Shown: piece by piece, positions 1 to 37,593 of the stretch
How positions within the stretch are numbered: the stretch's first letter is position 1
Layout: each line of letters starts with the position of its first letter
Assembly: GCA_024401305.1 (NCBI GenBank)
Contig: JAKSLI010000031.1
Location: forward strand, 1-37,593
Reading direction: 5' to 3'
DNA length: 37,593 nt
Source of the DNA: Bacteroidaceae bacterium
GTDB lineage: Bacteria; Bacteroidota; Bacteroidia; Bacteroidales; Bacteroidaceae
The notes under the pieces: model-generated
What the model saw: only the letters and a program-made list of their open reading frames with translations
The model's database searches: none
Told to the model about the DNA's origin: nothing
Program-made: the position numbers and the translations under genes

Positions 1-565
1 GTCGGATTGCGAACGCCTTGTCTAGCTTTGTTTCTTGCTGGATGAATTTCTCAATATCTTCGGTCATTGCGCCCTTCTCGCCCTTGGAACCATCGTCAGT
101 CATGATGATGAGTTCGTCTGAGTTTGCACGTACTTCGTCTTCAAGGATTATGAGGTCCTTGTTACGACCAGCGATAACAGAAAGCACGCGGTTGCCAGCA
201 GCCTTCAATGCCTTGATGATAGGAAGCATAGGAGCAACACCCACACCACCACCGGCACAGATTACTGTACCGAAGTTCTCAATGTGAGTTGCCTGTCCGA
301 GAGGACCTACGATGTCGAGCACATAGTCGCCTTCGTTGAGTTGGCAAAGTTTTGTACTTGACAAACCAACCTCCTGAACGACGAGGGTGATAGTACCTTT
401 CTGGATGTCTGCGTCAGCAATGGTAAGTGGCATACGCTCACCAATCTTGTCAACGCGAACGATTACAAAGTTGCCTGCCTTGCGACTTTTTGCAATCAGT
501 GGAGCTTCAATTTCAAAGAGAAAAACTTTCTCGGAAAATTGAACTTTTTTTACAATTTTATTCAT
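1..565 (-). CDS. Sulfide/dihydroorotate dehydrogenase-like FAD/NAD-binding subunit (partial, C-terminus off the window)
   Basis: The reading frame opens at an ATG (563-565) and runs off the left edge after about 188 residues with no stop. The protein starts MNKIVKKVQFSEKVFLFEIE, the N-terminal beta-barrel of ferredoxin reductase-type flavoproteins. RMPLTIAD around residue 50 fits the flavin-binding site, and CAGGGVGVAPMLPI around residue 115 is the glycine-rich NAD(P) loop. In this family (NfnA/SudB-like, related to PyrK) the C-terminus carries cysteines for a [2Fe-2S] cluster; that part is missing here. In Bacteroidota such a subunit is usually followed by a glutamate synthase small-subunit-like partner for NADPH/ferredoxin electron transfer, but the partner would lie outside the window. 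It has its own promoter and follows a terminator, so it is a separate transcription unit from serS. The family is fairly sure; the exact electron carriers are not. Confidence 0.85.
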   Translation of the reverse strand, partial: MNKIVKKVQFSEKVFLFEIEAPLIAKSRKAGNFVIVRVDKIGERMPLTIADADIQKGTITLVVQEVGLSSTKLCQLNEGDYVLDIVGPLGQATHIENFGTVICAGGGVGVAPMLPIIKALKAAGNRVLSVIAGRNKDLIILEDEVRANSDELIIMTDDGSKGEKGAMTEDIEKFIQQETKLDKAFAIR

Positions 566-618
566 AATGTTTGGCTTTTTCGGTCAAATTGTGACAATTT
601 GTCATTAAATTGCGGCTG

Positions 619-626
619 CAAAGTTA
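619..626 (-). promoter_or_regulatory. Bacteroidota -7 promoter box for the FAD/NAD-binding subunit
   Basis: On the minus strand this reads TAACTTTG, a match to the TAnnTTTG -7 element used by the Bacteroidota primary sigma factor. It lies about 54 bases upstream of the ATG at 565. A TTTG occurs at 639-642 but only 12 bases away, shorter than the usual 19-20, so the -33 element is not certain. Confidence 0.6.
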
Positions 627-711
627 CGAATTATTTTTCAAACAAGAAATTTTATGACTATTATTTTGCAAATTATCGGTAAAGCCAAACAGTAATGAAG
701 GTGCTTATAAC

Positions 712-751
712 AAAAAAATCAAGGTGAGCAAGCATAAACTTACTCACCTTG
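712..751 (-). terminator. Rho-independent terminator of the serS transcript
   Basis: Arms 720-732 and 739-751 pair over 13 positions (one G-U pair on the transcribed strand) with a 6-base loop. On the minus strand the stem is followed by a run of seven T (712-718). It sits 28 bases past the serS stop codon, so it ends the long minus-strand operon. Confidence 0.9.
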
Positions 752-778
752 GCTATTGTATAAGACACTTGTGGAATA

Positions 779-2095
779 TTAGTCGATGATGTCGTAACCG
801 AGATATGGAACGAGAGCCTTTGGCACGCGAATGCCTTCTGGAGTCTGATTGTTCTCGAGGAGAGTTGCCACGATGCGTGGGAGAGCGAGAGCAGAACCGT
901 TGAGAGTATGGCAAAGCTCAGGCTTCTTTGAACCTTCCTTGCGGTAACGGCACTTGAGGCGGTTTGCCTGGTATGTGTCGAAGTTAGATACAGAAGAAAC
1001 CTCAAGCCAGCGTCCCTGTGCCTCTGAGTAAACCTCGAAGTCGTAGCAGATGGCTGATGTGAAGCTCTGGTCGCCACCACAAAGGAGAAGAATACGATAT
1101 GGGAGTTCAAGCTTCTGGAGAAGACCTTCCACGTGAGCAAGCATTTCCTTGTGGCTTTCCTGAGAGTGCTCTGGAGTATCGATGCGAACGATTTCAATCT
1201 TTGAGAACTCGTGGAGACGGTTCAAGCCGCGAACATCCTTGCCGTAAGAACCAGCCTCACGACGGAAACACTGAGTGTAAGCGCAGTTCTTGATAGGAAG
1301 TTCCTTCTCGTCGAGGATAACATCGCGATAGATGTTTGTTACAGGAACCTCGGCTGTAGGAATCAGATAGAAGTCGTCGAGCTCGCAGTGGTACATCTGA
1401 CCTTCCTTGTCTGGAAGCTGACCAGTGCCATAACCAGAAGCTGCATTAACGACTGTTGGCGGCATAATCTCTGTGTAACCAGCCTTGTTAGCCTCTGCAA
1501 GGAAGAAGTTGATGAGTGCGCGCTGGAGCTGAGCGCCCTTGCCAGTATAAACAGGGAAACCTGCACCTGTAATCTTCACACCGAGGTCGAAGTCTATGAG
1601 GTTGTATTTCTTAGCCAACTCCCAGTGTGGAAGCTTAGCCTCTGCATTCTCAGGAATGGCTGTCCAATTGCCAACAGTGTCGTTCTCGTCACATTCCTTG
1701 AGCGATGACTTTACAACACGATTGTCCTCAGCGGCAGAACCTTCAGGAACATTGTCGTAAGGGATGTTTGGAATCTGGCAGAGAGCTGTAGTGAGGTCCT
1801 TTTCTGCCTGATCCTGCTTCTCCTGAAGTTCCTTTGCTGCTTCCTTGAGAGCGGCAACCTTAGCCTTTGTAGCTTCAGCTTCATCCTTCTGACCGTTCTT
1901 CATGAGCATGCCAATCTGCTTTGCAAGCTGGTTAGCTTCCTGCTTGTTTGCGTCAAGAGCCTGCTGAGCCTCACGACGTGTGCGGTCGATGGCCTGAACA
2001 TTTTCGATAGCTTCCTTAGCACCCTTGAAGTGCTTCTTTTCAAGACCGGCAATGACGCGGTCTGTTTCTTCGTTGATTTGTTTGAGTGTAAGCAT
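779..2095 (-). CDS. serS: Serine--tRNA ligase
   Basis: Charges tRNA-Ser with serine in the cytosol. The protein has 438 residues, a normal size. The first ~110 residues are a charged helical hairpin, rich in Lys, Glu, Gln and Ala, that grips the long variable arm of tRNA-Ser. The class II catalytic core follows: motif 2 is visible as FRREAGSYGKDVRG with HEFSKIEIV after it, and motif 3 near the C-terminus as TLNGSALALPR. SVSNFDTYQANRL replaces the more common SSCSNFEDFQARR, typical variation for the family. The ATG at 2095 begins the coiled-coil in register. It is the last gene of the minus-strand run, 63 bases after fbp, and is followed by a strong terminator. Confidence 0.97.
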   Translation of the reverse strand: MLTLKQINEETDRVIAGLEKKHFKGAKEAIENVQAIDRTRREAQQALDANKQEANQLAKQIGMLMKNGQKDEAEATKAKVAALKEAAKELQEKQDQAEKDLTTALCQIPNIPYDNVPEGSAAEDNRVVKSSLKECDENDTVGNWTAIPENAEAKLPHWELAKKYNLIDFDLGVKITGAGFPVYTGKGAQLQRALINFFLAEANKAGYTEIMPPTVVNAASGYGTGQLPDKEGQMYHCELDDFYLIPTAEVPVTNIYRDVILDEKELPIKNCAYTQCFRREAGSYGKDVRGLNRLHEFSKIEIVRIDTPEHSQESHKEMLAHVEGLLQKLELPYRILLLCGGDQSFTSAICYDFEVYSEAQGRWLEVSSVSNFDTYQANRLKCRYRKEGSKKPELCHTLNGSALALPRIVATLLENNQTPEGIRVPKALVPYLGYDIID

Positions 2096-2158
2096 ATTGT
2101 GTTATTTTTCGATTTTTGATGTATGATTTAAGCCGCAAAACCATTTCACGAGCTTCTT

Positions 2159-4135
2159 TTATCTTTCCTTTATGATACCGTGGCGGTAAGCGTAGAGAAG
2201 TGCCTTGAGGTCTTCTATCTGTTGCTTGAGTTCTACGCCGAGGTCTGTGTCGGCTACGAGGAGTCGCTTGCCAGACATTTCCACGATCTGTCGCATTGAC
2301 TTGATGTCTGTTCCACGAGCTACGGCATCTTCCGTTGATGTGAATGCTTCGTGCTGAACGAGTTCGAAACCGCGGGAGTGATATACGAGAGTGTAACCTG
2401 CGATGCCTGTCTCCTTGTGATAAGGCTCAGAGAAACCTCCGTCGATAACCATCAGCATGCCGTCAGCCTTGACTGGATTCTCGCCTTTGTTCACATGAAC
2501 CGGCACATGACCGTTGATGATGTGGCGATTCTTGCCAGTAACACCGAAAGCATCAAGAATGTTTATGCAGACTTCCTTCTCGTTACGGAGCGTGAAGTAA
2601 TGGCCTTTGTCTTCTTTCCAAGTTTCCTTGTCGCTAATGAAATAACGCTCGAAGGTAGCCATCTTGCTCTTGTTGAACAGCGTGGAATCCTTACCACACC
2701 AAAGGTAGAGGAAGTAGTCGATGTAGCTCTGCTTTACAGTCTTTGGAGTGTCATTCGTGAAAGCAGCTCGGATTATCATTCCTGTCTGGTGAAGAAGGTC
2801 CTTGCCGATGTAAGACTTTCCGTCTGGCAGCAATACTTCCTTCAACGAACCGTCGGCATTCAGCGGAATGGCTGCGTGGTAAAGGAGGTTGTTGTTGAAG
2901 ATGCTGTACATGCAACCGTGGGAAAGAATCATTCGCGTGTGCTTCTGGAGCTTCTCGCAGACGCGGAACGAATGGTGAAGACTCTTCATTAGTGCCTTCT
3001 CTTCCTTCGTGAGAGCAGTAGGATTTGCTGGGTCGATGGTTGGGAAATTGAACGAATTCATCTCGTATTCCTTGCCATTGATTGTGCAAGTCTTCTTCTC
3101 GAAGTTGAGAGCAGAGAGGAGATCGCGGTCAGCCATTTCCCATTCTGGATGGCGAGCTGCAATCTGTGCTTCTACCTTGAACTGGATGATGCTTATAGCC
3201 TTGTGCATCAAAGCTGTTAGGCGGACTGTCTTATCGTCAAACTGTGCCTTCTTCTTGTCGTCAGTGATAGGCATGAACTCAGTGCAAGGGTCATCGCCGT
3301 AAGTCTCGAGAGCGAAGGTTGCAAGTGGCACGAGGTTTATTCCGTAGCCGTCCTCAAGAGTGATGAGGTTGGCGTAGCGGAGCGAGAGTCTGATGACATT
3401 ACAGATGCAAGCGTCGTTTCCTGCAGAAGCTCCCATCCAGAGAATGTCGTGATTTCCCCACTGTATATCCCAGTTGTGGTAATGCTTGAGGTAGTCAAGT
3501 ATGAGATGAGCACCCGAACCGCGGTCGAAGATGTCGCCAAGAATATGGAGCGAATCAATGGAAAGGCGCTGGATGACATTAGACATTGCAATGATGAAAT
3601 CGGAAGCACGACCTGTGGAAATGATAGTGTCGATAATCATCTTTACGTAAGCAGTCTTGTCTTCATCATGTGTGCGCTCGTGAAGGAGTTCCTGGATGAT
3701 GTAGGAGAAATCTTCAGGAAGCGACTTGCGAACCTTTGAACGCGTGTATTTGCTGGATACTTCAATTAGAACCTGTACGAGCTGATGTAGTGTGACGTGA
3801 CACCAATCGTCGAAATCTTCTTCTTCAGTGCGTACAATCTCAAGTTTCTCGGCAGGGTAATAGATCAGCGTGCAAAGCTCTCGTTTCTCAGCTTCGCGCA
3901 GTGTGTTTCCGAAAATCTCGTTCACCTTTCGCTTGATGTTACCCGATGCATTCTTCAGGACATGCATGAAAGCCTGATGCTCGCCGTGAAGGTCGGCAAG
4001 GAAATGCTCTGTGCCCTTAGGCAAGTTGAGTATGGCGCTGAGGTTGATGATCTCAGTGCTGGCAGCAGCAACCGTAGGAAACGAGCGGGCAAGCAGCTGC
4101 ATATAGCGCATATCGGTTTCGATTCTTTCTTTCAT
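2159..4135 (-). CDS. fbp: Fructose-1,6-bisphosphatase class III
   Basis: Hydrolyses fructose-1,6-bisphosphate to fructose-6-phosphate in gluconeogenesis. From the ATG at 4135 the protein has 658 residues, the usual length of the large Firmicutes/Bacteroidota class III enzyme, which is unrelated to class I FBPase. The metallophosphoesterase motifs are intact: FLADLHGEHQAF (DxH), GDIFDRGSGAH (GDxxDRG), WGNHDILWMGA (GNHD), ILSHG, and NGHVPVHVNKGENP. An in-frame GTG at 4153 would add six residues (MKYKHQ); the ATG was preferred because the following MKERIETDMRYMQ is the recognisable family start and the GTG falls within a small hairpin (4153-4166). It lies between a glycosyltransferase gene and serS on the same strand. 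Confidence 0.95.
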   Translation of the reverse strand: MKERIETDMRYMQLLARSFPTVAAASTEIINLSAILNLPKGTEHFLADLHGEHQAFMHVLKNASGNIKRKVNEIFGNTLREAEKRELCTLIYYPAEKLEIVRTEEEDFDDWCHVTLHQLVQVLIEVSSKYTRSKVRKSLPEDFSYIIQELLHERTHDEDKTAYVKMIIDTIISTGRASDFIIAMSNVIQRLSIDSLHILGDIFDRGSGAHLILDYLKHYHNWDIQWGNHDILWMGASAGNDACICNVIRLSLRYANLITLEDGYGINLVPLATFALETYGDDPCTEFMPITDDKKKAQFDDKTVRLTALMHKAISIIQFKVEAQIAARHPEWEMADRDLLSALNFEKKTCTINGKEYEMNSFNFPTIDPANPTALTKEEKALMKSLHHSFRVCEKLQKHTRMILSHGCMYSIFNNNLLYHAAIPLNADGSLKEVLLPDGKSYIGKDLLHQTGMIIRAAFTNDTPKTVKQSYIDYFLYLWCGKDSTLFNKSKMATFERYFISDKETWKEDKGHYFTLRNEKEVCINILDAFGVTGKNRHIINGHVPVHVNKGENPVKADGMLMVIDGGFSEPYHKETGIAGYTLVYHSRGFELVQHEAFTSTEDAVARGTDIKSMRQIVEMSGKRLLVADTDLGVELKQQIEDLKALLYAYRHGIIKER

Positions 4136-4152
4136 TTGGTGTTTGTATTTCA

Positions 4153-4166
4153 CGAGCTTACGCTCG
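4153..4166. repeat. Short intergenic hairpin
   Basis: CGAGC and GCTCG are separated by TTAC in the 48-base gap between the glycosyltransferase stop (4184) and the fbp ATG (4135). It is one of several short palindromes found in spacers of this operon and has no T-tract, so it is more likely an RNA-processing or stability element than a terminator. Confidence 0.5.
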
Positions 4167-4183
4167 AGACACTGGGGCTTCTT

Positions 4184-5374
4184 TTAAGCTTGTATCTGCC
4201 AGAGTAGCAGTTTGTCTTTGATTTTCTTTGTTATCTTGTCGTCGATAGGTTCCATTGGCATGAATCCTTCTTCAAGATTATAGTAGTCTTTCAACAGTTG
4301 CATCATGCGAGCTGTGTCTTGGTAAGTGCCGAGACGCATGAGTAGGGCGTTGAGGGTATCTTCGTCGTAATCTATAGTTTTGAGTGCCTTGTAGAGTTCT
4401 ATGAGATGTCTTTGCGAAACGGTGTTGTGGACAATTTCGTATTTCACATTCAACAGATACTTTGCAATGAGCAACTCATTCTCCGTGGCAGCTTCTTCCT
4501 TACCGAACGAGACGAGGTCGGACTTCTTGGAAAGTGCCTTCAGAGAGAAGAGCGAATCAACATTCTTCTTTGTGTTATAGATGTAGTGCGGAGTGTTGTC
4601 GGCATATTCCTTGGCACCGTTAGGAAGGAATGGAAGAAGCATCTTGAGAGTGCCTTCGTATTGGGCATGAAGGATTATACGCTCGTAAGACTCGTCCATC
4701 TCGTCTTCGTTTGCTTGCTGCGAATCGCCTCGCTTCTGCATGACAGCCTCTTTCAGCAACGATGCTTCCTTCCGACGCTCTTTTTCCGTCATGAAGAGAT
4801 ACGGATTGCTGTTTGAGAGCGATATGCAGAGGTTTGTGTATTCCGACTGCATTTCCTTGCCAGAGAAGTCCTTCGTAAGCAGTGCGTTAGGTATGCAGAA
4901 TATGTGCGGATTTGCTTGAATGTTAGTCTCTTGCCTTGAGTCGGTGAGAATGACATCTGCTTTTCTGAGGATTTTCTGCTGGTAAAGCTGTGTCTGTATG
5001 TATCGCTTTATCTTGTTTGGGTTATGCCAAGGCATGAGTTGCTTGTGAGTGGAAAGGATAAGCGGGCGCTTGTAGTATTTCTCATTCCAATCAACAATGC
5101 CAGACATTACTTGCGACCAACAGGAATGTATGTTAATTATGTCGGGATTAACCTCGTTCATCACCTTGATGAAGCGGCGTTTGTTGCGCCATCTCATCCA
5201 AGTGAAGTATGAGAGATAGTGAACCTGCACGCCTTCTACCTTGACTTCCTCATCAGGTTTTGGCATGAGCAGATGTATCTCAGTCTCCTCTCCGCCTTCT
5301 CGTGCAAGGAGTTCGAAATACTCTTTCGGAAGACGGATAGGGTGAAAACAATCTATGTAGTGTAGAATCTTCAA
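4184..5374 (-). CDS. GT4-like glycosyltransferase, divergent C-terminus
   Basis: The first ~170 residues look like the N-terminal Rossmann domain of GT4/GT-B glycosyltransferases: MKILHYIDCFHP, then alternating beta/alpha segments including NPDIINIHSCWSQ and RPLILSTHKQL, and KADVILTDSRQE, a typical acceptor-domain pattern. The C-terminal half (from about residue 170) does not show the usual GPGxR or EX7E nucleotide-sugar signature; it is charged, helical and unfamiliar. No in-frame ATG exists near the front; the frame opens at a TTG (5372-5374), and the N-terminal sequence fits a genuine start. It follows a membrane GT2 gene by 45 bases, so the two probably work together on a surface glycan or glycolipid. 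Substrate is unknown. Confidence 0.75.
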   Translation of the reverse strand: MKILHYIDCFHPIRLPKEYFELLAREGGEETEIHLLMPKPDEEVKVEGVQVHYLSYFTWMRWRNKRRFIKVMNEVNPDIINIHSCWSQVMSGIVDWNEKYYKRPLILSTHKQLMPWHNPNKIKRYIQTQLYQQKILRKADVILTDSRQETNIQANPHIFCIPNALLTKDFSGKEMQSEYTNLCISLSNSNPYLFMTEKERRKEASLLKEAVMQKRGDSQQANEDEMDESYERIILHAQYEGTLKMLLPFLPNGAKEYADNTPHYIYNTKKNVDSLFSLKALSKKSDLVSFGKEEAATENELLIAKYLLNVKYEIVHNTVSQRHLIELYKALKTIDYDEDTLNALLMRLGTYQDTARMMQLLKDYYNLEEGFMPMEPIDDKITKKIKDKLLLWQIQA

Positions 5375-5383
5375 AATTCTTTG

Positions 5384-5437
5384 TTTGTAAGAGAACTTGT
5401 GTTACTTCGGGATGTATTGTTATTTGTAAGAGAACTT
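5384..5437. repeat. 15-bp direct repeat across the GT2/GT4 junction
   Basis: TTTGTAAGAGAACTT occurs at 5384-5398 and again at 5423-5437, offset by 39 bases. On the minus strand the right copy encodes the C-terminal KFSYK of the GT2 protein, with its stop codon immediately after, while the left copy lies just upstream of the GT4 start. It looks like a small local duplication that created the spacer between the two genes. Confidence 0.6.
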
Positions 5438-6652
5438 ATGACTTATGAACTCTGTTTTGTCGGCTTTCAGATACTTGAACAGGTAGATGAAGTGTAGCCA
5501 AAGCAGGTAAAGTTCCATTGGCGTTACGCATTTCATCTTCATGTTTACGCAGAAGCGCTGGAAAGATTTCTTTGCAAGCAGTTCGCGCAGAAGAATGCCG
5601 AGCGGTAGTGAAATGAATGTTATGCCTGCTGCTATCCAGTGTGATGTAACGAGTGAATATACAAACATGGCAAATACTATCGGGAACGATAGATGGAGAA
5701 CGGCTTGGTCGATTGCTACCATGAGTCGGTGCTGCCATTTGCGCTCAAGATGTTTGCGCGTTTCCTGGAAGCAGCGGTGGTATAGATCAAACTCATGAGG
5801 CGTGTATTTGTCACGAGCGCACCACGCATCTGGGTGAGTCTCGACAGCGACATTGTCTTTCTGTGCAAAACCGTTTACGAGGAACTCGTATTCTCCGAAT
5901 GTGTATTTGAGGTTGCCTGAGTAACCTTTCTGCTTCATGAACATCGACTTCTTGAACATGAGGTTGCCGCCAGCAGTGCTATAGGCGATGCCGTTCTCTG
6001 CGTGATGGAGATTGTAAAGTTGCCACAGATGACGCTCAAAGCGCTGGAAATCATCCATTCGCTGCTCCTTCTTGTCAAGAATTGGCAGACGATATGCACT
6101 TACCGTAGCATCTGCTTTTCCAACAGTGAACTTGTCCTTAGCCACCGTTGTATAGCCCATTACGATGTCCTTGCCATAGCAGTTGCGAACCATGGTGTTA
6201 AGCCAGTTGTGACTTAGTGGCTCTGTGTGGCAATCTGTGAGCAGTACCCACTCGAAACTTGCTGCCTTGACACCAAGTGTGACTGCCAGTTTCTGCATGC
6301 CCATGTAGTGAGAAGAGTCTGGAACAAAGGTGGTCTTGAGCCTATGGCGGTTAGGAAGTGTCTCAAGTTGATTCTTGAAATAATCTTCCTTGACCTTCTC
6401 ATTGTCAACAATAAGTATGACCTCAAAGTCGCCTTCATAGTTCTGGTTGAGAATGGAAGCGATTTTCAGAAGCGCAAGTTCAGGATTGTCGAAAGCAGAA
6501 ACGATGACACTTACCGCAGGCATTCCAATGCCTTCATTGCCAGTGTATGGTCTTGACTTCTTCAGTTTCCTGAAATATGCTGAGCATAGCGGTAGTAAGA
6601 CTACTATCGCCACGCTTGCTATTGTGAGGTATATACTTGTTGAATCAAACAT
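5420..6652 (-). CDS. Membrane-bound family 2 glycosyltransferase
   Basis: A 410-residue GT-A fold transferase with membrane anchors at both ends. Residues ~5-27 form an N-terminal membrane helix. The catalytic domain follows: AVSVIVSAFDNPELAL (nucleotide-sugar binding strand), FEVILIVDNEK, WVLLTDCHTEPLS (acidic metal-site region), and TAGGNLMFKKSMF in the acceptor part. Two further hydrophobic segments occur at about residues 305-350 and a last one near LLWLHFIYLFKYL. This layout matches bacterial GT2 enzymes that transfer sugars to lipid or polysaccharide acceptors at the inner face of the membrane. It lies between lysA (39 bases upstream) and the GT4-like gene. Donor and acceptor cannot be told from sequence. 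Confidence 0.85.
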   Translation of the reverse strand: MFDSTSIYLTIASVAIVVLLPLCSAYFRKLKKSRPYTGNEGIGMPAVSVIVSAFDNPELALLKIASILNQNYEGDFEVILIVDNEKVKEDYFKNQLETLPNRHRLKTTFVPDSSHYMGMQKLAVTLGVKAASFEWVLLTDCHTEPLSHNWLNTMVRNCYGKDIVMGYTTVAKDKFTVGKADATVSAYRLPILDKKEQRMDDFQRFERHLWQLYNLHHAENGIAYSTAGGNLMFKKSMFMKQKGYSGNLKYTFGEYEFLVNGFAQKDNVAVETHPDAWCARDKYTPHEFDLYHRCFQETRKHLERKWQHRLMVAIDQAVLHLSFPIVFAMFVYSLVTSHWIAAGITFISLPLGILLRELLAKKSFQRFCVNMKMKCVTPMELYLLWLHFIYLFKYLKADKTEFISHKFSYK

Positions 6653-6691
6653 GTTTGAAGTGTTAAGTATGAAGTTTGAGGTAAGGTAGGA

Positions 6692-7846
6692 TTACAACTC
6701 GTCAGAAATCCAACCCTTTGGAAGCTGGCGGCAGTTGTAGCGTGAAGCCATGATCTCGCCGTATGCGCCAGCAGAGCGGAGAGCAACGAGGTCGTGACGC
6801 TTTGACTTGTTGAGCATTATGCCTTTTCCGAATACATCACTCGACTCGCAGATAGGACCAACAACATCGTATGCTTCTTCTGCTTCTTCTGTGCTTGAGA
6901 TGTTCTCAATCTTATGGTAAGCATCATAGAGAGCAGGGCGGATGAGGTCTGTCATACCAGCATCAACGATGAGGAACTTCTTTGCTACGCCTTCCTTAAT
7001 ATATAATGTACGCGTAATGAGTGAACCCATCTGGGCAACTACAGCGCGACCAAGCTCGAAGTGAAGTGTCTGACCTTCACGGAGTTTCAAATTCTCTGCG
7101 TATGTTGCGAAGAAATCCTTGAAGTTTGGAATGGGATTTCCGTCCGGGTTCTGGTAGTCGATGCCGAGGCCGCCACCTACATTGATGCTCTGAACCTTGA
7201 TGCCTTCTGCTTCAAGCTGGTCCTGGAGTTCGTTGATGCGCTCGCAAAGTGCCTTGAAATCGTCCATCTCAAGAATCTGCGAACCGATGTGGAAGTGAAG
7301 TCCGGTGAACTTGACATTCTCCATCTCGTTGGCTTTCTTGATAGTTGGAATCATGTCGCGCATAGCGATGCCGAACTTGTTTTCTGCAAGACCTGTTGTG
7401 ATGTTGGCGTGAGTGTGAGCGCCAACTTCAGGATTGATGCGGAAAGCAACTGTTGCAACTTCGCCGAGTTGTCCTGCAATCTCGTTGATAACTTCAAGTT
7501 CTGCTACGCTTTCTACATTGAAGCAAGAGATGCCGACATTAAGACCAAGCTCAATCTCCCAGTCGCTCTTGCCTACGCCAGCGTAAACAATCTTGTCTTC
7601 TGGGAAACCTGCTGCAACGGCTGCCATAATCTCGCCACCGCTTACGCAGTCAGCACCAAGACCGGCTTGTGCGATGATGCCGAGAACCTTAGTGTTTGCG
7701 TTTGCCTTTACGGCGTAGTGCACGCAGAAATTGTCGTACTTGCCAGCCTCTTCGTTGATGGTTTCGAGAGTCTTGCGGAGAAGGTCTGCATCATAGAAGT
7801 AGAATGGCGTTTCGATTTGTTCGAGTTTTTGTATAGGGAAAGTCAT
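6692..7846 (-). CDS. lysA: Diaminopimelate decarboxylase
   Basis: Last step of lysine synthesis: meso-diaminopimelate to lysine plus CO2, PLP-dependent. The 384-residue protein shows the alanine-racemase-like barrel with the PLP lysine in HYAVKANAN (Lys47), GLHFHIGSQI, the phosphate-binding NVGGGLGID, and a C-terminal beta domain with VGPICESSDVFGK, whose Cys-Glu-Ser is contributed across the dimer. It is directly downstream of lysC, so the aspartokinase and the final enzyme are co-transcribed although the intermediate dap genes are elsewhere. A hairpin (7875-7894) lies between them. Confidence 0.96.
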   Translation of the reverse strand: MTFPIQKLEQIETPFYFYDADLLRKTLETINEEAGKYDNFCVHYAVKANANTKVLGIIAQAGLGADCVSGGEIMAAVAAGFPEDKIVYAGVGKSDWEIELGLNVGISCFNVESVAELEVINEIAGQLGEVATVAFRINPEVGAHTHANITTGLAENKFGIAMRDMIPTIKKANEMENVKFTGLHFHIGSQILEMDDFKALCERINELQDQLEAEGIKVQSINVGGGLGIDYQNPDGNPIPNFKDFFATYAENLKLREGQTLHFELGRAVVAQMGSLITRTLYIKEGVAKKFLIVDAGMTDLIRPALYDAYHKIENISSTEEAEEAYDVVGPICESSDVFGKGIMLNKSKRHDLVALRSAGAYGEIMASRYNCRQLPKGWISDEL

Positions 7847-7874
7847 AGTTGTGTTGGTTTTGTGTTGGTGGGAG

Positions 7875-7894
7875 CCCGGCGGATAACCGCCGGG
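7875..7894. repeat. Intergenic hairpin between lysC and lysA
   Basis: CCCGGCGG and CCGCCGGG form an 8-bp perfect stem with an ATAA loop, in the 74-base lysC-lysA gap. The sequence just after it (CGGGAATAGT) is nearly the same as the flank of the tandem hairpins at 10054-10160 (CGGGAACAGT), so it may be a dispersed member of that family with a different stem. Confidence 0.6.
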
Positions 7895-7920
7895 AATAGT
7901 CAGATGTTTTGCTTTGGTGT

Positions 7921-9240
7921 TTACTTTGCGAAGAGTGTTGCGCTGAGGTTCTGGAGAGCACGCTTCTTGTCAACTTCCTGGATGAGGAAAGAGATGTTGA
8001 AGTTTGAACCGCCGTAAGAAACCATGCGAACAGGGATGTCCTTCATTGCTTCTGTAGCGAGTGTCTCGAAACCTACGTTATTCCATTCAAGGTCGCCTAC
8101 GACGCAGATGATACACATGTTTGCATCAACGGTTACAGTTCCGTACTTCTTGAGTTCGTCAACGATCTTGCCGAGGTTTGTGTTGTTGTCGATGCTTACA
8201 GAAACGCCAACCTCGCTAGTTGTTATCATGTCGATAGGAGTGTTGTAACGCTCGAAAGTCTCGAAGATCTTGCGGAGGAACCCTGAAGCAAGGAGCATAC
8301 GACTACTCTTGATCTTGATAGCTGTGATGTTGTCCTTAGCAGCAACTGCCTTGATCTTGCCACGCTGGAGGTCGTTGTTGATGATTGTGCCAGGAGCTTC
8401 TGGATCCATTGTGTTCTTGAGACGAACAGGAACACCAGCAAACTTCGCAGGTTGAACGCATGTTGGGTGGAGAATCTTTGCTCCGAAATATGCGAGTTCT
8501 GCTGCTTCCTCGAAGTTAAGCTGAGCAACGGCTTCTGTGTTGTCAACGAAACGAGGGTCGTTGTTGTGCATTCCGTCGATGTCTGTCCAGATGATGATTT
8601 CGTCAGCCTTGATGGCAGCACCGATGAGAGATGCTGTATAGTCAGAACCACCACGGAGGAGGTTATCAATCTCGTCGTAGGCATTCATGCAGATGAAGCC
8701 CTGAGTGATGTAGATCTGATAGCCGTCGTTAGCTTCGAGCACGCGGTTAACATTCTCTGTGATGTAGTGCATGTCAGGTTCAGCGTTCTTGTCTGTCTTC
8801 ATGAAATCGAAAGCAGAAAGAAGTACTGTCTTCACGCCACATTCCTTGAGATAATTGGCAACCATGTTTGTAGAGAGAATCTCACCCTGAGCAACAACCT
8901 TCTTCTCCTCTGCACTTGTGAAATGACCTTTAGTGAAAGAGCGGAGATAGTTGAAGCGGTCAGCAAGGATTTCGCGAACAGTTTCCTTTGTTTCTTCCTT
9001 AGAATAAAGTTCGTCGATGTGCTTGTTGTACTTGTTCTCAAGCTGACGGATTACCTCGTGAGCACCTTCTGGATTGTTGTGGTAGAGGTAGTTTGAGATT
9101 TCGATGAGAGAGTTTGTTGTTCCTGACATCGCAGAAAGCACAACGAATGTTGGTTCGCCGCTTGCTGTTATGAGCTTTGACACGCTTTGCATACGCTCTG
9201 GAGAGCCTACGCTGGTGCCGCCGAATTTCATTACTTTCAT
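7921..9240 (-). CDS. lysC: Aspartate kinase
   Basis: Phosphorylates aspartate, the committed step toward lysine, threonine and methionine. The protein has 439 residues, the length of a monofunctional enzyme, not a fused homoserine dehydrogenase. It opens with the conserved KFGGTSVGSPERMQ, and shows FICMNAYDEIDNLLRGGSDYTASLIGAAI (substrate/ATP region, cited in parts: LLRGGSDYTAS) and WTDIDGMHNNDPR. Residues ~300-439 form two ACT domains (for example ITAIKIKSSRM and VDANMCIICVVGDL), the usual seat of lysine feedback inhibition. It is followed by lysA, which fits a lysine-sensitive isoenzyme, but the effector is an inference. Confidence 0.96.
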   Translation of the reverse strand: MKVMKFGGTSVGSPERMQSVSKLITASGEPTFVVLSAMSGTTNSLIEISNYLYHNNPEGAHEVIRQLENKYNKHIDELYSKEETKETVREILADRFNYLRSFTKGHFTSAEEKKVVAQGEILSTNMVANYLKECGVKTVLLSAFDFMKTDKNAEPDMHYITENVNRVLEANDGYQIYITQGFICMNAYDEIDNLLRGGSDYTASLIGAAIKADEIIIWTDIDGMHNNDPRFVDNTEAVAQLNFEEAAELAYFGAKILHPTCVQPAKFAGVPVRLKNTMDPEAPGTIINNDLQRGKIKAVAAKDNITAIKIKSSRMLLASGFLRKIFETFERYNTPIDMITTSEVGVSVSIDNNTNLGKIVDELKKYGTVTVDANMCIICVVGDLEWNNVGFETLATEAMKDIPVRMVSYGGSNFNISFLIQEVDKKRALQNLSATLFAK

Positions 9241-9276
9241 TCTAGTATAGTTGTTTTGAGTTTTTTATTATTTGAG

Positions 9277-9296
9277 GCGCCGCCAAACTTGGCGAC
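9277..9296. repeat. Intergenic hairpin between ftsE and lysC
   Basis: CGCCA-AACT-TGGCG sits inside a GGCGCCGCCAAACTTGGCGA block, followed by a G-run (GGGGGGATGG). It is a variant of the palindromes at 10821-10838 and 11731-11748, which share the same setting of a stem followed by TGGGG(G)GAT. Confidence 0.55.
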
Positions 9297-9336
9297 GAAT
9301 GGGGGGATGGCTTTTGGGGGATTTGGTTATCGAGAC

Positions 9337-10038
9337 TTAGTTGTCGAGGCTTGAGATAATGTCCTTGTAAGTATCTGTAACGTTCTCAAGACGATTGTCC
9401 TTGCAGAGATAAACAGTGCCTGGGAAAGTGTTGAGAAGGTTAAGGTTGTGTGTTGACATTATAATAGATGTGCCTTGCTGAGAGATTTCGTGGAGTAGGG
9501 TAGCGATGCCGTTAGCTGTCTCTGGGTCAAGGTTGCCCGTAGGCTCATCGGCAATGATGAGCTGAGGCTTGTTGAGAATAGCGCGGGCAATGGCTGCACG
9601 CTGCTGTTCGCCGCCAGAGAGTTCGTGTGGCATACGATATTTCTTGTCAGAAAGTCCTACAGCTTCAAGCACTTCGTCTATGCGAGTCTCGCAATCATCT
9701 TTCTTCCATCCTGTAGCACGAAGTACAAAGCGGAGGTTCTTGTACAATGTGCGGTCGTGAAGAAGTTGGAAGTCCTGGAACACGATGCCCATCTGCTTGC
9801 GCAGTTCTGGGATGTGCTTGTGCTTCAGTTTGAGCAGGTTCTTTCCAAAGACAGTTGCTTCTGATGCGGTGTCGATGTCGAGCTCGCAGTAGATTGACTT
9901 CAGCAAGCTAGACTTTCCCGTACCAACTTTACCGATGATGTACACGAATTCGCCTTCCTTGACTTCAAATGTAACATGGTCGAGGATAGGGTCTTCACCA
10001 AGGTGCTGGAGAGTAACGTCGTTATAGGTTATAAGCAT
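9337..10038 (-). CDS. ftsE: Cell-division ABC ATP-binding protein FtsE
   Basis: ATPase of the FtsEX complex, which links the division ring to activation of peptidoglycan hydrolases at the inner membrane. The 233-residue protein has Walker A GKVGTGKSSLLK, Q-loop VFQDFQLL, signature LSGGEQQRAAIARAI, Walker B LIIADEPTGNLDPE and switch histidine in STHNLNLL. The order and length match FtsE rather than a nutrient importer. The membrane partner ftsX is not adjacent; the neighbours are hisIE and lysC, so the gene is separated from its partner, as seen in some Bacteroidota. Other small ABC ATPases (LolD-type) are the main alternative. Confidence 0.85.
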   Translation of the reverse strand: MLITYNDVTLQHLGEDPILDHVTFEVKEGEFVYIIGKVGTGKSSLLKSIYCELDIDTASEATVFGKNLLKLKHKHIPELRKQMGIVFQDFQLLHDRTLYKNLRFVLRATGWKKDDCETRIDEVLEAVGLSDKKYRMPHELSGGEQQRAAIARAILNKPQLIIADEPTGNLDPETANGIATLLHEISQQGTSIIMSTHNLNLLNTFPGTVYLCKDNRLENVTDTYKDIISSLDN

Positions 10039-10053
10039 ATTATTAAGTTTTTA

Positions 10054-10160
10054 CCACGCATGAATGCGTGGGAACGGTGGCTATTAAGAACCGACGGAAA
10101 AACGTCGGGAACGGTAGCTGTTAAGAACCGACGGAGAACGTCGGGAACAGTGGCTGTTAG
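10054..10160. repeat. Three tandem hairpin units, 37-base period
   Basis: Hairpin starts lie at exactly 10054, 10091 and 10128. Unit 1 has the stem CCACGCAT/ATGCGTGG; units 2 and 3 have CCGACG/CGTCGG with loops GAAAAA and GAGAA. Between the stems is a conserved 19-base linker (GAACGGTGGCTATTAAGAA and GAACGGTAGCTGTTAAGAA). The last linker copy, GAACAGTGGCTGTTAG, contains the reverse complement of the hisIE stop codon. The stem changes while pairing is kept. Confidence 0.85.
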
Positions 10161-10792
10161 TGTTTGTGCCAGTTAGGATCGTGGCGAACAACGAGCTCCT
10201 TTGCTACATCCTCAATGCGGAGACCCTTGCTTGTAAGGAGTACGATGAGGTGGTAGAACATGTCGGAAGCTTCGTAGATGAGGCGGTCGTTAGTGCCGTT
10301 GCATGCTTCGATAACAGCTTCAAGGGCTTCCTCGCCGACCTTCTGTGCCATGCGGTTGATGCCGTCCTTGAAAAGACTTGTGGTGTAAGAACCTTCTGGC
10401 ATTTCCTCGTGACGCTTCTCAATGAAGTCGTTAAGGAAAGAGAGGAAGAGAAGTGGGTTCTTCTCGACATTGCCTTCTGCGTCGCGTTCGTTCTTCTCGC
10501 CCCAGCAGGTATCTGTGCCTTTGTGGCATGTTGGGCCAGCAGGAATGGCTTTAACGAGGAGAGTGTCGTTGTCGCAATCTACTTTCATGTCAACGAGTGT
10601 GAGGAAGTTTCCACTTGTTTCGCCCTTTGTCCAAAGGGTGCTGCGTGAGCGGCTCCAGAAGGTTACCTTCTTTGTGTCGAGGGTCTTCTGGTAAGCTTCC
10701 TCGTTCATGTAGCCGAGCATGAGTACTGTCTTTGTCTCTGCGTCCTGCACGATAGCAGGAACGAGACCGTTCATCTTTTCAAAGTCTATCAT
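10157..10792 (-). CDS. hisI: Bifunctional phosphoribosyl-AMP cyclohydrolase / phosphoribosyl-ATP pyrophosphatase
   Basis: HisIE catalyses steps 2 and 3 of histidine synthesis. From the ATG at 10792 the protein has 211 residues. Residues ~1-105 are the cyclohydrolase: FWSRSRSTLWTKGETSGN, the metal-binding VDCDNDTLL, and PAGPTCHKGTDTCW with its zinc cysteines. Residues ~120-211 are the MazG-like pyrophosphatase: SYTTSLFKDGINRMAQKVGEEALEAVIEA (in parts KVGEEALEAVIEA) and YEASDMFYHLIVLL. The frame stays open upstream to 11080, but that stretch crosses an intergenic hairpin and part of the hisF 3' end and is low-complexity; MIDFEKMNGLVPAIVQD is the family start. Its stop codon lies in the tandem hairpin repeat. 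Confidence 0.96.
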   Translation of the reverse strand: MIDFEKMNGLVPAIVQDAETKTVLMLGYMNEEAYQKTLDTKKVTFWSRSRSTLWTKGETSGNFLTLVDMKVDCDNDTLLVKAIPAGPTCHKGTDTCWGEKNERDAEGNVEKNPLLFLSFLNDFIEKRHEEMPEGSYTTSLFKDGINRMAQKVGEEALEAVIEACNGTNDRLIYEASDMFYHLIVLLTSKGLRIEDVAKELVVRHDPNWHKH

Positions 10793-10820
10793 AGTTATGT
10801 TTTGTTTTTTCGGTTTGGGC

Positions 10821-10838
10821 GGCTCCAAGCTTGGCGCC
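10821..10838. repeat. Intergenic palindrome between hisF and hisIE
   Basis: GGCTCCAAGCTTGGCGCC, a palindrome with one mismatched pair, followed by GAGTGAGTGGGGAT. The same core occurs at 11731-11748 in the next spacer of the operon. Confidence 0.65.
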
Positions 10839-10919
10839 GAGTGAGTGGGGATGCCGAGAGAGGCGATGGATAGAGCCGAGATCGGCATGAGGTGAGGGTG
10901 AGATAGGTATGGGTTAGAG

Positions 10920-11687
10920 CTAGAGGCGGATGTTAATGCCTTCTGTCTTGAGGTATGATTTGAGCTCCGGGATTGGGATTTCTCCGAAATGGAAGACGCT
11001 GGCGGCGAGGGCTGCATCTGCCTTTCCTTCCGTGAAGACATCGCGGAAATGCTCCTTTGCTCCGGCACCGCCGCTGGCAATGATTGGAATGGAGAGGGTT
11101 TCCGAGAGGTGGGCGAGGGCTTCGTTTGCGAAACCTTGCTTCGTGCCGTCGTGGTTCATGGAAGTGAAAAGGATTTCTCCTGCTCCACGCTTGGCAACTT
11201 CCTCTGCCCATTCAAAGAGCTTTCGTTCGGTCTTCAAGCGGCCGCCGTTGAGGTAACACCACCATTCTCCGTCTTCTTCAAGGCGGGCATCAATGGCGCA
11301 GACGCAAACTTGCGAGCCGAACTTGTTTGTTATTTCGTCTATTAGTTCCGGGCGGCGAATGGCGGCTGAGTTGACACTAACCTTGTCGGCACCAGCATAG
11401 AGGAGGCGTTCTACGTCTTCAAGGGCGTTGATGCCACCGCCAACGGTGAACGGGATGTTTATTTCCTGGGCAACGCGAGTGACCATTTCCGTGAAAGTCT
11501 TGCGGCCTTCGTGGCTGGCAGTGATGTCAAGGAAGACAAGTTCGTCTGCGCCTTGCTCGGAATATAGCTTGCCAAGTTCCACTGGATCGCCCGCACTTCG
11601 CAGGTTTACGAAGTTGGTGCCCTTTACTGTCTCGCCGTTCTTTACGTCAAGGCATGGAACTATACGTTTTGCAAGTTTTGAGATCAT
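10920..11687 (-). CDS. hisF: Imidazole glycerol phosphate synthase, cyclase subunit
   Basis: Uses ammonia from HisH to convert PRFAR to imidazole glycerol phosphate and AICAR. The 255-residue protein is a (beta/alpha)8 barrel with catalytic Asp14 ([12 protein letters not shown]) and Asp133 (VCAIDAR), phosphate loops TVGGGI and [13 protein letters not shown]. The ATG at 11687 was chosen over an adjacent upstream TTG. The hisH-hisA-hisF-hisIE order is the common core of his operons; hisG, hisD, hisC and hisB are not in the window, so the pathway is split. Confidence 0.97.
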
Positions 11688-11730
11688 CAATTAGATTTTC
11701 TATTTTGGGATTTACAATTTACAATTTTGC

Positions 11731-11748
11731 GGCTCCAAGCTTGGTGCC
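11731..11748. repeat. Intergenic palindrome between hisA and hisF
   Basis: GGCTCCAAGCTTGGTGCC, differing in one base from the copy at 10821-10838, followed by GAATTGGGGGAT. The G/T change keeps a G-U pair possible in one orientation of the RNA. Confidence 0.65.
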
Positions 11749-11767
11749 GAATTGGGGGATTCTTTAT

Positions 11768-12481
11768 TTAAAGGTTCAGCTTGCTGATGTCTATTCTGCC
11801 TTCGTAGAACGCTTTGCCAAAGACTACCGCTGGGATGCCTGCTTCGTCGAGGGCTTCGATGTCTGCGTTAGAGGAAACGCCGCCGGAAGCTATGAGATGG
11901 AAGTCAGGGGATTGCTGCATGATTTCCTTGTAGAGCTCAATGGCAGGGCCTGCGAGAGTGCCGTCTTTTGAGATTTCTGTGCATAGGACATTCTTGATTC
12001 CCTTTTCGGCATAGAACTGAAGGAATGGCATCAAATCGTCGGCGGAATCTTCCTTCCAACCGTTGATGCTTATCTTCCCGTTGCGGACATCCGCGCCAAG
12101 GACTATCTTTTCTGCTCCGAAACGCTCGATGCAACGGCAAGTGAAGTCACGATCCGTTACGGCAATAGAGCCGAGAGTGACCATCTGTGCGCCAGCTTCG
12201 AAAGCTTTCTGGAGGTCTTCTTCTGACTTGATACCGCCGCCAAAGTCAACGACAAGATTCGTTTCCGATGTGATTCCCTTGAGAACATCCACATTCACGA
12301 TATGCTTTGCCTTAGCACCATCAAGGTCAACGACATGAAGGCGCTTGAAACCGAGGCGTTCAAACTCCTTGGCAACTTCAACGGGATTCTCGTTATAGAC
12401 CTTCTTCTGGTCGTAATCGCCTTTGGTTAGGCGGACGCATTTGCCGTCGATTATGTCTATGGCTGGGATGAGTTCTATCAT
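11768..12481 (-). CDS. hisA: ProFAR isomerase (1-(5-phosphoribosyl)-5-[(5-phosphoribosylamino)methylideneamino]imidazole-4-carboxamide isomerase)
   Basis: Fourth step of histidine synthesis. The 237-residue barrel is the paralogue of HisF. It shows the catalytic Asp9 in LIPAIDIIDGKCVRL, the half-barrel phosphate motifs VVDFGGGIKSEEDL and LIASGGVSSNADI, and CTEISKDGTLAGP in the second half. It overlaps the hisH stop by four bases (ATGA, 12478-12481), indicating translational coupling with HisH. Confidence 0.96.
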   Translation of the reverse strand: MIELIPAIDIIDGKCVRLTKGDYDQKKVYNENPVEVAKEFERLGFKRLHVVDLDGAKAKHIVNVDVLKGITSETNLVVDFGGGIKSEEDLQKAFEAGAQMVTLGSIAVTDRDFTCRCIERFGAEKIVLGADVRNGKISINGWKEDSADDLMPFLQFYAEKGIKNVLCTEISKDGTLAGPAIELYKEIMQQSPDFHLIASGGVSSNADIEALDEAGIPAVVFGKAFYEGRIDISKLNL

Positions 12482-13071
12482 ATTTCCAGGAAATTCTTTA
12501 GGATAGTTTCTCCTACGCGACCGCTTTTCTCTGGATGGAACTGCGTTGCGTAGAAATTGTCCTTGTGGAGAGCTGCGCTGTATGGCAGGATATAGTCGGC
12601 TGTGGCTATGGTGTATTCGCTTTGTGGCACATAGTATGAATGCACGAAATAAGCGTAGTCGTTGCCGTCCTTCAGATCCTTGAACAAAGGTGTCTTGAGA
12701 TCACGGAGTGAATTCCAACCCATGGCAGGAACCTTGTCCTCGTGGTTTACTGGCTGGAAACGCTTTACAGGCAAGTCAAAGATACCGATGCAGTCAACAT
12801 CGCCTTCCTCAGAATGCTTGCACATAAGCTGCTGACCAACGCAAATGCCAAGAACCGGCTGCTTCAAATCGCGGATAATCTCGTCGAGGCGGTGGCTCTT
12901 GAGTGAAGCCATCGTGGTGCTTGCTTCGCCTTGTCCAGGGAAAAGCACGCGGTCAGCCTTCTGGAGAATCTCCGCATCATGAGTGAGCACAGGTTCTATG
13001 CCAAGGCGTTTCAGGGCATTTATCACGCTGAAGATGTTGCCTGCGTTATATTCTACTACTGCAATTTGCAT
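12478..13071 (-). CDS. hisH: Imidazole glycerol phosphate synthase, glutaminase subunit
   Basis: Class I glutamine amidotransferase that feeds ammonia to HisF. The 197-residue protein has the nucleophile Cys77 in LGICVGQQLM and the His179/Glu181 pair in QFHPEKSG; the oxyanion-strand region is RVLFPGQGEA. MGWNSL and YFVHSYYV are typical HisH segments. It starts 12 bases after the purU stop and overlaps hisA, so purU and the his genes are one transcript. Confidence 0.96.
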   Translation of the reverse strand: MQIAVVEYNAGNIFSVINALKRLGIEPVLTHDAEILQKADRVLFPGQGEASTTMASLKSHRLDEIIRDLKQPVLGICVGQQLMCKHSEEGDVDCIGIFDLPVKRFQPVNHEDKVPAMGWNSLRDLKTPLFKDLKDGNDYAYFVHSYYVPQSEYTIATADYILPYSAALHKDNFYATQFHPEKSGRVGETILKNFLEI

Positions 13072-13083
13072 CCTAAAGTTGCT

Positions 13084-13956
13084 TTAGTTGAAGATGAAAG
13101 TACGGTTATTATAGCTTAATATCTTGTGAGCGATGTGCTTCTTGACAGCGCGAGAGAGCACAATCTTCTCCAAGTCCTTGCCCTTGAGAACGAGAGTCTC
13201 TGGAGTATCGCGGTGAGTGATGCGAACAACATCCTGCTCGATGATAGGTCCTGCGTCGAGTTCGGTAGTCACATAGTGGCTTGTAGCACCGATAATCTTC
13301 ACGCCGCGCTGCCATGCCTGGTGGTAAGGTTTTGCACCAATGAAAGCAGGAAGGAAAGAGTGGTGGATGTTGATGATGCGATTTGGATAAGCCTCGATCA
13401 TGTTTTCAGTCACAATCTGCATGTAACGGGCGAGAACGATGAAGTCGATGTTCTCCTTCTTGAGGAGTTCCATCTCGGCTGCTTCCACCTCATCCTTGTT
13501 CGAGTGGTCTTTCTTGATTGACCAAACATAGTAAGGAATGTTGAACTGCTCTGCCACATAGCGAAGGTCCTCGTGGTTGCTGACGATGCAAGGAATCTCG
13601 CAATCGAGTTCTCCGGCATTGTAACGTGCCAGGAGATCGTAGAGGCAGTGGCTCATCTTTGATACGAAAAGTGCCATGCGAGGCTTTATGTCGCTGAAGT
13701 AGAGATGGTACTTCATGTCATAACGCTGGGCATAGAGCGTATTGATATATTCGTTGATCTTGTCTCTTGGAATGAGGAAACCTTCGAGTTCCCATTCAAT
13801 TCGCATGAAGAACACGCCGTCGTGGTGGTCAACATACTGGTCAAGGTAAACGATGTTGCCTTTGTTGTCTGTGATGAACTTTGTTACTTCCGTGATGATA
13901 CCCTGCTTGTCTGGGCAGTATAGAAGAAGTATCGCTGTTGGTTTCTTGTCTGTCAT
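13084..13956 (-). CDS. purU: Formyltetrahydrofolate deformylase
   Basis: Hydrolyses 10-formyl-THF to THF and formate, balancing one-carbon pools and supplying formate. The 290-residue protein has an N-terminal ACT domain (residues ~6-85; ILLLYCPDKQGIITEVTKFI) and a C-terminal formyltransferase-like domain with the catalytic set visible in IINIHHSFLPAF and TTELDAGPIIEQD. The ATG at 13956 gives the usual length. It is the first gene of the minus-strand run, with a -7 box at 14000-14007. Being placed just before hisHAF is suggestive: HisHF release AICAR, whose recycling to purine uses 10-formyl-THF. Confidence 0.95.
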   Translation of the reverse strand: MTDKKPTAILLLYCPDKQGIITEVTKFITDNKGNIVYLDQYVDHHDGVFFMRIEWELEGFLIPRDKINEYINTLYAQRYDMKYHLYFSDIKPRMALFVSKMSHCLYDLLARYNAGELDCEIPCIVSNHEDLRYVAEQFNIPYYVWSIKKDHSNKDEVEAAEMELLKKENIDFIVLARYMQIVTENMIEAYPNRIINIHHSFLPAFIGAKPYHQAWQRGVKIIGATSHYVTTELDAGPIIEQDVVRITHRDTPETLVLKGKDLEKIVLSRAVKKHIAHKILSYNNRTFIFN

Positions 13957-13999
13957 ATATTCGTTTTTTGTGAAGGATCGTTATATTAAATAATGCGTG

Positions 14000-14007
14000 C
14001 AAAGTTA
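14000..14007 (-). promoter_or_regulatory. purU: -7 promoter box of the purU-his-lys operon
   Basis: TAACTTTG followed by GC on the minus strand, 44 bases before the purU ATG, matching TAnnTTTG. No clear TTTG at the right distance was found. Confidence 0.6.
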
Positions 14008-14288
14008 CGAAAAATCGCAACCAATACCATTTTATGGTAATAAAAATATCTTCTTTCGGAAAATTTCTTAACTTGTCACAATATTTGCATTTCGTGGAAG
14101 AGAGCGTGTTATGACAGTATGATATTATCGGATTGTAAGCAATAATGGGGATTTTGGTTACAAATCGTCACTTCGGTTTTTGCAAGATTTTCGCTTCAAC
14201 TAGCAAACAGCAAGGAAGTTTTTGCTTCGGAAAAGGCAATCTTTCGCGCTTTATTTGCCGTTTTTGTGAAAACTCATAGGAATTTATG

Positions 14289-14324
14289 TCGTTTTACCGT
14301 GAGATATTTTCGTTTTACCGTGAG
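14289..14324. repeat. Tandem 15-bp direct repeat, 21-bp spacing
   Basis: TCGTTTTACCGTGAG at 14289-14303 and 14310-14324, identical, two helical turns apart. The arrangement suggests a pair of regulator sites on one face of the DNA, but no regulator is known from the sequence. Confidence 0.6.
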
Positions 14325-14504
14325 TTTTTGGGTGAAAATGACAAGGAAAATGAGCGAAAAAGAGGGCGTTTTCCTACTGTTTTCGAGTGGCAAAAATGTA
14401 ATGTTCTGATAATCAGATGTTTGTGAACTCGTGTAGAATGGCGTTATTTTCAGCTAATTGTTCGGAGAAAATTTTGATGCCCTTCTGCGTGAGGAATGAA
14501 AAAT

Positions 14505-14543
14505 CGGATTGTAAGCGAAATGAAGGATTTTGCTTACAATCCG
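14505..14543. repeat. Inverted repeat / hairpin, possible terminator
   Basis: CGGATTGTAAGCGAAA (14505-14520) pairs with TTTTGCTTACAATCCG (14528-14543) at 15 of 16 positions around a 7-base loop. On the plus strand TAATTTTT follows, which would suit a terminator of a short plus-strand RNA. A weaker copy of the left arm lies at 14129-14140. Confidence 0.7.
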
Positions 14544-14733
14544 TAATTTTTGACGTGTGAAGATTGAATGAGCTGTGTTTACAACTTTGTCGTTGATTGA
14601 TTTCCGGACATTCAAAGCAACACCTTTTTGTCTTCACGCCCTCGCTTGATGTCCAATCTTCTTGATTTCCGTTAATGTTGGTTGTCCTAAAACTCGCGAT
14701 TGTTGTTCATTTTTGCACAAAACTTTCGCAATA

Positions 14734-14765
14734 CTTGCAAGTTTTGAAATGTTTTTGTAACTTTG
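14734..14765 (+). promoter_or_regulatory. lpxD: Promoter of the lpxD operon
   Basis: CTTG at 14734-14737 and TAACTTTG at 14758-14765 are 20 bases apart, a near match to the Bacteroidota TTTG-N19/20-TAnnTTTG promoter. The ATG of lpxD follows 18 bases after the -7 box, giving a very short leader. Confidence 0.75.
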
Positions 14766-14783
14766 TCGCCAAAATAATATAAA

Positions 14784-15806
14784 ATGGAATTTACTGCTAA
14801 ACAAATAGCTCAACTCATTCAGGGTCGCGTTGAAGGAAAAGAAGATGCGATTGTCTCTGATTTTGCCAAGATTGAAGAAGGCAAACCTGGGGCGATATCA
14901 TTCCTTGCGAACCCGAAATATCTTCACTACATCTACGAAACGAAATCGAGTGTAGTTCTAGTCAACGAGGATACCGTGTTCGATAAGCCTGTCGCTCCAA
15001 CGCTTATCCGCGTGCCAAACGCATACGAAGCCGTGGCAAAGTTGCTTCAGGTATATCAGGCAATGCAGCCAAAGAAGACTGGTATCGACTCACTTGCATA
15101 CATTGATGCGGAGGCTGAGGTTGGCGAAGATTGCTATGTTGGTGCATTCGCCTACATCGGCAAGGGCGCAAAGATAGGCAAAGGCTCCATGATCTACCCA
15201 CATGCCTACATCGGCGATGGCGTAGTTCTTGGCGAAGGCTGCCAAATCTTCCCGAAGGTTACAATCTATCATGGCTGTCGTCTTGGCAATAATGTGACAA
15301 TACATGCAGGAAGCGTTATCGGTGCTGACGGCTTTGGTTTTGCCCCAAATACAGAAGGCTACGAGAAGATTCCGCAGATTGGTATCGTAGTTATCGAAGA
15401 CAACGTAGAGATTGGCGCCAACACTTGCATCGACCGCTCTACAATGGGTCAGACGCTTATCCACAAGGGCGTTAAGCTTGACAACCTCATCCAGGTAGCT
15501 CACAATGTGGAGATTGGTGAAAACACCGTGATGTCAGCACAGGTTGGCATAGCCGGAAGCCAGAAGATTGGCTCTTGGTGCATGGTTGGAGGTCAGGTTG
15601 GCTTCTCTGGACATCACAAGGTTGGTGATAGAGTGATGATAGGTGCTCAGTCAGGCATACTCGGAGATCTCAAGGATGGAGAGGTAGTGATGGGTTATCC
15701 TGCCATGGACTCAAAAACTTTCATGAAGAGCTCTGCCATAATGCGCCGTCTTCCAGAAATGTACAAGGACATAAATGAGATTAAGAAACAGCTCAACAAC
15801 AAATAA
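14784..15806 (+). CDS. lpxD: UDP-3-O-acylglucosamine N-acyltransferase
   Basis: Adds the second hydroxyacyl chain to UDP-3-O-acyl-glucosamine in lipid A synthesis, using acyl-ACP. The protein has 340 residues. Residues ~1-95 are the uridine-binding domain, with [20 protein letters not shown]. Residues ~100-320 are left-handed beta-helix hexapeptide repeats ([20 protein letters not shown] and so on), with the catalytic-region pattern [14 protein letters not shown]. The C-terminus has the helix [21 protein letters not shown]. It is followed 17 bases later by lpxC-fabZ. Confidence 0.97.
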
Positions 15807-15823
15807 TATAAAACGAATTGAAC

Positions 15824-17212
15824 ATGAATACTAAACAGAATACACTTAAAGGAAGTTTCTCAATGTGCGGCAAAGGTCTGCACACAGGATTGATGCTCAC
15901 TGTTACTTTCAATCCTGCTCCTGAGAATACTGGCTATAAGATTCAGCGTATAGACATTGAAGGTCAGCCTATTATCGACGCTATCGCAGAGAATGTTGTT
16001 GACACTCGTCGTGGTACTGTTGTTGGCAAGGGCGATGTCCGTATATCAACTATTGAACATGCGCTTTCAGCACTTTACGCTCTCGGCATCGACAACTGTC
16101 TCATGCAGGTCAATGGCCCTGAGTTTCCTATCCTTGACGGCTCGGCAATTTCATACGTAGAGAAGATCAACGAGGTCGGAATCGAGGAGCAGACAGCACC
16201 AAAGGACTATTATATCATTCGCAAGAAGATAGAGGTTCGTGACGAAGAGACTGGTTCTTGCGTGACTATTCTTCCTGATGACGAGTTCTCTATCACAGCA
16301 ATGTGTTCTTTCGAGAGCAAGTTCATCAACTCTCAGTTTGCCACTCTCGACAATCCTGAGAACTATGCAACAGAAATCGCACCTGCTCGTACATTCGTTT
16401 TTGTACGCGATATCGAGCCACTTCTTGAGGCAAACCTCATCAAGGGTGGTGACATGGACAACGCTATCGTAATCTACGAGCGTCAGACTACTCAGGAACG
16501 TCTCGACCATCTTGCAGACCTTCTCAAGGTGCCTCGCATGGATGCTTCAAACCTTGGCTACATTCAGCACAAGCCACTCCAGTGGGAGAACGAATGTACA
16601 CGCCACAAGCTCCTCGACATTATCGGTGACATGGCGCTCATTGGCAAGCCTATCAAGGGTAGAATCGTGGCTACTCGCCCTGGTCATTCCATCAACAACA
16701 AGTTCGCTCGCCTTATGCGCAAGGAGATAAAGAAGCACGATGTACAGGCTCCAATGTACGATCCAAACGAGGCTCCAATAATGGATGTCAACCGTATTCG
16801 TGAGCTTCTTCCACATCGCTATCCAATGCAGCTTGTAGATAAGGTTATTGCTGTTGGTCCAACTTCCATCGTTGGCGTTAAGAACATCACTTCAAACGAG
16901 CCATTCTTCCAGGGACATTTCCCAGAAGAGCCAGTCATGCCAGGCGTACTTCAGATAGAGGCAATGGCACAGTGTGGCGGTCTTCTTGTACTTAATAATG
17001 TTGATGAGCCTGAGCGTTATTCAACTTATTTCATGAAGATTGATGGCGTGAAGTTCCGTCAGAAGGTTGTTCCTGGCGACACACTCCTCTTCCGTGTTGA
17101 GCAGCTTGCACCAGTTCGCCATGGCATCACTACAATGCGCGGCTATATGTTCGTTGGCGACCATGTGGTTTCTGAGGCAACATTCACAGCTCAGATCGTT
17201 AAGAATAAGTAA
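15824..17212 (+). CDS. lpxC: LpxC-FabZ fusion: UDP-3-O-acyl-GlcNAc deacetylase / 3-hydroxyacyl-ACP dehydratase
   Basis: Two enzymes in one 462-residue chain, a Bacteroidota/Chlorobi hallmark. Residues ~1-310 are the zinc amidase LpxC, the committed step of lipid A synthesis: zinc ligands His79 (STIEHALSALYALG) and the His/Asp of RHKLLDIIGDMALIG are in place. From about residue 320 the FabZ hot-dog domain begins (MDVNRIRELLPHRYPMQLVD) with catalytic His365 in GHFPEEPVMPG and Glu379 in LQIEAMAQ. The fusion ties lipid A precursor supply to fatty-acid elongation. An upstream TTG (15818) gives two extra residues; the ATG at 15824 is preferred. It lies between lpxD and lpxA. A 14-bp stem hairpin follows the stop. 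Confidence 0.97.
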   Translation: MNTKQNTLKGSFSMCGKGLHTGLMLTVTFNPAPENTGYKIQRIDIEGQPIIDAIAENVVDTRRGTVVGKGDVRISTIEHALSALYALGIDNCLMQVNGPEFPILDGSAISYVEKINEVGIEEQTAPKDYYIIRKKIEVRDEETGSCVTILPDDEFSITAMCSFESKFINSQFATLDNPENYATEIAPARTFVFVRDIEPLLEANLIKGGDMDNAIVIYERQTTQERLDHLADLLKVPRMDASNLGYIQHKPLQWENECTRHKLLDIIGDMALIGKPIKGRIVATRPGHSINNKFARLMRKEIKKHDVQAPMYDPNEAPIMDVNRIRELLPHRYPMQLVDKVIAVGPTSIVGVKNITSNEPFFQGHFPEEPVMPGVLQIEAMAQCGGLLVLNNVDEPERYSTYFMKIDGVKFRQKVVPGDTLLFRVEQLAPVRHGITTMRGYMFVGDHVVSEATFTAQIVKNK

Positions 17213-17215
17213 AGG

Positions 17216-17374
17216 TTCAAGTTAATCAAGCCACAACTTGATTAACTTGAGGCTGTTGGCTAAAAGCTAAAGGCTAAAGGCCACCATTCGGAAGAAATAT
17301 AGACTTAATTATTGCGCAAGCTGCTTTTAGCCTTTAGCTTTAAGCCTCAAGTTGAGCTTGCGAGACTTGAATAG
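17216..17374. repeat. Composite palindromic repeat, copy A
   Basis: A perfect 14-bp stem (17217-17230 with 17237-17250) opens the element, followed by GAGGCTGTTGGCTAAAAGC and GCTAAAGGCTAAAGGCC. After a centre with CCATTCGG the reverse set appears (GCTTTTAGCCTTTAGC, AAGCCTC) and a second hairpin-forming end with TCAAG and CTTGA. It fills the gap between lpxC-fabZ and lpxA. The left stem could also stop transcription, but no T-tract follows. Confidence 0.8.
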
Positions 17375-17381
17375 TAAATAT

Positions 17382-18152
17382 ATGAATCAAATCCATCCAT
17401 TAGCAATAGTCCATCCTGATGCGAAGATAGGTGACAATAATGTCATCGGACCATTCTGTGTGATAGACGAGAATGTTGTTATAGGCAACAACAACAAGTT
17501 CCTTAACAGCGTAACTATCCACTTCGGCGCACGCATTGGCGACAATAACGAATTCTTCCCTGGCGCAAGCATTTCCACAAAACCTCAGGATTTGAAGTTC
17601 CGTGGCGAGGACACTCTCTGCGAAATAGGCAACAACAACTCTATTCGCGAGAATGTTACAATCTCTCGTGGCACGGCTTCAAAGGGCACGACAAAGGTGG
17701 GCAATGGCTGTCTTCTTATGGAGAACATGCACATCGGTCACGACTGCGTTGTAGGAAACAACTGCATCATTGGCAACACAACAAAGCTTGCCGGTGAGGT
17801 TATCATCGAAGACTGCGCTATTATCTCTGCCTGCGTGCTTATCCATCAGTTCTGCAAGGTTGGAGGTTATGGCATTATCCAGGGCGGAACACGCTTCTCT
17901 GTGGATGTTCCACCGTTCATCGTCGTTGGCAAGGAACCAGCTCACTATTGCGGAGTTAACCTTATTGGCTTGCGTCGCCGTGGTTTCTCGAACGAGATAA
18001 TCACAGCTATCCATGATGCTTACCGCACTCTCTACGGTGCTCCAACCCTGAATGAAGGAATTGCAGTTCTCGAAGCAATGGAGAATCGTCCTAAGGAAAT
18101 TGACATGATCATCAATTTCTGCAAGACGTCAGAGCGCGGTGTGATGAGATAG
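17382..18152 (+). CDS. lpxA: Acyl-ACP--UDP-N-acetylglucosamine O-acyltransferase
   Basis: First acylation of lipid A synthesis on UDP-GlcNAc. The 256-residue protein begins MNQIHPLAIVHPDAKIGDNN and shows hexapeptide beta-helix repeats to about residue 185 (including HIGHDCVVGNNCIIGN with the catalytic histidine region), then the C-terminal helical domain GLRRRGFSNEIITAIHDAYR. A TTG at 17352 would extend the frame into the repeat element; the ATG gives the standard length. It closes the lpxD-lpxC/fabZ-lpxA set. Confidence 0.97.
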   Translation: MNQIHPLAIVHPDAKIGDNNVIGPFCVIDENVVIGNNNKFLNSVTIHFGARIGDNNEFFPGASISTKPQDLKFRGEDTLCEIGNNNSIRENVTISRGTASKGTTKVGNGCLLMENMHIGHDCVVGNNCIIGNTTKLAGEVIIEDCAIISACVLIHQFCKVGGYGIIQGGTRFSVDVPPFIVVGKEPAHYCGVNLIGLRRRGFSNEIITAIHDAYRTLYGAPTLNEGIAVLEAMENRPKEIDMIINFCKTSERGVMR

Positions 18153-18160
18153 CCTGTTGT

Positions 18161-18371
18161 TCGCGACCGAAGTCGCGAGGGTAAAAGCTAAAGGCTTAAG
18201 GCTAAAGGCCTTGCCATTCGGATGATAATCCATTTGAAACAAAATAAGAATCCCTGCTAAAACAATGCGTTTTAGCAGGGATTTATTATTTACTTGTTAT
18301 ATATTTAATCCGTCCGGATGGCAGCCTTAAGCCTTTAGCTTTTACCCTTTAGCCTCGAAGCTCTGCTTCGA
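18161..18371. repeat. Composite palindromic repeat, copy B, interrupted by a terminator
   Basis: The left hairpin is TCGCGAC-CGAA-GTCGCGA (18161-18178), then GGGTAAAAGCTAAAGGC and GCTAAAGGCC. The right half is CCGGATGG, GCCTTAAGCCTTTAGC and CCTTTAGCC, ending in the hairpin TCGAAGC-TCT-GCTTCGA (18355-18371), which lies 3 bases beyond the stop codon of the DUF4834-like gene. The usual CCATCCGGATGG centre is split by about 110 bases that hold a strong terminator (18249-18283). Confidence 0.8.
18249..18283. terminator. Bidirectional terminator between lpxA and the DUF4834-like gene
   Basis: AATCCCTGCTAAAAC pairs perfectly with GTTTTAGCAGGGATT (15 bp) around a 5-base loop. T-rich sequence follows on the plus strand (ATTTATTATTTA) and A-rich sequence precedes it, so it can end both the lpx transcript and the convergent minus-strand transcript. 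Confidence 0.88.
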
Positions 18372-18374
18372 ACC

Positions 18375-18683
18375 TTATTCAACTTCCTCAAAATCTACAT
18401 ATTCACCTTGGTTTTCCTTGAAAATCTTCTGGTGATTGCCACGATTGCCGCCTGACGACTGTTGCTGTTCGCCACGAGAAGAGCCGCGGTTGCTTGACTG
18501 CTGCTGATTATTGCTTGAGCCGCTTTGTCCATAGCCTCCTGCGCGAGACGAATAACCGTTTCGCTGATTGCCGTTGTAGTTGTTGCCTCTAAGCATTCTC
18601 CATACAGTGCCAATGATACCACCAACGAAAAGGATTGGAACTATTATGATTAAGAGAAGAATGATGAATATGAAATGAAACAT
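18375..18683 (-). CDS. Small membrane protein, DUF4834-like
   Basis: 102 residues. Residues ~2-27 form one hydrophobic helix (FIFIILLLIIIVPILFVGGI). A low-complexity linker rich in Gly, Ser, Asn, Gln and Arg runs from ~33 to 85. The C-terminus IFKENQGEYVDFEEVE is an acidic tail like that seen in the Bacteroidota DUF4834 family, whose function is unknown. It is encoded after the ClC channel gene on the same strand (57-base gap). Confidence 0.75.
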   Translation of the reverse strand: MFHFIFIILLLIIIVPILFVGGIIGTVWRMLRGNNYNGNQRNGYSSRAGGYGQSGSSNNQQQSSNRGSSRGEQQQSSGGNRGNHQKIFKENQGEYVDFEEVE

Positions 18684-18740
18684 AGCTGTTTTTTCGGTTT
18701 AAATTAGTGATTAAGCGCTATACGGATTGGATGTTAAGCG

Positions 18741-20504
18741 CTATTCCTGTGAGAGATCGTGCACCATCTGACGGTAAACGCGATAGACATGATACCTCGA
18801 TATATATCCAACTAGCGTGCCATCAGGTGTACAAACAGGCAATTGATGCGCGTGAGTCTCGTCTAATCTTGACATAACCGAGGTCATAGGGTCGTTAACG
18901 CCTATTATGGATGCTGGCTGCGACATGAGCTGGCGAACCGTGAAATGATGGTAAAGCTCTGTGCGGAACACGATGTGGCGCAGTTTCATCAGGTCTATTT
19001 CGCCAAGAAGATGACCGGCATCGTCAAGCACCGGCAGCACATTGCGCTTTGAACGCGAGAGATATTTCACGAGTTGTCCGAGTTCCACATCAGGCTTCAC
19101 GCTCTCGTTGTTCTTCTCGATAACATTCTCTATATTCATTAATGTAAGCACGGCCTTGTCGGTGTGGTGCGTAAGGAGCTTGCCTTCGCGGGCAAGACGA
19201 CCGGCATAGATGGAATGTGGCTCGAAGATGTTTATCGTGAGATAAGACACAATCGCTACGATGATGAGCGGAATGAACATGCTGTAGCCGCCAGTGATGT
19301 CAGCGATAAGGAAGATACCCGTCAGCGGAGCGTGCATGACACCAGCCATGACAGCTGCCATTCCGAGCAGTGCGAAGTTCTTTTCCGGCACTTCTATTCC
19401 AAGTTCACAGATGTTCCAAACGCGGGCGAAGAGGAATCCGGCAAAGGCTCCGATGAAGAGGGATGGTGCGAAAGTACCACCGCAACCGCCACCGCCGTTC
19501 GTTGCCGATGTGGCAAACACCTTCGTAAGCAGAACCATCGTGACATAGATGATGAGCATGTCCGACTTTCCTGCGAAGAAAGATGTGTCGAGAATCTTGT
19601 CCCAATCGGCTGTTGTGGTGCCGTTCAGCAGAATGTTTATGCTGTTGTAGCCTTCGCCGTAAAGGGAAGGGAAGAGAATTATCAGTGTAGAAAGAATCAG
19701 TGCGCCCAAGAACCATTTCATGTAAAAATGTTCCTTCAGCTTGGAGAAGATGCCTTCCGTGAAAGCCATCATGCGCATGAAATAGAGGCTTACGAGACCG
19801 CAGAACACACCGAGAAGTGCGTTTGCAGGAATGCGTCTTACTGTCCAATCGGCATCGAGCGTGAAACTGAACAGCGAATCGCTACCCATGAAGATATATG
19901 TGAAGCAGGTAGCAGTAACGCTGGCAATGAGAATCGGCAGCAAAGAAGCCATCGTAAGATCGATCATCAGCACTTCGAGCGTGAACACAAGACCTGCCAT
20001 CGGAGCCTTGAACACACCAGCAATGGCAGCAGAAGCGCCGCAACCAACGAGCACCATCAGCGTCTTGTTGTCGAGTCCGAAGGCGCGACCGAGGTTACTT
20101 CCTATGGCAGAACCCGTGAGAACGATTGGCGCCTCGGCACCGACGGAACCACCGCAACCGATTGTTATGGCGGAAGCCACGACAGACGACCAGCAGTTGT
20201 GCGCTTTCAGGAAACTCTTCTTTCTGCTTATGGCATATAGGATTCTCGTGATACCGTGCGAGATATTGTCTCTCACCACGAAGCGAACGAACAACGCCGT
20301 GACGAGAATACCAATCGCAGGGTAGAGCATGTAGAGCCAGTTGAAGGTGGTAGGGTCGAAATTATGCGTGAGAAGCTGCTGCACCTGATGGATTATCCAG
20401 TGCAACACATAGCCAGCCACTGCCGCAAAGAAGCCTACGAAGAGGCTCAGCAGCATCAGCAATTGGCGCTCAGATATCTTTTCCTTTATTATAGTAATGT
20501 TCAT
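18741..20504 (-). CDS. ClC-family chloride channel/antiporter with CBS domains
   Basis: 587 residues. The membrane part spans residues ~15-430 with about ten hydrophobic segments. ClC selectivity motifs are recognisable: GCGGSVGAEAPIVL holds the gating glutamate (GAEAP instead of GREGP), and GGGGCGGTFAPSLFIGAFAG is the GxFxP motif. Residues ~450-585 form two CBS domains (SRSKRNVLPVLDDAGHLLGE; MSQPASIIGVNDPMTSVMSRL in part), which in other ClC proteins sense nucleotides. It may exchange chloride for protons or conduct passively; sequence alone does not settle this. The GAEAP variant is the only notable departure from the classical motifs. Confidence 0.92.
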   Translation of the reverse strand: MNITIIKEKISERQLLMLLSLFVGFFAAVAGYVLHWIIHQVQQLLTHNFDPTTFNWLYMLYPAIGILVTALFVRFVVRDNISHGITRILYAISRKKSFLKAHNCWSSVVASAITIGCGGSVGAEAPIVLTGSAIGSNLGRAFGLDNKTLMVLVGCGASAAIAGVFKAPMAGLVFTLEVLMIDLTMASLLPILIASVTATCFTYIFMGSDSLFSFTLDADWTVRRIPANALLGVFCGLVSLYFMRMMAFTEGIFSKLKEHFYMKWFLGALILSTLIILFPSLYGEGYNSINILLNGTTTADWDKILDTSFFAGKSDMLIIYVTMVLLTKVFATSATNGGGGCGGTFAPSLFIGAFAGFLFARVWNICELGIEVPEKNFALLGMAAVMAGVMHAPLTGIFLIADITGGYSMFIPLIIVAIVSYLTINIFEPHSIYAGRLAREGKLLTHHTDKAVLTLMNIENVIEKNNESVKPDVELGQLVKYLSRSKRNVLPVLDDAGHLLGEIDLMKLRHIVFRTELYHHFTVRQLMSQPASIIGVNDPMTSVMSRLDETHAHQLPVCTPDGTLVGYISRYHVYRVYRQMVHDLSQE

Positions 20505-20510
20505 TGTTAT

Positions 20511-20630
20511 TCAAATTTCGCTTCGCTCATTTGAGGCTGAAGGCTAAAGGCTAAAAGCTAAAAGCCCCATCCGGATGGAAGCCTTAAGCCTTTACCCTTT
20601 AGCCTGTAGCCTCGATAGCGCGAGCTATCG
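20511..20630. repeat. Composite palindromic repeat, copy C (compact and complete)
   Basis: The left hairpin is TCAAAT/ATTTGA (20511-20534), then GGCTGAAGGCTAAAGGC and CTAAAAGCTAAAAGCC, a perfect palindromic centre CCATCCGGATGG (20567-20578), then GCCTTAAGCCTTTACCC and TTTAGCCTGTAGCCTC, and the right hairpin CGATAGC-GCGA-GCTATCG (20613-20630). The right hairpin contains the last codon and stop of the tsaC gene. The whole can fold into one long hairpin with side stems. Confidence 0.85.
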
Positions 20631-21191
20631 AATAATTTCCACCTGTCCGTCCTGCTTCAGTCGGATGATGCTTGAAGGCTGTGCCTTTGTCTTGTCGCCG
20701 CGGCGGAATGAGCAAACATAGTCAACGGCATCGATTATCTCCTGGTCGATATCCTTGAAGATTGCCGCAGAAGGCATTCCGCTGATGTTTGCGCTTGTTG
20801 ATACGATAGGCTTCTGGAAGCGGTAGCACATCTGCTTTGAAAACTCCTCGCGAGTGACACGGATGCCCACGCTGCCGTCTTCGGCAAGGAGGTTAGGGGC
20901 AAGACCCGAAGCACCGTCAAGGATGACGGTTGTAGGCTTTGTGGCAAGTTCCATGATGTCCCAAGCCACATCTGGCACATTGCGCACATAGCGCTGCACG
21001 CGAGATTCGCTGTCAACGAGGCAGATGAGCGCCTTTGAGTCCTCACGCTGCTTTATCTTGTAAACCTTCTCAACAGCCTTTGGGTTTGTGGCATCACAAC
21101 CGATGCCCCATATTGTGTCGGTAGGGTAGAGGATAACTCCGCCTTCGCGAAGCACCTTCACCGCATTTTCTATGTCAATAGTACAATTCAT
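20625..21191 (-). CDS. tsaC: L-threonylcarbamoyladenylate synthase
   Basis: Makes threonylcarbamoyl-AMP from threonine, bicarbonate and ATP for the universal t6A37 modification of ANN-decoding tRNAs. The 188-residue protein is the short TsaC/YwlC/Sua5 catalytic domain: GGVILYPTDTIWGIGCDATN, KIKQREDSKALICLV, GIRVTREEF, and PIVSTSANISGMPSA. The ATG at 21191 was chosen; an upstream TTG (21221) would overlap a terminator. The stop codon and last codon (CGA TAG) lie within the terminal hairpin of a repeat element. The other t6A genes (tsaB, tsaD, tsaE) are not nearby. Confidence 0.95.
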   Translation of the reverse strand: MNCTIDIENAVKVLREGGVILYPTDTIWGIGCDATNPKAVEKVYKIKQREDSKALICLVDSESRVQRYVRNVPDVAWDIMELATKPTTVILDGASGLAPNLLAEDGSVGIRVTREEFSKQMCYRFQKPIVSTSANISGMPSAAIFKDIDQEIIDAVDYVCSFRRGDKTKAQPSSIIRLKQDGQVEIIR

Positions 21192-21211
21192 CGTATATTT
21201 TCTATAAGCAG

Positions 21212-21243
21212 AAAAACGCAAGAGTGTTAATTCCCTTGCGTTT
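21212..21243 (-). terminator. Terminator downstream of the lipoprotein gene
   Basis: AAACGCAAG (21214-21222) pairs with CTTGCGTTT (21235-21243). On the minus strand the stem is followed by TTTTT. It separates the lipoprotein transcript from tsaC, which starts 21 bases further on. Confidence 0.8.
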
Positions 21244-21287
21244 CCCTTGGTATTATCTTTTGTTTTTCGTTTTCGTTTTCGTCTTCG

Positions 21288-21770
21288 TTACTGTGCAACG
21301 TCGTCATCCACTACCTTCTCCTGTTTCTTTGCCCAGTCGTAGTAGTCATTGTCGTAACGGTTGTCAGAGAGTTTTGTAAGATGGATGTATCCCATGTCCC
21401 AGCCGCTGCGAGCCTGTTGCAGATAACCGCAAAGCTGACCGCGTCTCAGTTCATAATCCGCGATAACAACTTCAGAACCGTCATCGTAGCTCAGGTAAAT
21501 ATTGCCTCTGTCAACGCTCCAGTTGAATCTTGAGTAGTCGTTGCCGTAGTGATACATGTTCTCGTCATATTCGTAGCCGCGGCCATGTCTTGAGAAACCA
21601 TCCTGATAGAAACGGATATCTACATAGAAAGAACCATTCTTGGAGTCAACTGTACCGCGCCAAGTGCCGTCAAGTTCAAGCGCTATCTGTTGGTCTTCGT
21701 CACATGAAGTGAGCGAGAAAGACATTATTGCAATGAGTGCAAGAGTGAAAATTGTGGTTAATTTCTTCAT
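21288..21770 (-). CDS. Lipoprotein, small beta-rich domain, unknown function
   Basis: 160 residues from the ATG at 21770; an upstream extension to 21896 crosses the promoter and is not credible. MKKLTTIFTLALIAIMSF is a signal peptide and LTSC a lipobox, with the lipidated Cys23. Acidic residues follow directly (CDEDQ), which in Bacteroidota can act as a surface-export signal, so the protein may face outward. The mature part alternates aromatic and polar residues (GTWRGTVDSKNGSFYVDIRF; GNIYLSYDDGSEVVIADYEL), suggesting a small beta-barrel or sandwich of the lipocalin-like kind seen in many Bacteroidota lipoproteins. It is divergent from trxB and has its own promoter. No specific function can be assigned. 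Confidence 0.8.
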   Translation of the reverse strand: MKKLTTIFTLALIAIMSFSLTSCDEDQQIALELDGTWRGTVDSKNGSFYVDIRFYQDGFSRHGRGYEYDENMYHYGNDYSRFNWSVDRGNIYLSYDDGSEVVIADYELRRGQLCGYLQQARSGWDMGYIHLTKLSDNRYDNDYYDWAKKQEKVVDDDVAQ

Positions 21771-21812
21771 AGTTGTTGCTATATAAATTAATGATTTGGA
21801 TATTTTCGAGGG

Positions 21813-21844
21813 CAAAAGTAACACTTTTTTCATCTTTATACAAA
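21813..21844 (-). promoter_or_regulatory. Promoter of the lipoprotein gene
   Basis: On the minus strand TTTG (21841-21844) and TACTTTTG (21813-21820) are separated by exactly 20 bases, a full match to the Bacteroidota promoter. The start codon is 42 bases downstream. Confidence 0.8.
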
Positions 21845-21862
21845 TAATTACATAAGATTTTT

Positions 21863-21870
21863 TAACTTTG
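21863..21870 (+). promoter_or_regulatory. trxB: -7 promoter box of trxB
   Basis: TAACTTTG followed by CAGC, 37 bases before the trxB ATG. It sits back to back with the lipoprotein promoter; the -33 position has no good TTTG. Confidence 0.65.
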
Positions 21871-21907
21871 CAGCAAATTATAAATTTATTTAACAAAACC
21901 TAATATA

Positions 21908-22852
21908 ATGGAACACACCAAATGTCTCATTATCGGTAGTGGACCTGCGGGTTACACTGCTGCCATATATGCTTCAAGAGCTAACCTCAAGCCAATAGAA
22001 TATTGCGGTCTCCAGATGGGAGGTCAGCTTACTCAGACCACAACCGTAGAGAACTTCCCAGGCTATCCTGACGGTGTTGATGCCAACATGATGATGATGG
22101 ACATCCGCCAGCAGGCGGAGAATTTCGGCGCAGACATACGCGACGGCATCGTTACGAAGGTCGATTTCTCAAAGCGTCCTTACATTATTACTATTGATAA
22201 TGGCGACCAGATAGAGGCTGAAACCGTAATCATTGCTACCGGTGCTTCCGCAAAATATCTCGGACTTCCTGACGAGGAGCGCTTCAAGGGCATGGGTGTT
22301 AGTGCTTGTGCCACTTGCGACGGCTTCTTCTATCGCAAGAAGACTGTTGCTGTCGTAGGCGGTGGCGATACAGCTTGCGAGGACGCTCTATATCTCTCAG
22401 GACTTGCCAAGAAGGTATATCTCGTTGTGCGCAAGCCATTCCTCCGCGCGTCAAAGGTTATGCAAGACCGCGTGATGAACACGGAGAACATCGAGGTTCT
22501 CTTTGAACATAACACTCTCGGACTCAATGGCGACGGAAAGGTTGGCGTTCAGGGCGCACGACTCGTGAAGCGCAAGGGCGAGGCTGACGAAGAGGAAGTG
22601 AACATCGACATCGACGGATTCTTCCTTGCCATCGGTCATAATCCAAACACGGAAATCTTCCGCGAGTGGCTTGATGTTGACAACATGGGCTATTTCAAGA
22701 CCATCGACGGCACTCCAAAGACAAAGATTCCTGGAGTATATGTTGCAGGCGACTGCGCAGACCCTGTCTATCGCCAAGCCATCGTAGCTGCCGGTTCTGG
22801 TTGCAAGGCTGCCCTCGAGGCAGAACGCTTCCTGCTGGAAGACCCCCTCTAA
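21908..22852 (+). CDS. trxB: Thioredoxin reductase
   Basis: NADPH-dependent flavoenzyme that reduces thioredoxin. The 314-residue protein has the FAD loop IIGSGPAGYTAAIYASRA, the redox motif CATC (Cys134-Cys137 in VSACATCDGFF), the NADPH loop VAVVGGGDTACEDA and the C-terminal FAD motif GVYVAGDCADP. It is a standard low-molecular-weight enzyme. The last residues (EDPL and stop) are encoded inside an intergenic repeat (GACCCCCTCTAAATCTCCCC), so the natural C-terminus may have been rewritten by repeat insertion. Thioredoxin itself is not adjacent. Confidence 0.97.
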   Translation: MEHTKCLIIGSGPAGYTAAIYASRANLKPIEYCGLQMGGQLTQTTTVENFPGYPDGVDANMMMMDIRQQAENFGADIRDGIVTKVDFSKRPYIITIDNGDQIEAETVIIATGASAKYLGLPDEERFKGMGVSACATCDGFFYRKKTVAVVGGGDTACEDALYLSGLAKKVYLVVRKPFLRASKVMQDRVMNTENIEVLFEHNTLGLNGDGKVGVQGARLVKRKGEADEEEVNIDIDGFFLAIGHNPNTEIFREWLDVDNMGYFKTIDGTPKTKIPGVYVAGDCADPVYRQAIVAAGSGCKAALEAERFLLEDPL

Positions 22853-22990
22853 ATCTCCCCCACAAGGGGAGACTTTAAAGCATTAGTGATTACAAACCGA
22901 AAGAAATAACTAAATTAATAACTAACTCCTCATCCTCAAGAACATATTTTATTCTCCCTCCCATAAGGGGGAGGGTCGGGGTGGGGCTTA
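22841..22990. repeat. Paired C-run/G-run intergenic repeat between trxB and the MFS gene
   Basis: Two related hairpins: TCTCCCC-CACAA-GGGGAGA (22854-22872), and CCCTCCC with GGGAGGG (22956-22975) followed by TCGGGGTGGGGCTT. These resemble the widespread Bacteroidota intergenic repeat. The first overlaps the trxB stop codon; the second ends 13 bases before the next start codon. The stems could act as transcription or processing signals. Confidence 0.75.
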
Positions 22991-23002
22991 AACTAACAAA
23001 TT

Positions 23003-24463
23003 ATGTCACCCGTACAAACATCTAAAATGACAAACTGGCGTTGGTGGATCTGTGGCCTTCTCTTCGTGGCTACAACAGTTAACTACCTCGACCGTCAGGT
23101 ACTTTCGCTCACAGCGAAGGAGTTTATCTATCCAGACTTCCACTGGACAGACGAAGACTACGGTAACATTACCGCTTACTTCTCTATTTTCTACGCAATC
23201 TGTATGCTCTTCGCAGGCAAGTTCGTTGACTGGATGGGCACAAAGAAAGGTTACCTCTGGGCAATCGGCGTTTGGAGCTTCGGCGCTTGTATCCACGCAG
23301 GAACAGCCGTTGCCACTCAGTATATTCAGGGCTTGGATAGCATCGAGGCTATGCGTGCTCTCGAGAAGGGTTCTTCTGCTGCCATTGCAGTAGCTTCTAC
23401 AGGCGTTTGGCTCTTCCTCGTTTGCCGTGCCATCCTCGGTCTTGGTGAGGCAGGAAACTTCCCTGCTGCCATCAAGGTAACAGCAGAATACTTCCCAAAG
23501 AAGGACCGCGCTTTCGCTACTTCTATCTTCAACGCAGGCGCATCTGTAGGTGCTCTCGCAGCTCCACTCATGATTCCACCATTGGCTAAGGCTTTCGGTT
23601 GGGAGATGTCGTTCATCATCATCGGTGTACTCGGCTTCATCTGGATGGGCTTCTATGTAGCATGGTATGAGAAGCCAGAGAAGTCTTCTCATGTCAACGA
23701 GGCAGAGCTCATCTACATCAATCAGGATGAAGAAGAGGAAGCTGCTGCTGCAAAGGCTGCTGCTGAGGTAAAGGACGAGAAGCAGATGTCGTTCGCTCAG
23801 GCATTCGGCTACAAGCAGACATGGGCATTCATCACAGGTAAGTTCTTCACTGACGGCGTTTGGTGGTTCTTCCTTTTCTGGGCACCAGGTTACTTCCAGG
23901 ATGTTTACGGTTACAAGGCATCTTCAGGCACAGGCATGATGCTCATCATGACACTCTACGCTATCGTGACATTCCTCTCAATCTATGTTTGTAAGCTCCC
24001 AACATACTTCGTAGAGAAGAAGGGCATGAACCCATACGCAGGTCGTATGCTTGCCATGATGCTCATCGCCTTCATGCCACTCGTTTGTCTTGCTGCACAG
24101 CCAATGGGTGCTTACTCAGCATGGTGGCCAGCAGTCATCATCGGACTTGTAGGCGCAGGTCACCAGGCATGGTCAGCAAACCTCTTCTCAACTATCGGTG
24201 ACATGTTCCCTAAGTCAGCTATCGCAACTATCACAGGTATCGGTGGTATGGCAGGTGGTGTAGGTTCATTCCTCATCAACAAGGGCTCTGGTATGCTCTT
24301 CACGTACTCAGAGGAGCAGGGCGCTGCATTCCAGTTCCTCGGTTTCGAAGGCAAGCCAGCAGGCTACATGATCGTGTTCTGCATCTGCGCCGTAGCATAC
24401 CTCCTTGCATGGTGCATCATGAAGGCACTCGTACCAAAGTACAAGCCAATCATTCTCGACTAA
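23003..24463 (+). CDS. MFS transporter, anion:cation symporter (hexuronate-type) family
   Basis: 486 residues, twelve predicted membrane segments. The start WRWWICGLLFVATTVNYLDRQVLS is the signature of the ACS family (ExuT, GudP, sialic acid and phthalate transporters), and FAGKFVDWMGTKKGYLWAIGVW is the loop 2-3 MFS motif. RAILGLGEAGNFPAAIKVTAEYF is the family-specific TM4 region, with FNAGASVGALAAP following. The central cytoplasmic loop (~225-255) has an unusual Glu/Ala-rich stretch. Uronic acids are the likeliest substrates, in line with a plant-polysaccharide lifestyle, but no catabolic gene is adjacent. A terminator follows 24 bases after the stop. Confidence 0.9.
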   Translation: MSPVQTSKMTNWRWWICGLLFVATTVNYLDRQVLSLTAKEFIYPDFHWTDEDYGNITAYFSIFYAICMLFAGKFVDWMGTKKGYLWAIGVWSFGACIHAGTAVATQYIQGLDSIEAMRALEKGSSAAIAVASTGVWLFLVCRAILGLGEAGNFPAAIKVTAEYFPKKDRAFATSIFNAGASVGALAAPLMIPPLAKAFGWEMSFIIIGVLGFIWMGFYVAWYEKPEKSSHVNEAELIYINQDEEEEAAAAKAAAEVKDEKQMSFAQAFGYKQTWAFITGKFFTDGVWWFFLFWAPGYFQDVYGYKASSGTGMMLIMTLYAIVTFLSIYVCKLPTYFVEKKGMNPYAGRMLAMMLIAFMPLVCLAAQPMGAYSAWWPAVIIGLVGAGHQAWSANLFSTIGDMFPKSAIATITGIGGMAGGVGSFLINKGSGMLFTYSEEQGAAFQFLGFEGKPAGYMIVFCICAVAYLLAWCIMKALVPKYKPIILD

Positions 24464-24487
24464 GATATATTTATAATATATTAATGT

Positions 24488-24518
24488 AGGCGGTTATCAG
24501 AAATGGTAACCGCCTATT
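24488..24518 (+). terminator. Terminator of the MFS transporter gene
   Basis: AGGCGGTTA (24488-24496) pairs perfectly with TAACCGCCT (24507-24515), followed by ATTTGCTTATTT. Confidence 0.82.
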
Positions 24519-24604
24519 TGCTTATTTCCTCATAAGTAAGGATTGCATTTCTCGCTACGTCATAAAAGAAAATGCAATGGAATTGCAGATTTCCTCAATT
24601 TTGT

Positions 24605-24635
24605 TTTGGAGTTTGAATAAAAATCAATACTTTTG
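24605..24635 (+). promoter_or_regulatory. Promoter at the start of the accessory island
   Basis: TTTG (24605-24608) and TACTTTTG (24628-24635) are separated by 19 bases, a full Bacteroidota consensus. The first island gene starts 28 bases after it. Confidence 0.8.
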
Positions 24636-24663
24636 CAGATGATTTATAGACTGTTGTAAAGAT

Positions 24664-25068
24664 ATGAGGATATTCAATACAGCGGGAACTTGTCGCCCGA
24701 ATGAACATTATATGGTGGACATCACCGAACAGGGTGCTGTATGCATTTCTGTATTGATGGCAAAACAATTGACGGATTATACCATTATTGAACGGTCTTG
24801 GCGTGGAACAGGTATAGATTACAGGCTTGGATACGAATCTGATCCCCTGATGCAAAGAGTTGCTCGTTTAGAGATTTCCGGTATTAAGACAGAATCTGCC
24901 ACAAATACAATGTCCGCTAGGTACGAACAAAGAGTCAAGCAAACGGAATTGTCAGATAATACGAATCTTCCAGCCTACATATCAATCATAGAATTTAGTA
25001 CCCCTAAGTGTTTGTTTAATAAAAGAGAACATATTAATTATGGACGAACTCAGACTCAAGCACAATGA
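24664..25068 (+). CDS. Conserved hypothetical protein with chimeric N-terminus
   Basis: 134 residues. From about residue 18 it resembles a family found in cyanobacteria and Bacteroidota that is usually paired with a small TPR-like protein: VDITEQGAVCISVLMAKQL, YTIIERSWRGTGIDYRLGYE, RVARLEISGI and LPAYISIIEFSTP. The first ~20 residues, MRIFNTAGTCRPNEHYMVDI, instead look like the start of the Bacteroidota AAA-ATPase-like proteins (PF09820 type). The two parts meet at the shared VDIT. The family has no known function; its partner-pair layout recalls toxin-antitoxin or defence pairs, but this is not shown. It overlaps the next gene by 29 bases and has a consensus promoter. Family recognition is from memory, not a search. 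Confidence 0.7.
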   Translation: MRIFNTAGTCRPNEHYMVDITEQGAVCISVLMAKQLTDYTIIERSWRGTGIDYRLGYESDPLMQRVARLEISGIKTESATNTMSARYEQRVKQTELSDNTNLPAYISIIEFSTPKCLFNKREHINYGRTQTQAQ

Positions 25069-25486
25069 AGCCATGGATCTTGCGCAGATGGCTCAAATAG
25101 CAGCTCTGCAAGGCGAAACAGAAAAGTCTGAATCAATGTTTTGTCAGGCTTTCGAGAAAGAGCGTGAAGTTGCTATGACAGCCTATAGCAACCAGCATCC
25201 GCAACCTGGTATTTCTATTCTTCTGCAAAGTGCAGCTCATTTAGCCGTTACTTGTAAGCAACCGAGAGAGGCAGAGAAACTTATCGGATTAGCATTGTCT
25301 GGTGACGCTCCATTTGAAATCAGACATGACCTTCGATGCCTTCTTTCCTCTTTAGATCTAAAAAATGAAGGGGAATATGAAACGTATGCCATACAACTTC
25401 CTGCAGGAGACAAAGGCATCCTGAACGCTCTCGGTGTAATGCTAGATCGTTTGGGGTGTTCCATGAAGAAAATTGCAGTATTGTAA
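25040..25486 (+). CDS. Small TPR-like helical protein, partner of the preceding gene
   Basis: 148 residues. MDELRLKHNEAMDLAQMAQ opens a series of helical hairpins: AALQGETEKSESMFCQAFEKEREVA in parts (SMFCQAFEKEREVA), SILLQSAAHLAVTCKQPREAEKLIGLAL, and an EIRHDLRCLL segment, the spacing of TPR-type repeats. Similar proteins are commonly encoded next to homologues of the upstream gene, with the same overlapping arrangement, so the two likely form a complex. The last ~40 residues (from SSLDLKNEGEYETYAIQLPA) may be a separate small domain. Function is unknown. Confidence 0.75.
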   Translation: MDELRLKHNEAMDLAQMAQIAALQGETEKSESMFCQAFEKEREVAMTAYSNQHPQPGISILLQSAAHLAVTCKQPREAEKLIGLALSGDAPFEIRHDLRCLLSSLDLKNEGEYETYAIQLPAGDKGILNALGVMLDRLGCSMKKIAVL

Positions 25487-25515
25487 TTTAATTCTTCTAC
25501 TATAAGAATCATAAG

Positions 25516-25617
25516 ATGGGTTATCTCGTATCTTTTTGCTTCAACAAGACAAAGAAATCAGGCTTGATACCACCTGTAGAACTAAATGGTCGCACTCTTA
25601 TCGAGGCGATAGTGTGA
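25516..25617 (+). CDS. Possible 33-residue peptide
   Basis: An ATG frame encoding MGYLVSFCFNKTKKSGLIPP and 13 more residues up to TGA, 29 bases after the TPR-like gene and before a terminator. It could be the end product of the same transcript or a remnant of a longer gene. There is no homologue I can name, so confidence is low. Confidence 0.3.
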   Translation: MGYLVSFCFNKTKKSGLIPPVELNGRTLIEAIV

Positions 25618-25658
25618 TGGGGCTGCTAAGTAACATCATAATATCTTTCAACAGAATA

Positions 25659-25693
25659 TTGGGGGCATGTCAGTACTTTTGACACGCCCCCAA
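25659..25693 (+). terminator. Terminator before the methyltransferase operon
   Basis: TTGGGGGCATGTCA pairs with TGACACGCCCCCAA with a single mismatch. The downstream sequence is not T-rich on the plus strand, so it may act as an attenuator or RNA stability element instead. Confidence 0.6.
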
Positions 25694-25728
25694 GTAAAAG
25701 ATAACTCGTTATAATTAGGACAAACAAT

Positions 25729-26547
25729 ATGGCAAGCATGCAAGATAGACATATTACACTGCCGAAATGGCTGGATGACTTGTTGTTCAACAAGTTGTCT
25801 GCTTCATATTGCCGAAAGAACAAAGATCTTGTTGTTCTTGACTGGGGTCATAAAGATATTCTTGGATATTTAGGAACCTATTTCCCAAGGAGTTTTGCTG
25901 AATCCTATTGTATCTTTAGTAAATATCTAAATGATAATAGGCAGAAGTATCTTGACAAAGCAGAATTATCTGTTTTCGATTTCGGATGTGGCACAGGTGG
26001 CGAACTTATCGGCTTTATTATCGCAGTATCAGAACAATTACCATCGGTCAGTCATATTGATATAAGAGCCTTGGATGGAAATGTTCATGCGCTACGTATG
26101 TTGGAATTTATTCTTGAAAACGTTTCACAACGTCTTGAGATTAGTTTTGATAACCATCTTATGCCTATAGTGATTGATGATTTCTATGACATGGGGATTG
26201 TAACTGACATAATTACCCAATCATTTGATTTCGTTATTTCGTTTAAGGCTATCTGTGAATTTGTTACACGACAACAATTTGAAGAACAAAATCCATACGA
26301 ACATGTGATTAATGTGTTCAGTCCTAAATTGGCTTCAGATGGAATAATCTGTCTGGCAGATGTAACATCATATAGTGAGGTTTCAAATGATTGGTTACCC
26401 AAAATGTTAGACAAAGCCTCTAATGCTTGTAACGTTGAAATATTGTGTAGAAATTGCGGATTTAATGAAGAGTATCGTATAACGCATTCACACCATACCA
26501 ATGATACAAGCAAAATAGCCTGGAGAATTTACAAGATAAACAATTAA
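25729..26547 (+). CDS. SAM-dependent methyltransferase-like protein
   Basis: 272 residues. Motif I is LSVFDFGCGTGGELIG (Asp84 to Gly91), a good class I SAM-binding loop; IDIRALDGNVHAL is the acidic loop binding the ribose (motif II); SFDFVISFKAICEF is the motif IV area, without the N/DPPY signature of DNA amino-methyltransferases; and GIICLADVTSY fits the later strand. The N-terminal ~75 residues are helical and may recognise the substrate. It is 13 bases upstream of the helicase-like gene, first in a seven-part co-directional cluster, so it probably belongs to the same system. Target (nucleic acid, protein or small molecule) cannot be told. Confidence 0.75.
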   Translation: MASMQDRHITLPKWLDDLLFNKLSASYCRKNKDLVVLDWGHKDILGYLGTYFPRSFAESYCIFSKYLNDNRQKYLDKAELSVFDFGCGTGGELIGFIIAVSEQLPSVSHIDIRALDGNVHALRMLEFILENVSQRLEISFDNHLMPIVIDDFYDMGIVTDIITQSFDFVISFKAICEFVTRQQFEEQNPYEHVINVFSPKLASDGIICLADVTSYSEVSNDWLPKMLDKASNACNVEILCRNCGFNEEYRITHSHHTNDTSKIAWRIYKINN

Positions 26548-26560
26548 ATTTTATACGCAT

Positions 26561-27673
26561 ATGAAAAAAGACTGGATGATCAAAGAGTCCGAACTTGATG
26601 ACGACCAGATTAAGGTTCTTATGGAAACCCTTGACAAATCTTGCATCGTAGCAGGATGTGCAGGAAGTGGAAAGTCTGTTTTGGCGTTGATCAAGGCTCA
26701 GCGAGTACAAAAAGAGTATGGCAACAACTACAAAGTTATTGTCTTCACTAAAGCTCTTTGCAATTACATGAACTCTGGCAAACAAGAGTTAGGGCTCACT
26801 AATGACTTCTACTATCATCAAGAGTGGAAGTATCAGCGAGAAAGAAGAGGTAGGTACATGGTGTACAGTAGAGATGAAAATGGAAATATGATTCCGTATA
26901 TGCCATCTGCCGATTATATTATTGTAGATGAAATTCAGGATTTTAGCGATGAAGAAATCAAAGAATTCTTGAATGCTACACATAAAAATTTCTTCTTCTT
27001 TGGTGATACTGCTCAGTCTATCTATGAAGGTCTTAAAACAACTCTACCAGTCGATAGAATCAGTTCAATCGTACCTCTTAACATGAAAGTTAAGAATTGG
27101 GAATTATACAGAAATTATCGTCTTCCTTTGCCTGTAGCAAGAGTAGTGCAGCCTGTAGGTGTCGATCTTCCTCCATTCATAGAAAGTACCTATAAAAGCA
27201 AGGAAACAGCAATACCTAGATTCTTGAAATATAATGATGAAGAAACTCAGATAAAGGCTATTCATGATATTATCGTCAAGAATAATATGACTGATGTAGC
27301 TATTCTCTTACCAGATAATGATTATGTCAAGAGTGTTTATGATCAGTTGAAGGCTCTGGGCGGCAATTATGAACTTCGATATAATGATAGAGAAAACTTC
27401 AGGAATAGCCAAGATAGTCTGAACTTTGGTTCAACTAATCCCAAAGTAATGACTTATCATAGTGCCAAAGGATTACAATTTGAAACAGTATTCCTTCCAT
27501 ACATTGAGAACTTCTCTGGAGACGAATCTGACAGAAAGGCATTGTATGTGGCTATGACTCGTACATACAGAAATCTTTATGTTATGTATTCTTCTATCTT
27601 ACCATCACCGCTCAATAAGATAGACTCTAGTCTTTACAAGACAACAGAAATTGATGAAATCGAAGACTTGTAA
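26561..27673 (+). CDS. Compact SF1 (UvrD/RecD-like) helicase or NTPase
   Basis: 370 residues with the complete SF1 motif set: Walker A AGCAGSGKSVLAL (Lys38), motif Ia IVFTKAL, Walker B YIIVDEIQDF (Asp123-Glu124), motif III FFFFGDTAQSIY, motif IV region NYRLP, motif V KVMTYHSAKGLQFETVFLP and motif VI LYVAMTRTYRNLYV (Arg334). The protein is about half the size of UvrD because the 1B and 2B subdomains are almost absent, so it may act as an NTPase switch or translocase in a complex rather than a free helicase. It has 2 bases to the 773-residue gene downstream, so they are surely co-translated. The small size resembles ATPase subunits of several phage-defence systems (inference). Confidence 0.85.
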   Translation: MKKDWMIKESELDDDQIKVLMETLDKSCIVAGCAGSGKSVLALIKAQRVQKEYGNNYKVIVFTKALCNYMNSGKQELGLTNDFYYHQEWKYQRERRGRYMVYSRDENGNMIPYMPSADYIIVDEIQDFSDEEIKEFLNATHKNFFFFGDTAQSIYEGLKTTLPVDRISSIVPLNMKVKNWELYRNYRLPLPVARVVQPVGVDLPPFIESTYKSKETAIPRFLKYNDEETQIKAIHDIIVKNNMTDVAILLPDNDYVKSVYDQLKALGGNYELRYNDRENFRNSQDSLNFGSTNPKVMTYHSAKGLQFETVFLPYIENFSGDESDRKALYVAMTRTYRNLYVMYSSILPSPLNKIDSSLYKTTEIDEIEDL

Positions 27674-27675
27674 TT

Positions 27676-29997
27676 ATGAAATATTATATTCCAACTAGTT
27701 CATTGAACTTTAATAATATTCTCTCAACGGAATCAATATCGCCAAAGTCTTTCTATGAAAGAAGGGGATTTGGTTATTCTCGTTGGTTCACTGTTGAAGA
27801 GAATTCCATAGAGCATTTGACGATACTCTATGACAAACCACATATGTTTGAACGTCCGCAATCTGACATTGAGGATCATCCAATGCTGATAGAAATTGAT
27901 GTAGATGATGAGTTCTCCAAACTTGCTGATGGCGTATTCTATACAGAAAAAACTATTTATCTTAATCCTTGGCAGACAAAGTTTATCTTTTTCGCAGAAA
28001 AGGACAAAACGACAGCATTGTCACTATCTGATAGCAGCTTAGAGACAAAATTGGTTAGATTGTACCAAAGAAAGATTTATGTTCACCAATTTGAAGGCTC
28101 ATATCCTATACTCCAGAAAGATAGCATTGTTCCTATTGGCGATATAGATAGTTTGGTAGAAAAGGATTATGTTATCAATAAGATGAAGGGTCTCTTATAT
28201 GGATATTATATAGGAGCCAACTTGTCATCTACGAAGGAAAATGTCCAGAAACTTGACGCTTTGCGTGAAATTCAAAACATTTTCTCTTCGGTATTGTCTA
28301 GTTATGATAAAACTCCATCAAGTGCGCAACGCTCACGATTAAATGAGCTTTTCGACTACCTCGATAGTCAGCAACCTATTTATGCAGACTTGGAAAAAGA
28401 AGTAGGTAATAGACTGTTGGTAGATAAAATATTTGCGATATTCAAGCGTCATGGCTATGTGTTTACGTCCATTGACCGAACAAAATTAATTTATGGTCTG
28501 CAAGATGATGGCGAAAATAACCAGTCAATTACATGGATTAATCGTGAGATTGCACGTGCCAAGTCTTTAATGGAATCTTCAAAAGTTAAACTGAATCCTG
28601 ATGATGCAGAGATAATCGTGTCATCGAAGGATAAAGTTACGGCTCCCATAGCAATAGCAGACAACCTTATGTCAAACTTGTTTGTTAGCTGGGTTAATGA
28701 AGTTCTTTGCTCTAAATCATTTAATGGAAAGGTTAACTCTATCAAAGAAGGGCTTTCTGATGAGATTACAAAATCGGCAAAGAACGTAATTGGCTCAGAT
28801 TGGGAAAATAGTCCTGTTAGAACATACCTCAACCAACTTCGCCGTCATGTACGTGGTGAAGAATTTAACCAGTCATGGGATAATGGGGTTTTGTCTTCAA
28901 TATCGGCAGTTTTGATAAAAGGGGACGAATGGGAGCAACTTCTGAACTTTATGCAGAGCAAAGGCATGTATGATTATCGTATTGCTTTCGCATTGTATGG
29001 AGTTCTCAATGGCTTTGCAAATATGACACGTGATTTTACGGATTTGCTCCTTACTACAGAGTCAGGTTATCTATCAAAGGTTTATCGTGAAATGTACGGT
29101 CAACTCTTAGAGAAGAGCATTCCTGAGACCACCAGCACATCATCAGCTATTGAGACAAAGAAACCAGAGATTGGAACTGTAGAAGAGGGAATGCGTACAA
29201 TAGTCCTTAAAAATCCAGAGGAAAAAGCCCTTAAAGAGTGGCAAAACGAGATTAGAGTATTTGCTGCATCTGTAATTAAAAGGGATAAGCAAAAGCTTCT
29301 TAATTCACTTGAAGATGCCTTTGCTCAAAATGGTAATAATCAAGACTATTTCGTTTTTATAACGATGCTTGATAACTTCGAAGGCTGGAAACCTGGCAAG
29401 AATGGTCCAAGTACAGCATGGACAAGATTGCAGGAGCATTATGTCCCTGACTATAACCAACGTATAGGCAAGCCTGCAAAGAAACAAAGCCAAAGCAAGA
29501 AACCAGCACAACAAGAAAAGGGCTTGTTTGATGGCTTTGTAGATGGATTGCAAAATGTTGCTCAAACCGTTATAAACGCATTCACAGGTGACGAAGATAA
29601 AACTAATAAGGAAGAACCTAAACAAGAATCTTCCTCTCCTAAAAAAGTAGAACAAGCAGTTTCTCGCGTAGGAAAGTCTATACTTGATGACAAAGCTTGG
29701 ATATATGAATGCGCTTCTTTGATTTCTGATTCTCGTGCCAATAGGCAATTTATTGAGGATATGGAATGGTTTGTAGGAAATCACAATGATACCTACAATG
29801 ACAAAAAGAAGGGGATTGTTACGGGGTATTATGCAGGACATGATCGAACTAACGAACGTGTACTTGAAAGAATTAGGGCCTACATGGATAATAAACTTAA
29901 GCCTCGTAGTGAAAAAATGCAATGGCTTGCCGACATCTATGTAAATATCCCTATTAATAAAATAATAGATTATATTTCAAAAGTATATGGCGTCTGA
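27676..29997 (+). CDS. Large uncharacterised protein (773 residues) of the helicase operon
   Basis: No domain I can name. The N-terminus MKYYIPTSSLNFNNILSTES and the block up to residue ~170 are beta-rich with many aromatic residues (FGYSRWFTVEEN; WQTKFIFFAEKD). Residues ~190-500 are mostly helical (KMKGLLYGYYIGANL; YRIAFALYGVLNGFANMT). Residues ~540-590 are helical and basic. A Lys/Gln/Ser-rich, probably flexible linker (~600-660) contains an amphipathic segment at 616-638 (GLFDGFVDGLQNVAQTVIN). The C-terminal ~100 residues form another helical domain. No nuclease, protease or transmembrane signature is seen. Two bases separate it from the helicase gene, and the DUF1848 remnant overlaps its 3' end by 11 bases. 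It is likely the core or effector subunit. Confidence 0.8.
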   Translation: MKYYIPTSSLNFNNILSTESISPKSFYERRGFGYSRWFTVEENSIEHLTILYDKPHMFERPQSDIEDHPMLIEIDVDDEFSKLADGVFYTEKTIYLNPWQTKFIFFAEKDKTTALSLSDSSLETKLVRLYQRKIYVHQFEGSYPILQKDSIVPIGDIDSLVEKDYVINKMKGLLYGYYIGANLSSTKENVQKLDALREIQNIFSSVLSSYDKTPSSAQRSRLNELFDYLDSQQPIYADLEKEVGNRLLVDKIFAIFKRHGYVFTSIDRTKLIYGLQDDGENNQSITWINREIARAKSLMESSKVKLNPDDAEIIVSSKDKVTAPIAIADNLMSNLFVSWVNEVLCSKSFNGKVNSIKEGLSDEITKSAKNVIGSDWENSPVRTYLNQLRRHVRGEEFNQSWDNGVLSSISAVLIKGDEWEQLLNFMQSKGMYDYRIAFALYGVLNGFANMTRDFTDLLLTTESGYLSKVYREMYGQLLEKSIPETTSTSSAIETKKPEIGTVEEGMRTIVLKNPEEKALKEWQNEIRVFAASVIKRDKQKLLNSLEDAFAQNGNNQDYFVFITMLDNFEGWKPGKNGPSTAWTRLQEHYVPDYNQRIGKPAKKQSQSKKPAQQEKGLFDGFVDGLQNVAQTVINAFTGDEDKTNKEEPKQESSSPKKVEQAVSRVGKSILDDKAWIYECASLISDSRANRQFIEDMEWFVGNHNDTYNDKKKGIVTGYYAGHDRTNERVLERIRAYMDNKLKPRSEKMQWLADIYVNIPINKIIDYISKVYGV

Positions 29998-30139
29998 AAA
30001 AGTTTCAATTCGTACGGACTCTGGAGAAATTGTAGAAGCAACCGCTCCTGTCATTATCTCAGCCTGCCGTTCAACCGACATTCCGCCCTTTTTGCCAAGT
30101 GGTTCTTCAACCGCTTGGACAAAGGGTCAGGGAGATTAA
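29987..30139 (+). pseudogene. Truncated, frameshifted 5' remnant of a DUF1848 gene
   Basis: The ATG at 29987 overlaps the end of the 773-residue gene (ATGGCGTCTGA). It encodes MASEKVSIRTDSGEIVEATA then PVIISACRSTDIP, the same N-terminus as the intact DUF1848 gene at 31189 (EATAPVIISASRSTDIP). After the IP codons a one-base loss (CCGCCCTTTTTGCC against CCTGCTTTTTATGCC) shifts the frame. DNA similarity continues through AAGTGGTTCTTCAACCGCTTGG to 30127 and then stops. The remnant thus lacks over 85 percent of the gene, including the cysteine cluster. Confidence 0.9.
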
Positions 30140-30166
30140 GTTTTATCACTTTTGTTATATTTATTT

Positions 30167-31186
30167 ATGATAGTTCACGAATCCATGTTGGATGTAAACC
30201 AAGTGAGGTTTATTTGTCGTAAAAGTGAGAAGTATGTTCTTCTTGCCGGTTGCGTAAAAAGTGGCAAAACAATTTGTATGTTACATAAGTGCAAACAATT
30301 GTTGGCTAATAATACTCAGGCTGAAATACTCTGGCTTACCCAAAATTCCTTATATAAATCCTTTCTATGTTCTGCTTTCAATGAACTTGGAATAAAATGT
30401 ATATTGCAAACTATAAATGAGTTTTTTAAAGCCAATACTAGAAGTTATGATTATGTATTTGTTGATGAAGCATCATTCTTAACGGATGAGCAATTAAAGC
30501 AGATTGCTAACATTTCATGCCAATCTTTGTTTTTATCCATTACAGAAGGTGATATTAGACCTCCATTTTTTTTCCAGGAAAATGCAAAAGGAGTCGATTC
30601 TAATGTAATCTGCAGACTCTTAAAAATAAAGAAACAATCACTTCTTTTCAGTTTTCTAAATAATGGAACAAAAAAACTTCTTTCGGAATTATGCGATAAC
30701 GAATCTGAAATTTTAGAAAGTATAGTAAATCATTCTCCTTCCCTATGTCAATATAAAGAACTATTGAAGCTAGAGTCTATTGTAGAATTTATAAAAAATC
30801 GAATTATTAACAGGGAGGAGAGAAATGTTGCTATTTTGTGCTATTCAAATGATGATGTTGCAAACATTTGTCATGAGTTTAGTCAATCCACATTTAAAGT
30901 GGAATCTAAATATAGCAAAAGTGTTGCATGGAAGAATGATATAGATTTCACGTCTTGTTGTCCAAAAGTTATGACCATTCATTCGTGTGTTGGTATTTCT
31001 TTTGACAATGTATATGTTATTTTGAATAAAAGACTTTTAGACAATTTTGAAGAACATAGGGATTTGATTGCGTACGCTGTGACGAGAGGTCTTCATGATG
31101 TCGTTATTATAAGTGACCTTCCGCTACCTAATGTTATAACAGACAATGCTACACAAATATCAGATGAAGCAGAAATAAATATATAA
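30167..31186 (+). CDS. Second helicase-like ATPase with eroded motifs
   Basis: 339 residues from the ATG at 30167. It follows the plan of the 370-residue helicase: Walker A LAGCVKSGKTICML (Lys34) is intact, motif II is YVFVDEASFL (DEAS instead of DEIQD), the motif III glutamine block GDTAQS is lost (LSITEGDIRPP), motif V is KVMTIHSCVGISFDNVYV (AKG replaced by CVG), and motif VI keeps AYAVTRG (Arg307). The gene is clearly more AT-rich than its neighbours. It sits between the DUF1848 remnant and the intact DUF1848 gene, 2 bases before the latter. It could be a regulatory or ATP-binding-only paralogue, or a helicase from another version of the system. Confidence 0.7.
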   Translation: MIVHESMLDVNQVRFICRKSEKYVLLAGCVKSGKTICMLHKCKQLLANNTQAEILWLTQNSLYKSFLCSAFNELGIKCILQTINEFFKANTRSYDYVFVDEASFLTDEQLKQIANISCQSLFLSITEGDIRPPFFFQENAKGVDSNVICRLLKIKKQSLLFSFLNNGTKKLLSELCDNESEILESIVNHSPSLCQYKELLKLESIVEFIKNRIINREERNVAILCYSNDDVANICHEFSQSTFKVESKYSKSVAWKNDIDFTSCCPKVMTIHSCVGISFDNVYVILNKRLLDNFEEHRDLIAYAVTRGLHDVVIISDLPLPNVITDNATQISDEAEINI

Positions 31187-31188
31187 AT

Positions 31189-32235
31189 ATGGACAAAATA
31201 CAAATCACTAACGATGCTGGCGAGCAGGTAGAAGCAACTGCTCCTGTCATTATCTCTGCCAGTCGTTCAACCGATATTCCTGCTTTTTATGCCAAGTGGT
31301 TTTTCAACCGCTTGGCTAAAGGGTATTGCGCTTGGTACAATCCGTTCAACCAGCAGAAGATGTACATTTCGTTCAAGAACTGCAAGGTGGTGGTGTTCTG
31401 GACAAAGAATCCAAAACCGATACTACCTTACTTGCATGAGTTAGACGAAAGAGGCATCCATTATTACTTCCAAGTCACTCTTAACGACTATGTTAAGGAA
31501 GGATTTGAACCTAATGTTTCTTCCGTAGATGATCGTGTCGAGACATTCAAGAAGTTGTCGGAAATGATTGGCAAGGAAAGAGTAATCTGGCGTTTTGATC
31601 CTCTGATTATTACTCCTAACATTACTCCTCGCGACTTGTTGACACGCATTTGGCATGTGGGAAACAAACTGAAAGGTTACACAGACAAGTTGGTTTTCAG
31701 TTTTGTTGATGTGAAAGCATATCGAAAGGTTCAAAATAACCTTGTTAAGGAAACCATGCTCTTCACGAAAGAGGACGTTGAAAATGCAGAAGCGAACCAT
31801 GCTCAACGAATGGAAATAATACAAGGATTACAGAAGATTCGCGAAGCATGGCACAAAGATGGTTGGGACATTGAGATTGCTACTTGTGCAGAAGATATTG
31901 ACCTTGAATCGTACGGCATTGAGCACAATCGTTGTATAGATGGCGAATTGATGAAACGAATCTTTGCTGATGATGAAGAACTTGTCTATTATCTCCACAC
32001 TCTCAAATGGCCTGAGCGAAACATGCTCGGAGAACTGCCACCAATCCCGGAGAAGAAACGCAAAGTTAAGGATGCTGGTCAACGCAAGATATGTGGTTGT
32101 ATGGTGAGCAAGGACATCGGAATGTACAACACCTGCCGCCATTTCTGCGTATATTGTTATGCCAACACTAGCAAGGAGTGTGTGTTGAAGAACAAGGCGA
32201 AGCATAATGATGAAAGTGAAAGTATAATTGAGTAA
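31189..32235 (+). CDS. DUF1848 protein, radical-SAM-like cysteine cluster
   Basis: 348 residues. APVIISASRSTDIPAFYAKWF, WYNPFNQQKMYISF and VVVFWTKNPKPILPYL are the conserved N-terminal blocks of DUF1848 (PF08902). The C-terminus has CGCMVSKDIGMYNTC and RHFCVYCYAN: the cysteines at about 316, 320 and 323 follow CX3CX2C, the [4Fe-4S] pattern of radical SAM enzymes, but placed at the C-terminus, as known for this family. Reaction is unknown. Directly downstream of a helicase-like gene; a broken copy lies 1.2 kb upstream after the 773-residue gene, so DUF1848 appears to be a regular partner of this cluster. Confidence 0.88.
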   Translation: MDKIQITNDAGEQVEATAPVIISASRSTDIPAFYAKWFFNRLAKGYCAWYNPFNQQKMYISFKNCKVVVFWTKNPKPILPYLHELDERGIHYYFQVTLNDYVKEGFEPNVSSVDDRVETFKKLSEMIGKERVIWRFDPLIITPNITPRDLLTRIWHVGNKLKGYTDKLVFSFVDVKAYRKVQNNLVKETMLFTKEDVENAEANHAQRMEIIQGLQKIREAWHKDGWDIEIATCAEDIDLESYGIEHNRCIDGELMKRIFADDEELVYYLHTLKWPERNMLGELPPIPEKKRKVKDAGQRKICGCMVSKDIGMYNTCRHFCVYCYANTSKECVLKNKAKHNDESESIIE

Positions 32236-32250
32236 GTTCAAAATTGAGAA

Positions 32251-32697
32251 ATGCATAGGATAAAGAAACTCTTTGTTACCGTTCCTTTTCAAGTTTGTGT
32301 GGCATTCTTGATGGGATTAGGGAAATGCTTGGGATTGACTTACAAGCAGATATCTGTGTATTTTAACCTTTACTTTCAGGGATTTTTATTATTGGTGTCT
32401 AGTGTGTTACCGTTTGTAGCTTCATTTATTCGTTTATGCCAATATACGACATTTGCAAATGGGATAATGACTTTGGCTTTTCTTGGTTATGGAAGTGTCA
32501 ATTTGGCAGGTTTTATATGGTTGATGATTCACTATAAAGGTACAACTGAGTATGCTTTTGATAAGTGTGTTGCAGATTTATTAGTCGTAGCAAAATTTTG
32601 GCATTGTTCCTACAATATGGTAAATCTGGTAATCTTTATTCTATGGTGGTTATCGTTAGTGGGTATTAATATATTCGTTAGTTTATTGTTGTTTTGA
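32251..32697 (+). CDS. Small polytopic membrane protein
   Basis: 148 residues with about four hydrophobic segments: FQVCVAFLMGLGKCLGL, YFQGFLLLVSSVLPFVASFI, MTLAFLGYGSVNLAGFIWLM and NLVIFILWWLSLVGINIFV. No known family. It starts 15 bases after DUF1848 and could be the membrane effector of the same system (as small membrane proteins often are in defence operons), or an unrelated passenger. Confidence 0.6.
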   Translation: MHRIKKLFVTVPFQVCVAFLMGLGKCLGLTYKQISVYFNLYFQGFLLLVSSVLPFVASFIRLCQYTTFANGIMTLAFLGYGSVNLAGFIWLMIHYKGTTEYAFDKCVADLLVVAKFWHCSYNMVNLVIFILWWLSLVGINIFVSLLLF

Positions 32698-32905
32698 AAT
32701 GGAACATTGTTGATGTTGTTGTGGCGGGGTTGATATGGAATATCTGAGACGGTTCTGCTATCCGTTTTGAATATGATGATGAACCAGTAGTAAAAGTAAT
32801 TGATGAGTGTCGTCACATGAGAGCAAGATTTGTGAGCTGCTTTATTGTTGAAAAGTTGAGAATGTTCAAGATATTATGTGGAAAAGTAACTTTGAAGTTG
32901 CTTTT
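32698..32905. other. Spacer between the membrane protein and the toxin gene
   Basis: No gene seen. It holds ACATTGTTGATGTTGTTG (32704-32721), which recurs with one mismatch at 34719-34736 beyond the toxin-antitoxin genes and the MITE-like element. Confidence 0.5.
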
Positions 32906-32937
32906 CTTGCTAGCTACGGATTTTCTTACTATATTTG
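32906..32937 (+). promoter_or_regulatory. Promoter of the toxin-antitoxin pair
   Basis: CTTG (32906-32909) and TATATTTG (32930-32937) are 20 bases apart, close to the Bacteroidota consensus, 21 bases before the toxin ATG. Confidence 0.7.
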
Positions 32938-32958
32938 CAGCCGATAAAAATATATCTA

Positions 32959-33312
32959 ATGGTAACGAAAGAACAAGTGGAAGCGTTTCTTGAAGAGCTC
33001 CATACAAAGATGAAAATCTTCGGGATATTATTTCGTGACGACAGAGATAAGAACAAGAACACTTTACAGGAGTTGGAGATTGTACCTTCCTATCGTAAGG
33101 TTGTCGTGGAAAACTTGCGTGTTGAGGATTATGTCCAAGGTCCTGTCGTTGACGAATTAAATCGACATGGCGAGATGTGGGTGTTTGGTAAAGATGTAAA
33201 AGGCAGGGAGATTTACATTAAAGTTATGATTGTTGATGCTACAAGTCAGACGATATGCATTTCTTTCCATTTTGCAGAGCATCCATTAGTTTATCCTTTT
33301 AAAGAACAGTAA
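32959..33312 (+). CDS. MqsR-like toxin
   Basis: 117 residues from the ATG at 32959; a leftward extension to 32935 runs into the promoter. The C-terminal block MWVFGKDVKGREIYIKVMIVD and ICISFHFAEHPLVYPF resembles the MqsR/RelE-like ribonuclease toxins (YIKI..ISFH). The N-terminal half has VEDYVQGPVVDELN. MqsR family members cleave mRNA independent of or on the ribosome; activity here is an inference. Two bases separate it from an antitoxin with MqsA-like HTH and Panacea domains. The toxin-first order is the same as in mqsRA. Confidence 0.75.
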   Translation: MVTKEQVEAFLEELHTKMKIFGILFRDDRDKNKNTLQELEIVPSYRKVVVENLRVEDYVQGPVVDELNRHGEMWVFGKDVKGREIYIKVMIVDATSQTICISFHFAEHPLVYPFKEQ

Positions 33313-33314
33313 CT

Positions 33315-34304
33315 ATGTTGAGTCCATATACAGGTAAGGAAATGAAGTTGGTGTACGAGCCTCGTACATGGAACTTCCGAGGTGAGGATTATGATTATAT
33401 CCATACCTCGTATAAATGTGAAGATACAGGTGAACTTTTCACTACGTGTGAAAGCGATGATGCAGGCTTCTTGCAAGTGACAAATCAGTATCGTGCTAAG
33501 TATGGCATTCCTTTTACGGACGAGATTATTGCCGTACGCAATCGTTATGGAGTTTCTGCTGCTAAGATGTCTGTCATTTTGGGTATTGGTACTAACCAAT
33601 GGCGACTGTATGAGAGTGGGGAGGTGCCTAGTGTTTCCAATGGTCGTATGATTCGCTCAATAATGAATCCAAAGGTTTTTCTTGATCTTGTGAAATCTAC
33701 GCGTCTGCAACTTACGGATAAGGAGTATTCAAATATCTCAGAGAAAGTACAAAAGGTGATAGCGCAATCTGCCGATTACCATCTTGATGCGTACGATCGT
33801 CGTAGAGTGTTTAGCTCCGTTCGTGGAGTGGATAATGGTTATTCTGCCACATCGCTCCAGAAGCTTAAGGCTATAATGCTGATGGTATTGCAAGAATGTG
33901 GGGAAGTGTTTTGCACGAAAATGAATAAACTTCTGTTCTACATTGACTTCTTGTCATACCGGCAACGCGGCTTTGCCATGACCGGCTTGTGTTACCGTGC
34001 CATAGATTTCGGTCCTGTTCCAGACAGATGGGATAGGGTTTATAGTGAATTTGACGAGATTCATCAGGAACCACGTCCAATTGGTGAATATGAGGGTAAT
34101 GTACTTGTTTCAGATGCCATTGCAGACAATTCGCTTTTGTCAGATGGTGACCAGGAGATAATTCTAATCATCTGCAATCGTTTCAAAAGTTGTACGTCAA
34201 GTGAGATTTCTGCCATAAGTCACGAAGAGCCTGCTTGGCAGAAGTATCATAAGGATCATGCTAGGATTCCATTTGCAGAGGCCTTTACTCTAAAGGGTGT
34301 ATAG
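33315..34304 (+). CDS. Antitoxin: MqsA-like DNA-binding plus Panacea/SocA domain
   Basis: 329 residues. Residues ~1-60 align with the zinc-finger part of MqsA-like antitoxins, but the first CxxC is replaced by SPYTGKEM, leaving only the later cysteines (YKCEDTGELFTTC), so a normal zinc site is unlikely. Residues ~65-115 are an HTH (IIAVRNRYGVSAAKMSVILGI; RLYESGEVPS). Residues ~185-325 are the Panacea/SocA (DUF4065) domain: CTKMNKLLFYIDF, YRAIDFGPVPDRWDRVYSEF. Panacea is known as an antitoxin domain able to pair with many toxin folds. It probably neutralises the MqsR-like toxin and represses the shared promoter. Confidence 0.85.
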   Translation: MLSPYTGKEMKLVYEPRTWNFRGEDYDYIHTSYKCEDTGELFTTCESDDAGFLQVTNQYRAKYGIPFTDEIIAVRNRYGVSAAKMSVILGIGTNQWRLYESGEVPSVSNGRMIRSIMNPKVFLDLVKSTRLQLTDKEYSNISEKVQKVIAQSADYHLDAYDRRRVFSSVRGVDNGYSATSLQKLKAIMLMVLQECGEVFCTKMNKLLFYIDFLSYRQRGFAMTGLCYRAIDFGPVPDRWDRVYSEFDEIHQEPRPIGEYEGNVLVSDAIADNSLLSDGDQEIILIICNRFKSCTSSEISAISHEEPAWQKYHKDHARIPFAEAFTLKGV

Positions 34305-34336
34305 GTGGGTTCTATTAATCCCCACCGTAAGTTTTA
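34304..34336 (+). terminator. Terminator of the toxin-antitoxin pair
   Basis: GGTGGG (34304-34309) pairs with CCCACC (34321-34326), followed by GTAAGTTTTAATT. The stem begins at the last base of the stop codon. The T-tract is short. Confidence 0.6.
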
Positions 34337-34352
34337 ATTGAATTTTGGATTT

Positions 34353-34704
34353 TTTTTGCGTGCAACTCTCCACCTCTCCGCAAGACCTTTGTAATGGTTT
34401 GATCTACAGATGGTTACTTCTGCGGAGAGTTTGCCCAACTCTCCGCAACTTTCCTCCAACTCTCCGCACCAAAAGTAAGCACTTACATGCCTTCAATATG
34501 CCTCTTACGCTCCATAACTGTGGCACTTACGCTCCATAACTGTGGCATTTACGTATGAAAAAATGCATTTTTTGAGGTGTTTTAGTCCTGCGGAGAGTTT
34601 GCGGAGAGCTGCGGAGAGTTCAGCAAACTCTCCGCATTCGCAACCTCTTGATTATCAGTTGCTACAGAGGGCCTTGCGGAGAGGTGGAGAGTTGCACGCA
34701 AAAA
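34353..34704. mobile_element. MITE-like element with 32-bp perfect terminal inverted repeats
   Basis: Left end 34353-34384 (TTTTTGCGTGCAACTC, then TCCACCTCTCCGCAAG) and right end 34673-34704 are exact reverse complements. The interior is full of GCGGAGAGTT/AACTCTCCGC copies in both orientations (at least nine including the ends) and holds a 22-bp tandem repeat. No transposase or credible reading frame is present, and no target-site duplication is obvious. It lies between two toxin-antitoxin modules. A non-autonomous element or a large structured RNA gene are the two readings. Confidence 0.7.
34504..34547. repeat. Perfect 22-bp tandem repeat inside the MITE-like element
   Basis: CTTACGCTCCATAACTGTGG followed by CA occurs at 34504-34525 and directly again at 34526-34547, without spacer. 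TTTACG after it looks like the start of a third, decayed copy. Confidence 0.85.
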
Positions 34705-34752
34705 TCGGAATAGCTGTAACATAGTTGATGTTGTTGCAGCGGTGGGACTGGT

Positions 34753-34783
34753 CTTCCTCCTCCTGAAAGCGTTCGGGAGGAAG
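34753..34783 (+). other. Hairpin upstream of the hipB region
   Basis: CTTCCTCC (34753-34760) pairs with GGAGGAAG (34776-34783), loop of 15 bases. No T-tract; possibly a boundary or processing element. Confidence 0.45.
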
Positions 34784-34844
34784 GGATAAACAACATAACT
34801 TGTTTATTTCGATTTGTATTTTATATTATTTTTTACATGTGGAG

Positions 34845-34864
34845 AAGTATAATATATCATACTT
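34845..34864. promoter_or_regulatory. HipB operator, upstream copy (putative)
   Basis: AAGTAT-AATATATC-ATACTT, a palindrome with 6-bp arms, ending just before the -33 box of hipB. A second nearly identical site lies 61 bases downstream. Confidence 0.7.
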
Positions 34865-34866
34865 TA

Positions 34867-34898
34867 TTTGGAAGTTTCAGTTGTTTTTTATAATTTTG
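34867..34898 (+). promoter_or_regulatory. hipB: Promoter of hipB-hipS-hipT
   Basis: TTTG (34867-34870) and TAATTTTG (34891-34898) are exactly 20 bases apart, a full Bacteroidota consensus, lying between the two palindromic operators. Confidence 0.8.
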
Positions 34899-34905
34899 CA
34901 CCCAA

Positions 34906-34925
34906 AAGTATAATATATAATACTG
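34906..34925. promoter_or_regulatory. HipB operator, downstream copy (putative)
   Basis: AAGTAT-AATATATA-ATACTG, 18 of 20 bases as in the upstream operator, covering the likely transcription start and ending two bases before the hipB ATG. Confidence 0.7.
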
Positions 34926-34927
34926 TT

Positions 34928-35128
34928 ATGGACTTGGCTGTTACATTGAAAGAACGCCGTCAGGCTCTTGGTATTTCGCAGGTTGACCTTGCGGAAATGG
35001 CGGGCATAGGCATTGCTACGGTAAAGAGTATTGAGTGCAGAAAGGCTAATCCTTCGCTTCGGACGGTGGAGGCTCTTGCCGAGGTGCTGGGACTTGAACT
35101 GTCTTTGGCAGTTAGAAAAACAGTATAG
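34928..35128 (+). CDS. hipB: HipB-like Xre-family antitoxin/repressor
   Basis: 66 residues, essentially one Cro/C1 HTH domain: LKERRQALGISQVDLAEMAG then IGIATVKSIECRKANPSLRT and VEALAEVLGLELSL. The ATG at 34928 follows the second operator directly; the longer upstream frame would pass through the promoter. In HipBA/HipBST modules HipB dimers bind palindromes and repress the operon together with the kinase. The two operators around its promoter support autoregulation. It lies 68 bases before hipS. Confidence 0.9.
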   Translation: MDLAVTLKERRQALGISQVDLAEMAGIGIATVKSIECRKANPSLRTVEALAEVLGLELSLAVRKTV

Positions 35129-35196
35129 GTGGGGGCTTAACATTAATCACTAAACACTAAATCATAAATCATACGTCAAAAATCATAAATGTGGTT

Positions 35197-35517
35197 ATGG
35201 CAAAACAACTTCTCATATATTCAAACAAGACGTTGGCAGGTACACTCACTCAGTATTCTTCCAACGAATATGAGTTTGTCTATGATGCTGGTTTCTGCAA
35301 TGGCAAGAATCATTCTATATCCCCCACACTGCCACTTACGCCAGAGTCGTATCGTTCTGACCATTTGTTTCCTTTCTTTGCCAATCTTCTGCCAGAAGGT
35401 GCCAACAAGCGCACGATCTGCCGTCATCTACACATAGACGAGAATGATTATTTCTCTCTTTTGGCATCGTTCTCCGGTAAAGACATAATTGGCAATATTT
35501 CGATAGAAGCATTATGA
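35197..35517 (+). CDS. HipS-like protein (separate HipA N-terminal subdomain)
   Basis: 106 residues from the ATG at 35197 (a GTG lies two codons upstream). It corresponds to the N-terminal subdomain-1 of HipA (HipN/Couple_hipA): QLLIYSNKTLAGTLTQ, YEFVYDAGF, DHLFPFFANLLPEGANKRTI and DENDYFSLLASFSGKDIIGNISI. In HipA this is fused to the kinase; here it is a free protein overlapping the kinase start by 4 bases (ATGA). In the known E. coli HipBST system the free HipS acts as the antitoxin. The same role is inferred here. Confidence 0.87.
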   Translation: MAKQLLIYSNKTLAGTLTQYSSNEYEFVYDAGFCNGKNHSISPTLPLTPESYRSDHLFPFFANLLPEGANKRTICRHLHIDENDYFSLLASFSGKDIIGNISIEAL

Positions 35518-36530
35518 AAGAACGTGATATAAGGGTTTGTCCTTCGACATTGGCTGAGGGGCATACTACATATAGTAAGCTGGCACTGCGCAATCTTTTT
35601 GATGGTAAGCTTGTGTCGCATCATCTGGACTTCACATGGGAAGATGATGCTGACGAAGGTGTTCTTGCTGAGAATTCACGCAATCTTTCCATATCTGGGG
35701 TTCAGGAGAAACTGTCTGCATTGGTAAGTGATGGTGAGCTACGATTGATCAACGCAGGAGAACGAGGCACTCATATATTAAAACCTTCGCCGAGAGAACA
35801 TTTTCAATATCGTAAGCAGATTCCTGCAAATGAACATCTGACGATGCAGATTGCATCGCAGGTGTATGGTATAAATACAGCGGCAAATGGACTTGCACTT
35901 AGCAAGGATGGGCAGTTTGTATATGTGACAAAACGTTTTGATGTTCTTCCCAATGGAGAGAAACTTCAACAGGAGGATTTCTGTTCTTTGGTTGGGCGTA
36001 CTGAGGAAATCAACGGCATTGACTTCAAATATGAAGGTTCATACGAGGACATTGCTATCTGTATCCGTAAATATATCCCTGCTTGGCCTGTAGCTATGGA
36101 GCAGTTCTTTCGTCTTGTAGTGTTCAATTATATTTATGGTAATGGCGATGCACATCTGAAGAATTTCTCCGTCTTGTTTCGTAATGGGGAGTATATGATG
36201 GCTCCAGCTTATGACCTCATCAACACCAGGGTTCATATTGATGGTCCTGACTTTGCCTTGAACGAAGGCCTATCGTCAAGACTTGAAAAGAGTGAGACAT
36301 ACGAGCAGACATTACATCCTTGTCGTGCTGACTTTCTCGCCTTTGCACGGCTTATAGGCATGAATGAGCGTCGTGCCAACAAGATTCTTGACCAATTTGA
36401 TACTGTGCCTGATTCTGTTGATATTCTGATCAACCGTTCTTTTCTATTTGATGATAAGACAAAGAGGCTTTACCGACGTATTGTTGCAGAACGGATGTCT
36501 TGGTTTTTACGTACGGATAAAAAAGAGTAA
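35514..36530 (+). CDS. HipT-like Ser/Thr kinase toxin (HipA C-terminal part)
   Basis: 338 residues. The glycine-rich loop is LSISGVQEKLSAL with Ser59-Ile-Ser61, the autophosphorylation-type S-x-S seen in HipT rather than the single serine of HipA. The catalytic loop is NGDAHLKNFS (Asp212), and the metal-binding motif is YDLINT (Asp234). HipA-family kinases phosphorylate tRNA synthetases (HipA: GltX; HipT: TrpS) and stop translation; the target here is not evident from the sequence. Length, split architecture and gene order B-S-T fit HipBST. All catalytic residues are present, so it should be active. Confidence 0.9.
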   Translation: MKERDIRVCPSTLAEGHTTYSKLALRNLFDGKLVSHHLDFTWEDDADEGVLAENSRNLSISGVQEKLSALVSDGELRLINAGERGTHILKPSPREHFQYRKQIPANEHLTMQIASQVYGINTAANGLALSKDGQFVYVTKRFDVLPNGEKLQQEDFCSLVGRTEEINGIDFKYEGSYEDIAICIRKYIPAWPVAMEQFFRLVVFNYIYGNGDAHLKNFSVLFRNGEYMMAPAYDLINTRVHIDGPDFALNEGLSSRLEKSETYEQTLHPCRADFLAFARLIGMNERRANKILDQFDTVPDSVDILINRSFLFDDKTKRLYRRIVAERMSWFLRTDKKE

Positions 36531-36554
36531 AAAGAGCTTAGTTCTTGACCATCT

Positions 36555-37593
36555 ATGAACATTATCATAACCATTGCAATAATCATCGTCTGTGTTCTGC
36601 TGTACGTTTATGTGTTCGGACGTGTGGCGGATGCTGTCCACCGTAAAGCGCTGAAGGTTGAGCTGGAGGCTGACGCGGAGTCATTCTACAGGAATCATCC
36701 TGAGGAAAGGGAACTGGACGATGATGCCAAAGATTACATCGAATGGGAACATAAGTTCCATTATGAGCATCGAGGTGTCAAGGTGTTCAACATTCCGTTC
36801 GTGCCGGAGAGGAACGAGGTGTTCTACATGGAGAATGTGTATAATGAGGCGGCGAACCTCTTCATCCAGGAGAACATGCAGCTGATACGCGACATGCTTG
36901 CCGAGAAGGGGCTGACGTTTGTCTATCTGCCGGAGGTGAGCGTGTCGGAGGATATGGCTCGGGCGATGGTTGGATACATGTCGCCAGAGCGCACCGAGCC
37001 TTTCCAAGGTAGGGGAGGAAGGGGGCTGAAGAGCGACTTCCTGCTTGATTATATGGTGACGCCGGAGAATCGTCCGAATGTGACATTCGGCTTCTGCTGG
37101 TACAACTCTACGAGATATTTCTTCAGCGACAAGAAGGGTGTGCTGTATTTCGACTACATCAGGTTCGACGGCAACGTGGCGAGGGAGAATCCGCGTGAGT
37201 TTCTGGAGGACATTCTTCATGGTCTTGGCAAGAGCAAGGCGTGGCAGGAGGGTGTCTATTGCAAGGTGAAAGGAGAAAGCCACGGCCTTGCTGACGATAA
37301 TTTCGACGAGGAAACGAGGAATGTACTTCAGGAGATTCAGGAAAAGCTGAATGCTGTGAGACTGAAGGGCATCAGCGAGGCAATCATCGCGGAATATGTG
37401 AAGCCTTGTCCGAAGTTGAGCCGAATGACCATAGGCAACGACTTTCGGATTATGCTGAACGATTATGGCGACATGGAGATTACGATGGAGCCTATCGTGA
37501 AGGCTGTCTTCTTGCTCTTCTTGCGCCATGAGGAGGGCATCTTCTTCAAGGAACTCTCTGACTATCAGCGGGAACTGGAGATTATCTATCGTG
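36555..37593 (+). CDS. Membrane-anchored hypothetical protein (partial, C-terminus off the window)
   Basis: 346 residues up to the window edge. Residues 2-20 (NIIITIAIIIVCVLLYVYVF) form a membrane anchor, then a charged helix (RKALKVELEADAESFYRN) and soluble mixed alpha/beta parts. The best conserved-looking block is KLSRMTIGNDFRIMLNDYGD and MEITMEPIVKAVFFLLFLRH followed by EGIFFKELSDYQRELEIIY, typical of a Bacteroidales-restricted family of unknown function. The codon use is more GC-rich than in the island just before it, which suggests return to the core chromosome. It starts 24 bases after hipT on the same strand; the junction has no terminator. Confidence 0.75.
   Translation, partial: MNIIITIAIIIVCVLLYVYVFGRVADAVHRKALKVELEADAESFYRNHPEERELDDDAKDYIEWEHKFHYEHRGVKVFNIPFVPERNEVFYMENVYNEAANLFIQENMQLIRDMLAEKGLTFVYLPEVSVSEDMARAMVGYMSPERTEPFQGRGGRGLKSDFLLDYMVTPENRPNVTFGFCWYNSTRYFFSDKKGVLYFDYIRFDGNVARENPREFLEDILHGLGKSKAWQEGVYCKVKGESHGLADDNFDEETRNVLQEIQEKLNAVRLKGISEAIIAEYVKPCPKLSRMTIGNDFRIMLNDYGDMEITMEPIVKAVFLLFLRHEEGIFFKELSDYQRELEIIYR

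Follow-up and report, generated by a model that had tools for sequence, protein, structure and literature searches.

The stretch of DNA that was analysed, referred to here as the window, comprises 37,593 nt of contig JAKSLI010000031.1 (GCA_024401305.1) from a Bacteroidaceae bacterium and contains, at positions 25729–32697, a run of six intact co-directional genes and one remnant, all on the plus strand, as an earlier note on this DNA had described (Table 1). The genes follow one another closely, with intergenic gaps of 13, 2, −11, 12, 2 and 15 nt in order from the methyltransferase gene to the membrane-protein gene, and the GC content decreases from mostly 44–52% upstream to 33–40% across 25–33 kb of the window. 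The two toxin–antitoxin modules that the note had placed in the same island were likewise found, as an MqsR-like/Panacea locus and a HipB/HipA-type locus 3′ of the gene run.

Table 1. Genes and neighbouring features of the locus, in window coordinates.
Feature	Position	Strand	Description
MT	25729-26547	+	272 aa, class I SAM methyltransferase, cassette gene 1
NTP1	26561-27673	+	370 aa, compact SF1 NTPase, motifs I-VI intact
BIG	27676-29997	+	773 aa, protein of no known family
DUF1848 remnant	29987-30139	+	50 codons, frame lost, overlaps BIG by 11 nt
NTP2 (second NTPase-like gene)	30152-31186	+	344 aa, diverged SF1-like paralogue
DUF1848	31189-32235	+	348 aa, radical-SAM-like, final gene of the cassette
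Membrane protein	32251-32697	+	148 aa
MqsR-like/Panacea toxin-antitoxin-like locus	32935-34304		Pfam: Panacea 1.6e-18; MqsR weak, E=0.03
HipB/HipA-type toxin-antitoxin-like locus	34868-36530		assigned by eye

The order MT–NTP–BIG–DUF1848 is fixed in all 22 four-gene loci, the window included; extra sequence or a gene lies between BIG and DUF1848 in L047 and L083. The NTP gene is located directly 5′ of BIG in 30/30 loci examined, at a spacing of −89 to +32 nt, and this adjacency is kept also in loci without the outer genes, showing NTP–BIG to be the common core, as had been proposed for the ATPase and the 773-residue gene; L065 and L068, which have an NTP-like gene and no BIG nearby, are excluded from the 30 loci, and L075–L077 lie outside the loci examined. 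MT and DUF1848 form a co-inherited pair that the note overlooked, both being present in 22 of 28 loci, both absent from six and neither ever found singly; this count excludes L005 and L014, which are cut by contig ends, and L006, in which BIG is cut and which is also left out of the NTP–BIG count, and it becomes 22/5/0 without L058, the sequence of which ends 590 nt 3′ of BIG. A divergent BIG and a long type of NTP are common to L060, which has MT and DUF1848, and to L058, L069 and L074, which have neither. Of the multi-gene system originally suggested, MT, NTP1, BIG and DUF1848 are retained on the basis of the 22 loci, and the membrane gene, NTP2 and the remnant are not: the membrane protein has no match in 31 other loci, a search of 60 genomes gave no close relative for NTP2, which has lost motor motifs, and both genes were dropped from the cassette because neither is conserved. 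Homologues of BIG without consistent partners had been named as evidence against a system; the partners were found to be consistent, though six of the 28 loci are without MT and DUF1848.

The occurrence of the cassette is patchy, with 17 of 399 same-family genomes, the window's own included, carrying it; four of the 21 matching genomes (G403, G528, G639 and G671) match through the tail of BIG only, in stand-alone proteins of 193–206 aa, and are not counted as BIG. The cassette was not found in 72,556 plasmid records and was found in one of 50,697 phage records. An NTP–BIG pair on plasmids was considered and rejected, as the Persicobacter NTPase partner (596 aa) fails the BIG profile with E=0.12 in a two-sequence search.

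NTP1 matches UvrD_C (1.2e-10) and Viral_helicase1 (7e-11) in Pfam, and the NTP profile matches HelD (9.5e-26), UvrD (5.5e-17) and GajB (2.6e-14) in the PDB. The Walker A motif, DExQ, motif III GD-Q, the motif IV Arg and motifs V and VI are all present in NTP1 and are conserved across 20 NTPs. The NTPs are mostly 340–370 aa in length (433–541 aa in L058, L060, L069 and L074), and the 1B/2B insert domains of UvrD-type helicases are absent as judged by length and alignment only. NTP2 keeps 28 of the 58 conserved NTP columns, including Walker A and the motif VI Arg, and has lost the motif II Gln, motif III and the motif IV Arg. Between the window and L004, dN/dS is 0.009 for NTP and 0.10 for BIG, both indicating purifying selection.

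BIG, as the note had anticipated, belongs to no known family: searches of Pfam, NCBIfam, PHROGs, PADLOC and the PDB returned no consistent match, and none of 30/30 members matches a PADLOC model at a cut-off of 0.01. The weak matches are scattered over 18 Pfam families (E up to 1, at most 3/22 members each, best 0.0094) and nine PHROGs (best 0.0051), and none of the relatives found in the PDB with the BIG, MT and DUF1848 profiles is convincing. The protein consists of conserved regions at residues ~1–230 and 365–470, a variable middle and an exchangeable final ~110 residues, and most of the tail variants look like versions of one domain with a shared pattern of WF, YY, N, I-F and L-Y, as recognized by eye. 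A DarT-like ADP-ribosyltransferase at the N-terminus, considered on account of the motif YIPTSSLNFNNIL, was not supported, with hhalign probabilities of 0.2–0.3% against a poor comparison set in which only three sequences were usable and two of these carried long additional regions. Since BIG contains no recognizable domain, the role proposed for it below is drawn entirely from its evolution.

The methyltransferase MT matches Methyltransf_31 with E=0.0013, under the cut-off of Pfam, and in 20/20 aligned MTs the YxGTYFPRS segment and the glycines of the SAM motif GxGG are invariant; a DPPY-type amino-methylase motif was not seen in the alignment by eye. An Rsm22-type ribosome enzyme was rejected as an assignment, and the profiles do not discriminate between substrate classes, because CheR (91–95% in hhalign) and UbiE (69–90%) score about as well as Rsm22 (88–91%). 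Among the 20 MTs, PADLOC matches were obtained to PDC-M16A (four MTs, best 3.4e-35), mad2 (eight, 3.7e-9) and RT_UG35 (six, 4e-9), and a model of type I MTases was hit by one MT at 0.0025; the window MT matches RT_UG35 weakly (2.4e-4, model positions 47–145 of 938). A NERD domain precedes the methyltransferase part in the MT relatives of some loci (E=1.6e-8 in L051) but is absent from most MTs, and the MTs that match PDC-M16A are probably the four with this extension.

The window DUF1848 protein matches Pfam DUF1848 with E=3e-94 and PADLOC RTasDUF1848 with 2.4e-43, and its description as radical-SAM-like is upheld by a C-terminal CX3CX2C motif at residues 316–323 of 348, in which C316, C320 and C323 are invariant in 24/24 sequences. 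The segment containing this motif resembles the PA0069/spore-photoproduct-lyase-like proteins (E=0.0003 against PA0069; P=2.6e-9 for the segment alone), and the barrel motifs TD, TKN and EP-R correspond by eye, whereas DUF1848 without the Cys segment gives P=0.026, so that the barrel part alone is not significant. The two differ in that the radical SAM motif is usually near the N-terminus and followed by a TIM-type barrel, whereas that of DUF1848 is C-terminal. Rotation of DUF1848 raised the score against PA0069 from 66.4 to 75.9 bits for one input; without the outlier L057, the natural order and six rotations alike scored 61.6 bits, and late-cut rotations extended the aligned length from 54 to 202–213 columns at an unchanged score. 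A circular permutation of DUF1848 is at most suggested by these alignments. In blastn the remnant aligns with the 5′ ends of intact DUF1848 genes from 16 loci up to positions 30125–30127, where the similarity stops, and its 11-nt overlap with BIG resembles that of several intact DUF1848 copies.

The cassette is a mosaic, in which DUF1848 moves independently, cores are exchanged between near-identical ends and the tail of BIG is swapped alone. The DUF1848 proteins have a mean identity of 70% between loci (only about 40% for L057, so that the protein is not constant throughout), and that of the window is 96% identical to its counterpart in L050, with the other three genes 29–38% identical. L052 and L056 have ends with 97.5% nucleotide identity and enclose an MT domain, an NTP and a BIG of 34, 41 and 25% amino-acid identity. 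In L051 and L070, which are close relatives of one another and carry a relaxase judged MobA-like by eye, BIG is 95% identical over residues 1–500 and 12% identical in the tail, and the NTPs and MT domains also differ, at 82% identity. The rank correlation of identities is 0.67 for NTP with the N-terminal part of BIG and −0.01 to 0.14 for all pairs involving DUF1848 or the BIG tail, including 0.14 for the tail with DUF1848, which do not track one another. The AU test rejected L052 with L056 in the NTP tree (p 4e-7) and the window with L004 in the DUF1848 tree, these p-values being post hoc because the swap pairs were picked after the identities had been seen. Core, DUF1848 and BIG tail are thus shown to reassort between loci. 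This mosaicism was unexpected and had escaped the earlier note, which also missed the NERD extension of some MTs and the partial match, by four of 20 MTs, to PDC-M16A.

The surroundings of the cassettes are rich in defence genes, which the note had named as support for its proposal. Around 26 cassettes, 190 genes match 137+152 PADLOC models at 1e-10, those listed including JetD (5e-149), PDC-S05 (6e-140), PDC-M01A (4e-122), PDC-S02 (1e-130), KwaB (3e-73) and PglX (E=0), whereas 136 genes of the control regions match 12 models (best 2.5e-43), with models rather than genes counted. Part of the enrichment could derive from mobile islands in general, because the controls are few (18 usable regions), lie partly at contig ends and are unmatched for mobile elements. 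In L064 NTP–BIG follows PglX after two small genes in a BREX-like locus, an AlbA_2/Schlafen-type gene lies 3–5 nt 3′ of DUF1848 in five loci, and L071 adjoins two genes that by eye resemble those for an integrase and a capsid protein. An integration hotspot behind trxB, considered because the window and L067 are both located there, was rejected: 0/20 further same-genus trxB neighbourhoods contained the cassette or the next gene of the window.

Among known systems, the cassette resembles BREX (Pgl) in combining a methyltransferase, an ATPase and large proteins in a multi-gene unit, and the pair in L064 stands behind PglX; however, the window cassette genes have no match to PglZ, BrxC/PglY, BrxL or PglX, and PglX is not among the 14 PADLOC models matched by the 20 MTs. 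In type I restriction–modification systems the target domains of HsdS are swapped, and the cassette similarly has an exchangeable recognition-like part amid steadier genes, but the window genes do not match HsdR, HsdM or HsdS and the swapped part is a C-terminal domain of ~110 residues that belongs to no known family. Gabija likewise pairs a UvrD-type NTPase with a large partner, and the 39 PADLOC matches of NTP1 include GajB models (1.2e-17), but BIG has no match to the OLD/TOPRIM nuclease GajA and the NTPs are mostly shorter than GajB (~500 aa). DrmA and the DUF1998 protein DrmB of DISARM are not among the matches listed for the window genes (for NTP1, the best 25 of 39).

With slightly more confidence than doubt, we propose that MT–NTP–BIG–DUF1848 is an undescribed, horizontally moving anti-invader system of Bacteroidota, most likely directed against phages. 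BIG would be the recognition and scaffold subunit, with the target set by its exchangeable C-terminal domain together with the fast-changing middle. NTP, powered by ATP, would be the partner through which recognition by BIG leads to action; a protein with no room for 1B/2B domains would more probably serve as a switch or translocase than as a processive helicase. MT and DUF1848, both presumed SAM users, may constitute a modification arm with a substrate common to strains, and such a shared substrate would account for the near-constancy and interchangeability of DUF1848; this arm could either mark self or alter a component or target on which the core acts. Where present, NERD would add a nuclease, and in the loci without MT and DUF1848 the NTP–BIG core may work with other partners, such as BREX genes or WYL or XRE regulators. 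Against the proposal, the exchanged tail could instead bind a host protein or DUF1848 and not an invader target, although the tail variants do not follow those of DUF1848, and the dN/dS of BIG is purifying, not positive. A more specific version of the proposal, which we regard as rather unlikely in its entirety, is a new type of immunity in which an NTP–BIG sensing and effector core, diversified through core exchange and tail swapping, would depend on the near-constant SAM-using pair, with a permuted radical SAM member installing or removing a novel mark that separates self from invader.

Several other readings were weighed against an anti-invader system. An abortive-infection or toxin-like unit, with BIG as an effector with a variable tail and MT and DUF1848 restraining or activating it without self/non-self marking, would fit the C-terminal swapping beside a steadier N-terminus, which is reminiscent of polymorphic effectors, as well as the stand-alone tail proteins and the toxin–antitoxin-like loci of the same island; it is nevertheless unlikely, as most tail variants look like one domain and not like unrelated toxins, and no immunity gene varying with the tail was seen, DUF1848 included. 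Nucleic-acid repair or modification in the service of the mobile elements themselves is a distinctly improbable explanation: an SF1 NTPase, a SAM methyltransferase and a PA0069-like radical SAM motif fit DNA or RNA processing, and the relaxase of L051/L070 and the neighbours of L071 point to such elements, but the cassettes stand beside PglX, JetD, KwaB and PDC genes, their presence is patchy and reassortment of a recognition-like tail would be unexpected for repair.

It is very unlikely that the cassette has already been described as the PADLOC candidate PDC-M16, which is not named in any paper found in a literature search, or as a reverse-transcriptase-associated (DRT) set. The MT matches to PDC-M16A, mad2 and RT_UG35 and the membership of DUF1848 in the family of the PADLOC DRT accessory protein favour this identity; however, BIG is without a PADLOC match in all members, no part of PDC-M16 is among the best 25 of 39 NTP1 matches (a comparison by model matches only), 16/20 MTs do not match PDC-M16A, and the cassette has no reverse transcriptase gene, the window genes having no match to DRT UG/Abi reverse transcriptases beyond the weak RT_UG35 match of MT. 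That unrelated genes stand together by chance in an AT-rich island, as the non-conserved NTP2 and membrane protein might suggest, has virtually no probability left. For the four core genes this reading is refuted by the order that they keep in 22 loci, the window included, and by the co-evolution of NTP and BIG; purifying selection on these two genes and the recurrence of the gene order elsewhere likewise show that the run is more than chance.

In conclusion, if the proposed anti-invader system is real, it would be a new defence system the central protein of which lies outside every described family, it would demonstrate the exchange of recognition domains outside restriction enzymes, and it would add another radical SAM enzyme to immunity besides the viperin-like ones. 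The natural pair L051/L070, in which BIG is alike over residues 1–500 and the tails are unrelated, makes the question of specificity directly testable.

The four-gene cassette, which encodes a class I SAM methyltransferase (MT), a compact SF1 NTPase (NTP; NTP1 in the window), the 773-residue BIG protein and the radical-SAM-like DUF1848 protein, is an operon with a common core and paired outer genes that lies in a defence setting and has undergone reassortment. In each of the 30 loci that offer sufficient sequence, the NTP gene is located immediately 5' of BIG in the same orientation, with a spacing of -89 to +32 nt, which upholds the proposal of the earlier note that these two genes are the core; since the loci were retrieved via BIG or NTP, this figure describes BIG loci, and two loci (L065 and L068) are NTP-only. 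Both MT and DUF1848 are present in 22 of 28 loci, neither is present in six (L058, L064, L069, L071, L074 and L084) and neither is ever found alone, in a count that omits L005 and L014, two loci cut short by contig ends, and that includes L058, the sequence of which stops 590 nt behind BIG. Wherever MT and DUF1848 occur, the order MT-NTP-BIG-DUF1848 is invariable. Locus L060 has both genes, whereas L058, L069 and L074, with the same divergent BIG and longer NTP, have neither. The membrane protein that had been counted as part of the system has no match in 31 loci and is set aside.

A search for relatives of BIG covered 399 same-family genomes and gave a match in 21, four of which match the tail (the last 110 residues) only, in small stand-alone proteins; the BIG-bearing genomes are 17 of the 399, with that of the window counted. 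A profile search of 395 genomes of the phylum gave four with a match, again including that of the window, and GTDB contigs contributed four loci. Viral contigs yielded none at first and then three further contigs, plasmids none in 72,556 and phage records one in 50,697. The whole cassette is present in locus L037 (MT835661.1), an unannotated record deposited as Bacteriophage sp.; an integrase-like gene (by eye) and one of the AlbA_2 type accompany it, and the record may represent a mobile element and not a phage. Extra sequence lies between BIG and DUF1848 in L047 (2.5 kb) and L083 (a gene of 273 aa), possibly representing accessory or tail-linked genes. The divergent NTP-BIG pair of L074 is followed by two genes; by eye, the product of the first contains CNLRCEYCC, a motif of the radical SAM type, and the place of DUF1848 in this locus may thus be taken by a different radical SAM partner.

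Positions of the cassette genes and of further features in the window and the compared loci
Locus	Feature	Positions	Strand
Window	MT, methyltransferase	25729-26547	+
Window	NTP1, SF1 NTPase	26561-27673	+
Window	BIG, 773 aa	27676-29997	+
Window	DUF1848 remnant	29987-30139	+
Window	NTP2, second NTPase-like gene	30152-31186	+
Window	DUF1848, complete	31189-32235	+
Window	Membrane protein	32251-32697	+
Window	Possible MqsR-Panacea pair	32935-34304	
Window	HipB/HipA-like genes	34868-36530	
L047	Extra sequence	11873-14400	
L083	Extra gene	8046-8867	
L074	Two genes behind NTP-BIG	12343-14753	
L057	Genes behind DUF1848	1939-7182	
L059	Stand-alone BIG-tail homologue	5996-6580	
L061	Stand-alone BIG-tail homologue	9709-10329	
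L062	Stand-alone BIG-tail homologue	9852-10445	
L063	Stand-alone BIG-tail homologue	7172-7753	

The window is contig C41 of a 3.2 Mb genome in 115 contigs, and its cassette has its closest named relatives in Prevotellaceae (GTDB contigs). The gene positions reported earlier were confirmed exactly. The GC content is 33-40% across 25-33 kb compared with mostly 44-52% upstream. The first 11 nt of the DUF1848 remnant lie within BIG, an overlap that L004, L005 and L007 also show, and the homology of the remnant with 16 loci ends at 30125-30127. The complete DUF1848 is 96% identical to that of L050, whereas the remaining cassette genes are only 29-38% identical, and the most plausible reading of the extra genes in the window is that an exchange anchored in DUF1848 left them as a scar. 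NTP2 retains Walker A, the motif VI arginine and 28 of 58 conserved NTP columns, lacks motif III, the glutamine of motif II and the arginine of motif IV, and has a frame that is open over 344 codons; close relatives sought in 60 genomes were not found, and the gene would be a regulator or else one that began to decay recently. Downstream, the gene for an MqsR-like protein (weak, E=0.03) stands directly before one whose product combines an MqsA-like part (0.02) with a Panacea/SocA domain (1.6e-18); the two may form a toxin-antitoxin pair of a hybrid MqsR-Panacea type. Beyond it lie genes for a HipB-like protein (86 aa), a short HipA N-part (108 aa) and a HipA-like kinase (338 aa), with a 4-nt overlap, which by eye we take to be a putative locus of the three-gene HipB-HipS-HipT type, not plain hipBA.

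NTP1 is a UvrD_C/Viral_helicase1 protein (Pfam) with GajB-type matches in PADLOC (1.2e-17), and it keeps all SF1 motifs, which are conserved across 20 homologues. Among solved structures, the NTP profile comes closest to HelD (9.5e-26), UvrD (5.5e-17) and GajB (2.6e-14), with Schlafens matching weakly; NTP lengths of mostly 340-370 aa leave no room for the 1B/2B domains that UvrD helicases have. Conservation in BIG is concentrated in two blocks, at about 1-230 and 365-470, and, in keeping with its earlier description as an unknown, it fits no known family: 22 members gave no consistent family in Pfam (best single match 0.0094) or PHROGs (0.0051), 30 members had no match in PADLOC, the window protein had none in NCBIfam, and the PDB gave nothing convincing (best 0.022). 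Between the window and L004, dN/dS is 0.009 for NTP and 0.10 for BIG, and both are under purifying selection. The window MT matches general SAM methyltransferases weakly (0.0013, below the Pfam cut-off), a YxGTYFPRS stretch and a GxGG SAM motif are invariant in 20 of 20 MTs, and profile tests singled out no substrate class. MTs of 678-703 aa occur in L050, L051, L052, L056 and L070; that of L051, the sole long MT scanned in Pfam, contains NERD (1.6e-8).

The window DUF1848 protein is an unambiguous PF08902 member (3e-94) and matches RTasDUF1848 in PADLOC (2.4e-43). Its radical-SAM-like character, suggested earlier, is supported by a CX3CX2C motif that is invariant in 24 of 24 members, at residues 316-323 of 348; the Pfam text for the family reportedly remarks on this C-terminal cysteine cluster. 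The PA0069 radical SAM model of NCBIfam aligns positions 37-80, near its N-terminus, with this C-terminal stretch (0.0003, below the cut-off). In a comparison with a profile built from 18 PA0069-family proteins, the Cys segment on its own is significant (P=2.6e-9), whereas the protein without it is not (P=0.026), although this match still ranks above those to five unrelated profiles. When the end is moved to the front, the alignments extend through the barrel, with the correspondences TDIPAF/TDCYQP, TKNP/TKNA and FEPNV-R/MEPRT-R; one input then scores 75.9 bits in place of 66.4, whereas a cleaned input gives 61.6 for every rotation. Because the Cys segment is significant and the gain from rotation appears in one input alone, kinship with radical SAM enzymes is supported and circular permutation is only suggested. 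The word DUF1848 was absent from 5.39 million open papers, and no paper of this collection linked circular permutation, radical SAM and spore photoproduct lyase.

The cassette genes differ in their histories. Across 18 loci the mean pairwise identity is 70% for DUF1848 (range 39-96%, with L057 as the outlier), 44% for NTP, 38% for MT and 29% for BIG residues 1-480. The rank correlation of pairwise identity between NTP and the N-part of BIG is 0.67 in 22 loci and 0.75 in 18; in the 22 loci it is 0.41 for MT/NTP, 0.37 for MT/BIG N-part and -0.01 to 0.14 for any pair with DUF1848 or the BIG tail, and in the 18 loci DUF1848 pairs give 0.07-0.18. Individual exchange pairs, chosen post hoc with identities already seen, both for the comparisons and for the trees, show how this arises, and the trees agree with the comparisons. 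Loci L052 and L056 are 97.5% identical in nucleotides over the MT start and upstream, and also over DUF1848 and the next gene, and between these like ends carry different alleles (MT domain 34% aa, NTP 41%, BIG 25%); their DUF1848 proteins are sisters at 100/100, and forcing the two loci together in the NTP tree is rejected (p-AU 4e-7). Conversely, the window and L004 have NTPs that are 99% identical, and forcing these two together is rejected in the DUF1848 tree. Two related elements that bear a MobA-like relaxase (by eye), L051 and L070, align at 91% nt on one side and 96% nt on the other of a gap comprising the last ~200 codons of BIG, with identities of 95% for BIG 1-500, 94% for DUF1848, 82% for NTP and the MT domain, and 12% for the final 110 BIG residues. 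Relative to the window, L007 has a 67% identical tail and a 28% identical BIG N-part, and L045 shows the reverse (BIG 1-500 67%, tail 24%).

Around 26 cassettes, 190 genes were called at a distance of up to 5 kb, and all were compared with PADLOC at 1e-10. One set of 103 genes matched 137 models and the other, of 87, matched 152, compared with 12 models (best 2.5e-43) among 136 control genes, model counts being inflated by families with many models and the controls being 18 unmatched regions of cassette-bearing genomes from which the longest seven of 143 genes were omitted for size. The strong matches among the 25 models listed for each set tell the same story of defence-gene richness as the counts: PglX (E=0), JetD (5e-149), PDC-S05 (6e-140), PDC-S02 (1e-130), PDC-M01A (4e-122), PrimPol (3e-86) and KwaB (3e-73). 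In L064, PglX (E=0, as with the type IIG model) is followed by two small genes and then NTP-BIG, with BrxC-, PglZ- and BrxL-like genes around (by eye), and in L084 NTP-BIG lies behind XRE- and ImmA-like genes, close to multiubiquitin/ThiF-like genes (by eye). An AlbA_2/Schlafen-kind gene, with a Pfam match at 1.9e-11 in L007, is found near ten of 26 cassettes, one of the ten being short; in five the distance from the end of DUF1848 to this gene is 3-5 nt. Behind DUF1848 in L057 are genes for a PD-Lambda-4_A-like protein (1.7e-25) and a pVip-like radical SAM protein (2.4e-14).

Judged from sequence, the cassette probably serves defence. The parts that define BREX, DISARM, Gabija, type I R-M and DRT are absent from the window copy, judged for NTP1 on the 25 of its 39 PADLOC matches that were listed. 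Compared by component match alone, PDC-M16 has one component in common with four of 20 MTs, which match PDC-M16A (best 3.4e-35); further matches of the MTs are to mad2 (8/20, best 3.7e-9) and RT_UG35 (6/20, 4e-9). Passages of PMC10853773, PMC12458937 and PMC12839542 deal with the NERD and helicase components that other systems have, and the MT-NTP-BIG-DUF1848 set is not described in them, and open-literature searches for PDC-M16 and for the NERD domain combined with methyltransferase, anti-phage and helicase found nothing. With the parts of known systems absent and no description found, the cassette is therefore rated as new within multi-gene methyltransferase-plus-NTPase immunity, with a minority chance that it is a new category. 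Far more tentatively, and with less than an even chance of holding as worded, we propose a division of labour in which BIG would be the recognising protein, its tail would set the target, NTP would couple recognition to action, and MT and DUF1848 would share a SAM-dependent modification. A domain homologous to the exchangeable tail also occurs in stand-alone chromosomal proteins of 193-206 aa in the same bacterial family, and these proteins could reveal what the BIG tail binds.
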